Assembly: GCA_947179485.1 (NCBI GenBank)
Contig: OX359246.1
Span: forward strand, 70,955,508 to 71,019,507
Direction: 5' to 3'
Length of the DNA: 64,000 nucleotides
DNA from: Allacma fusca
Lineage: Eukaryota; Arthropoda; Collembola; Symphypleona; Sminthuridae
Shown: positions 1-64,000 of the stretch, in pieces
Layout of the letters: each line of letters opens with the position of its first letter
Position numbering within the stretch: position 1 is the first letter of the stretch
The notes under the pieces: model-generated
What the model was told of the DNA's origin: nothing
Seen by the model: only the letters and a program-made list of their open reading frames with translations
The model's database searches: none
Program-made: the position numbers and the translations under genes

Positions 1-454
1 ATATTGAACTTTCCCCATCCACTCCTTACTGAGGAAAGTTCAAAGGCTCTTAATGCCATTAGAGGGAGAAAAATGGGGAAAGTGAAATTGAGATAAAGTT
101 AGGGAAGAAACTCTCCGTAATTAATACTGACGGGAAGTGACAATAATCTGGAGTTTTACAACTCCCACGGAGCTTCCAAGTTTAAAGAGATGCTCTTAAG
201 TCGGATAAAAAATTAAGGGACGAAGTCGGAAATACGTAAAATCAATCCTGACAGTAACTTGACATTCTGAAGATATCTTTTATTTTCGAGGGACATTTCT
301 CTCCTCATATCTCTACAAAGGCTCAAAATTACGGCAATTTTGTATTTTTCAGCTCAGTATAGTAGCCCCAGATGAGCTGATGAGCGCGTATGAATTATCA
401 AATTTGTTTTCTAATTTGGAAATTCCGTCTACAAAATACAAGCGTTATTTTTCA

Positions 455-590
455 CACTTGAATTGGTTTCAGTGGAATCCATTTTTTATTACGAATAGGG
501 AGCTTTCGAAAAACAACAACTGTCTTCACCTTCGGGCTATCTACAATAATTATCTACTAAAACTATCAAAACTACCTTTATTTACATTGT
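455..590 (-). repeat. Dispersed hairpin repeat, copy 1
   Basis: Read on the minus strand this contains TAGATAGCCCGAAGGTGAAG, then a GTTGTTGTTTTTCGAAAGC segment and ATTCCACTGAAACCAATT. The same order of blocks occurs at 6,470-6,600 and 62,150-62,275. It resembles the non-coding tail of a retroelement; family unknown. Confidence 0.6.
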
Positions 591-883
591 AATGACTTAT
601 CAGAAAAACCTGAACAATTAAATTACATTCATGTTTAAAAAAAAATAAAAATGGATTATTATTATTGAAGAATTACATGCATTAATTTTTGGAATAACTG
701 GTTTCCAGTCATCACTTTGTATGTAACCCGTATGAAGTTCATCAACGGAAGATTATTATGCTCAATTATTAACCCTTCTTTCACTTCTCTTAAAAATGGC
801 ATAGGTTCTGTTGTAAGATGTAACCAGTGCTCCAATTATGGTCATTAATAAAGGAAAGTGTGATTTGTGGAAACCAATCTGCT

Positions 884-889
884 TTTATT
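884..889 (-). terminator. Candidate poly(A) signal of the protease-less ADAM gene
   Basis: An AATAAA hexamer reads on the minus strand about 190 nt beyond the stop codon at 1,077. It is the nearest exact match I noticed in the expected direction. AT-rich context makes chance matches easy. Confidence 0.3.
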
Positions 890-1076
890 TTCCAGAATGC
901 TGCATTTTAATCCACGGACAGAAAATATGTGCACAATTTGGGCTTCGGAAGTATGGATTTAGTCAACAATGAGTATTTGTTTTTTTTTTTGCTCACAATA
1001 AATTCTCATGTAATAATGTTGTTACATGAATGAGCATACGAGAATTTTTTTAGACTTGACTCTTCAACCCTTTCTC

Positions 1077-4000
1077 TCATCTTTTGGTTCCGTCACCGTT
1101 CCGGGATTCCATATCCAGAGCCGCAATACTGGAAGCTACTTTTTTATCCTTGTCAATTTTTGGAATGGTTAGAGCCACTTCCGTGCTCCCGTGACAGGAT
1201 CCATTTCCTGTGACTTGGTCAGGAGCTCCATCTGACAGTGAGATTGCAATTGCTGACCCATTTGGTTCTTGTACACTGACCGTCACCTCCCTGTAAATCA
1301 GTAATTTTATTTTCAATTTGTCCCATTGTTCGTTTTGTCTTTCTAAAGTTGTTAAATCAAAAAGGGAAGAGGATAATGTTTCTTGCTTTTTTTCGACATG
1401 AATAAATTTTAAAAATAGGGATGAAATTGGTTATGGAATGAATGAAATTACATGTTTTGAACCGAATGAATTTGCTGATTGCTGTTGGTGGTGTCCATGC
1501 TGTAGTCGTCACCTTGGGAGTCCAGGGATTCCTTGGCCTTGGAAATGGGGGAGGAGAAAAGGTAGCAGTAGACGAGAGCGCATATAAAAAATGTAATGGA
1601 GACGGTGACCACGGCCACGGCAAAGACCATGCCCAGAGTGTAGTTAGTGTCATCTTCGCCGGCATGCTTGTGCGTGATGGGACCTTCATCTTCAGCCCGG
1701 GTCACGGGGATGTCATGGATGATCCCAGTTTTGACAGTGCTGGCAGGACTTTTGAGCACAATCTCCGGCTCGGACAGGGAACAATTTGACCCTTCCCAGC
1801 CCTTGTGACATTGGCAGGTGAAGGAGCTTGTGCAGTCACCATGGCCGGAACATTCCTCATTCGTCTGTCCGTTTGGACACTTCCCTTTAAGACCCAACAT
1901 TGAGGTTAGGTTGACGCATTTCTGGTTGAGACAAATCTGAAATAGTCAACGTTTGCATTTAATTTGGATTATTTGGGCTGGGTCTGTTTTCATTCCATTT
2001 ACGAGATTTGCCACAGAATTTATTTATTCTAACTGAAGGTGAATCTGGATCAACCTTGACATGAGCTCGTCTAGTGGATCTCTTCTGGCATGAAACTATC
2101 AATCCATAGCTTAACAATTAATCTCCTAATTTCCCAAAGTTAGATATTGATTTTTAAAAACTACTTGTGTTGGACTTGACTGCCGGTTGACTTCCATTCT
2201 AAAGGCTACTTGACCTGAAGTCGACTTGGTACCTAAAATCTAATTGATCTGAAATTGACTTGTTTTATGAAATTCAGTTGACCTAAAATCGACCTGGTTT
2301 CTAAAATCTACTTGACCTTAACTCGACCTGGGCTCTAAAATTTACTTAGCCTGAACTCGATCTGGCTCCTAGAATCTATTTGATCTGAAATGGATTTGTT
2401 TTCGGAAATCCAATTGACCTGAACTCGACCTGGTTCCTAAAATCTACTTGATCTGAAATCGACCTGTTTTCCGAAATCCAATTTACCTGGACTCAACCTG
2501 GTTACTGAAATCTACTTGACCTGAACTCGACCTGGTTTCTAAAATCTACTTAACCAGAAATCGACTTGTTTTCTAAAATCAACTTTAAGTAAAATCCAAT
2601 CGTTTTCTGAAATCCAAATAAAATTGACCTGAAATCGACCTAGTCCCTAAAATCTACTTGTTCTAAAATGCATGTATTTTCAGAAATCCAATTGACCTGA
2701 AGTCGACCTGGTTCCCAAAATCAACTTGATCTGAAATTGATCTGTTTTCTAAAATTCAATTGACCTGAAGTCGACCTGGTTCCCAAAATCAACTTGATCT
2801 GAAATTGATCTGTTTTCTAAAATCCAATTGACCTGAAGTCGACCTGGTTCCCAAAATCAACTTGATTTGAAATTGACCTGAACTCAATCTGGTTACTGAA
2901 ATCCAATTGACCCGAACTTCACCTGGCTTTCTAAGATCTACTGACCCGAAATCTTCTTGTGTTGTAACACGATATGTGGCCCAAAACGTTAACGTTCCGA
3001 TCTACGCTAAGTGGACCAAGTTCCGATGTACGGTAAGTAGCCTCGAACTATGATAAATGGCCCACGATCCGAACTACAATAAATGACCCACATTCCGAAC
3101 TACGACAAATGATCCACGTTCCGAACTGAGATAAGTTGTATACGTTCCGAACTGCGATAAGTGGGCCACGTTCCGAACTACGATATTTGGCCCAACTACC
3201 CTATTTGACGCTGAGCACGGCTCCAGATGTTCCTTACTCAAGTCAAGTTCGTAAATTCCATTCTGTACACTTAGGCCCTTTCTAAATTCCTCCCATTCTT
3301 GATACAATAAATAATTAATAACATGTTTTTCCATCGCGGGCGAGTGTATGAAGCCGGAGTTCGAAATTGGAGGTCCCGGGAAAAGGGTTGAAGTTTCGGA
3401 AACGAAAATAGGGCATTAAAATTTTAACAAAGATAATTATTTCTTCCATCTTTCCAGTGAAATTGAAATTTGTGTTGTCATTCTTCACTCCCACATTTTT
3501 TTTACTTGTCTTTATTATTGCAGAGCGACTTGTAGAGGGCTCCTGGCTCCTTGGGATGGTCGAGCTAAATGACTACGTTGATGGTCAACGACTCAAAGGA
3601 GGAATGCTGAGACTAGACGTGCTTAAGATTCGCTCCCAGAAAACCCTCCTGGTTTTAATTACTAAACATGTCAGACCTGGAACTACTGTCTCTTAGATGG
3701 TTGGACTAATTAAAACAACCCACTACTTGACCTAGATTACTAGCTACTTGAGTTGCCTCTCAAATTTAAAGCATATTCGGTAATATTACCTTAACTCAAA
3801 CCGGACATTGTAAACTCAAGCAATGTTAAAGCCCAATCAAAATATACAGGATTTACATTAAAAATAGAAAAGGGTACACGTACTTTCCCTGAGCTACATT
3901 TTGTATAGTCATGGACGAGCGGGGGGTTTGAGCCAACGAGTGGACAGTTGACGTGGTCCGTCCCGTCCTTATTAGAATCGTTACCCCGACTATAGTCAAA

Positions 4001-5077
4001 TGGAAGATTGGAGCCAATGAATTCCTGACTCGCTTCAATACATTGTAAACTTCCGCAGAGAGCATCATGCCCCATACAAGCTCTGTTGTTGCCACAGTTC
4101 CCGCTCTCACTCCCTTCTCCATTGGCACGAACGTAACAATGCTCTGTAGCAGGTGTCACTAGATGTTCATTCAAACCAATCAAAATCCTCAAAAATTCAA
4201 CATCCAATCATTTCCCATCATTCAAACAAACCCAAACACACTTTTGTCTATATACAAAGTATGTCGTATCATTTGCACCCCCTCCATTGAAGTCGCCCAA
4301 GCCACTTCGTTAAAACAACCACTAATCCAATGACAAATTCAAAATTGTATTTAAATTCAAAATTGTATTTAAATTCAAAATTTTAAAAATTCCCTGAATA
4401 TTTTGCAAACGAATTTGATAAGTGTAAAAATCCTACCTAAGCGATCCGTAAAAAGAAGATTGCATTGTAACTGGTGAGTCTGGCATTGACCATTGAAGCA
4501 GTATCCGTTGTCATGTGAGCAGTTGTGACCATTTCTACGGAAAATATCTGGGGGGCAGGAAAAATCCTTCCCGGAACAATACTCAGGTAAATCACATTCG
4601 TTTTCAGCCGGCCGACAAAGCTTCCATTTCGATTTAAACTAAACTCAGGAAGAAATTCACAAAAAAAATTATCCTCCAAATATGAACGAATAAAATAAAA
4701 ATCTACGGGATTATTTCCCCAAATTTCTTGTACAATATTACCTTACACTCTTTACAACATGGCTCTAAATTGGAGCACTCAGCCCCCTCCTTGAGGGTAC
4801 ACACGAGAGCTCGACAACAGGGGTCCTTGCAATCCGACACAGACCCACAGTCACATTCTTCCGGTTCTTCTAAAATCCCATTGCCGCAAGTTGCTGGATA
4901 AACGGAAATGGTAGTAAGATCCACCAAAACAAAATATTGTACCAAAAAAATAACATTGTACGTACCATCGATGCTCGTAATAAGCCAGCAAAAGACCAGG
5001 CAATGGACGTAGACGAAGAGGGGATGAGGGAACCCCCTTCGGCAGTAACTATTAATGAGGAAAGGGAATTTCGACAT
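1077..5077 (-). CDS. Protease-less ADAM-like membrane protein: signal peptide, disintegrin, Cys-rich, EGF, TM, tail
   Basis: Exons, 5' to 3': 5077-4966, 4893-4742, 4638-4437, 4158-3884, 1936-1452, 1290-1077. All are GT-AG with agreeing phases (1, 0, 1, 0, 2) and sum to 1,440 nt, 479 residues plus stop. Residues 1-37 form a signal peptide with hydrophobic core FVYVHCLVFCWLI. The disintegrin domain follows at once (TCGNGILEEPEECDCG, then ECDLPEYCSG), then cysteine-rich residues 156-247, EGF about 267-299 (CSGHGDCTSSFTCQC), a transmembrane helix about 350-374 and a 105-residue tail. Three of its splice phases match the homologous junctions of the neighbouring full-length ADAM gene, so it is a paralogue. 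No propeptide or metalloprotease exon is visible between 5.1 and 12.1 kb. It probably acts as a cell-surface adhesion or decoy protein (inference). The first exon is supported by phase, donor and hydrophobicity only. Confidence 0.78.
2205..2960. repeat. Degenerate 34/68-bp minisatellite in intron 4 of the small ADAM gene
   Basis: Units share TTGACCTGAA, TCGACCTGGTT and AAAATC blocks. The cleanest stretch (2,690-2,880) repeats with a 68-bp higher-order period built from two diverged 34-bp halves. Confidence 0.8.
2990..3195. repeat. About 31-bp minisatellite
   Basis: About six units containing CCACGTTCCGAACTACGATA with decay. It abuts the preceding array in the same intron but has an unrelated unit. 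The open frame on the minus strand here is a repeat artefact. Confidence 0.75.
4966..5077 (-). CDS. Exon 1 of the protease-less ADAM paralogue: signal-peptide exon
   Basis: ATG at 5,077 (context AAAATGTCG) opens 37 codons ending in a consensus donor GATG|GTACGT, phase 1. The exon 2 acceptor (TTTATCCAG, boundary 4,893) needs exactly phase 1 and lies one residue before the disintegrin TCGNG. In the full-length paralogue the equivalent junction is phase 0, so this first exon is not a relic of the protease region but appears to be newly recruited. Confidence 0.68.
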
Positions 5078-5300
5078 TTTCAAAAAAGCAGACCTCTCAC
5101 CGCACACTACGCCTCATTGACACTCTAAGCCCATGGAGTTCCCAAGATACACACTTACACCTACAATTCTGACTTCTAATTTAAAAAGTCTCTCAGTCCG
5201 AAAGTTCACAGGGGTTGGAAGCACGAGAATTAATACGAGTAATAGATCCCATGGAAAATCCGATGTCCTATGAGAGATGTTCCGTCACGGGTTGTGGAAG

Positions 5301-5325
5301 TCCCTCTATTTAAAGCCCATGTCAC
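5301..5325 (-). promoter_or_regulatory. Possible TATA-like core promoter of the small ADAM gene
   Basis: On the minus strand GGGCTTTAAATAGAGGGAC lies about 235 nt upstream of the ATG at 5,077. TTTAAATAG is a TATA-like sequence in an otherwise less AT-rich patch. No initiator is assigned. Confidence 0.22.
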
Positions 5326-6464
5326 AAATCATAAGAAAAGGGGAAAGGAGGACTGAGCAGTATAAAACAAATGACCAGGAATTTACAGGGGCAGTACGTG
5401 GGATTTGAAGAGGACGCAATTCCTTCCTCGGAGTCAAATATGAAGGTTGTAATAATTAGGGCCAGTCACCTCTGTCAAATGTTTGTTGTTGTGATTTTTG
5501 CTAAAAATATATACAGAGCTGGGGAGGTGCAAATAGGGACAGGATGTGAGTCAGTGCTTTTGGAAAAAAGGGGAAAGTGACAAGCGTGTGGACGGTAAGT
5601 GGCAAGTGTGGAGTCTCCCTTTTTCCAACTTTCGGCTCTTGGGAAAGTTACATTTGTACAAGGGACCCTGGACCAGTAGGAACCCCTCTTGAAGTTCAAT
5701 TCTCATTCTCAGTCTCTCAAAAGTTTTGGAACGGGGCCGTTGACTGGAGTGGGGATTCCTTTTTGGAGTGGGAAGTTGGAAGGGAATTCGGGGATTTTTT
5801 GAGTCCTCTTTTGGGTTGGGTTGCTTTTACAAGTGGAGTTGAGTGTATTGAGACTGTCTCTTTGGAGCATGGCTATATTGTACTGGAGAGAGGGGAAGGA
5901 GGGAGGGCTGATCATGGGAAGAGCCTGGGAGTTGTGGAGACATGAGGAATTGGGAGACCGCATCCGAGTGATCCGAGTGATTACGAAGACATGACTCCTC
6001 ATCCCGATCTCTCTCCTTGTCCCTTTCACATCCGCTGGCTTTCACGCAGCTATTGACAAATATGTATGTACATCTTACTGGATTGTTTCCTCAGGATGAA
6101 GGAGCATCCTAAAGTATGGCTCTTCGGTATAGGCGTACAGGGAGGCTCTGGGGACAAAAATTCATTCTCGGAATTTTAGCTGTTTCGGAGCCAGGAATAT
6201 GTGACGCCACATTATTGCTAGTCTTAAATTTATCTTAAAAGATCCTATGTCATTTTTAAGGGAAGGGAAAGAAGGAATAATAATTGAGCAATGTAAACAT
6301 CCCTTGATAAACATTAATATTGGTTCCATACTAAGTGATGCTTGTGAACCATTTATTGCAAAAATGAATCAAATTATTTAACGGTAATCCAGTTTTGATT
6401 TTTTTGGTAAAAACATTTATAGAATTTAATGTTCCAGTTTTTTGTAAAAAGTTATTTGGATGTA

Positions 6465-6600
6465 AAAGAAAGTAAGTTTTGATAGTTTTAGCAGTTAGTT
6501 GTAGATAGCCTGAAGATGAAGACATTTGTTGTTCGAAAACTTCCTATTTATAATAAAGAATGAATTCCACTGAAACCAATTTACATGTGAAAAATTTCAT
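6465..6600 (+). repeat. Dispersed hairpin repeat, copy 2
   Basis: Contains GTTTTGATAGTTTTAG, TAGATAGCCTGAAGATGAAG, TTGTTGTTCGAAAAC and ATTCCACTGAAACCAATTTA in the same order as copies 1 and 3. Similarity to copy 1 is high over about 120 bp, with scattered substitutions and small indels. It lies between the two ADAM genes. Confidence 0.6.
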
Positions 6601-8227
6601 CTAGAATTTGGGGATTCCTGGTTGGAATGCGGATAAAAACGTATGTTACAAAATTGAATATTTGACATTCCTCCCTTTCGGATTTAAAAATTTGAGGAAC
6701 AATTTCGCAAAAATGCCCAAGTTTTAAATGTCAACTTGCTCTTCGTGACCTCATAAATCAACTTATACTTATTTAGGATTAATTTTTGTGGTTGCGTAAA
6801 GCTTCATAGAATATTTACAAAAAGAGGGGATAGATTCTTTTAAAAAAGGCGCCCTTATTTGAAGTAAGAACGTCAGTGGGAAATTGTTTGGAGCACTCTG
6901 TACATTACAGTATAGAGATGGGACTTCTGAAAGGATGTAATTTCGGCTCTTAATTTATGGGGTGGTTTGTCCTTTTTATACTAACGAGAAGAATTATTGG
7001 AGTTTAGTGGTGGACGTGGACGCATGTACAAATATTTTCTTTCGACAGTCTTCGTGTAAAAGGGACCACTTGTTATGATGGAGCCCCCTCGGAAGTGAAA
7101 TGTTTCTTTTGGGGACGAATATCTTTGAGGAGCATTCAGCCTGTTAGGAGCATTGAGCTTATTTGATTAGCATTGACTTTCTTCCCGTAAAGCAGTAGGT
7201 CCATGGACATGCATTTGTTCTATCCTTACGAACCTCATATAAATATGATGGTTTTATTTGAAGCTTTTTCCTATTTATGCATTCCCATGTATTTTAAATG
7301 GAATCGAAGGTCTGAATCTAAGAGCCAATATTTGAAATGTTAACTTCACTGGGTCAGATGATACATAAATACTGTAGGCACGACCATTGCTCAACTTCTT
7401 ACAGTCCCTTATACGACAGACCCGTCTTGTTCCTATGCTGTGACTTGTATCAGGCATGAGTCCTACTACCTTGACTCGTTTTGTAGATAACGAAACTTGT
7501 TTTAGTGTTTCCCAGTCCTCGTATGTTCGAACATTATTCCTGTCACTGGGACTATGAACACATGTATGTTTATCCATTGCTACGCATGTCAGTTTGTATT
7601 TAATTTGTGGTTGGTTCCTGCAGTCCTTTACTGTTGAGCATTGTCGTTACGTTGCACCACTATTGAGTGTGGTGATATTTGAGGGCAGTGTGAAGTAGTT
7701 GTTGAGCTTTTAAAAAAGCAATTAGTCAGGATTTGTTTATTTGCTGCGAGTGCTCACGAGTTTTGAACTTCCTAGGTCCCTTTGCTTATCGTGAGTATAA
7801 TTTCCCGAATAATTTATATTAGCTGTAAATAAACATGAATTAAATATTTTGGGCCAGTAATGACCAGAAATTGAACTTCCTGGACTTTGAGCGTTGGAAA
7901 GTTCTTTGAAAGAAGGGTTTCTTATAAATATTTTCGCCGGAAGTTTAAGTGGAAATTACATTCCATCACTGGACGGAAAATCAGACGCTTCCTTCCAGAC
8001 ATGAAAGATAAGAAATTGACTCCAAGTTAGTTTTACAAAATGAGTTGGAACTCGCGTCACAAATTTTATAAAGGCAGACATATGGACCAATTGAAACCCG
8101 AATGGAAGAGCTTGGAGGTCCTATAGTTGGAAAGCAATTGGAGAGAATTCCATACAACAAAATAAAATCGTTTGGTTCCATTGCTTCGCCTCACCCTCTA
8201 CCCCAGTGGACATTTTTTTTACAGTAC

Positions 8228-8565
8228 ACATATTTTTTATGAACATGTTGTATGAACATACTTTTATAAAGATTTTGTATGAACATTTTGTATGAACATA
8301 TTTTGTATGAATATTTTGTATGAATATTTTGTGTGAACATTTTGTATGAACATTTTGTATGAACATATTTTTATAAAGATTTTGTATAGGAACATTTTGT
8401 ATGAACACTTTGTATGAACATTTTGTATGAACATATTTTTTATGAACATTTTGCATGCACATTTGTATGCACATATTTTGTATGAACATTTTGTATGAAC
8501 AATTTGTATGAACAATTTGTATGAACATTTTGGATGAACATTTTGTATGAACATTTTGTTTAAGG
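8228..8565. repeat. Short-period minisatellite (about 15-16 bp)
   Basis: Repeated TATGAACATTTTGT units with length variants. On the minus strand it reads as runs of FIQNVHTKCSYK in overlapping frames, which is a repeat artefact. Confidence 0.85.
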
Positions 8566-10589
8566 ATTGTTATTACTGAAATTGTCAATATTACTACTAT
8601 TATTTTATGAAATTTTGGATTGGCAAAATGTAATGCTATGAAAATTGAATAATTAATATTAAATGTGCTTCAGAGCCAGCTGACTCCGACTGATCCTGTC
8701 ATTCAAGGTTAAGACTTCTTCGATTAAAGACGTATAGTTGGTTACAAAAGGTATGAAATGAAAATAATGCTATGACTTTTGGAAAACTTTTGGACACAGT
8801 ATATTTTGTTTATTAAAAACGTTTTATAGCGTTTAAGCCGGCTAACCCACTACTTTCACTGTGGTTTCACGTTACAGAGTACAGAGATGAGGAGGAGCCA
8901 TTGAAACGAGTAAACATACATGTCGTTCGTGTGCTGACCTATTTACATTGAGTAAGTACATTAACTCACCTTACTTACGATTAGCCCAGTAAAACTAATT
9001 ATATTATGTATCAATATTGTGTATCATCTACTGTGTAATTATGTAGAGAACTTAGATCCATTTTGTCTCAACCCCTTCCGCCATCTTGAGATCCCGTCTT
9101 ACAATTTTCACTTGCATCCGATTTTGCAGCGGGTGTCTTGTTTTAAATGAAATTTTTACATGAAAACATTTTTTCGGGATTAAACGCAAGGAAGACAAAA
9201 ATTACAATTTTATGCATGAATTATAATCTGCGACGAAAAAGATTCCGGGAAATACTTTGTCTGCTGCAACGCATATTGGGTTGGGGAAATTTGTTGCCAC
9301 CCACATATATGTAGGACAATTATTTGGCGTACAATTTTTCTGTTAAGAAAATTTTTGGGGGTGGAAAAAATGAAAACTTTGTCAGAGTTAATTCTGAAGT
9401 GAAGAGTGTCGCGGCTGTAAATTTTCTTCATGGTTTCCCAAATGTTGCGGGTATTAGTATTTACTGGGCTTACAAAATTTGAGGGAATTTTTCTTATCTT
9501 TATTTTTTATGAAAGAAGGAGCAAATATTTGATAAAAATACCATAATCTCAAGCATATTGCACGCAATCCTGTGGCTGTCCCAGCAATTCCCTAATACTT
9601 TTACAATAATGCTGTTAATTTTCATTTGGGAAGTCTATAAGTTGCAGGGAGTCACAAAACCACAAAAACATGCAAAAATGTTATGCAAAAAACATTTTTC
9701 AATCAGAAAATTTATAATTTTCCCCTTAATTTTTAGGCTCAGAATTTTAATTTTGAATGGGTTTCTGAGACAACAGAATGAATATTTTTTAAGTTTCGCT
9801 CCGTTAAATTTTTAAATGCTGTTCGCATTTTTCCTCAAGTGCAGACGGCGACGGCGCAAGGAAAACTGGAGGCAGTATTGCAACACTGGAGGAGTTGGGT
9901 TGTAAAATTTCCGCCATTTTAAAATGGGATAATTATCTCGAATACGTCATGGTTTTTACACAGGATATATACATTTTTGAAATAGTCCGAACTCCCAAAT
10001 TTTTACAATCTTCATATCTCCGTAGGATATTTTTGATAGTTTCTATTGCACCAACCGGTTCGCCATCCAAACACTCGCCCATAAACGTTTTCTTTTACAT
10101 GTAAATTAACACACCCAAGGTACGCACAAATATTTTCATCTCTTCGCCACGGGAGAACAGGACTTAGAAAATACAATAGAAAATAACCAGTATATTTTGT
10201 AAGGACGAGTACAAAGACAACTTAGTATGAGATTTTACCGGGTTATATACAAAAACTAACTTAGACATTGACCAGTATCGTTTTTCAGTACCATGTAATA
10301 CGTGTGACTAGAACTGTCAATTAAATTTTTGCATCCCCAAACCATACATTTGACTAGGAGCATACTCTCAAGGTTAACATTTAAATACACCATCAAAATC
10401 ACATGATTTTCCTTTTAAATTCATGGAAAGGGCATTTAGTATTTGCTGTAGCGCACTTTTAATTTACGGGCCGAAAATTTATGTTACACATTTTGAGGGG
10501 CAAACTCCAACTTTAAAACTAACAATACGGAATGGGATATTTTTAATTTTTGGTTTTTGAAGCGCTTGATTATCAACTATTCAATTTTT

Positions 10590-11075
10590 CGGGGTAAAAA
10601 AATTCGTGTAAAATTTGAGAGTCAAAACTATCTGAACAAAAATTTGGGGTGAAAACAATTTGTACCAAATTTTGAGGTGAAAACAATTAGTACAACATTT
10701 TGGGGTCAAAACAATTAGTACACAATTTTGTACTAAAGTTTCGGGATAAAAAAATGCGTACAAACTTTTCGGGTGAAAACAATTTGTACAACATTTTGTA
10801 ATCAAAACAATTTGTAAAACATTTTGTAATCAAAACAATTTGTACAACATTTTGTAATAAAAACAATTTGTACAACATTTTGTAATAAAAACAATTTGTA
10901 CAACATTTTGTAATAAAAACAATTTGTACATTTTGGGGTCAAATCAAGTTGGACAAAAATTTGGGGTGAAAAAATTTTGTACATAATTTTCGGGTTAAAA
11001 TAATTTGTACCAAATTTTCGTGTTAACATAATTTATACCAAATTTTTGGGTCAAAGCAATTTGTACAAAATTTTG
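10590..11075. repeat. 28-bp minisatellite, clean core at 10,788-10,930
   Basis: Five near-perfect 28-bp units containing ACAATTTGTACAACATTTTG, flanked on both sides by degenerate units. Intergenic. Confidence 0.85.
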
Positions 11076-12165
11076 CTAAAACAGTTTCGGTAAACGTATT
11101 GGGCTTACTTTAGTGTTTGTAAAATTTTGGGTTTGTATATGAAATCTTAGGGGTCGAAATGATTCTGATAAAATTTCCATACTCAAAAAATGGTGTGAAA
11201 AATTGTGTGTAACATTTCGGGGGGGTCACCACAAATTATTTAAAATTTCCGGCCTCAAATAAATCAGTTGAGGATAATTTTGAGGATTGAATATTTCAAA
11301 AAACTACATAAATTTGAACGGCTTAAAAAATAATGTAATACATTTTGCGCTACGAAATTTTAAATGAAAATAGTACAAATTTAAGAGATTCTATTCACTT
11401 CCAAACACTTCCACATACGAAGAAGTTTAGGGTTAAGGAGTTTTAAGGCTAAAAAAATAATATCCTAGTTCGTTGGATGTCCAGCAATTATAAAAAGGAC
11501 GAGAAAGACTACAAGGGATGAAATAGGAATAAAAAAGAATCCCAAGAATCGTCCGACTTCCACCCACCCCAATTAACTCTATTTTCTAGTAGCTATATGA
11601 ATATATCCCATAACAGTAATAATACTAACAATAATGTCAAGAATACTTCGTTAGAAATTGTGTGGGGACTCGACAGCATATTTTGGATCCGCTATGCATA
11701 TTATATAATACGTCAATGAATGTTCTCACATAACCCTCAAAATACTGATAACAACTGGACAAAGATTCAACACATGTGCTCATTATTAATTAACAGAGAG
11801 TTTTTTTTGTTTCCAAGTGTGGTTTTGATAAGATGATCAAGTGTGGAGCAAAATGCGATATGACATAATAATTTCGCACTCTCACCCTCCCCCTATAACA
11901 ATTTCATATTATTGTATGGATTCCCATCCTCTATTCTCAAATCCCCTCTCAAAAAACAGCAATAATCTCATATATGTGTATAAGTGGTCCAAATTTTTTT
12001 TTACCTCAAATGTGTAATTTTTTTGGCTAAAATTTTTCAGACCACAAATTTTTCAGACGAAACATAATTATAATTAATTACATAGGGCAGAGGGGGAATT
12101 GATTCAATGGGATTATATTTGAAGTGGAATGTGGTAAAATTTTCGATGGAATTGGTTCATGGATA

Positions 12166-15100
12166 TTACAACTTGTAATTGGGTAGAATTCCGTTGAGGG
12201 GCGAACTGAGATGCATTGGGGGTGACTGAGACCCAAAGGAGTCCACAGATGGAGGGTTGTACATATTCTGGAGTTTGCGGGACGCAGAGGAGACGGAGGA
12301 CCTTGACCGGGACATCTGTCGGGCTGTCTCCTCATCCTCATCATCCTCCTCCTCCTCACTGGTCGAAGTGTTCAAGAGATTCGGCTGATTGCTACAATTT
12401 TAGGGGCATTTTAGACTGACGTTTTAACAATTTTAAATCCCAAATTCAACCACACTATTTTTTTTCATTGTATTTCCAACCCTGAAATGGGGTTCAATTC
12501 GGGTAAAATTTCTGCAAAAAATGTAATTATTCTTAAATTCAAAATTTTTTTCCAACAAAATTTTTATATTTTGAAATTTTGTTACTATATGAAAACATTT
12601 TTAGAAAAAATATCTTTAGAATTGTGAAAAAAACAAAAGTTATAAAAATTAGATTTTAAAGACGAAATAAGAATAAAATTCGAAACCTTCAAAAACGCTT
12701 CCTTCTTTAAAAAAAAATTTTAAAATTTTAAAAAAAATTTACGAAATTAAATTGCCCGCATTTCATGGTAGATCAAATTTATGCATTCAAATACATTGCT
12801 AGGTTATACTCTGAATTAAATCTAAATCTACGTTTAGTACAATGTAAATAAGCAAAATATTTGCACGTATCCGTGAAAACACATGAGGTTTGCATGCATG
12901 TTAGATAATTATGAGGATTTTAGGGATTATCATGTGCTAAAATATTTGGCGCCAATAATTTTTTAAATTACTCAAAAAATCTGATATTTCTTTTAATATT
13001 AATTTAAAAATGTAATGAACCAAAAAGAATTACTTGAATAAATTTTTATGAGCATTTTTGTATTCATTTTTTAAGGCGTATAAAAATGTATATTGAAATA
13101 TTTTGTGTCACGTCTAAAATAATGCAGGGCATGCGTAATTATAAACAAAATAAGCAAAAGGAGCTCAGAGGTGTTGATTATTAGCGGGGAAATGTAAGCA
13201 TACTAAATATTGGGTAACGTAAAAAAAATTAATATGGATGTACATTCCACTTTTAAAAGGCAGGAAATTGCGAGTAGTATGAAACCCAGCCACACAGAAC
13301 TAGCCTGATACAATTTGTTAATAATCCAAGTCATGACCAAGATATTGAGCGTGCACACGTAAAAATGGTGGAGAAATCAAAATTTTACCAGAAATAGCAG
13401 GGACAAAATGGTGAAGCATAGCCATCGAGGCAACTAAAACCATATGAACCAGACAATAACATTACATCAATGCTCCAGTCCGAATTTAAGCTCTGCATCC
13501 AACATCCTCCCTCACTCTAGCCCTTCCTAAATTTTTATATACATAGTGTCAGCTCAAGGGGCTGCTCCATTTCCAGGGATCATTTCATACTTTTGGGGCC
13601 TTACTATTTACAGGGTGGATCTGGCACGATCTGTAACCATTGGGTTTCATAACAGCATCCGTTTCACAAGTCTGGTTTAAGACCAAATAGAGCTTTTTAC
13701 GCAACATACACCCGTAAAAATTAGAGACGAGGATTTGAGCTTAAACGTTCAAATTTTCTGCTATAACATTAGGATTTAGGGCAGATAGAGTATTTTAGGC
13801 TGAAGGTTAAAATTCCGGACCAAAACGTTTAAATATTGGACTACAACGATCAAATTTGGGGGCAACACTTCAGATTTTTGATTTGAAGCTTTCAAATTCG
13901 GGTTTGAATTGGGAAAAGTGATTTGGTGTGAAAAATGTTGTCCGAACTAAATTTTCAAATTTTAAACTAAAACGTTAAATTTTAGGGTGGTTAGTTTCAT
14001 ACAAACCGTGGGAAGAGCCGTTAAAGTGAGGGAAGAAACATTAAATTTTGAAGGGAAAATGTTCAAATTTGGGTAAGACAACAAATTTGGGAAAGATGCC
14101 CCAAATTTTGAAAAGTAACGTTAAATCTTGGGAGAAATTTTGGGAAGAAACGCTAAATTTTGGGGAGAAACATTCCAATGTCGGGAAAAACGTTCAATTG
14201 TGGGTAGAAATGATTTGAAAACTAAATAATTTGAAATAAAACTTTAAATTTTGGGCGGAAACGATAAAATTTAATTGAAACATTATTTTACGGTTTAGGG
14301 TTCAAATGTTACATGAATCGTTGAAAATTTGGACTTAAACACAGTTTTTGGCTGAAGCGTAAAAATTGGTGCTGAAAAGGTTTTTGGTTCAAAACGTTCA
14401 AATTTTGGTGTAAAAAGTTAAATTTTGATGTAAAAAGTTAAATTTTGATGTAATAAGTTAAATTTTGGTGTAAAAAGTTAAATTTTGATGTAAAAAGTTA
14501 CATTTTGATGTAAAAAGTTACATTTTGATGTAAAAAGTTAAATTTTGATGTAAAAAGTTAAATTTTGATGTAAAAAGTTAAATTTTGATGTAAAAAGTTA
14601 AATTTTGGTGTAAAAAGTTAAATTTTGCAATATAAAACAATTTTGTGAAATTATACTTTGGAAGCTGGATTAAGGTTGGTTACATTAAGCGTTACAATTT
14701 GGGCAGAAACGTTTAAAGTTCCGGCTAATACATTGTAGTCTAGTATGTTGACATTTTGGCCTAAAACGTTAAAAGTTTGGGCTGAAACATTGAATTTTGT
14801 GCCGAATTGAAAAAATGTGGGGAATAAATTGACATGCGACGCATTAAATCATCATATAAGAAATGAGATTAAAATTCATACAGTAGAATCCTGGCTGAAA
14901 AGATAAAGTTTTACAAAATTTTGCAAACAATCTCCTTGAAAATAATTTGAGCAAGTTTAAAAATCAGAAGTATCCCTGAAGTGTTGTAAGTATATCTCAA
15001 AATCCTTGTTGAAACTGTAAAAACATATTTAGCATATGTGCTGGAGCAAGCTGTGGGGAAAGATCTGTGCCAGGAATAATATTTTTATTATTTAAAAAAA

Positions 15101-18100
15101 AATATTTGGATCTAAAATAAATAAGATGCAGAGAGAAGCTTTAAAATATAAATAATTGTGTAGAAGCTATACAGTGTGAGACTTGGTAAAAAAAATGGGA
15201 AGGCCTTGATGTACCTGTCCAAGTCATCTTGGGAGTTGTCGGGCTGAGGGACAGTCATGTGTCCGTAGTCGGACATGGGCGTTCGGGATCGAACAAAGTT
15301 ATTGTTATTATTGTGATTGCTCATGTTCTTGGGAACGTTCTGGGACACTGGAGTGGTCGAAGTCATTCCTGGTCCCCTGTAGCGTCCCAGCACAAAACCG
15401 TTGTCGTCGTCACTGCAAACAAACAAATAGCCCGAGGTCAGAGGTCATTATGTTTCCAACACACACACACACACTCTCTCTATAACGCCACCCTAAAAAT
15501 AGAGCAAATTTGACAGGCCTTTGTACCAACAGAAAGTTAAGAGTGTGTTCAATCCGAGTTTTTTCAAAGAACATATACATTGTATGTACATAAGAGTTTG
15601 GTACAGTCAAATGTCTTTATACCAGCAACCTGGACTAAAGGGTAACCTCCCTGAATTTACTGGGCAGCTTCTCAAAATTGTATTTGAAATTTCCTACGAG
15701 TATTAAGGTGGTTCAATTTATGGTTACAATCAATGTTGCATAAGTACCAATAACAGCGTGGCTGACACAACCTGTTACCAGTTAGAGGAGCCGAAAATCC
15801 TTTGGATAATGTCGTGCAATTTAGTACACTTTGTTACCAATTGGTCACTTGTTGTACCATTCGTTACCACTTGATCACTTATATTGTATGTTTTAAAACC
15901 GGTTTATTTCATTTGTGACCGTTGCGTCTTATTTCCCCCCTGTTTTGTACCACTTGTTACCATTTTGCACCATTTGATATTATTTTGTAATATCTGGTAC
16001 CATTCTGTCCTGTTGCACCATTTGGTACCAATTTGTTCCGTTGTACTATTTGGTATCAGTTTGTCACGAAGTACTATTTGGTACCAATTCGGCCGTTATG
16101 CTATTTGATAACAGTTTGTCCAGAAGTATTATTTGGTACCAATTTGTCCCGAAGTACTATTTGGTACCAATTTGTCCCGAAGTACTATTTGGTACCAATT
16201 TGTCCCGAAGCACTATTTGGTACCAGTTTGTCCAGAAGTACTATTTGGTACCAATTTGTCCCGAAGTACTATTTGGTACCAATTTGTCCCGAAGTACTAT
16301 TTGGTACCAGTTTGTCCAGAAGTACTATTAGGTACCAATTTGTCCCGAAGTACTATTTGGTACCAATTTGTCCCGAAGTACTATTTGGTACCAATATGTC
16401 CCGAAGTACTATTTGGTACCAATTTGTCCCGAATTACTATTTGGTACCAATTTGTCCCGAAGTACTATTTGGTACCAATATGTCCCGAAGTACTATTTGG
16501 TACCAATTTAGCCCGTTGTTATATGTGGTATAAAATTGTCCCGTCGTACTATTTATTTGGTACCAACTTGCCCTATTGAATCATTTTATACCATTGTGTT
16601 ACTAATTTGTCCTGTGTAATCATATTTTGCAAATTTTCCCCTTGTACCATTCGGTACCATTTGCTACCATACTGTACAATTTGTTATAAACAATGTTATA
16701 GGGACACAAATATTTGGGTTGAATTGTACAAAACAGGTATGAATTGGATCAAATTACTTCAACCAGGCGCAAATTGCAGAACGGTCCTAGTTGGTGAAAT
16801 GTAAACTTGTGAACATGGCTCCTGGTAAAAAATTCAACGACGTTGAGTTGGTATTGTAGGAAGTGTCTCTGAAAGTGAGGGAATTTTTGTAGTTGCTGGG
16901 GTTGCGGGTATAAAGACGTTGAGCTGTGCCAGTAAGAGTACGTGATGGGTATAGTGTGGAGTAATGGAAAACGGTGAGAAATAAATTGGGAGTGGTGGTC
17001 ACCACTTGGTACCTGGGTGGTCCAGGGGTTGCGGGGGCGGAGGCGAAGCGGTAAGCGTGTTGTCACATGTTAATGCGTCGTCGACTTCTGCATATGGTTA
17101 ACACAATCATTTCAAAAATCAAAGGTTCAAGGGTCACACAGACAATTCCCATTCAATTTTTTCTCAGCCAAATTTAATTTTCACCAAACATAAGGAAATC
17201 ATGTCATTCGTTTGAGGCATGCGGATTAATGAGGAGATAACAGGAGGTAATAGAGAAGCTGTTTCAATGTTAGAGCATAGGAGTTGTCATTTACCCTCCG
17301 CAGTCAGCAGAGTGAAGTCTGTAGTGACGGTCTGCCTCCGTCTCGGACATTCGAATATCTTCTGAGCCACAGGGACTCATATGACGACCACTGGAGTGGT
17401 GCTCCAGTTGACGAAGTAGGTCTTCCAAATTCCGGATCCTTTTCCACAATTATTACATTTTATCCACATGGTCATAATTGCGAAAATTAAGAGTAATTAA
17501 GTGTAAATCCAATAAATTATCAAAAATTGGGAAGAATTTTTTGAAATTTTAGGAATCATTGAAAAATTTTGGAAAATTTTAGGAAACGGAAATTTTAGGA
17601 AACTTTGGGAAAATTCAGGAAATTTTGGAAAATTTTGGGAAATTTTAGAAAATTTTGGGAAATTTTAGAAAATTTTGAGAAATTTTAGACAATTTTTGGA
17701 AATTTAAGACGACTTAGGGGAAATTTTGACAATTTTCGGAAATTTTTGACGATTTTGGGAAATTTAGGAAATTTTGTAAAGTTTAGACAATTTCGGGAAA
17801 TTTTAGGAAATTTTGTAAAGTTTAGACAATTTCGGGAAAATTTAGAAAATTTGGGGAAAGTTTCGACAATTTCGGGAAAATTTAGAAAATTTAGGGAAAG
17901 TTTAGACAATTTCTGGAAAATTTAGAAAATTTAGAGAAAGTTAAGAAAGTTTAGAAAATTTTGAGAAATTTTAGAAAATGTTTCAGAAAATTGTGGGGAA
18001 GTGTAGCAAATTTTAAATTTTAAAGCTTTGATCGAATGACAATCGCTGAAATAATTTTCAACAAAGATTTAGTTCCAATAGTTTTGAAAGTCAGTATCAT

Positions 18101-19874
18101 TTTAAGAAAATTCAGGAAACGTTCGAAGGAAAAATATTTATACAAATTGAATGTGAGTCAAAAAAGGTACCTGAGAGGTCCTCCTGTCTCATCATTACTC
18201 TCCTCATCCTGTTGACCCTGTGCAATTCGGTCCGTCGAGCTTCGAAGTAATGGAAACTCCGAGCCGAAATCGGGGTATTCGGGATATCCATCCGAGAGAC
18301 GGGAAATACCTAAAATGTACATGTCTTGGGTCATTCCCAACAAATATTATTCCCTCTTCAAATCTCACCATAAATTAGGTCCTTTCAAAAATTAAAAATA
18401 ATCTCAGGACAAAAAATATTGGGTGTATTTCTCATACTAGAAAACAAAATTTCAAAATCTCGTATAAAGTTTCAAAAGTAATTCGCGGGAAAATGTGGTA
18501 CGAATTTAAATTATTCGTCATAAAATGTGGCAAAAACAGAATTACCGGACCCCCAATATTTCACCAATGCCGAAAATTATACCACCTCAATTGAGCAATT
18601 TACAAAACATTATCGAAAAAAATTTTAGCACAAAGTATTGTTTTAAAAATTCAACCCAAAATTCGAATATTGAAAAACTTATTCCTGGTAATTTAAAAAA
18701 TAAAGGAGTACAATCCGCAAGTTCTTAAAACCGGTTGCACTATTTAACACCGGCGCGGCTAGAGAATTTATAAATCCTCGTAGGAAATCATCTTCCAGTG
18801 CAGCTTTATAAATAATCCCCAGAGATTGAAAATTGGCGAGGGAAAGAAATCTTAAAATTTTCAAAACAAGGGTAAAATTTATTAGATTTAAAATTATAGC
18901 GAAATATTTAAAATTTGATATTGACGGAACATTTTTGAAACTTTAAATTTAGAAAATAAGCTCGAAAATTTAAAATAATGAGAAAACTTTGTTAAAAATT
19001 TAAAATAGGTTGGGAAATTTGCAAAACTGAAAATTTAGAAAATGCACACGAAAATCTAAAATGCGACAAAATTTCAAAACTTAAAAATAAGCACAAAAAT
19101 TAGGGAAACTAAAAAATTTACAAAAATTAGGGAAACTAGAAATTTTATAAAAAATAGGGAAACTATAACTTTTACAAAAATTAGGGAAACTAAAAATTTT
19201 ACAAAAATTACGGAAACTAAAAGTTTTGCAAAAATTAGGGAAACTAAAATATTTACAAAAATTAGGGAAACTGGAAATTTTACAAAAATTAGGGAAACTA
19301 GAAATTTTACAAAAATTAAGGGAACTAAAAATTTTACAAAAATTAGGGATACTAAAAGTTTTGCAAAAATTAGGGAAGCTAAAAAATTTTCAAAAATTAG
19401 GGAAACTAAAAAATTAACAAAGATTATGAAAATGAAAAAATGGGAAATTAAGAGGGAAATTTGAAAATTGGCGGATTAGAGTTACCCTGGGGCGGAGGAG
19501 TAGAATTGACGTCGCCAACACCGCGCTGAGCGGCTGCAACTCTGAGGGCGGCAAGAATATCTTCGTGGTAACCGTTAAGAGATTTGAGCGTCCTCTCAAC
19601 CTCACACAGGCCTTCGTTATTATCTGATTGAGATCCATCCTCCTCCACGAACTTCTTGAGGATCCCTTTCTCCGGGAACCGATTCCCTCCAACACTGTTC
19701 GGAGTTCCCAGGAATGCTGAAGTCTCGTCCCCAGTCTCGTCGTCACCATTCACCCCTCCACTCGCCCCCAAATTCTTCACTGACCCCGTCACTCCCAGGT
19801 TGTGTTGATCCCTGACATTCCCCAAATACATTTTCATTGCATTACTCTCATCTGAGTAACCCAAAGAGCAGGCT
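12166..19874 (-). CDS. mmd: Exons 15-19 of the large ADAM gene: cytoplasmic tail
   Basis: Five exons encode the C-terminal tail. Exon 15 contains KMYLGN and acidic runs. Exon 16 contains RLSDGYPEYPDFGSEFPLLR. Exon 17 has a leucine-rich helix (NLEDLLRQLEHH) followed by SEDIRMSETEADRHYR. Exon 18 is Asn-rich and ends QDDLDR. Exon 19 has an acidic EEEEDDEDEE run, an SRSRSSVSSAS patch and the stop at 12,166. Exons 17 (144 nt) and 18 (198 nt) are both flanked by phase-2 introns, so either can be skipped without breaking the frame. The domain character is signalling or scaffold-like disorder; no enzymatic domain is visible. Confidence 0.82.
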
Positions 19875-22800
19875 CTTACATGTTGAAACCCAAGGCTTTA
19901 TTTTATTACTTCCTCACGACATTCATATCCTATCTGTACTTAACAGGATTTACCTGTCAAAGTGTCTAGTCTCATAAGTCATGGCTCACTAAACCTCTTT
20001 CTCAGTTTTCACCCTCCCAGTCTCAACTTATTCCTTTAAATTCCGTACCCTACAAAATTTATACCCGACTTTCACATTCAACTCACAAGTTAAGCTCAAC
20101 CTGGAGTTAAATTTTATGCTTGAAATTCAAGTTCATATTGGTTTTAAATCAGTTTCATATTTGTGAACTAGAAATTGAAGTTCGGGTTGAAAATTTTAAA
20201 GATTTAGTTTCATTTTGAAATACACTTGAGAGTCACTAGTTGAGTCTGAAAATTCAAATAGTGTAAGTTCAAGTTCGAGTTTATCCGATTGAGGGACATT
20301 TTGAAGTTCATTTGTTAGTTTAAAGTTCAAACTCCAGAATTACATTTCCAGTTGGGGTTCTAATTTAAAATGCAGTTACAATTTTAAGTTTGAACTTAAT
20401 TTTGATCTATAAAAATTTGCGGGGTAAAAGTTTCCTCAAGTTCAAGTTCAAGTTTGAAATTGAAGCTTCAGTTCGAGTTTGAATTTTGAACTCAGGTTCG
20501 AATTGAAATTCAAGTTTAAGATTAAGTTAGACATTGACATTGAAGTTCGAGTTTGAAGTTTAAGTACAAATTGAGTTTGAATTTGGAACTCAAGATTGAA
20601 CTTGAATGTCAATGTTCGAGTTTGCAATTTAAACTCAAGTTCAAGTTGATTTTTGAGTTTCATTTAGAACTTTAAGCTCCATTTAGAATTTTAAGATCAA
20701 ATTTCACTTGAAATTTAAACTCAAAATTCAATTTCAAACTTGAAGTTCAAGTTCAAATTTAAAATTCAATTTCAAGCTTGAAGTTCAAGTTCAAATTTAA
20801 AATTCAATTTCAAGCTTGAAGTTCAAGTTCAAATTTAAAATTCAATTTCAAACTTGAAGTTCAAGTTCAAATTTAAAATTCAATTTCAAACTTGAAGTTC
20901 AAGTTCAAATTTAAAATTCAATTTCAAGCTTGAAGTTCAAGTTCAAATTTAAAATTCAATTTCAAGCTTGAAGTTCAAGTTCAAATTTAAAATTCAATTT
21001 CAAACTTGAAGTTCAAGTTCAAATTTAAAATTCAATTTCAAGCTTGAAGTTCAAGTTCAAATTTAAAATTCAATTTCAAGCTTGAAGTTCAAGTTCAAAT
21101 TTAAAATTCAATTTCAAACTTGAAGTTCAAGTTCAAATTTAAAATTCAATTTCAAACTTGAAGTTCAAGTTCAAATTTAAAATTCAATTTCAAACTTGAA
21201 GTTCAAGTTCAAGTTTAAAATTCCAGTGCAAAGCAGTTCCTGGTGAACTCTAACGATGCAAACACGTTGCAATATCCTGATCATGCTCAAATTCAAAGTT
21301 GAAGTCTCATTCATTCTCAAGTTCAAGAAAATATGTAGATTGAAGTGAGGTAGGAAATTTATTGAGAATTTGATTCTTACCTGAAAGTAGGCAACTGTGT
21401 AAAACTGAGTATTCTATTATCAATATTTTGGGGGTTGATGACGGGTGGGGGATTGTGAGTCAATTTAAAAGTCTTGGGGTTGAAGGATGGATGACTAGTT
21501 TCGTATTTAGGAACGGTTGAGCGTCTGTAGCAAAGGGCGAGCATCGCAAAGAGAAGGAACACTCCTCCCACAACGGACACCATTCCGAACACCAGCACTA
21601 TTGTGTTCGAACCTTGCACGTCCGGACCTGCAAAACCCAATTTCAATCAAATTCCACTTGTCCAGTCTCGCACACATCAAATTCCGACAGGGTATCTCAG
21701 AACAATATCCTTTCCACCATCCAAAAAATTACACCGTCGTCAAATATTCCTGCGTCCTCTATTATCCATATTTATTTCTATATTTACTATAATAATTTTC
21801 AGTTGGAAAAGTAAAATTTGGGAATTAAATTTACCTGCAACAATAATTTTGCCTTGTTTCGTAGTGGTGGTTTCGTTGCCATAGAGAGGGACTGGCGTGG
21901 TTCGGGCTTCAGGGCCTGGTAGATGTTCAATGGACACGGACATGGAGCAGTCGAGACCTTCGTAGCCATCAAAGCAGTGACAAATATTCACATTTGAGCA
22001 ATCACCATGGCCTGAGCAAGGAAGGTTGTCATGGTTCGTGGGACAGCTCTTCCCGTCCAATAAGCTCCCAACTTTTATACACGTTTGGTTCAAGCAAATC
22101 TGAAAAATTTTACCCACAATTTATTTCTGAAAAAATGTAACCACAATTTATTTCTGAAAAAATTTACCCATAATTTATTTCTAAAAAAATTTACCCCCGA
22201 TTTATTTCGGAAAAAATTTACCCACAATTTACTTCTGAAAAATTTTACCCACAATTTATTTCTGAAAATTTTACCCGCAATTTATTTCTGAAAAATTTTA
22301 CTCATAATTTATGTCTGAAAAATTTTACCCACAATTTATTTCTGGTATTTTTTCGTACATGATTTTTATCCGAAAAATTTTGATCTCAATTTTGTGGCGC
22401 AATTTTTCTTGAAAAATAGTTTAAAAGAAACGATTTTAAATGGTTTTTTTGACAAATTTTTTAGTAGAAAATTCGGGCGGGAAAATTTCACAAGCATTTA
22501 TTGTCTTGTACTTTTGTGGAAGAAATTTGAGAGGGAAATGTTTTTTGATTTTAGGAATTGTTTTGCCAATTAATGGAAATAAAAATGATGAAATGGGGAG
22601 TTTTTAAATGTATGGATTGGAAGGGAATTTGAAAATATGGGGGAATAAGGAGGTGAAAAATTGGGTACCTTCCCAGTGTCACATTTGGTTCCATCTCGGA
22701 CAAGTTCCATTTGATCTGCATTGAGGTCCTTGGGCTGGCCATTCAAACTCTTGCACTCTACTTCGGTCCCATTAATTTTAAAGAGACTTCTGGAGAAAGT

Positions 22801-25800
22801 GGTGTTTTGAAGAGTGCTCGCAGCTGTCGGGCTTTGCTCTCCCCCTTTGCAGTGCAATAATCCACACATGACGTTCTCCTCGGAGCAACTTCTGTATCCT
22901 TTCTCCTCCTTCCGTCCTTTCTCCCGTCCGCAGTGACCATTGTGAAGTCCACGGACGTTGAAGTGGTCGAAACAAACTTTATTCGCTACTTTCGCTGCAA
23001 TTTCCCATCAATCACAACACTTGTAGTAATACAATATGGGCTTGTCATTTCAGTGCTCCACGAGGTCAGAGGTCAAGCTAATGAATCTAATTGTAGGTTC
23101 TCTTCAAGTACAGTTTCAAAAATTCTTTTATATCTGATTTAGGGCTGGGTCATGCCTAGGTCAAGGTTAGGTCAAAGTCAGGCTCAAATAAAGTTTAGGT
23201 CAAACCTGTATGCTGAAGTTAAGTTTAGGTCAAAACTGAATGCTGAAGTCAAGTTTAGGTCAAAACTGAATGCTGAAGTCAAGTTTAGGTCAAAACTGAA
23301 TGCTGAAGTCAAGTTTAGGTCAAAACTGAATGCTGAAGTCAATTTTAGGTCAAAACTGAATTCTGAAGTCAAGTTTAGGTCAAAGCTATAGGCTGAAGTC
23401 AAGTTTAGGTCAAAGCTATAGGCTGAAGTCAAGTTTAGGTCAAAGCTATAGGCTGAAGTCAAGTTTAGGTCAAAGCTATAGGCTGAAGTCAAGTTTAGGT
23501 CAAAGCTATAGGCTGAAGTCAAGTTTAGGTCAAAGCTATAGGCTGAAGTCAAGTTTAGGTCAAAGCTATAGGCTGAAGTCAAGTTTAGGTCAAAGCTATA
23601 GGCTGAAGTCAAGTTTAGGTCAAAGCTATAGGCTGAAGTCAAGTTTAGGTCAAAGCTATAGGCTGAAGTCAAGTTTAGGTCAAAGCTATAGGCTGAAGTC
23701 AAGTTTAGTCAAGACTATGCTCAAGTTAAGTTTCGGTCAAAGTTTTGCTCAAGTTAAGTTTAGGTCAAAGTTTTGCTCAAGTTAAGTTTAGGTCAAAGTT
23801 ACGCTTAAGTTAAGTCTCGGTCAAGTTCAGATCAAAGCTGGGCCCACGTCAAGGTTTGGTTCATTTTAGTTAAAAGTTTAGTTTCAGGTGGAGTTTAAGC
23901 CTGTATCAAACTTAAGTTCAGATAATTTTGACAGTCAAATTCAGTGTAGTTTCAAGTGAAGTTTACCGCTTAAATAAATTGCAGGTTCCGTAAATATCTC
24001 AAGGTTAGAAGAATCAAGGTCAAGCTCAAGTCTTGATTCGGTCAAGCTTGACAGCGTTTAATCAAGTGAGGATTAATTTCAATACCAAGTTACTTCCAAG
24101 TCCAGGTCAAAGTTCATGTTCACTGCTACTGGATTTATTCCAGCATGAGATTCAAATTTTTTACTAAATACACTTGAAAGTTCAAGTTCAAGTTTGGTCC
24201 TTCCATTTCTTTGACCCAGACTTAGCTTTGACCACTGCTGTCCATCATTTCCCCATGCATGAAGAGAAAAAATAAATGAGAAATGTTGATACCTCCCCAA
24301 TCCCATATGGCTTTGCATTGCTGGTCCAAAGTTGGGCAGAATCCATTGTAGCAATAGCCCCATTTGTCCCCACAAGGAGACCCATTCTTCTTGTAAGTGT
24401 TCAAAGGACACTCCGCACTCACCCCAGTGCAATATTCCGGCAAATCACATTCACTTGCTGCAGGACGGCACACAATCGATGACCTTTTAAACTGCAAGCA
24501 AAATCCCACTCAATTTCATACCATCTTAGACATCCACTTCAGAATAATTTCATAATATCCGCACACAGCTTGGGAAATATTTCCCCATCTGGGTTTCCAG
24601 TCCCTGGTCGTAAACATCCCGTTGAAAGGGGAAAAAGTGCTACAAATGACATCATACCTGACAATTCTCACAGCATGGCATCTCATTCGCACATTGCGAC
24701 GTGGTGTACAGTCGACAACGGAGTCCATCACAGCAAGGGTCTTTAGCGCATTGGTCCGGAGTGCCGCAGTCACACTCCTCACCTGGCTCCAGCTGCCCGT
24801 TCCCGCATGTCATTTTAATCGGGGGCTGTCAAATTGGTCAAAAATTACCACTTTTAATTAATAATGAAAACCCCATTGCATTTTCCTACAGCATTTTTAA
24901 AAGTAAGGCGCACTTTCAAATTCCCCGCCATTAGTCTTTACGACCCTGCGCACGATTGCACCTGGTCCTATTTTAAAACAAAGATTTTCCAGATGTTCCA
25001 AATTCTTAGGGGCAAAGTGACGCATATTTTTTTCTAAAAGAGAAACAGGCTTGATATATTTTGGTAACTGTACATTGTGGGCTGAGTTGGTAACTTTGGT
25101 AACAATTATTTCATGGTGAGGTATCAGTTTTGGGAACGTTTCTGGTGGCAATTTTTAATTCAGAGGGTATCAAGTTTTCCTATGTAAATGTGATACCAAA
25201 TTTGGGACCATTTGTGTTGGGAACTGTAAGAGTGGTAACAATTTTACCAAGTTTGGTGTCTTTATATGATGACATTAGTAAAAAGGTGTCAAGTTCAGAA
25301 GTTTGTTGTGGTATTCGAAAATATGCTTTGACCGCTATCGTTGGTATAGTTTTGGTAACTGTGGTTACCGAGTTTTTGGTAATTTCTTCTGGTAACATGT
25401 TTTGAGGGACAGTTTCGATTTTTTTGTTAGCGTTGAAAGTCGATTTTAAATAATTGGGTAAAATATATGGACTATTGGACCATGGTAACAGATTGTGGTA
25501 TTTTTGGCGATTTGGGGCTCAAAGAAAGGAACTTGTGAATTATGGTATTATGATGGGTTCATTACTGGTAGCTTAATTATTGGTAAAAGGAGTATTTCTG
25601 GAGTAAGTGGACGTACCTCGAACATATTGGGCTTATTGCTTAAACAAATGGCGTGACCGGCGCTGAAAGCGGACAAGTAGGAACGGCGGGAACACTCGGA
25701 AAACCGGTATGGCTGGATACCATCTCGACCCACGATGTTCTCACTCATTATGCAGCCGTACCAATTTGGACAGTGGCACCCTTCCACTGCAATCACAATT

Positions 25801-28800
25801 GTTTACATAGTGTGGTAAGTTTCCATTTAATTTGACTAAAGATTAGTTCTCACTGAAACTGTACTAAGCGCTTTTGGTAAAATTTGGATAAAAGCTAGAT
25901 CTTGGTAAAATTTTGGTATAAGCTAGATTTTGGTGAAATTTGGGTAAAAGCTGGATTTCGGTAAAATCTGGGTAAAAGCTGGATTTCGGTAAAATCTGGG
26001 TAAAAGCAAGATTTTGGTAAAATTTGGGTAAAAGCTAGATTTTGGCAATATTTTGGTAAAAAATGGACTTAATAAAATTCGTATAAACAATATTTTGGTA
26101 CTATTTGGGTAAAAGCTATATTTTGGTACTATTTGGGTAAAAGCTATATTTTGGTACTATTTGGGTAAAAGCTATATTTTGGTGAAATTTAGGTAAAAAC
26201 TAATTTCGGTGAAATTTAGGTAAAAACTAATTTTGGTATAATTTGGGTGAAAACTAGATTGGGTCAAATTTCCGAAAATAATAATTCTCCGCACAATTTT
26301 GGCAATGTAGTCATTAGTAAAATTTAAAAAATTAATTTAAACAAATTTTTCCGAAAATTACAGACGCTAAGAGTCAACTAATGGTAATTGGTCTACCTTC
26401 TTGATCATGGGGCATGTTGAGATTATGACCGAGCATGTGGGCCAAGGCAACGCCTGTAATGTGTGGCTGATAAATGGACACATCCGTGACCACACCCATT
26501 GAAGTTGATTTGCAAATTGAACTCGGCACCCCCACCCCCGACTCTTGGAATGCCACCCCTGAAATCAGCATCGTCGAGTCCTTGTTGATCTTGTATAGGC
26601 TCCGTGGTCCTGGAATAGTTCACAGAATTTAAAATATCCAAATTCCATAAATTTTAAACAAACCTGCAGAATACATGTCCGCCCCAAATATTTGTCTACC
26701 ACTGCAACCCTAAACAATATTCCTGAGCAAAACAATCTTACCACCCCCCCCCCTCCAAATTCATTGCACATATTGTACTTAATTGTTTAAAATTTGCCTC
26801 AATAACCTAGAGCAATATCCATGGTCATAGCGATCAGAAAATAAAGTAAATTAAAAAATTACCAATTTCTTCAAAAAATTAAAACTCGATCATAAATTCC
26901 CTTGCAAATAATTTCTATATAAATAATTGTTTAAACATTTCATAACAGAAACCTAAGAGTTGACTATAAATTTGATGGGTATCCCTAAATATACCAAAAA
27001 TAAACCTTGAAATTCCTCTTACCATAAATATCCGTGAGTTTGGCCAGCGTCTGTTGGAGGTTCTCACGATCATTGTGGGGCAAGGCGAGGAAATTGTCCT
27101 TTTGCCACGTCTCAACGTAAACAACGGAAATGGCAGTGCTAAGCTTGCGAAAGTACTGAAATACATTTTGTCTCATAAATTTTTTTAAATTATTTCCCAC
27201 AGCTCGTTAATATTTCAATAACACACAATTACGTCCCACTCGCCCCCTCAGACGCATAAAACGCTTGTTACGTTCATCCGTCTATGTCATTATGAAGGGT
27301 CATAAGTGACAGGTTATTTTTGGCAAATGTCAAAAAAGTCAAAAAAAAAAGTCAATAAATGAAGGATTTAAATCTCACCAGGTCAGCAATATTGACGATT
27401 TGAAGGGCGTCATGAATCACTTGGAGTCTCGTCGAGCCATTGCGTTTATCGAACTGAAAATCATAAAAAAAAATTTTTCGAACAAAATGATAATTACTAA
27501 AAATCTGGAAAAATTTTCTTGCCCATGTCGTTATGCCGTCTACTTCCATGGATGTTTCATAAGGTGCGTATTCCTGGACTTTGAGCATGTTTGAATGCTA
27601 TTTCAAAATGTTGATCGACTTCGGAAAATGGGAATTCCTTATGGGATTTAACATGTAAAATTTTAAGTCAAACAGGGGGGACCCTGTTGAAAATTTGAAA
27701 AGGGGTGAAATACCTTGGGGTAAATTTTAAAGGAGAAATTGATGATGACGGGATTATTTAGGATATTAGACAAGTGTTTGTAAAATCCATCTAAAATAAT
27801 AGACCCAAGGCGGGATAGAGAATAAGCATGGAATGTGTGGCGAAGGCTGAAATGAGGCTGGAAATTGTGAGTAAGTTTTAATCTCTGACGTAATTAATTT
27901 CCCCTTACTCCGTCCCAGCAGCACCTGTTGCAAATGCTGTTCTCAGCCCTAATGTGCCTAATAGAGAGTCATGAGCTAATCAAAGGGAACTTTTGCTCCT
28001 CATAAACCCTCTGTGAATTTTATTCTTTCACTCAATTCCTACTTCCCTGGGCTAATTTCCCAGCTGAGGTTCTCCCTCCTAATTTATGCCTTTAATTTAA
28101 AACTGGAGGATTTTCAACAGAGTCGCTCAAATTGCTCTATGGATCCAATTAAATTTTTTTACAGGATCCTTGAAAATGTAAACAAATTTAGGGAATGATT
28201 GAACGTACCATGGGTTTGTCGAGAAGGACGGCGAGTTCAATGAAGTATTGTGGACCGTTTTTCTCCTCCACTCTCCTTCCCCCGAACTCATGGTAACTAC
28301 TCCCGAAAGGTGTCTGGTGTACGTTATAGTTGTTGTTGTACTTCTCAAACAGGTATTTATTCCCGCAACTCTGACGTCCTACGGACTTTGCTTCGAACAC
28401 AATATGTGGATGTTTGTGCTGAAAAATATTCATTTGGTTGAGTCATTTAAGTTCATATTTACCCCTCAGCATATTAATTACTATTATAGAGCATAGGAGT
28501 GAGCCTCATAAATAAAGTACGGAGAGATGTTGAAAGCATTGGAGACGTGCATTATTAATAGAATTTCTGGGGTGTGTCAAAATTAGAACGTTGGGTGGAA
28601 TTTATAGACAGTGAGCACTGGAGTCTTCACATAAGTTCAGGTTCAAGTGAAGGAACTATAGTGGATTGAACTTCAAAAGTTAATAAAATTAAGTGATGAA
28701 ATAAAAAACAAAATTGATGGCGAATTAGAATTTCTAAGGAAAAGTAAGGTAACTAATTTGAAGCTTTAGCTTAAAACTTGAACTTGAGGTTGAAGTTGGG

Positions 28801-31800
28801 TTGAAATTAAAATTTTTGCTTGAATTTAAACTTAACTGAAACTTTGACTGAGAATAAGTCCTAATTCATGTTTAAGTTGCAAACTCAAGTGCAGACTCAA
28901 GCTTGAGATTCAAAGATTGTAAGGAAACTCACTCAGACTGGAAACAACTCAAGTGCACACTCACATATTGTATTATTTTCAAAAGTGCACTCGCACTTGA
29001 ATTAGGTCTACGGGTCGTATCTATACATAACGGACACTCATGCCTAAGTATACAATCACACTTCAAGTGTGCGTTCACACTTAAACTTGAAAATCTGGTG
29101 TGCGTTCACACTTAAACTTGAAAATATGGTGTGCGTTCACACTCATTCCTGAAACTCAAAACACACTCACACTTGAAACTCAAAACACACTCACATTTGA
29201 AACTCACATGCACACTCACACTTGAAACTCAAAACACACTCACATTTGAAACTCGCATGCACACTCACACTTGAAACTCAAATACATACTCACACTTGAA
29301 ACGCAAATATACACTCACACTTGAAGCTCAAATATACACTCACACTTGAAGCTCAAATATACACTCACACGTGAAACTCAAATATACACTCACACTTGAA
29401 ACTCAAAAACATACACTTAAAACTTAAATGCACACTCTTACTCAAAACGCAAATATACACTCACACTTGAAGCTCAAATATACACTCACACGTGAAACTC
29501 AAATATACACTCACACTTGAAACTCAAATACATACTCACACTTAAAACTCAAATACACACTCACACTTAAAACTCAAATACACACTCACACTTGAAACTC
29601 AAATATACACTCACACTGAAACTCACATGCACACTCACACTTGAAACTTAAATACACAATCACACTTGAAACTGAAATGCAGACTAGCTATACAATTCAA
29701 TCTCAAGTACAAACTCACACTTAGATTAGAACCCAAGAACCCACGCTTTTGGAAGCTCAAGTACGCTCTCTTGCACTTGAATACCAAATTGGAGTGCTCC
29801 CAGCAGTCCAAGAACTGTTGAGGTCTTTACCAAGTGTCACATTCCCATTGATCGAATACTAAAAGAGCTACTAAAACCCATTGAAAATCAATCTCGGAAC
29901 AATAAGTAATCCTATAATCCATAATGGCAATATTTCAGCTGCACCAAATGCTCTCCTATAGTAATATTTGAACCTTCTCAAATACCGTATAATGCTCATT
30001 CTCAATCTCGCTCCAATGCTCTATAATGGTAATGATGTGCTTAGACTTGAAATGTGAAATGACTTGCATATGATTATAATGCTTTGAACTCACGGACAGA
30101 TCTCCACCATAGAAAGGGTGAATAATAAAGGTTTCATTGCCCATGTGAATTATGCCCGAGAGTCCGTTGCAAGTGCGAACGGCGGCAGCGGACCACTCCA
30201 GACCTTCAACTATTCCATGGTAGTAGCACATTTCATAGTCTGGTCTTTCCTGCTGGTCCGTGTTCTCATTGAACACATGTCGTTGGAGGATGTTCGGAGC
30301 TATCAGGGTGGGATTCAGCTCCAAAATTAGTCGGAACTTGTGATTGAATGCTTGAATCAGGAACGACGTTCGATGAAAGTGCTTTCCGGGCTGAAATTAT
30401 ATTTAAAAAAAATAATTTTATTAAAACAAAAACATTTTTAAATAAAATTTTTTAGGGTTCAAAATTATTACAAAAAAATAGTTTACCCGTGATTGCTGCA
30501 TCGCTTGCATGCCTTGAGCCTGTGAGCGCGGACCTTTGGAAGTGGCCTCACGCGTTGAAAGCCCCATGACCTGATGATGACGGACTTGGACCACATTCAC
30601 AATTTGATAATACTCTGCCCCAATGCTACGAAGCAAGTCTTGATTTGAAGGGAATTCCCGTAAAAGTCTCTCTGCTTCTCCTTCAAAAGTTACACACACA
30701 CACAAAAATCAATTGACATTTTATCACTCCGTGAACAAAAGCCTTAATTAAATTATATTGCCCAATCTCCCCTTTTAATTACACACGAAACAATTTTCTC
30801 TTTTGGACGAGACAACTCCAGTATTTGCTCCGGAACTGCCCGCAAATTTCCGGGAAAACTTCCTACTCCAAATGTTTACAAATTCACAAAATAAATTGTT
30901 TCCTCGGGGGATTAAACCCCATGAAAAACAAACGAATTTTGTAGTAGCTAACGATATTTTATCCAACAATTTTACAGTCAACATTTTATCATTTTTTTCC
31001 AAATAATCCTAAAATTTTGTGGCAAATTTTCTAGTTTCTGTTTTGCAAACTTTGCGCCATTAAATTTGAATTTAATTTTTCCTAAAACATTTTAATAAGA
31101 ATTTTGCATACAAATTTTTAACCAAGTTTCGATTACAAATTGTTACCGAATTTTTCTACCAATTCTAAACAAACATTTGACAACAAACTCAGAATTTTTT
31201 CCTTAAAGTTTTAACCATGAGTATGAAATTGGGGGCAGAATTTTATCCTCAAAATTTTGACCAGGAACCAAAATTTTGACCAGGAACCAAAATTTTGACC
31301 AGGAACAGAGAAATTTTCCCTCAAAACTTTGAGGTTGAACCCAAAATTTTCAAATTCTAATTTGACCATGAACACAACAATGGGTAAAAAAATTTTCCCT
31401 AAATGTATTTTACTGTAAATCCAAAATTTGGTCCTGAAAATTGTGATCATGAACCCAAAATTTTGCTCTTAAAATGTTGATTCTAATTTCGCCCCCAAAT
31501 TTTGATCCCAATTTTCCGCTACAATTCAGAATTTTGACCCAAACGTGTTGGTTAGAGTTTTGTCCTAAAAGGTTTGACAGGTAGCTTAAAATTGTACCAG
31601 AATTTTTCTCTAATAATTTTTACCATGACCCCAAAATTTTGACCAAGAAATAAAATATTTGCCAAGAATTTTGCCATAACAATTTTGACTGAATCTAAAA
31701 TTTTGTCCGCAAAATTTTGACAAGTATTTTACCCACAAGTTCCACAGGAAATTTTGTCATAAATTGGTAAATAAGGGTTTGCAAATGTTTACAAACGTTA

Positions 31801-34800
31801 TTTTCAGAAATATTGTCAAAATTTGGGGGAAAACTATACGTTTGGAAACAAATCAAAAATTGTAATATTTTAAAGGATAATAAAACCACTGACAGTTTAG
31901 GGTTTGAACCGTGTTGTTTAAATTGTTATGGCAGGCCGTCAAGCGGAATAAAAGCTGCGATCAGGAAAATGTGAGAATTGGTGTATTTTCTGCATCAATT
32001 CCCATAAAAGTGGAGCTTAAGTTAAATAAGATTCTCCCACGGTTCATTTACCTCCGGCAATAGGAACAAAAGAAAATGGGATATAAAATTTTTTGAGAGT
32101 TTTGATCCCCTTATTGTATATTCTTATTGCTGGGATGTTCCCGGGAATGGGCGGACTGGGAACGTCGGGGAAAAAAATCCTGGTCTGGGAAATGTAAAGG
32201 GCGGAAAAAAGTGGAGAAAATCTCTTGGGAAAAAATTGAGAAATTAAGTTTGCCAGAGGATGACGTTGGATTTTTAAATTGGACTGGAAAAAAGGGATTT
32301 TTCCCGGGAAGGTTCTTAAAATTTATGTCACTTTGAAGGCGCAAGAAGGGAAAAGATTTGACGAGGATTTTACTCTCAATTGCCCTCCGATTTTTTTTTC
32401 TCTTGTGATTCCTCCGCCCTATTCAAATAAATATATCTTTTTAAAGCTGGAAAACAAACTAATTCCACTGAATTTTGTGAAATATTATCGAATTTAATTC
32501 CAAGTTTTAAATATGGATTTTTTTTTATCGTGGATGAATTTACAAGTTTTTTTGCATGATTTTTTTCGGTATTTATGAAGAAACAAGGCAGAATTTCAGA
32601 ATTGTAAATACATTTGGTGATTTCCCTAGGCACTAAGTTGTGTCTTTATTTTGGGCTGGGATGGAAAGCTCAGGCTTATAAATTCCAGTTGTTAAAAATT
32701 AAAGGGGATTTATTAAGTCCAAGGATTTCTGAGCAAAAGTAGGGAAATTCAGCTCCATATGCACGTGTATGTCTATACACTGAGTTTGGGCGGAAGTTAT
32801 ACAAGGCAGGAAATCCTCTTGAGATTTTCCGACGTTTTGCGCTACTCATCTAAAAATCCAAGCTTTTATGTAAACCAAGTTAGGCTCCAGTTCAAGTCAT
32901 GTCTGGGTCAAGTGTGAGTCCAGTTCAAGGCTAATTGGGCAAGACCTTGCTCATTGCGGGTGACATTTTTTGTGGATGTCATAGAATTCAAATTGTCAAG
33001 TGTAGTTTGAGCCGAGTCGAGGTGAAGTTACCTTGAAGTATAAGTCACCCTAAGTAAAGTTTATTTCAAGTAAAGGCTAATTAATTTCAAGTGTAGGTTC
33101 AGTGTATGGATCAAGAAAGGTCAAAAAGGAATTAAATTCATTTCAAATATCGGTCAAGGGCATTGTAACTGCATTGTAAGTGCAAGTCAACTTTGATGTA
33201 AAGGTCAAGTGATGTACGATTCAAGGGTCAAGTGCATTCCAAATTTGTTCAAATGCAGTTCAAATTAAAGGTCGAGTGTATTTCAAGTTCAGGTTGTCAG
33301 TGCGTATCAAGTAATTATATGTCAAGTATATTCCAAATTAAAGGCCTAATGTATTTCAACTGCAGGTTCAGTGTATATCAAGTACAGGTCAAGTACAGTG
33401 CAACGGTCAGTACAGAGCTTCAGGTGCATTTTAAATTAAAGGTCAAATGTTTTTCAAGTATAGGTCAAGTGCATTTCAAATTAAAGTTCAAATGTTTTTC
33501 AAGTATAGGTCAAGTGCATTTCAAATTAAAGTTCAAATGGTTTTCAAGTATAGGTCAAGTGCATTTCAAATTAAAGGTCAAATGTTTTTCAAGTATAGGT
33601 CAAGTGCACTTCAAATTAAAGGTCAAATGTTTTCAAGTATAGGTCAAGTGCATTTCAAATTAAAGTTCAAATGTTTTTCAAGTATAGGTCAAGTGCATTT
33701 CAAATTAAAGGTCAAATGTTTTTCAAGTATAGGTCAAGTGCATTTCAAATTAAAGTTCAAATGTTTTTCAAGTATAGGTCAAGTGCATTTCAAATTAAAG
33801 GTCAAATGTTTTTCAAGTATAGGTCAAGTGCATTTCAAATTAAAGGTCAAATGTTTTTCAAGTATAGGTCAAGTGCACTTCAAATTAAAGGTCAAATGTT
33901 TTCAAGTATAGGTCAAGTGCACTTCAAATTAAAGGTCAAATGTTTTCAAGTATAGGTCAAGTGCATTTCAAATTAAAGGTCAAATGTTTTTCAAGTATAG
34001 GTCAAGTGCATTTCAAATTAAAGGTCAAATGTTTTCAAGTATAGGTCAAGTGCATTTCAAATTAAAGGTCAAATGTTTTCAAGTATAGGTCAAGTGCATT
34101 TCAAATTAAAGGTCAAATTGTTTTCAAGTTTAGGTCAAGTGCATTCCAAATTAGAGGTCTAGTGTGTAGGTGCAGGGTATTCCACCAGTGTATATCAAGT
34201 ATAGGTCTCAGGCAAGTGCAATTTAGCTGTAGGTCAAATTCATTCCAATTATATGCCAAAGTAATTTCAAGTGAAGTGGGACAGTTGACTTGAACTTGAG
34301 CTCCAGTACATGCATCCCGGATCAAAGCCCTTGGATTGGAATTTAAACGCCTATTCGAACGGTGGAAATGAGAAGTAAAAGAAAATACAAGTCTTTTATT
34401 CTTGCTCAATTATTTGTTGACGCCCCTCGAGCAATACGTAAGTGTAGCCCTGTGTCCAATTGGATGATAGAAGCGATTTATAATGGGGTAAGTGTTATCC
34501 CTTATTTGATCCCAAAGTCTCAAAACGACCAAATCGTTTCCACTACGCCCTTTTAACTTTATCCTTCATTTCCAATACATTCTCACAGTCATGGGAATAA
34601 ATAATCGTTTCCTCACAGCCCATTTGTCACAATTGCTTAAACAAGTCCACCCAAGCCAAATTAGTCCCACATTTCGATGGTCCCGAACCTTTCCAATTCC
34701 ATATTGTAAACGGGTAAAAAAAAGTCTAACCATTTTATGGCGACATTTCTAACAAGGTTAAAGAGCACAGAATTGATTTCCCCCTTTTGTAGCATTTTTT

Positions 34801-37800
34801 TACGCTCTTTCCCCACAAAAAGTTGCAACTATTTTGTACTTGAATTTCGATAAAATTTCAGTTATTCTTGTTGGCGATTTTATTATTTTTTATTTACTAT
34901 CAGATTCAAACTTTAATTTGAAAAATCCCGAAATACGAATTTCACGAAAAAGTGTGCTCTAAATTTTGCGAAATCTTTCCCCGCAATTTACTTCATTTAC
35001 AGCAAAACGTTTGTCTCATTTTTGTGATAAATGTTTGCTCCATTTTGCTGAAAATATTTTACCGGATTTTACTGAAAATATTTTGTTTACACCATTTTGC
35101 CGCATTTTATGAAAAACATTTTGCTTAAACCATTTTGCCGCATTTTATGGAAAACATTTTGCTTAAACCATTTTGCCGCATTTTATGGAAAACATTTTGC
35201 TTAAACCATTTTGCCGCATTTTATGGAAAACATTTTGCCACATTTTACTGAAAATATTTTCTTAAGCAACATGTTTTATGTAACATGTACATTTTATTTA
35301 AATCATTTGTATGTACAACATATTTCAAAAATCAAAATATTTCCCTTAAATAGTTGAACAAATTTAAAATATAAGTACTGGTTTTTAATTATCATGAAGT
35401 GAAACAAAAAACTTAAAACACTTTGACAAAAATTACCCAAAATTGTAAATTACGAATTTTTTAAAGGAATTTAAATTGTCGACTTGCACCCTGAATTTTT
35501 CTTATAAACCAACTAAGCTACCCCAAAAAAGAAAGGGTTTAAATCCCTGAGAAGCATTTTAGATGAATTTGGGTGTAAATGTAATATTTTTGGCGGAGAC
35601 AGACGGGACGGATAATGATGGGACGACAAGAGGGAAAAAGAACCCTTACCTCGATCCAAGGAATTCACGTTGGATTCGTCGAGCGCATAGTCCGTGTCGG
35701 AAACTGGAAAAAAAAATAAATCAATCTTTAGAGCAGGGATATAGTTGCGTAAATGGTTCGGATTCCTGGAATCCTCACAAAATCCCCGTCCGTGCCTTTC
35801 CATTTTGGTCATTCCCCCAGCTCCAATCATTCTAATGGCAATGAGATCATCTACCAACTAATTTCAACAAATCCTATCACCTCTTCCAACCTTCCCCACA
35901 TTTTCCCTCCTCAAATACGATCTCTGCTAAACATGCGGGCATCCGATTTTACCCGGAAATTGTTTACCCAATAAAATCAATTTTTGCCCTAAAATGCAAA
36001 CTAAGCATCCATATTTTGATTGCCTGCAAAATTGTATGAATTTTGAGTTACAAACTTTACAATTTTGGAAAACCTAACCCTGAATACCATTTAACTTAAA
36101 TTTTGTTTCAAATTTTGACAAGTGCAAAAATACAGGTAAAAATTTCTAAAAAATTATGTAAAGAAAGCAGTTGGAAAATATATCAAATAATTTTAACCAA
36201 ATTTGTCCAAATTTTTAAAACCTGGAAAAAATTTACGGGTGTAAAAAATTTACTATGAAAAATAAATTGTACAGTACATTTTATTTGTACAGTTTAGACC
36301 CAAATTTGGGCAAATGTCTGCCTGAGCTTGTATCTTGAAATTGAGTGACATTACGTGATTTTGAAATCCAGTGAGAGAAGAAAATATTCTGAAGTTTTCC
36401 CACGTTGGAAATAAAACCCTTAAATTTAGGATTGAGTCCGACGGTCCCGATAAGGTATCTCAAGTGGTGGGAAAATAAAGGGGCAAAAATGAGGGAGAAT
36501 AAAATCCTTGATAAAAAATATATTGCGTGAAATATGGGAGAGATAGAAAAGGTCAGTAAAATGGAGCATCCTTCATTTAGTGGAAGAGACATGAGCCAAA
36601 ATGGGATTAGGTCTGTTCTAGCCCCCGGTAAATTTTGCTCTTGGATTCATTTGGGGAATAAGGAGAGAAATCTTGATGGGAAATCGCCCAAAGCTACTGC
36701 AGAGGAACAGGGACTCAGCTTAATCACGGAGCTCAATCCTCATTTGAATTTCCCAACCTCCACTCTCATAACTTTCTTTCCTAAAGCCCAAAGCCGGCTT
36801 ACACTCTTGTCATGTAATGTCAGGCCCAGCTCTCACAATTTCTCCATTTTCCTCATACCGAAAAATCCCTTTTGAGCTCCTTCCTTTAATAGAAACTCTT
36901 CAAATGTTACCCCTGCAAGGGAAAATTTTACCGCTCGATTCCCCATTACCCAATTTCGGCCTTAAGTTTCTAAATTCGGTCAAATTTTATCCAGGTTTTT
37001 GTAAAAAATATGTAGTACCTAAATTCCGTACAATTTTGTCCAGGTTTTGGTTAAACATTTCACAGAAGATTGAGTAAAATTTTGCCCACATTTTTGTAAG
37101 ATTTTCACATACATTTGATCAAATTTTGACGAGGATTTATTCAAATTTTGTTCAGGTTTTTGCAAAGTGTTTCCTTAAATTCTATCAAATTTTGTACAGG
37201 ATTTCTTTAAAAAATTTCTAATTGCTATTGAATTTAGCCCCGGTTTTAGGAAACTTTTGATCAGATTTCTGTGCAAATTTTGTCCAGGTAACTGGCACGA
37301 ATTTCTCCAAAATTCTATGTAGTTTTGCCGAGGTATCTGTAAAATTGTTCCCTCAGCCCTATCAAGTTTTTCAGTGGTTTTTGTAAAACAAACTCCAACT
37401 TCTGTCAAATTTTATCCAGGTTTTTGTAAGAACTTGGCTATAAATATCTATCAAATTTTGCAAGATTTCTTCATGTTCTATCGGATGAATTAATACTGTA
37501 ATGTGATTTTGTGCCCCTAAATTTAAATTTATTTCAACGGATAAAGTTTTGAAAATTTAAGAAACAAGTACTTGCAAAAAAATTGTATTTAAAAAATTTG
37601 CCCTTAATTTTGCAAGATACTAAAATATCAAACCGGATGTATGCGGTGTTTTTTTAAAACAATGATGTTTGCTTTAAATAATTAAATTTTGTGTGACATT
37701 TTTAAAGGCAAATTTTGGTCGAATTGTTTGCTGAAGTGCTGCGTTGAAAGGATTTTGAATGAAATATGGTTGTAAATGAGGAAATATGCGGCAACAAAAT

Positions 37801-37906
37801 TTGAAACACCATGGAGAAAGCCAATGGGCTTACCTAGGGCTGCGCTGAGTATCAAAACGGACGAGAAAAGGGCGATGAACCAAACGAGGGCTTGAGCTGA
37901 AGACAT
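12166..37906 (-). CDS. mmd: ADAM11/22/23-like transmembrane pseudoprotease (mind-meld-like), complete, 19 exons
   Basis: Exons, 5' to 3': 37906-37834, 35703-35650, 30680-30487, 30390-30094, 28418-28209, 27453-27379, 27155-27023, 26609-26397, 25786-25617, 24825-24658, 24491-24293, 22994-22669, 22099-21835, 21627-21381, 19874-19486, 18309-18171, 17438-17295, 15412-15215, 12391-12166. Every junction is GT-AG with agreeing phase; the sum is 3,720 nt, 1,239 residues. Domains: signal peptide 1-25; ADAM propeptide about 43-255 (YYQIVNVVQVRHHQVMG); protease-like about 258-472; disintegrin 475-595 (ECDLPEYC); cysteine-rich to 704; EGF 705-760; transmembrane about 802-826; 410-residue tail rich in Ser and acidic residues, ending PNYKL. 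The active site reads HMLGHNLNMPHD (403-414), so the zinc histidines remain but Glu is Met. Known of the family: ADAM11/22/23 are adhesion receptors without protease activity. The symbol is inferred from architecture. The exon 15 acceptor (19,874) is the weakest call because it lacks a pyrimidine tract. Confidence 0.9.
13740..14390. repeat. Degenerate AAACGTT/AAATTTTGGG repeats
   Basis: Loosely periodic blocks of AAACGTTCAAATTTTGGG type with heavy decay, running into the clean 20-bp array that follows. In intron 18 of the large ADAM gene. Confidence 0.55.
14395..14635. repeat. 20-bp tandem repeat, about 12 units
   Basis: Unit GATGTAAAAAGTTAAATTTT, nearly perfect across about 230 bp, with GATG/GGTG and AAAT/ACAT variants. 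In intron 18 of the large ADAM gene. Confidence 0.92.
15950..16600. repeat. 28-bp minisatellite with KpnI-like GGTACC in each unit
   Basis: The core 16,071-16,510 has about 16 units containing CCCGAAGTACTATTTGGTAC; the flanks decay. All three plus-strand frames stay open across it, so the apparent 148- and 166-residue proteins are artefacts. In intron 17 of the large ADAM gene. Confidence 0.92.
17530..18010. repeat. AT-rich GGAAATTTTAGAAAATTTTG repeats
   Basis: Short units of about 19-20 bp with a longer period of about 36-50 bp superposed near 17,770-17,900. Fills most of intron 16 of the large ADAM gene. Confidence 0.75.
19085..19430. repeat. About 27-bp minisatellite
   Basis: About 13 units containing ACAAAAATTAGGGAAACTA. 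It ends about 55 bp before the donor of exon 15, inside intron 15 of the large ADAM gene. Confidence 0.88.
20100..20690. repeat. Degenerate AAGTTCAAGTT-type repeats
   Basis: Irregular blocks of TTCAAGTTCGAGTTTGAA type without a fixed period, apparently older decayed relatives of the clean 38-bp array next to it. Confidence 0.5.
20690..21215. repeat. 38-bp minisatellite, about 12-13 near-identical units
   Basis: Each unit contains AAGTTCAAGTTCAAATTTAA followed by AATTCAATTTCAA and either GCTTG or ACTTG. The alternation of GCTTG and ACTTG variants records unit history. In intron 14 of the large ADAM gene, immediately downstream of the transmembrane exon. Confidence 0.93.
21381..21627 (-). CDS. 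mmd: Exon 14 of the large ADAM gene: transmembrane helix and start of the tail
   Basis: After a short GPDVQGSN linker the exon encodes a hydrophobic run (IVLVFGMVSVVGGVFLLFAM) followed by CYRR, the typical stop-transfer pattern of a type I membrane protein. The remaining residues are Pro- and Asn-rich cytoplasmic sequence. Acceptor TTTTGCAG and donor CAG|GTAAGA are both strong. It enters in phase 1 and leaves in phase 2. Confidence 0.85.
22105..22345. repeat. About 27-bp minisatellite beside exon 13
   Basis: Roughly nine units containing AATTTATTTCTGAAAAATTT and ACCCAC. It starts within a few bases of the acceptor of exon 13, so the array supplies the T-rich tract at that splice site. Confidence 0.85.
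23160..23830. repeat. 30-bp minisatellite, about 17-18 clean units
   Basis: The unit contains GGCTGAAGTCAAGTTTAGGT plus CAAAGCTATA or CAAAACTGAAT. Left units carry the CTGAAT variant and right units the CTATAG variant, with decayed copies after 23,710. Because the period is a multiple of three it is open on both strands (for example SFDLNLTSAY repeats on minus). In intron 11 of the large ADAM gene. Confidence 0.95.
25860..26265. repeat. 28-bp minisatellite in intron 8 of the large ADAM gene
   Basis: About 14 units containing TTTTGGTAAAATTTGGGTAA and AAGCTAGA. The units contain many GGTAAA strings, that is, potential decoy 5' splice sites on the plus strand only. Confidence 0.85.
26397..26609 (-). 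CDS. mmd: Exon 8 of the large ADAM gene: degenerate zinc-protease active site
   Basis: This exon encodes the HExxHxxGxxHD region of the reprolysin fold. The sequence shows HMLGHNLNMPHD. The three histidines at residues 403, 407 and 413 and the final Asp remain; the catalytic Glu is Met404 and the conserved Gly is Asn. The next exon (25,617-25,786) carries the Met-turn context CIM expected downstream. Zinc binding may persist, but hydrolysis is not expected. Flanking phases are 1 and 1. Confidence 0.88.
28640..29040. repeat. Degenerate CTTGAACTTGAGG-type repeats
   Basis: Irregular TTGAACTTGA/TCAAGTGCA blocks preceding the clean 25-bp array, without a stable period. Confidence 0.45.
29090..29690. 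repeat. 25-bp minisatellite, about 22 units
   Basis: Units contain AAACTCAAATACACACTCAC and ACTTG. Variants with ATATACACTC or CATGCACACTC form sub-blocks. In intron 4 of the large ADAM gene. Confidence 0.9.
31240..31730. repeat. Degenerate AAAATTTTGACCAGGAACC repeats
   Basis: Three adjacent perfect units near 31,255-31,310, surrounded by decayed copies with a basic AAAATTTTGACC word. In the intron between exons 2 and 3 of the large ADAM gene. Confidence 0.6.
33200..34145. repeat. 45-bp minisatellite, about 16 units
   Basis: Units contain AAATTAAAGGTCAAATGTTT and CAAGTATAGGTCAAGTGC. TTTTTC/TTTTC length variants change the frame from unit to unit, so the long plus-strand open frames (FKYRSSAFQIK) are artefacts. 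In intron 2 of the large ADAM gene. Confidence 0.93.
35050..35260. repeat. 38-bp tandem repeat, about 4-5 units
   Basis: Units contain GGAAAACATTTTGCTTAAAC and CATTTTGCCGCATTTTAT. Located about 400 bp beyond exon 2 of the large ADAM gene, in intron 2. Confidence 0.85.
36950..37470. repeat. Degenerate CAAATTTTGTCCAGGTTTTTG repeats
   Basis: Blocks of AAATTTTGTCCAGGTTTTT recur every 50-60 bp with heavy divergence. In intron 1 of the large ADAM gene. Confidence 0.5.
37834..37906 (-). CDS. mmd: Exon 1 of the large ADAM gene: start codon and signal peptide
   Basis: The ATG at 37,906 follows AAAACC, an acceptable arthropod start context. It opens a short stretch with a strongly hydrophobic core (ALVWFIALFSSVLILSAAL) ending at a consensus donor CTAG|GTAAGC in phase 1. 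Exon 2 (35,650-35,703) has a good polypyrimidine acceptor in the matching phase and adds 18 residues of acidic linker. The first intron is about 2.1 kb. Untranslated 5' exons further right cannot be excluded. Confidence 0.8.
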
Positions 37907-40424
37907 GGTTTTAAATGGTGGTAAACAAAAGAAAAATTTTCAGGAAAAATTCACTCCGTGTTCGTAATCCCCGAGGTCCCTACGTCTATCAAAACGGGTC
38001 AATTTTCCGCCTCATAGGAAACGCATGATCACAGCTGTGCACTCCTCTATTTTCTTCTTTTTCAATTCAATCTTTAAAATATTCCCCTTTAAAAATTTCG
38101 ACGCACGAGAAGTTCCAATATGGGAAAAAAATTCTTGTACTGGTAGTTTTAATAAAGGATGGTGGGAAGCAAAATTAAAGCCACAATTTGGTTGTTTTTG
38201 AACTAGTTTCCGACAATCGCTCCCTCAATTTTTTTTTCTTGCAGAACAACTGACGAGGAAACTAAGTGAAGCTAACTAAACCCAAATGTCTTAAGATTTT
38301 GACAATATCAACTCATTTTTAATTCCGGGTTGGAAATGTTTGACCACTCAAAACCACTGTTCACATTGAACCTGTCCGTTCAAGAAAGGGTCACATATTT
38401 TCTAACACTGGTTTAAAATTTTGTATTTTTAAAGTCGCGCTAAATGGGGAAAATTTGTTACCCAAATTTAGTTGACAATTAATGTATGGTCAGACGGTTT
38501 TTGATTCATCAAAATATGTCAACACTGTTTTTGTTACCGTCAAAACAAAAATTTTAAACGCACAAATTTTACCCCACAAATATTTCAATTTCCAAAGATT
38601 TCACAGGTAAAATTTTGGGGTCAATGTTTTGTCGCATATGTTTTCAAAAAATGTTTTTCAATTGGAACTGTCAGCCCTTAAATTTTAAACCAGAAATTTC
38701 TTGTGCAGTCCTAAATTTTGCTCACAATTTTGCCTTCCTTAATTTTGACTGTGGAATTTTTCGCCCGGAAAATATTTCGCCCTCAATGCATCAAAGACAG
38801 GATTTTATTTGAAGTCACATTTTTTCCACTAGTGATTTTCCGAGAACCTTTGGTTCCTGGCTATATTTTAGCTTTAAAATTTGAACGTGTAATATTTTTC
38901 AGGGGTCTTTGAATTTTTACGGGCAATTTCCGTCGCGTGCACTTTAAACTTTTCTCACACAATAAATTTTTATCGGAAGTGTATTTGGTCGGTAAATTTT
39001 TTATGAGGGGGGGGGAGTGGAATTTTAAAGGTGGGAAATAAATTTCCCGGAAATATTCAGAGGCGGTGGAATTTTCCTCGGAAAAATTTACTGGCGGTTA
39101 AATTTTTATTTGGAAATATTTACGTCCCGCTTCCAATGAGTTTTTATCTGGGAAGATTTACGGGCAGTAAAATTGTATCTGAGGATTTTACGACAGCCCG
39201 AAATTATTATCGTAGGGAAAATATTTACGAGCCTTGAAAATTTTATCTGGAGATGTTTCAGAGTGATGATCAAATTTTTTGAAGGTTACTGACCCCAATG
39301 GGGATTTTGGGTAAAATTTGAGTGGAGTAAATTTTGAAGGGAAAATATGTTGAGTTTTGATGAGACTGGGATTGTTCCTGTGTGGGTGACAAGGAGAGAT
39401 GAAGGCATTGCGGAGGTTAGCGGAGATGATGTATATATAAGATGGAGATAGAAGAGAAGAGGAGATTGGAACTAATTGGGATTAAGCCCTGTTCCTGGCC
39501 GAGGGGCAGAATACATTACGAGGGCAGTGTTTTGGGGCGGGAGCGTATTTTTTAAAGAAGGTGTTCGGAATGAATTGAGCACCCAAATGACAAATTTGTT
39601 TTTTGTTGGGAGTTGAAAGACAGGACTGTTGGAATTTGACAGAGTGGATTGAGACTGGAGGAGTTGGGACTCCTTAATGCGGGTAAAAATCCGTGTGGAT
39701 GAGATTGGGCCAAGATGGTTGCAGAGTTTGAGGGAAAGTAGATGAGGCCGAAGGAGAGATGTGAGGCTGGGTTCTGCAATAGTTGGTTCACAGCCAGGGA
39801 GGAGAGAAACAACTTGAGAATGGCAAAACTCCCTCCGAACTCCAACTGTCCAAGTTCCCGAATTCACGTATTATTTCTCCAACATTCACAGATACACTTT
39901 CACGTCCGACTTCCACCTCTCCACAGAAAACGTCTTCCCGTGCCCACCCCAATCTCCCAAAACAGCCCCAGTCTTCCCATATCAGTCATAGCCTTGCGCT
40001 TCAGCCACAGCCCTAACTTCCCCAACGCACTTCATTTCCTCGGCTCACATTCCCACCGGTGATATTTCCAGCTCTTGTATTTTCACCACAAATATCAACT
40101 GAATATTCTACATTTTTACTGGGATTTGAATACAAATATTATTTAAGGAGGATTGCTGTGGAAATTTTGGGGTCAATTGGGGGGCATATTTTGTGATGAA
40201 GCAATTTTTGGGATTTCTGGGAAAATTGTTTCTCAGAATTTAATTTATTCATTAAAATATGTGCTGGGAATTTTTTTTGAATAATTTGACTCAAAATATA
40301 TTGCAAGACTTTCGGGAATTTTTGGAAGTTATTTTTAAAAATTGTAAACAAATTTTCCGGAATTGGGCAAAAATTTGGTAACATTTTGGGACATTTTTGT
40401 TACAGTTTGGCGAAAATTTGCACA

Positions 40425-40690
40425 AACTTTGGGAAAATGTTACGAATTTTGGGAAAATGTTATGAATTTTGGGAAAATGCTACGAATTTTGGGAAAATGT
40501 TATGAATTTTGGGAAAATGTTACAAATTTTGTGAAAATGTTACGAATTTTGGGAAAATGTTACGAATTTTGGGGAAATCTTTACAAATTTAGGAAAATGC
40601 TTGCAAATGTTTCTATAATTTTAACAAATTTTGAGAATTTAGGGATTTTTGTAACGAATTTTAAGAAATTTTTGAAAACTTGCACGAATT
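40425..40690. repeat. 20-bp tandem repeat
   Basis: Unit GGGAAAATGTTACGAATTTT, about eight good copies at 40,430-40,575, then decayed copies. Upstream of the large ADAM gene. Confidence 0.85.
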
Positions 40691-41683
40691 TTGAGAGATT
40701 AAAATAAACTTTGGGAAATTTGTGAAACTTCCAAGAAAATCTGCACAATTTTCGAAATTATTTTCTCTAAAAATCTTTTTCTGAAATCTCTAAAAATATT
40801 TGATGCTTAGGAATATTTTCCAAAAATTTAGAAAAATTTCACAAAGCTTGTAGAAATTTTTCAAAAATTTTGAAGATTCGAAAAATTTGTATGAATTTTG
40901 GGAAATTTATTTTCGTAACTTTTCATTCACTTTGTTTGAGTAATATATGAAGATTTCATGGAACTTGTTAATATTTTGGGAAATTTCTGAGAAATTTCAC
41001 GAAAACAATTTAAATTTTCCCACCAAAACCCATCCCGGAAAACATTCTACAGTATAACTTGAAAAAAATAAGGAAGCAGGATTGAAGTATTAGCAAAGTA
41101 ATAGAAATGAGTTGGAAAATAGATTTTATCACATTTCCCCCCTACAATATAAAATTTGCACCTGGACTTCTCCCCCGGAAGCCTGCGACAGGAAAGTTGG
41201 AGCTGTGGGCTGGGTTGATGAGAGTTGGTTGGGAAGTGATTGGGGGGAATTCTCAAGCGGTTGTTGATCATGAAAATCTACTTCTAACGGTGTGGACAAT
41301 AACAAACAAAAAAATTGTTACGCCAATCTGCTCCATAGCAACCTTATGTATAGAAAAAAATACAGCTGTCCCTAAATAGCACAGGGCTCCCCTTGCATAA
41401 GCAGTCCCATTACAGTCCATCACCCCTCCATCATATACTCCCTCGCCCATTCATTTCTCTCTCATTAATACCCAAAAAACCACAAAATTTCACAATTTTC
41501 CCCCACTCACATGTTTCCCCATTTTAAAAATAATTCATTTAAAAAAATTCCCATTGCTTTAAAATCGTACAATAAATTGCAGTCTTACTGCAAAAACCAA
41601 ACCCTCAAAAACACATGAACTCCATGATCCCAAGATTATTTGCATGTGTTCCCATTAAATTATTTTTTCCCCTATAAGGGCTT

Positions 41684-41980
41684 ATACAATAAAATCTCGT
41701 TATATGGGCTTGTAAAAACAGCCAAGAAAATTTTTAACGTTCGTCCCAATTTTTGTTAAAATTTTAAATTTCAGCTTCTAACTCAAATGTAACTGGAGCA
41801 GTTACATTTAAGTCTCGTTATAAGAGACCCCCTTGTAAAATTATGTGCATCAAATTTCCTTAAAAAATTTTGGGTTGAATTGTGAATGGCTGTAAAAATA
41901 AATGTAAATTTTTAGGTTTTTAAAGGAATTGGTTGTGAGAGTTGAAATTTGGGGAGCCGTTATAAGGAGGTTCGACTGTG
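41684..41980. mobile_element. Possible pogo/mariner-like MITE
   Basis: The left end ACAATAAAATCTCGTTATA and the reverse complement of the right end ACAGTCGAACCTCCTTATA match at about two thirds of positions. The right end resembles the common CAGTCGAACCTC termini of pogo/Tigger-like elements. No coding capacity. A clean TA duplication is visible on the left only, so the boundaries are tentative. Confidence 0.42.
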
Positions 41981-42119
41981 AGACATGTATAAGGGTATGT
42001 ATGGAGTGTGAAGGATTTCTGTAGAAACTGAAGCCTTCTTATACAGAGCCTTGATTGTGGGGCCTTTGAGTTGTTTTGTGAGAAGAGAATGGATATAGGG
42101 ACTCCTCGAAAAAAAAGAA

Positions 42120-42470
42120 GAGAATTTGTGGGTGTTTTGTGAGTGTGGATCGATTTAGACGTTGAGAGGGGAATGTGCGCGAATCTTTGGTTGACGATGC
42201 CGCCTTCCCTTCTCTTCCTCTTTCGTCAGTCCCAGCAGCAGCTCCCAGCATGCAGAGACATATAGAGAGAGAGAGAGTGAGAGAGAGAGAGAGAGACCGG
42301 TCTGTTTGGATGGGGATGAGGTTTGGCTGTACGCGTTTGGGGCATGGCAACATCCAAGAATAAAACAAGTGCAGGGAGTTGCTCTGAATATCGCAAATAG
42401 AATCGGCTGGAAACATGCCCAAATAAACTGCTCCAGTCCTTCCCTACCGTTCCGAAGTATATCCTCATCT
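42120..42470. promoter_or_regulatory. GA-rich, relatively GC-rich patch: possible distal promoter or untranslated exon
   Basis: Contains a GAGAGA microsatellite at 42,265-42,297 within a region of higher GC than its surroundings (GCGCGAATC, CAGCAGCAGCTCCCAGC). GA runs are bound by GAGA-factor proteins in arthropod promoters. It lies 4.3 kb upstream of the first coding exon of the large ADAM gene. Purely positional inference. Confidence 0.2.
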
Positions 42471-42764
42471 GATATTACATCAAATGAAAGCGGGTATTAT
42501 TCGACCTGTTTTTCTTTTCTCCATTCATTTTGTTTCGGATATATATATGTCTATATAGTCTCGTGGCATGAGCCTATTTTTATATCTAGACACATGCAAT
42601 CTCTCTATTATTACACTTGTAACTCTGCGTGTCACAAAGCTCTGAGAGCTATGAGGTGCATCCGGGATCGAGCTCCGGCTGAGTTCGGGACTTTTGTCGT
42701 ACTTCACTTCAAAAGTCGAGGGACACTTCAACATCAGTCAGACTTTACTATAGAGTAGGTTTGA

Positions 42765-43340
42765 CTCAAATTGAATTTTGAGAGAGACTTATGCTCGTTT
42801 CAACTTGAACTTGAGTGAGGTTTAAGCTTCTTTAGATTTGAACTTGAGTGAGGTTTAAGCTTCTTTAGATTTGAACTTGAGTGAGGTTTAAGCTTCTTTA
42901 GATTTGAACTTGAGTGAGGTTTAAGCTTCTTTAGATTTGAACTTGAGTGAGGTTTAAGCTTCTTTAGATTTGAACTTGAGTGAGGTTTAAACTTCTTTAG
43001 ATTTGAACTTGAGTGAGACTTGAACTTGAGTGAGGATTAAACTTCTTTGGATTTGAACTTGAGTGAGGATTAAACTTCTTTAGATTTGAACTTGAGTGAG
43101 ATTTGAATTCATTTATACTTGAACTTGAATGAGATTTAAACTCACTTAAATTTGAACTTGAGGGAGAGTTAAACTCGTTTAAACTTGAACTTGAGAGAAT
43201 TTTAAACTTTTAAGATTTGAACTTGACTAAGAAGAACTTATTTAAACTTGAACGAGAAGTGCTTATTTAAACTTGAACTTGAACGAGAATAACTTATTTA
43301 AACTTGAACTTAAACGAGAAGAACTTATTTAAATTTGAAC
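42765..43340. repeat. 33-bp minisatellite with degenerate extension to about 43,990
   Basis: Six near-perfect units at 42,800-43,010 containing AACTTGAGTGAGGTTTAAGC and TTCTTTAGATTTG. Further right the AACTTGA word persists without a fixed period to about 44.0 kb. Confidence 0.88.
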
Positions 43341-45805
43341 TTGAGTGAGATTTAAACACGTTGAAGTTTGATTTTAAGTGAGATTCAAACTAATTAAAAA
43401 TTAACTTCAGAGGGATTTAAGCTAGTTTAAATTTGAACTTGAGCGAAACTTGAACTATGGATTAAAGGTACACTTGAGTGATACTTGCATGTTTTAGACT
43501 TAACTTGAACTATAGATTAAACTTTAACTTAAAGGAGACTGGCTTTAACTAAATTATAAACTTAAATGAGACACACAAAATTTTACTTTAGTGATACTTG
43601 AATTAGAATGAACTTCAACTTGAAAGGCACTTTAAAAAGAACTTGTGATACTTGAGTAATACTTGAACCAGACCAGACTGGAACTTGAGTGAAACTTCAA
43701 TTAAATTTGAGTAGAACTTGAGTGTCACTTATACAAGTTCCAGTCTAGTCTAGTTACAAATACTTATACTAGATTAAACTCAAACTTGAAGGTTGCTTGA
43801 AATTAAACTCGAACTTAAGAGATATTTGGATTAAATTAAACTTGAACTTGAGGTTATTGAGCAGAAACTTAAGAGATACTTGAATTAAAATAAACTTGAA
43901 TTTAAAGGAAACTTAAATTAAATTGAACTTGAACTTGGGAGATACTTGAATTAAATTTAATTTTAACGTAACTAACACATGAACAAGACTTATTTTGACA
44001 AATCCATGAAAATCAAACAAACTTTTTAACTTAGACTAATAAACTTACGAAAACAGTTAACTTGAACTAAATCTTATGACAAAATTCCCTGTTTTCTGTA
44101 AGTTTTAACTTAATTAAATTTTAATGTAAGCTAAATATAAACTCGTCCAAAGCTACACCTTCAGTTTGACACACCTATATGTACTTGACTTGAATCAAAC
44201 TAGAACTAAAATCCAAGTAGAACTTGATCAAAATCTGAACTTGATTTACACTAGATGACATTGTTCTTGACTACAACTTGGTCTGGACATGCAAATGGAA
44301 CACTTTCAATTCCATAAACCTTGAATTTTCATCCTCATGCTCAGCACGAACTTGAACCTTAACGGAGCTCTAAATTACATATGTATTCCTGGTTAAATAT
44401 AGAGGAAACTGATTCCAGATGCTAAAAATAATTTCACATATATTCATTCTCCTATGGAAAAGTTCCGGCTACAAATACCGGGACCCATCAACAACTTTCC
44501 CCGCAAGCAGGACCGCTCATCCGAATCGGAATTAAAATTGGAATCCGTATGTCTTTCCCATTTTTTGGTATTTTTATCCAAATTGGTATCCTTAAAAATA
44601 TTTTTTCCAAGCATTGTAATACTTTCAGGGATTCCAAGATTTTCACGGGAAACAGCCTCTAAAGACATTAAAGGTGAATCAACAACTCAACTGGATCTAT
44701 TCTATTTGTGCACATGAGGCAGCAAAATGCTTTATAAAACGTATGTAAAAAGTATTTGGAATATATTGAAAGTGACAACAAATATCTGAGTAAATCGGAA
44801 TTTGTATTCTTCAAAACAAATACATTGGGATTGGAATCCTTTAGGATTAATCTACATCGGAATTTTCATCCATACAGTATAATTCAAAAACACCAGCCCT
44901 GCCCGCAAGTGATTCAAATCAATTTAATCGGAACATTTTTTACCCCAAAATTCTAATCTTCGTCAAAAATTGTATGCTTCCAATAATTTACTTTCATATC
45001 ATATTCAATGACCAATTCAAACTTCAAAAATCCAAAAAAAAAATCCAAATTCATAATGTTGGAGTTTTTTTGTGTTGGATCTTGTCAATGTAAAAACAAA
45101 CAAATCCCGTAAAATCATGCCCCTGGCTATACTGAAGCAGAAGGTATTTTACCCATTTTCAAATTTTGAATTGCTCCCTCCCCCCTGTCACACTTAAAAT
45201 TTTACATGCTAAATCGTATAAGACAATTTCATTTTCGTCTGTTGGTTAATGTTAACTTCCAAGTTGATTGTTGGGTCGATGATGTGGCCAGCCTTGGATT
45301 TCTTTTGACAATATAAAAAATGCCTACCCCTCGCGTCATTGTTTTTTGTGGTTGGGAGTGTACGACCGAATTGGCATATTATTTGAAAGGGCGGGAAAAT
45401 GCTGCCATCCTTACACTCGTACGCAAGGAGACAGGCTTCTCGGAACTGGGGCAAGGGGAGACATATTCATTTTGTCGATCACTTTTTTATTGACTTTTTG
45501 GTTCCATTTGGGATTCTGATGGATCCGTTTTTGGACACTGGATTTGCGGAAGAATTAATGGAACTCATTGCTTTTTAATTAAATAATTTCCTATGTGCTG
45601 ATCCAAATATAATTTTTGAGAGATTCACGAAGGAGTCAAGTGGTCTCAGCTTTTGCAGAATCACACCTTGCAAGAGCTGATGACTTTAGGAAACTAGAAA
45701 ATAGAGGACTCTGTGCGCAAGCGCTGGGAATTGATTTGAGAGATTTACGAAAAACCACGTTGCAAATCCAGTCTCTCAACTTATGTCTACGTCGGGTTGA
45801 ATTAC

Positions 45806-45824
45806 TTAGGGTGGTATTCAGGTT
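45806..45824 (+). repeat. Left terminal inverted repeat of the large DNA transposon
   Basis: TTA followed by GGGTGGTATTCAGGTT. Pairs with the right terminus at 60,641-60,659. TTA is the presumed target duplication. Confidence 0.65.
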
Positions 45825-45825
45825 C

Positions 45826-45955
45826 CTACACTCCCACTCAAATCCGCACTCAACTCACAAATTTTTGAGTGCGAGTGACGTTTTGGTACTCAGGTTGAGC
45901 TTGCTCAACCTGCACTCAGTGAGTGCACTCCCATCAGTGAGTGACACATTAAGTC
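45826..45955. promoter_or_regulatory. Left subterminal repeats and palindromes
   Basis: Dense CACTCA/GAGTG words in both orientations. Two clear hairpins: CAGGTTGAGC/GCTCAACCTG at 45,891-45,912 and TGCACTCA-G-TGAGTGCA at 45,911-45,927. Probably transposase binding sites (inference from CACTA biology). Confidence 0.55.
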
Positions 45956-47107
45956 GCCAATTTGGTCACTAGATTCTCCACTCGCCTGTAGTTACATACA
46001 TGCGTCAATTGAGACTTATTTAAAATAAAGATGCAGCAACTGAGCATAACCCATAAGCTACTTGAACGCCTCCAAAAGTTTAAAAATCTGTTTAAACTGA
46101 GCATCAGGCATTTAAAAGATTTATCAAATCTCTTCGAACGTTTCAGTAACAACTTAATTCGGGAGAGATTTCGATTTAATAAAACCGTAATTGCTCCATT
46201 CCTGTTACCGATTGTTACAACTCAGTTACTATCATCTAAAGGTGGACATGTTCCCATTATTTTTCAGATATTTCGCATTAAGAGGTTTGTCCACTGGGTC
46301 ATTCCAATCAGTAATTGCTGTCACAGTTTTAATTTCTCAACCATCCGTTCCCCGAATCATATTCAAAATATTTACAATTGTGGGTTGAAGGGTAGGAGTT
46401 GACTTCTACTGGCAATTTTTTTTTGCATACCTTTTCTTTGGCATCGTTGAGAACTATTGGTTATTTTGTTTTCAATAACGGTTCCATGGGACTAGTGCTG
46501 TAATTTGTTCTTTTTGTTTTGTTCTGTTCTCTTCCAAAACGAACAAAAGTAGAACAATTTAAGTTTTGTTTTGTTCACCGAGTTTTGTTTAGTTTTGCTT
46601 TTTGAACAATACGGATTGTTCAAAAAACAATCCATATTGTTTTGTTCTACGAATGTAGAAGACGTTAGAAATTTGTGAAACTGATTGTTGTATATTAGTA
46701 CTAGAGTATATAGAAATTGATTAGTGTAAATTTGGTCCGCGCATAACGGACGTTAAAACAAAAAAAAACGGGCTGTAGTTATTTTTAGGTCTGCTTTACA
46801 ACTCCGATTTAATACAAGCATTAAATCTTTTTTTGATAGTTTTTAAGGGTGTAAGGCGTAGGGTAATTATACATACATTCACCAGACCTGTAATGACCGC
46901 ATATATGCATATATCATATATCAACAAACGCATGTGGTGGGGTTTACCTAGCGCTACCGATACGCATCGTTTTACGTTCGCCCAATGCCTTGATTGAATT
47001 AATAACCTGTATTGTTTTTTTGGATTGCTTAGAACTCCTTTATTTCTGTTGTTATATTGTAAACTCGCAGTCAGACTAGTTTCAGCATTTTAAGATCAAA
47101 GTTTGTA

Positions 47108-47277
47108 CAGTCAACTCTCCTTGTATGGGATTCTCAAGGCAAAATCTTTTCCGTATGAACATTAATCCCTTATAAGCAGTGTTATACATTGTGTAAATGA
47201 GAATCGAGACTGCAAATCCCGATCCCTTATATCGAGAAATTCCTTATAAGGGTATCCCTTATAGCGAGAGTTTACAG
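47108..47277. mobile_element. 170-bp mariner/pogo-like MITE nested in the transposon
   Basis: Left end CAGTCAACTCTCCTTGTATG and the reverse complement of the right end CTGTAAACTCTCGCTATAAG are clearly related, with TA on both sides (47,106-47,107 and 47,278-47,279). No open frame. TA duplication, CAGT-type termini and small size are typical of Tc1/mariner-derived MITEs. Confidence 0.62.
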
Positions 47278-47654
47278 TAGTTTAGCATCCGATTCACCCT
47301 TCAGCATTTTATTAAAAGCAACACAAAATCGTATGTCGACATTTGCCAAAATAATTACTGGTGTTGAACAGAAACTGCTCTCGTTTATAATAGCTGATGT
47401 ACCCAAACATCTAGTATCATCAGTACGTGTTATGGTCATAGCAGGTAACGATTAATTTTACTCATTGACCTCAAGTGGGCATTCTAAGTTACACGTTGTT
47501 CAATAACTTTAAATTGCCATTAAACAATGCAAAGATTTTTTTAACCTTATTTAATCCCAGCGGTTCAAAGCATTATTGATAAGTACAGAACATAGCAGTT
47601 CAAAAGCTCCTAATGGTCATTATGACGTTATTTGAAATTCACTATAAAGTGTGT

Positions 47655-47875
47655 GTAAGATCATGGCTCTACTTGTAACCCACCAAGGTCTAATTAAGGT
47701 CATGGGAATTCTTGTGACCCATCGAAAAATGAGATCCTGAAACTTCTTGTAGCCCACTTAGGTCAAATTGAGGTCATGAAACTTCTTGTGAGCCACTGTG
47801 ATCAACTTGAGGCCATGAAACTTCTTATTACTCACTGAGGTCAATTTGAGATCATGAAACTTCTTCCCAGCCAGC
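47655..47875. repeat. Imperfect repeat, GAGGTCATGAAACTTCTT units
   Basis: About five units of 40-45 bp: GGTCAANTTGAGGTCATGAAACTTCTT with a variable CCCACT or TCACTG part. Related units lie in the same orientation at 60,015-60,180. Confidence 0.65.
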
Positions 47876-48277
47876 AGACATAATCTTACTGATATCAGAA
47901 ACAACTCATTTACCGGAGGATATTTGTGCCAGCCCGTAAAGATTCCTTAATGTTAACTCAATGATTACTACAATCTGGTGAATTTCCGAGTTGCCCCGCA
48001 AATTCTTCAGTGTTGCGAAGCGTCCCGGTAACATATCCAAAACTCAACAGGAAACTGATGATGAAATTACGCATTTATAGATGCATCGCGCCTTTTGCCC
48101 TGCTTGTATTGTAGTCCGTTTTATAGGAAGTCGCCATTGCTGTGAGAGTTGTTACAAATTTGAACTGTATACTTTGCAACTAGTTGCTACAAAAATTGTA
48201 AGGTGAGTTATAATTTTATTAGTTTTAAAAACTAAATTAATAGCATTATTAGTGCATGGTATCAAATATATACAAAA

Positions 48278-50266
48278 ATGCCCAAAGCAAAAAATTACAG
48301 TGATCGTCATAAACGACGGCTAATAAAGCAACACGCCGAAGTAGAATTGCATTGGAGCTCCGTGCCAACTAATACAAGTGCATTCTTATCAAGCAAGACA
48401 AATCAAGAAACGGAATCAGTAACAACATCAGGTGCAACAGAAATAAATTTCGAGAATGGAACTGATTATACAGAACAAAGTTATTACGAGGAAATTGAAA
48501 GCATTTCATCAATATCAAGTACTGGTGACGATAGTGACAACTTTTCAATTCAAGAATATCTAGCTAAGTGGGCTATCAAACATCACATCACACAATCTGC
48601 TTTAGGAGATTTGCTACAAAATTTGAAAAATCATATCTGCTTTAGCAATCTGCCAAAGGATCCTCGGACGTTATTAAAAACGCCAACTGCAACCGAAATA
48701 ATTGATATTAAACCCGGAAAATACGTCCATTTTGGACTTCAAAATTCATTGCAGTCTTTACTGGCAAATCATTCAACGCTACCACCTGAAATACATATTC
48801 AAATAGGAATTGATGGACTTCCCGTGCAAAAAAGCAACAATATGCAATTTTGGCCTATACTTGTACACACAAGCCATTCTTCATCTGGTGTTGAAACTGT
48901 GGGAATTTATTCCGGAAAATCCAAGCCTGAAAGCGCATCACAATTATTGCAAAAAACAGTGAATGAACTGAAAGAATTAATTGAACATGGAGTAAGCATT
49001 AATGATCAACTTGTGCAGTTGAAATTTGAAGCATTTATTTGCGATGCACCAGCCCGTGCATACATCTCGGCTACCAAAAACCACTCAGGGTACCACGGAT
49101 GTAGCAAGTGTTATGTCAGAGGGTCATGGAAGAAAAAAGTGGTATTTTTGGAGACTGATCAAAAGCGGCGTACAAACGAACTTTTTCGAAGCAAAGACGA
49201 TCCCGCGCATCACATCGGTACTTCCGCTATTGAAGCATTGCCCATTGATATGATCAGATGTATTCCTTTGGACTATATGCATTTAACATGCCTCGGGGTA
49301 GTGCGAAAAATGATTTATCTGTGGACAAGAGGACCAATATCGCGTTTCAAAATTAGTGCCAACCAATCGGAACAAATATCGGATCGACTGGAAGCATTCA
49401 AAGTTTATTTTGGACATAATTTTGTAAGAAAACCCAGAACTCTCAAAGAAGTTGAGCATTGGAAGGAAACTGAGTACAGAAACTTTCTATTATATTCTGG
49501 CCCAGTTGCGCTGAAAAATATATTACATGAGCAGTATTATAACCATTTCTTATGCCTTCACGTAGCAGTGTCTATACTGTGCTGCCCTGTCAAGATCAAG
49601 AAATTTCTTCAGTACTCACGCGCGTTGCTAAAATATTTTGTCAATACATTTATTTACCTTTATGGGGAAGAAAACTGTACATACAACATATATAATTTAT
49701 TGCACATTACCGACGACTGCGAAAATTTAGGAGTGCTGGATTCATTTTCTGCTTTTCGCTTCGAAAATAAATTAGGAAAAATCAAACAGTATATTAAAAA
49801 ACCAAATTGTCTCCTACAGCAAATCCATAGGCGATTATCAGAAGCAACAAATAATTTAGTAGTGAGTGTGCCACATTTTAAACAGCGGAAATGGGCTGGG
49901 ATTGAATTTCCAGGAATTATATTTGATCAATTTAAAAATGTTTCCCACAAAAATTTTGAAATTAATTGTCAGACTGGGGATAATATTTGTGTCTTGAACG
50001 ATAATACTATTGTGATTGTGCTAAGCATCACAAGTGACAAAGCTGGCGAATGTGTCATTGTTGGGAAAAAGTTTTATCACGTTAATAGGTTTTACAACAG
50101 TCCTTGTGATTCTGCTATTTGCGGAATAATTTTAGTAAAAGGAAAGTCAGACATACAATCTTGGAAGTTGACAGAAGTTAAGCAAAAGTGTCTATGTTTG
50201 CCAACATCAAACAATAATTTTGTTATTTTTCTAATCCTTCATACAGGGGATGGCTGCAAATTCTAA
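48278..50266 (+). CDS. CACTA/EnSpm-like transposase, 662 residues, intact
   Basis: A single open frame from ATG 48,278 (context AAAAATGCC) to TAA 50,264-50,266. The N-terminal 100 residues are basic then acidic and Ser-rich. The core shows the layout of TNP2-type transposases: an Asp in IGIDGLPV (D179), an Asp in FICDAPAR (D256), a C(2)C pair in GCSKC (C275, C278), and DYMHLTCLGVVRKM (D332, H335), comparable to the DxMH motif of plant TNP2. CACTA transposases cut and paste at terminal inverted repeats in the nucleus. The third acidic catalytic residue is not assigned. No frameshift or internal stop is present, so it could be functional. The last codons overlap the start of the next gene, whose first exon begins at a strong splice acceptor (50,246). 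The CACTA assignment is from motif order, not a search. Confidence 0.72.
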   Translation: MPKAKNYSDRHKRRLIKQHAEVELHWSSVPTNTSAFLSSKTNQETESVTTSGATEINFENGTDYTEQSYYEEIESISSISSTGDDSDNFSIQEYLAKWAIKHHITQSALGDLLQNLKNHICFSNLPKDPRTLLKTPTATEIIDIKPGKYVHFGLQNSLQSLLANHSTLPPEIHIQIGIDGLPVQKSNNMQFWPILVHTSHSSSGVETVGIYSGKSKPESASQLLQKTVNELKELIEHGVSINDQLVQLKFEAFICDAPARAYISATKNHSGYHGCSKCYVRGSWKKKVVFLETDQKRRTNELFRSKDDPAHHIGTSAIEALPIDMIRCIPLDYMHLTCLGVVRKMIYLWTRGPISRFKISANQSEQISDRLEAFKVYFGHNFVRKPRTLKEVEHWKETEYRNFLLYSGPVALKNILHEQYYNHFLCLHVAVSILCCPVKIKKFLQYSRALLKYFVNTFIYLYGEENCTYNIYNLLHITDDCENLGVLDSFSAFRFENKLGKIKQYIKKPNCLLQQIHRRLSEATNNLVVSVPHFKQRKWAGIEFPGIIFDQFKNVSHKNFEINCQTGDNICVLNDNTIVIVLSITSDKAGECVIVGKKFYHVNRFYNSPCDSAICGIILVKGKSDIQSWKLTEVKQKCLCLPTSNNNFVIFLILHTGDGCKF

Positions 50267-52694
50267 TCTCCCCTTTCTTATGACGATGTTCAATAAATCA
50301 AAGGAGGTCGAGGTTGTTCCAAGGAGTTGGGTTGTTCAGGATGACGGGAAATGGTTTTGTTACTGGCCTACCTGGAACAATTTGGACAAAATCTATAAAG
50401 CCGCCAAAGACCAGCAGATACCAAACAAAAAATTGTGGAAGCGGTTGGCGATTCGAATTTTTCACGACTTCGGTAAAAATTATTTATTACAGGAGCATTT
50501 TCACAAAATATTGCAATTTATAATAAGGTAGGCAAATTGAAATGGTAATGTATTTTAATCACTGTCCTGGCGTTTTGGCCAAATTCGTTTAAATTTTTCA
50601 TTACTCAGCACACTTTCACGACTTTTTGGTTATGCACACAGGCGTTCTTAATAATAGCACCAAAGATTGTGTACCATGTAAAGTAAAAATGCGCAAATTA
50701 ATGATACCATGATTTCCAAAATTAAGTACCCACAATTTCCAGAAAGCAACAGTTTAAATATGGGTAAAAAATTAATAGGAAATTACTGGCATTTTGGCTC
50801 GTCTGGTATTTCGATTAACGCGTATTCCCTTTTGCCACCGCTATGTCTAATGACTTGTAATTATTTAGTTGAATTTATTTACATGTCTTGTTATAGATAA
50901 TTATGATGCAGCGGTCTCGGAGATTGAACAATTTCTGAACTACTTAGACTACGAGACGACGGGATCAGTCCAACAAAACCCGCCTACCATATCAATTCAT
51001 AATAGTTCTGATAGTGACAACGATACTTCACCATCGTCAATCGGCAGGAATTATACTTTGGGGCCAGTCGAACTTCCGCCTCCTCCAACACCAGCTATAC
51101 CAACTGCGTCCACTTCTAAAAGAAGGCCTAGCATTCGCCCGAAGTTGTTAACTAGCAACGATGAAGGCAGTCCAGTTGACACTGAGGTCCACGGGACTAA
51201 TTTAGCATCTGATAAAGTTTCTGCTTCGGGCATCGAAGATATCACTCCCATCAAAACTTATTCCACGGTTCCAGTTTTGCTACCTGCTGGAAATAATTTC
51301 CAACAAACTATCGGTTCAGACTTTCAGACAATGCTACTTCAAGAAATACGAGGTCAGGTTTAAAATCCTGGAGAAATTCGGTTGCACCTTGTCATATGCG
51401 AACAATTATATCAATGACACATTGAATATTTTAAATATTTATGTATATGGACTTTTGTGGACATGTTTTAACGTTCTAAGATATTTTTATTTACTTGTAT
51501 TCTGTAGGCTTACAAAATGTATGCATTCGTAACTTCGCTTCCGTTAAGCTTCAGCAGGCTAACTTAGTCCTAGCTGTTGAAAATCTTCGCCTGAAGTTTA
51601 TTTCAGAGGTTCCGCAAAAGGAATTGGCTCAGACTGTTAAATTTCCATTTCCATTTAAGGGGCTGCCAGAGTTTTTAGATTTCGAAGCAAAACTTAAGGA
51701 TGACAACATCTACAGATCCAATGCAGTTAAGTTTTGATTTCAATATTTTGTGGGACATGTTGGCCAGATTTTCTTATATTTTATAACAATTACAAGTAAG
51801 ATACACTTCATGTGTAGAGTCAGAATGTCGAAGAAATTTGTTCCGACACTTGCAGCCTTAGAAATGTATTAGGTTTACGTGTTTTCAATAACGCTTTACA
51901 TTTCCCCCTCTGTGCACGCACTAACAATAGCTCACAGTAGCTAGATTGAGTTGGAGAAAAAAAGTATGTCTGGATTCGGACTTACGTTACCAAAGCAATG
52001 AAATAGTCGTCTTGTTTTCAGTCGGACTTAATCCGATCTAATAGTTTAGGAATAATTGAAACTCTATAAAAATCCAACAACGTGTATTTGTACTATATAT
52101 ATATGTACTAAAATCAAAGAACATGTTAAGGTAACCTGGATTTAATTGAATACATATATGAATATTGTATACACAGAAATTGTGGTGGAGAAGATATTAC
52201 TGAGGTCACAAACAACGTTTTTCGGAAGTTAGTTGCTGATGAGGTGATTCACGGATTTACTATGTATGGTACCTCCGACAAGTCCAGTTTTGCAAAGCTC
52301 GAAACATGTGAAATGATAATAGGTACTTCTTTGCGATAGTTTCGAGGAATAATTTTTAATTGCTCATGAAAACATTTAAATTAAAATGCGTGTGATATTA
52401 CAGAAATTGTTCGACTGGTGAGGTCAACGGCTAATGCGACTGAAGCTGAAATTAAAAAAACAATTATGACATGGATTCAACATTCTGGTGATCGTATCAA
52501 AGCACGACTAAAGGCAGTTTCAAGGAAGCGGGTAACAATCTGGATCGTTATTAATTATAAATATTTCACTAGTTTAACCCATAAACCATTATGCCATGTA
52601 ATGCCTTATTATTAAATTGTACTCATGTATTCTATTAACTGCTAAATCCATAAAATTATTTCTCATGCAGGGATTGGAGCCAGTGGCAAACTGA
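50250..52694 (+). CDS. DUF4806-type accessory gene of the transposon, six exons, 399 residues
   Basis: Exons 50250-50472, 50897-51352, 51508-51730, 52177-52322, 52404-52531, 52671-52694. All junctions are GT-AG with agreeing phases; total 1,200 nt including TGA. The N-terminal module (VEVVPRSWVVQDDGKWFCYW, then WKRLAIRI) matches the usual start of arthropod DUF4806 proteins. The middle is low-complexity Ser/Pro/Thr. The C-terminal module (LPEFLDFEAKL, then FRKLVADEVIHGFTMYG) matches DUF4806 itself. Function of the family is unknown. Its place between the transposase and the right end suggests an accessory role such as DNA binding, by analogy with TNPA (inference). The start could also be ATG 50,280 or 50,286. 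Confidence 0.7.
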
Positions 52695-53010
52695 AATTGT
52701 TAAACAGCACGAGTGGATTATGGGCTTGTTTGACACTGCACTCAAGTTGTTTTACAAAAATATTTTGATTTGTGCTACTCGTATTATTTACCAATTTGTA
52801 ATTATTATGCTTTTATTATTATTATAGAATTTGTTGCAATTCGCGTTACAAGAATTGAAATGCTTAATCATTAAAATTCCATGATTTTATAGGAATGACT
52901 TGAATAATTAACACCTAATTTACAGTAAATTATTCATTAATAATAATTAAACTTCTTGTTGTATGTTGTAAGAAGTAATATCTATCCGGTGATTTAAGTA
53001 TGTAGCAAAG

Positions 53011-53585
53011 TGTGACGGCTCAAGCAGACGGAGTGGGAGCCCATTCAATAAGTGAGACTGCTCAAGCAGACGAGGTACGAGAGCGAGCACATTGAATGAG
53101 TGAACTGTAAGGAGAGAAGTGAGGAGCAGAGGTGAGCGCAGCTTATTGCGAGCGGCTCGCTTCTGCAGATGACCAAGTGTTGCTATAGAGTTATGCATAG
53201 TTTAGTATTAAATTTAATATATTGTTGTTGAATGAATTGATTGGAAGTTTATGAGATGCTATCTGAAGTTTGTATGAGCTATCTGATATAAGAGAAAAAG
53301 AGGCATATACTTCTTGGCGTGAGTGAGAGAACGTACTTTTACAGATTAAAAGACTGACCAATTTTTTGGTCATTTTCCTTAACTTGAACCTTGTATTTTC
53401 ATTTTCACGCTGGGTAGCAAAGGCTACCACCAATACAAGGGACGCAACGAGATAGGGGAATTGAAAAGCATTTTGTGCACTGCAACGGGCAGTGCTGGTC
53501 CTTCAATATTTAGCATTCAACAAGCGGAGTTGAAAGTGCAGCAAAAAATTAACTTTTATTCCAGTGCCAATCTGAGGCACTTACA
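53011..53585 (+). repeat. 5' LTR of the BEL/Pao element
   Basis: 575 bp, TG...CA termini. Near-identical to 59,091-59,665. It should contain the promoter and the start of R. The minus-strand open frames inside it are duplicated in the 3' LTR and are not genes. Confidence 0.93.
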
Positions 53586-53587
53586 AG

Positions 53588-53605
53588 TGGTCCTTCGAGC
53601 CGGAT
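53588..53605 (+). other. Primer binding site, tRNA-Tyr type
   Basis: TGGTCCTTCGAGCCGGAT starts two bases after the LTR. Its complement ATCCGGCTCGAAGGACCA equals the 3' end of animal tRNA-Tyr plus CCA, as I recall that sequence. Confidence 0.75.
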
Positions 53606-53687
53606 TATCATTTAATCAGTCCTGCTGAGGTGAAATCAGTCAAACGAAGGTTTGTTTTAAGATTTCGAGCATAAGTTGTGAAGGAAA

Positions 53688-56348
53688 ATGGCGAATGAAG
53701 ACGATGTTACCAGGCGAAGTAGACGATTGTTGGGAGAGGCCCCAGAGGTTTTCGGTACACCGTTGCTACGGATACCCAGGAGTGTTGTCAAACCAACAGA
53801 TGGAGCCCAAGCAGCAAGTCAACAAACGGTAACAGAAGAGATTTTCTGCAATACCCCTTCAGTTTGTTCGAGAAAATCAGGAAAACGAAGTGTAAATTCC
53901 AAATCAAGTATTTATAGCGAAGCAATGCAAAAGAAAATTCTAGCAGAGATCGAATCTATGCAGAGGCTTGGAAAAGCCGAAGACGAATTTCTACTTGCTC
54001 GGCTAGAAAGAGAGAAAAGAATTGAAGAAAAGAGATTACAGATGACCAACTTACAATTAGAGGATGAAATTGGTTCAGACAAGTCTGATGATGAAGCTGA
54101 GCTACCCGAAGAAATTCTTGGTCAACCTAATCTGGGTGAGCGAGTCAGTAGTTGGTTTGAAGATAACCAACGGAAGACAAGAGACGTTCAAGGAACGGCA
54201 GAAATACCCAAAGGTATCCCAAAAGAGCCGAAGGCTGAGGCACCAAGAGGAGTCCAGGCTGGGGAAACGTCAGATCCAATGCTAGATATGAATATGAGGC
54301 TGGAAAAACTTATGGCTCGTCAGACAATTCCAAAGGAACTTCCCACATTCAGCGGGGAACCGGAAGAATGGCCAATGTTCTTGCATCAATATCACCGAAC
54401 CACTCAGTTATGCGGTTTATCGGACGATGAAAATGTTGTCAGACTTTTTAAGTGTCTGAAAGGAAAAGCACGCGAGGCAGTACTTCCCATTCTAGGACTT
54501 CCGGAGAATCTGGGTTTGATTATGGACACCTTGGAGGCTATGTTTGGTCGCTCCGACCAGATAGTGAAAGCAATGATTGCGAATGTTAAAGCAGCTCCAT
54601 CATGTACTCGTAGTAAGCCTGAAAATATAATTGTATTTTCTAACTTGGTCTCTAACCTTGTTGCTACCATGAAGCATTTGAAAAGATGTGGGCAATTGTA
54701 CAATCCATTATTGCTTGAAGAGCTTATTCTGAAGCTACCGGTTGAACAGCAGTTCAAATGGTGTGATCGTGCCAAGCACTTTCCTGATGAACCTACCCTA
54801 GAACACTTTCAGTATTGGTTGAGTGACGTGGCTATGACAGCGCGGATGATGCCTACAACCAATATCACTAACAATGAGAAGCCTGCTGATAATAAGAAGA
54901 AGGACAAAAGGTCAGTATTTCTAGCAACCCAGAAGGAGGATAGGAAATGCTTGCACTGTAGTCAAGATGGCCACAAATTTGAAGATTGCAAAGGTTTTCT
55001 GAGCACGGACATACTATCGAGATGGAAGTCCGTGAAGAATAATCGAGTTTGTTACTCGTGTCTCATCCCAGGGCACAGGAGTACAGACTGCCGAAAGAAA
55101 ATCGTCTGCGGAGTTGATGGTTGTGATAAAAGTCACAACAAGCTCCTTCATAAAACAGCAACGAAACCAGCACCTACAGCCGAAGATAAAGTTGGGGAAA
55201 TCTCTGGTCATGTTCGAACACGAGGAAACAATCAGGTTCTCCTGCGAATACTTCCTGTCAAATTATATGGCCCTAAAGGAGAGCTGGCTACATACGCAAT
55301 GTTAGATGATGGTTCAACGGTAACGATGATTGACACACAGGCGGCCGACTTATTGGGATTGACTGGTGAAGTGGATCCATTATGCGTACAATGGACAAAT
55401 GATCTCTGTAGAGAAGAAAAGGACTCAAGAAGCGTCTCGCTGGAAATCACCGGAGCCAATGAGGGTAAACGATTCAAGTTACAAAACGCGAGAACCGTAG
55501 CACAGATGGCACTTCCCCATCAGACGATTGACATGAACGCTGTGAGAGCAAATGGGTTATATCTCCAAGATGTACCTTTTCAGACTATGGTAAAAGCCCA
55601 ACCTTTAATTCTCATTGGGTCAGATAATATTTTATTAATTACTGCGAGGAAGTTACGCCAAGGTCATTGGAATGACCCGGTTGCTACCAAGACTTGGTTA
55701 GGATGGGTCGTTCACGGGAACATCCCCAAGAACCAACGATTGGACAACTCTTTAAGTTTCCATGCCTGCGAGAGACCTTCTGAAGATGATGAGCTTAACC
55801 AGCTCGTGAAGACGACGTGGTCGACAGAATCCTTTGGAGTTCGTGTTGTTGAGCAGCCAAGACGATCAATGCAAGATGAGAGAGCCTTATTGATACTACA
55901 AGCTACGACCAAACGAGAAGGTAACAGATTTCAAACTGGGTTACTATGGAAGGCAGATAATTTGCATCTCCCGGAGAGTCGTTGCACAGCTGTACGAAGA
56001 CTCCACTGTATGGAACGAAAGATGGATCGCGATCCAGCTTTCTCTGAGGCTTATTGCTCTAAGATTCAAGATTATCTAGCAAAGGGGTACTGTAGAAAGC
56101 TCACACCTGAAGAGGTTAAACGGAAGGGTCCCAGAACATTCTACCTCCTACACTTCGGAGTTTTCAACCCCAATAAACCCGGGAAACTGCGCCTAGTTTT
56201 TGATGCTGCCGCACGGTCACACGGAGTTAGCCTCAACGACTGTCTCCTTAAAGGACCGGACTTTCTTAATCCACTACCAGGGGTTCTCATGAGGTTTCGC
56301 AGGCACAAAGTAGGAATCGTTGGTGACATTCGAGAAATGTTTCATTAA
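53688..56348 (+). pseudogene. BEL/Pao gag-protease-RT (N-terminal part), ends at a premature stop
   Basis: 886 residues from ATG 53,688. The gag region has a DUF1759-type segment (TFSGEPEEWPMFLHQYHR near residue 220). Two zinc knuckles follow, CLHCSQDGHKFEDC (about 421) and CYSCLIPGHRSTDC (about 455). The aspartic protease has MLDDGS (about 537). The start of the reverse transcriptase lies near residue 775 (KPGKLRLVFDAA). The frame stops at 56,346-56,348 inside a conserved RT motif (GDIREMFH), and the RT continues in the same frame immediately after. This looks like a single-base nonsense change, so the copy cannot make a full Pol unless the stop is read through. Confidence 0.88.
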
Positions 56349-57485
56349 GTGCGTATCATTCCGGAGGATGTTGACAGCCAACGGTTCCTCTGGCGGGGGA
56401 AGGATCGCACAGGAGACCCCGAAGAATTTATTATGCAAGTTATGATTTTTGGCGCAGCATGCTCACCCGCCTCAGCATTATATATCAAGGATCTTAATGC
56501 GATGGAATTTGAAAGGGAGTTCCCAGAAGTCGCAGCTAGTTGTATTAAAAATACATATATGGACGATAATTTGCACGGAGCAAATTCTGATGAGGAAGCA
56601 GCGTCCATAATTACTCGAACAATAGACCTGTTTGGACGTGGAGGATTTTCAATTGTGAACTGGGCTAGCAGTTCCAGAACAGTCATCAAATCTTTATCAC
56701 CGGAGTTAAGAGCAAAGGGTCTAGTCAGCATTCCGGATGACACTGTGTTACCTGTAGAGAGAGTTCTGGGACTAAACTGGGATGCAGAGGACGATAAGTT
56801 TGTATTTTGTACAAATTTTCCCAAAGTTAAGGAGCATGTAATTATATGTTCTAGACCCCCTACAAGGCGTGAGATAGCTTCCCTGGTCATGTCAATTTAC
56901 GACCCACTTGGACTGGTTGCTCAATTCACTATCAAGGGACGTATATTACTCCAGGAGGCCTGGCTATTGAAATCAGGATGGGATGACGCGATACCAGAAG
57001 ATATGTTTCGAAAATGGAAATGGTGGGTGGAGCAACTAAAATCCATTGTCAATGTCCGGGTACCCAGGTGTTATTCCACTAACTTGGGGGAAGCAAAAAA
57101 CACTGAGCTACATATATTTGTAGATGCAAGCAGCCAAGCATTTGCTTGCGTTGCATACATTCGAGTTGAGTATTCAACAGGCGTCGACATGGGACTGGTT
57201 CTGGCAAGAGCACGAGTTGCCCCACTCAAGCCCTTGACTATTCCGAAACTGGAATTGCAGGCCGCAGTAATGGGAAGCAGGTTGGCCATGACGATTCAGA
57301 AGGAGATTCAAGTACCATTGAGCTCACGGGTTTATTGGTCGGATTCGCAGACAGTCCTCTCATGGATAAGATCTGAGGTACCGGAGTCCGAGACAGTTTG
57401 TTGCAAGTCGAGTAGGCGAAATATTGGAAGGAAGCGAAGTTGGGGAATGGCGTTGGGTTCCAACCGCATTGAACGTTGCGGATGA
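56349..57485 (+). pseudogene. BEL/Pao RT (C-terminal part) and RNase H, frameshifted at its end
   Basis: Continues in the same frame after the stop. The RT catalytic motif reads NTYMDDNLHG. The RNase H region has ELHIFVDASSQAFACVAYIR and later YWSDSQTVLSWIRS. Shortly afterwards, near 57,375, the conserved sequence moves to another frame, so the last 35 or so residues to 57,485 are out of frame. About 378 residues are open. Confidence 0.86.
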
Positions 57486-59175
57486 GGCAACAAGGTCCAA
57501 TACCGAAATTAATTTTCAACCCTCGTGTAGATGGTACCAGGGTCCGGAGTTTCTGAGATTATCCAAAGAAAATTGGCCAAGAGAAACAGCAACTGCTAGA
57601 GAAGTACCCGATGATGAAGAGGAGCCAGCGTTCAATTTGATGATAATACAACCATGTGAGTTCCAAGAATTGCCAGATTGTACACGATTCAGTTCATGGT
57701 TGAAGTTGGTTAGATCGACTGCGTGGTATTTCCGTTGTTTGCAAAGATTCTTGCACAGGCTTAACCGAAGCCCAGATCCAGTAAATCATGGAGAACTTTC
57801 ATCCGACGAGTTATACGCAGCCAAGGTAGTTTGGTGGAAAGCAACACAAAATAGTTGTTTTTATGAAGAATTGTATAATTTGCGAAAAGGTCGACCTATA
57901 CCCATTAGTAGCAGGTTGAAGTTCTTGTCCCCATTTTTAGATATTGAAGGTGTCCTGAGAATGAGGGGACGAATAGAGCTAACTGATGATTTGTCAGCTG
58001 GGACAAAGTGTCCAGTCATTTTAGACCTCAAGCATCGGTTCACGCAGTTACTAATACTGTACCTACATGAACAGTCCGCTCATCAAGGGGTGGAGTCTGT
58101 TCTCAACGAACTTCGTTCCAACTACTGGGTCCTAAATGGACGCGCGGCCGTCAAGAAACCCTTCACATTTACTGGGGTTGATTATTTCGGTCCAATAGCA
58201 GTCAGTCAGCAGCGGAAGAAGGTAAAACGCTATGGAGTTTTATTTACATGTTTGTCCATAAGGGCAATACATTTGGAAATAACTCCAGACCTTTCCACAG
58301 ATGCAGCAATCAACGCGATTAGAAGATTTACTTCTAGACGAGGAGTTCCAGAAATCATGTGGTCCGACAACGGGACAAATTTCAGAGGAGCAAATCGAGA
58401 GTTGCAGCAAGCCTTGTCGGAGCTGGATGTGGATAAGATCCAGAGGACATTTTCCGAAAAAGGTATGAACTGGAAGTTCAATCCGCCAAGCTCACCTCAT
58501 ATGGGTGGAGTATGGGAACGGATGGTGAAAGCCGTAAAAACTTCACTCAGCTCTACGTTGAATGAGCATACTCCTAAAGAAGATGTACTTGCCACATTGT
58601 TTGCCGAGGCGGAATTCATAATAAATAACCGCCCACTTACACATGTCTCCGTGGATCCTTCAGATCCAGAATGCTTGACGCCAAATCATTTTTTGATTGG
58701 CAGAAAATTAGGTCACAATGTACCAGGGAGGTTTGGAGATGGAAATTTCAATTTGAGGAGTCAGTGGCGACTAGTTCAAGAGCTATCCGAGAAATTGTGG
58801 AGCCGTTGGTTAAAGGAATATCTACCAACTCTCGCTAGGCGTACAAAATGGCACCAGCACACTGCTCCTACAAAAGTTGGGGACATCGTAGTAATCGCCG
58901 ACAAAGATGGACCAAGGAACTCGTGGCCAATTGGGCGTATTATCAACGTTTACCCAGGGAAAGATGGACAGGTACGGGTAGTAGATGTGAAGACCAATGA
59001 CGGCATTTATAAGAGACCGGTGGTTAAAATTTGTGTACTAGACGTCATGCAATGTGATGAAGGACCTGGTCATTCATCAGGGGGAAGGAATGTGACGGCT
59101 CAAGCAGACGGAGTGGGAGCCCATTCAATAAGTGAGACGGCTCAAGCAGACGAGGTACGAGAGCGAGCACATTGA
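57424..59175 (+). pseudogene. BEL/Pao integrase region and DUF5641-like C-terminus
   Basis: The open frame carries the end of RNase H (EWRWVPTALNVADEATR), an integrase N-terminal His pair region (HEQSAHQGVESVL), the core (FTGVDYFGP, then WSDNGTNFRGA, then GVWERMVKAVK: the D, D, E residues are present) and a DUF5641-type tail (WSRWLKEYLPTLARR, VGDIVVIADKD). Between the His pair and the core, near 58,150, the usual CxxC half of the zinc finger and its linker are missing, consistent with an in-frame deletion. The frame runs 85 bp into the 3' LTR before stopping at 59,175. Confidence 0.85.
59079..59090 (+). other. Polypurine tract
   Basis: AGGGGGAAGGAA immediately precedes the 3' LTR, as required for plus-strand priming. 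Confidence 0.85.
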
Positions 59176-59665
59176 ATGAGTGAACTGTAAGGAGAGAAGT
59201 GAGGAGCAGAGGTGAGCGCAGCTTATTGCGAGCGGCTCGCTTCTGCAGAGGACCAAGTGTTGCTATAGAGTTATGCATAGTTTAGTATTAAATTTAATAT
59301 ATTGTTGTTGAATGAATTGATTGGAAGTTTATGAGATGCTATCTGAAGTTTGTATGAGCTATCTGATATAAGAGAAAAAGAGGCATATACTTCTTGGCGT
59401 GAGTGAGAGAACGTACTTTTACAGATTAAAAGACTGACCAATTTTTTGGTCATTTTCCTTAACTTGAACCTTGTATTTTCATTTTCACGCTGGGTAGCAA
59501 AGGCTACCACCAATACAAGGGACGCAACGAGATAGGGGAATTGAAAAGCATTTTGTGCACTGCAACGGGCAGTGCTGGTCCTTCAATATTTAGCATTCAA
59601 CAAGCGGAGTTGAAAGTGCAGCAAAAAATTAACTTTTATTCCAGTGCCAATCTGAGGCACTTACA
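59091..59665 (+). repeat. 3' LTR of the BEL/Pao element
   Basis: 575 bp, differs from the 5' LTR at two positions (59,139 and 59,250). Followed directly by the CAAAG target duplication. Confidence 0.93.
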
Positions 59666-59670
59666 CAAAG

Positions 59671-60504
59671 TATAACAATAAACTGGAAAATATATATACA
59701 TTACAATAGATATCTTGACTTTATTTGAAGGTGTAAATAATACACATTAAATCCTGCTCATTTAGTAAAAACTTCACTTATATTGCATAAAAGTTACACA
59801 GAGGGCGCTTATCGCGAACGCTTCGCAAATGCTTCTCTCGGCTGAGGAGTTAACGATTCTTATATGAATCAGCAACGAAGCAAAATTGCGGACATTTGCT
59901 ATTCGCATTGATATCGCATATAAACATTACAGATATGAAATCCCATTCAGTATGAAGTCAGTCGCTTCGCTAAACTGTTTTCGGGATGACCACATTGTGA
60001 ATTCAGTTTGCTGGTTGGGTTATTACTCACTGAGGTCACTTTGAGGTCATGAAACTTATGGCTCACTGAGGTCAATATGAGGACATATTACTATCTGTGA
60101 CTCAATACTGTAAGCTCAATTTGAGGTCATGTTGCTATCTGTGACTCTATCAGGTCAATTTGATGTTATTTTGCTTAAAGTTATTACGCGCTGTCGTGGT
60201 TGTTTGTTTGTTATTGTTTTGTTTTATCTTATCGCGGTTTTGTTTTGTTCTAGTTTTGTTTTTTCGACAACGGATTTTGTTTGTTCTGTTTTGTTCAAAA
60301 ACCAATAACTAAGGAGGAAACCGAAGAGAGAATTTGATGTTTTGGGGAGAATTATTGTAGGTAGTTTGTATCATTTTGTGTGTGAAAATTAAAATAATAA
60401 ATAAGGTTCTTTTTGAAATGAAATTCGTTTGTTTAAATGAATTTTTCTTTAAACCCGGAAACTACTTATACGTAATTAATTACTTCGCATGTTTCCCAGC
60501 TGTA
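59671..60504. other. Right non-coding arm of the DNA transposon
   Basis: No gene. Holds GAGGTCATGAAACTT-type repeats (60,015-60,180) and a T/G-rich block with TTTTGTTC words (60,190-60,300), both resembling blocks in the left arm. Confidence 0.5.
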
Positions 60505-60640
60505 AGGGGTCACTCACGTGAGTGCTCGTTTTATTTTTGAGTAGTGGAAACTTGTACATATTCCATTGCCACTAGTACTCACACTCATTCTCTGACTCAC
60601 ACTCAATCTAGTTCTAGTGTTAGTGTAAGTATTTCAATGT
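60505..60640. promoter_or_regulatory. Right subterminal repeats and palindrome
   Basis: Perfect 14-bp palindrome CACTCACGTGAGTG at 60,511-60,524, then repeated ACTCACACTCA words to about 60,610. Mirrors the left end of the same transposon. Confidence 0.55.
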
Positions 60641-60659
60641 AAGTTGAATACCACCGTTA
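60641..60659 (-). repeat. Right terminal inverted repeat of the large DNA transposon
   Basis: Reads AAGTTGAATACCACCG then TTA on the plus strand; its reverse complement matches the left end over GGTGGTATTCA. Confidence 0.65.
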
Positions 60660-62455
60660 GACTGAATGTCCACACCAACTCTCATAAATTTTATGGTTAC
60701 ATTATTTTATGGTGATCACGTAACATCGCTGATGCTCCTGTACATTCAGGAAGTCTCAAATATTTGTACGAAATTAATCATGTATTATAATGCATGAACT
60801 TGAATGATCCATTGATAATAATATTCATCGGATTTCAGCTAGACGTAAATAGGTTCGAGTGAACCAATCAAATCTTGTGTATAGTTCTTATAAGTTGAGA
60901 AAAAGTCTTGACTACAGGCATGCCAGATTTCCGGATTCTGAAATCAGGACAATTTTCTTAATATTGTTCTTATTTTCACACAAAACCGATTTATTGTGAA
61001 TGATTTTTTTTAAATCATTTAGAAAGGCGAGAAGTTGAAGTGCGTTTAAACTTGAGACACTACCAGACACGTGTCTTCAATCAAGTCAAGCAATCATGTA
61101 TTTCATTCATATTCGAGTAACCAATTAAAAGGAATTATTGCTAAGAAATCTTTTTTTAAACATGATTTTTCCTCGAAATTTAGTTTCTTGCTCAAGTAAA
61201 TCTGGAACTTTCACTTCAAAATAAGGGATTTTTTGAAAACTTCTTTTTCGCTCAACAAATCAGGGATAGCCTTTTCAGAGAAACTCGCGGAGTTAGTTTG
61301 GATGATAAGTTAACTTTGAAATTAATTTGGCGTAAATTTAATCCCGGATTTTAGGAAGTTGGCTTTCTCTTCAGATCTCACCATTGTTTTTCATCCATTT
61401 TCCTTAAACTGCAACGTTAGGTGACTAGGCTTAAGGTACCATTTATTGAGCATACATAGTAATGAGATTTTTAAAGTGTTTGGTAATAAGCGTTTTAATA
61501 GTCAATAATTGAAAATGTGACAACGTTACTATTTTCATATAGAGTATATTTCTCGAGTATATTTCTCATGAAATTAAATTGTTTCACGCAAAAGTTTTAA
61601 ATTAATACATACATATAGTGATTAAATCAATGGACAAAATTACTGGGTTACTTTCTCCGACGAGTTTCCATCATTTTGATAAATAAGAAAACACAATTAT
61701 TTTGTCATAATTATTATAGTACGCCGAACTTTTGACCATTAACGTAAGATATATAGATAAATTTTATGCTTTAAACTAAAATATTTGTAAATAGGAAATC
61801 TACGCACCGGTAGATATCCTGATTTTCAATCGTTTCATCATTCCGCAAATAAACATCCGTTGTCGATACATTTAGGCACGAAGTCTTTAGCTTATATGTA
61901 TGTAATGTTGAGGAATCAGCACTAATAAAAATAGTCAACTAAGGATGCTTATTTACCGACGGATTGAAAGATAGCAAACCAAATTGAATGGAACAAATCA
62001 TAAACGTCCCCATTCAAAGGGATCAATACCAACAATTGCGAATTGTCGTCCAGATGTCCAAATATGTGCTGGAGAAGAAAGACGAATCCATTAGTTTGTC
62101 GATAATATAATTATTGAGCAATGGCAAACTAAAAAACAAAGATGATTTTTTGATATAGTTTAGCAATTAGTTTTAGATAGCCTGAAGATGAGCACAGTTG
62201 TTGTTCGAAAGCTAATGTGTAATTATATATAATTAATTAAAATTAATTCCACTAAAATCAATTTAAATGGGAATTTTTTTCCTGTTTGCTTTAATTGGTG
62301 GGAAAATATATGGGTTACCCCAAGATATTGATTTGTCAAAACGTCAATTAATGGCTTTGCTTGAAAGACAAAATTATATATGTTGAGTTATTATATTATA
62401 TACATATATGGGTAGTTGTGACTATTGCTGCTTAAATACAGGAGTTGATGAGCCA
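60660..62455. other. AT-rich flank, nothing recognised
   Basis: No open frame with coding character, no tandem array. Contains copy 3 of the dispersed hairpin repeat near its right end. Confidence 0.5.
62150..62275 (+). repeat. Dispersed hairpin repeat, copy 3
   Basis: Contains GATATAGTTTAGCAATTAG, TAGATAGCCTGAAGATGAGC, ACAGTTGTTGTTCGAAAGC and AATTCCACTAAAATCAATTT. The central part can fold, with GAGCA pairing with TGTTC. An insertion of TA-rich DNA separates the last two blocks relative to copies 1 and 2. Confidence 0.6.
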
Positions 62456-62485
62456 TCAATAACTAGAGCTACTTGTGGGAACGAA

Positions 62486-62702
62486 AAGTTTGATCCCATT
62501 CCCGAACCCGATCCCAAAAATCGAGCCATCAATATTTTTGCACTCACCCGAACCCGTTCCCGAAATACTGGGATCGGGTGCACAAAAACCCGGATATTAA
62601 ATATACTTGAATCGTTGATCTCAAACCCGATCCCGAACCCGAAATCAGATAAAATTTGCTCCCAATCCCGACCCCGAATCCCTTGAACCCGGACTTGTTC
62701 CC
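62486..62702. repeat. CCCGAACCCGATCCC repeat, left arm of the hAT-like element
   Basis: Irregular 6-12-bp units of CCCGAW in clusters, with reverse-oriented copies (GGGATCGGG). Part of the subterminal structure of the element. Confidence 0.7.
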
Positions 62703-63059
62703 GGGACCAGCGCAGTTAGTGTAAATCAATTTATTTCTTCACATTTTTATTAATTTAGCAATACTGTACTTATGCATGCGTACCATGCAACATTAGATTT
62801 AGGAACTATTAAAAATGGTCATCAAACTAAACGTCTGGTCTGCGTTGCCGAAAAAGCTACAGGAAGACTGCTTAAACGATTCCCACTATGAGTTTTGCAA
62901 TGACTCTCATCTTGCAAGTTAGAGTGGAAATCACTACTATGCGATCCCAATTGACAATATGCGAAACGGCTCAAGTCGCTTACGTAAAATTATTATCTCA
63001 ACACTTTAACGAGGGAAGCCGTGCATGCTTTGTATTTGTTTCTCCGCTAGATGGTTGCG

Positions 63060-63310
63060 TAGCTCCCGGGAACGTGAAGCGTGTAACGGGTGTGGGAACG
63101 AAGATGTTCCCGGTTCTTGACGGGAACACAAATACCTGCATCAAGAACCCGTTCCCAAACACAGTCCCGATCCCGAAATCCCGGGTCTGCTGAGCATGTT
63201 CCTGAACCTGGTCCCAAAGTATTTGGGAACATTAATTATATAGACACCCGAACTCGAACCCGTTCTCGATCCCGAACCCAATTCCCGGGTGCATCCCGAT
63301 CCCAAAAGTA
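63060..63310. repeat. CCCGAACCCGATCCC repeat, right arm of the hAT-like element
   Basis: Counterpart of the left-arm cluster, with CCCGATCCCGAAATCCCGGG and CGAACTCGAACCCG segments. Confidence 0.7.
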
Positions 63311-63324
63311 GCTCTATCAATAAC

Positions 63325-64000
63325 ACATTCCAGATTTTGCCCTGAATATAAATTCAATACTATAAAAATGATTTTTTAAATCAATATATAGATTTTTAGA
63401 ATTTGCCACTCACAATCAGACGATAACCTTTAGAAACCCTTAATATATCTCCCTGAAGTTTAAACTAACCGTTAATTATAGTTCCAACAAGTATTTGCTC
63501 TAATTACATCCTGGGAATCCTTATTTATTGTTTATAGTAGATATGCTTACTGTTTTAACATTCCTGATATTTTCCCGCAGAAACCCTTACATTACTGGTC
63601 ATGTGTTTACAAAAGGATAATAAACTTACAATTAACAACAAGGAAAGTGGCGTTTTAAACATTCTAGAAAGAACTCTCAAATTATCCTGATTTTACGTGT
63701 GAATCAATTAAATTCAATTTGAATATATTAAAATTAAGCTGCAAAACCAACAATTGAAGGAAACTATACTTACTCATCATTTGTCCTCTCTAACTATTAC
63801 AGCCCATATAAAGTTAATTACTTCTAATAACAGAAAATAATTATGGCTAAACAATTCTTCAGTTAAATATTTACATGAACAGAGAGAGAGAGGTTTCAAG
63901 CGGGATAATTGTTGATGGTGCCAGTGAATAAGCATATAGTGTAATTGGAAGGGCTAAACGTAACTTTTAACGAATCGTTTTGATTTTAAATCACTTTTTC
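63325..64000. other. AT-rich flank, nothing recognised
   Basis: No coding signal and no repeat beyond short AT-rich runs and a GAGAGAGAG stretch near 63,880. Confidence 0.5.

Follow-up and report, generated by a model that had tools for sequence, protein, structure and literature searches.

On the minus strand of the 64-kb window (the whole stretch of DNA analysed here), the contig of Allacma fusca, a springtail (Collembola) of the order Symphypleona, carries a short ADAM-type gene of six exons, which encodes 479 residues plus a stop and leads from a putative signal peptide directly into an ADAM disintegrin domain (Table 1). We regard it as probable that this is a separate gene, lying head-to-tail behind the ADAM gene mind-meld (mmd), that it arose by duplication of an mmd-type gene accompanied by exon loss or by the gain of a signal exon, and that it specifies a membrane-displayed disintegrin/cysteine-rich/EGF (D/C/E) protein. 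All five introns are GT-AG, with phases 1, 0, 1, 0 and 2, and the six-exon product is identical at 479 of 479 residues to a deposited predicted A. fusca protein, P0001; the borders, consistent phases and length given in the first-pass annotation are thus recovered, and the gene is probably real. The public name of P0001 is 'Disintegrin domain-containing protein', and the chromosome-level genome is described in a genome note (PMC10427803). Intron 4 is full of tandem repeats. At the 3' end, a stop at 1448 could substitute for exon 6; in a codon-usage test that had exons 2-5 in its training set and is independent for exons 1 and 6 only, exon 6 scores +0.125, a value equalled or beaten by 0.4% of non-exonic open stretches.

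Table 1. Features of the short gene, of the stretch upstream of it and of the neighbouring gene, in window positions
Feature	Positions	Strand	Description
Short gene exon 1	5077-4966	-	Start codon and signal-peptide-like segment; 37 complete codons; phase-1 end at ATG/gtacgt
Short gene intron 1	4965-4894	-	72 nt, phase 1, open frame; pyrimidine-rich acceptor
Short gene exon 2	4893-4742	-	First half of disintegrin domain, begins A-TCGNG; PF00200 1.1e-9 on open frame 4703-5113
Short gene exon 3	4638-4437	-	Second half of disintegrin domain and start of cysteine-rich region; PF00200 5.4e-8, PF08516 1.4e-6
Short gene exon 4	4158-3884	-	Cysteine-rich domain; PF08516 2.6e-7; phases 1 and 0, those of the neighbour
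Short gene exon 5	1936-1452	-	End of cysteine-rich region, EGF, predicted transmembrane helix, start of cytoplasmic tail; ADAM profile E 5.2e-22
Short gene exon 6	1290-1077	-	Remaining cytoplasmic tail; stop 1077-1079; present in deposited protein
Upstream stretch	5078-12168		Without detectable ADAM exons (tblastn, profile)
Neighbouring mmd-type ADAM gene	12078-37906	-	Exon table; predicted signal exon; deposited protein P0083

Pfam finds a complete Disintegrin domain in the short protein (PF00200, 9.5e-20, profile positions 1-75 of 75), followed by an ADAM_CR match (PF08516, 4.6e-16) that covers profile positions 1-81 of 115 only, against 104 reached in the neighbour. Pfam matches to EGF are below the cut-offs, the cysteines of this region are in register, and the structure model can be aligned on ADAM22 up to residue 306; it places the transmembrane helix at residues 344-374, in agreement with hydropathy. 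A predicted signal peptide, single helix and tail fit both hydropathy and the model, and together with the two Pfam matches they uphold the earlier description of an ADAM-type gene whose product reads as a putative type I membrane protein. Exon 3 carries CRPAENECDLPEYC and a match to the consensus of Ca2+ site III. In comparison with arthropods and a tardigrade, the short protein keeps 34 of 34 family cysteines and the Ca2+ site, with identity elsewhere of ~32-38%.

The adjoining gene is mind-meld (ADAM11/22/23-type) and catalytically dead, its active-site motif reading HMLGHNLNMPH, an HExxH without the E. Its exons from 30680 to 21381 encode propeptide, dead protease, disintegrin, cysteine-rich, EGF and transmembrane segments, and tail exons extend to ~12.1 kb; the deposited protein (P0083, 1,158 aa) begins within exon 30680-30487 and has no signal exon. 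The segment 37906-37834, which joins in frame to the first known mmd exon as MSSAQALVWFIALFSSVLILSAAL-GEAERLL..., is probably the signal exon of mmd. At all three junctions compared within the domains, the two genes agree in intron position and phase: phase 0 within disintegrin, phase 1 from disintegrin to cysteine-rich, and phase 0 from cysteine-rich to EGF. The domains are therefore homologous exon by exon. Between its EGF and transmembrane exons mmd has a phase-1 intron, which the short gene lacks.

The short protein and its mmd neighbour are 35% identical over 360 aligned columns. Two trees were computed on the D/C/E region, the first with 35 of 36 chosen rows (one being too short) and the second with 39 rows, nine dropped and thirteen added relative to the first. 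In the second, the short protein lies within a fork with arthropod mmd (support 97/97) that leaves ADAM9/12 and fish ADAM22 outside; the corresponding fork of the first tree includes fish ADAM22 (89/91). These placements, made from sequence, point to descent of the short protein within the ADAM11/22/23 (mmd) subgroup. Springtail mmd forms a firm pair of Allacma and Folsomia (98/96 and 100/99) with the short protein outside it, and the partners of the latter in the best trees are a spider protein of 463 residues that retains part of the dead protease (P0002) and a tardigrade protein (P0014), with support of 81/74 and 90/86. AU tests did not reject a grouping of the short protein with springtail mmd (p 0.26, 0.35 and 0.19), branches are long (1.66 and 1.44 changes per column for the short protein in the two trees), and the data are compatible both with an old second lineage and with a local duplicate that evolves fast. 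A broader proposal, which we rate as unlikely though conceivable, is that the short gene is one member of an ancient second ADAM lineage of panarthropods, sister to mmd. This lineage would have lost its protease in at least two groups, springtail and tardigrade, and kept a dead one in its spider member. It would be a counterpart of ADAMTS-L, an 'ADAM-like' class bound to the membrane, with adhesion replacing proteolysis at the gene level and mmd kept beside it as an ancient tandem neighbour. No orthologue of the short gene from another springtail appeared among the matches listed by protein searches (120 of 356 in one search), a weak negative given that one search also missed Folsomia mmd, which is 36% identical. 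Eight of the 82 database matches are without Reprolysin (P0001, P0014, P0063, P0075, P0076, P0077, P0079 and P0082); among these P0063 is partial, P0075 begins at the remnant of a zinc motif, P0076 includes a propeptide and P0079 begins inside the disintegrin domain.

At E<=0.01 Pfam finds neither propeptide (PF01562) nor Reprolysin (PF01421) in the short protein, and it finds both in the neighbour and in Folsomia mmd. A tblastn search with 82 ADAM-like proteins (E<=1e-3) gave no match from 5,077 to 21.4 kb on either strand. An ADAM profile built from 101 of 196 collected proteins (1,000-1,460 residues) and applied without filters to 3,303 six-frame open reading frames of at least 12 residues likewise gave no match in 5,114-12,168 at E<=10. 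The same profile recovers 12 of 12 neighbour exons between 30,680 and 21,381, from propeptide to membrane and including a 75-nt protease exon; it missed the neighbour's signal exon and is therefore uninformative on signal exons, and it matched the tail in part, as four stretches at 12.1-19.9 kb, two of them weak. The window contains no N, so that no assembly gap hides exons, and a DNA self-comparison of 5,078-12,080 against 12,081-40,000 yielded a single 58-base match (E 9e-5) and no exon remnant. Two open reading frames were tried as exons of the short gene and rejected: 7275-7646 matches no Pfam family, and neither does 12166-12399, which is part of the neighbour's tail. The first-pass annotation had reported propeptide and protease to be absent beside a pseudoprotease ADAM; this absence stands, the HMM search of the upstream stretch having found no reprolysin exon.

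That the 5' end of the short gene is nevertheless wrong, with more exons upstream (perhaps for an unrecognisably diverged protease) or with intron 1 retained, appears distinctly unlikely to us. Predictors do force a start where evidence stops, and the deposited mmd model is 5'-truncated, but the permissive profile search leaves the region upstream without an ADAM match, exon 1 follows an in-frame stop at 5116 with no further ATG between, and the N-terminus is strongly hydrophobic (mean 2.26 over the hydrophobic stretch). The codon-usage signal of the short gene is lowest in exon 1, at +0.118; non-exonic open stretches average -0.25, and 3.4% of the 3,000 scored reach the exon-1 value. The open frame of intron 1 scores -0.42, which is not coding-like, and its retention would add just 24 residues. 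We scanned the window on both strands for comparable first exons, setting the hydrophobicity and donor-strength thresholds to the values of exon 1 itself, whose own listing is hence given by construction. Three came up: 5077-4966, 37906-37834 and a plus-strand exon. A first exon of this rare type lies 72 nt before the 4893 acceptor, in fitting phase. The donor context of exon 1 is also that of neighbour exon 28418-28209. The signal exon has as its basis hydropathy, the donor and a database prediction, and the same annotation set overlooked the neighbour's 5' end.

The first-pass annotation had taken the phase of the first junction as a sign that exon 1 was newly recruited. The phases themselves are as it described, the first junction being phase 1 and the neighbour's disintegrin domain being entered in phase 0 at the exon starting at 24825, but the argument for recruitment fails, since the neighbour's predicted signal exon likewise ends in phase 1. 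The two genes differ at the disintegrin-exon acceptor, and the phase of exon 1 is that of an ancestral signal exon. Loss of the exons between, with a shifted acceptor, explains the phase-1 junction equally well, and exon 1 could be either the ancestral signal exon, left after loss of the intervening exons, or a recruited one.

It is very unlikely, in our estimation, that the short exons instead serve as an alternative 3' half of mmd, with a phase-1 mmd donor spliced into 4893 to give protease-less or swapped isoforms. They do lie on the same strand downstream of mmd, in which phase-1 donors fitting 4893 occur at 37834, 27023, 26397, 24293 and 21835; the mmd signal exon would, however, have to skip 33 kb, and the short exons have their own ATG, signal-like exon and donor just 72 nt upstream of the acceptor. 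The last mmd protease exon, moreover, ends in phase 0, which breaks the frame at the natural protease-to-disintegrin joint (a frame-shifted use of this exon into 4893 is ruled out by phase), and the public prediction has two separate proteins. We give similarly little credence to a decaying, non-functional duplicate that is open by chance, a reading which draws on the long branch in both trees, the lack of an orthologue in weak protein searches and the repeat-filled intron 4: decay is unlikely because 34 of 34 cysteines, with the Ca2+ site, are kept while about one third of the other residues match, and frame and splice sites are intact over 479 codons, with the exon-6 codon score ranking among the highest 0.4% of null values.

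For the preferred reading, a separate gene of mmd-type origin, we propose that an ADAM11/22/23 (mmd)-type gene was duplicated, and that a copy would then have shed the exons for propeptide and pseudoprotease or, as a 3' half, gained a signal exon. A disintegrin-exon acceptor that came to lie in phase 1 would let a phase-1 signal exon read directly into the domain. The short protein would enter the secretory pathway, and by the -3,-1 rule its signal peptide is probably cut just before T-C-G-N-G. A disulphide-rich disintegrin/cysteine-rich/EGF arm would thereby be shown on a single helix with a tail of its own, no proteolytic trimming being needed. Gene structure, domain content, conserved cysteines and the lack of detectable protease exons are observed; expression, topology, function and the order of the evolutionary steps are what we infer in this scheme.

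Such a protein may work as an adhesion receptor or ligand, or as a membrane co-factor that shares ligands with ADAMs, and its choice of ligand might be set by the diverged cysteine-rich region, which its early-ending Pfam match suggests as the likelier site of new specificity. A protease decoy for mmd makes little sense, mmd being catalytically dead. According to PMC11266112, UNC-71 without its metalloprotease domain does not rescue unc-71 in C. elegans, and ADAM22 contacts LGI1 via its protease domain; the short form can therefore not be assumed to stand in for mmd. In the structural account of PMC4885070, the D/C/E portion of ADAM22 forms a single unbroken module, DC fragments isolated from snake enzymes have activity, and the ADAM disintegrin loop is packed and inaccessible, the last of which argues against simple integrin binding through the loop.

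If expressed, the short gene would encode a disintegrin/cysteine-rich/EGF protein that is anchored in the membrane and lacks both propeptide and protease, and would indicate that the adhesion half of an ADAM is able on its own to fold, reach the membrane and stay under selection. It would likewise offer a natural experiment on the contribution of the dead protease domain in ADAM11/22/23-type proteins, and a non-venom animal case beside the gene-level protease loss of snakes.

Among the matches listed from open-licence PMC papers, we found no description of a membrane-anchored, gene-encoded, protease-less ADAM. The first-pass annotation had cited protease-free snake forms as precedents, and these are indeed known, but it had omitted three close ones, namely P-IIIe genes, ADAMTS-L and fertilin. 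The nearest comparison is with mmd itself, which adjoins the short gene on the same strand and shares its disintegrin, cysteine-rich and EGF domains along with the three intron positions and phases. Beyond its predicted signal peptide, mmd has a propeptide and a pseudoprotease, a transmembrane segment in an exon of its own, and a long tail; the short gene is without propeptide and pseudoprotease, carries EGF and helix in one exon and has no matching tail. The 540-aa tardigrade protein P0014 (Hypsibius exemplaris) resembles the short protein in having Disintegrin, ADAM_CR and EGF without Reprolysin or propeptide, and differs in the ~170 unrelated residues before its disintegrin domain; it has a long branch and is a predicted protein only. 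Fertilin (ADAM1/ADAM2) on mature sperm has the same disintegrin/cysteine-rich/EGF/transmembrane/tail layout, fertilin beta being trimmed to this membrane form as described in PMC3141649; that form arises by proteolysis of a full-length ADAM, whereas the short form would be specified by the gene itself. ADAMTS-L proteins and papilin, as presented in PMC4885070, are likewise encoded by separate genes for ancillary domains of a metalloprotease family without the protease, but ADAMTS-L are secreted matrix proteins with thrombospondin repeats and neither disintegrin domain nor anchor, whereas the short protein has a disintegrin domain and no TSR family by Pfam at E<=0.01. Finally, the P-IIIe snake venom gene VaaMPIII-3, for which PMC9028321 reports metalloprotease exons missing at the gene level, is like the short gene a tandem-type, ADAM-derived gene that encodes a disintegrin-like/cysteine-rich protein directly. 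It has retained the propeptide exons, lacks part of the disintegrin portion through loss and gives a secreted product with no EGF or anchor, whereas the short gene has no propeptide and, rather than specifying a secreted protein, combines a complete disintegrin domain with EGF, a predicted transmembrane helix and a tail.

The mind-meld (mmd) gene, the catalytically dead ADAM11/22/23-type neighbour of the short protease-less gene, probably begins with a separate signal-peptide exon, as judged from the genomic sequence; the N-terminus of its deposited predicted protein, P0083 (1,158 aa), falls within the exon that follows (see table).

The short gene itself lies between the arms of an inverted repeat of ~370 bases, 447-819 (+) and 6232-6595 (-), with 77% identity between them, and further, partial copies at 62,148-62,273 suggest that this repeat belongs to a dispersed family. 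The arms might have aided the duplication, or else might represent two independent insertions. Intron 4 is full of diverged tandem repeats (2142-2948 and 3044-3220; periods 34 and 26).

Elsewhere in the window, Pfam matched DUF1759, Peptidase_A17, DUF5641 and, weakly, Integrase_H2C2 in the frames of a Pao-type retroelement, in whose region the stretches at 53.2-53.6 kb and 59.3-59.7 kb are near-identical. The 676-codon open frame listed below matched zero Pfam families at E<=0.001.

Features outside the short gene
Feature	Position	Strand	Remark
Predicted mmd signal-peptide exon	37906-37834	-	absent from P0083
Pao-type retroelement	about 53,200-59,700	+	Pfam domains in separate open frames
Open frame, 676 codons	48236-50266	+	no Pfam match at E<=0.001

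Finally, in P0014, a 540-aa predicted protein of the tardigrade Hypsibius exemplaris, Pfam matched disintegrin, cysteine-rich and EGF domains but found no protease, and the best trees place it together with the springtail short gene; P0014 is possibly a second case of a protease-less ADAM-type protein.
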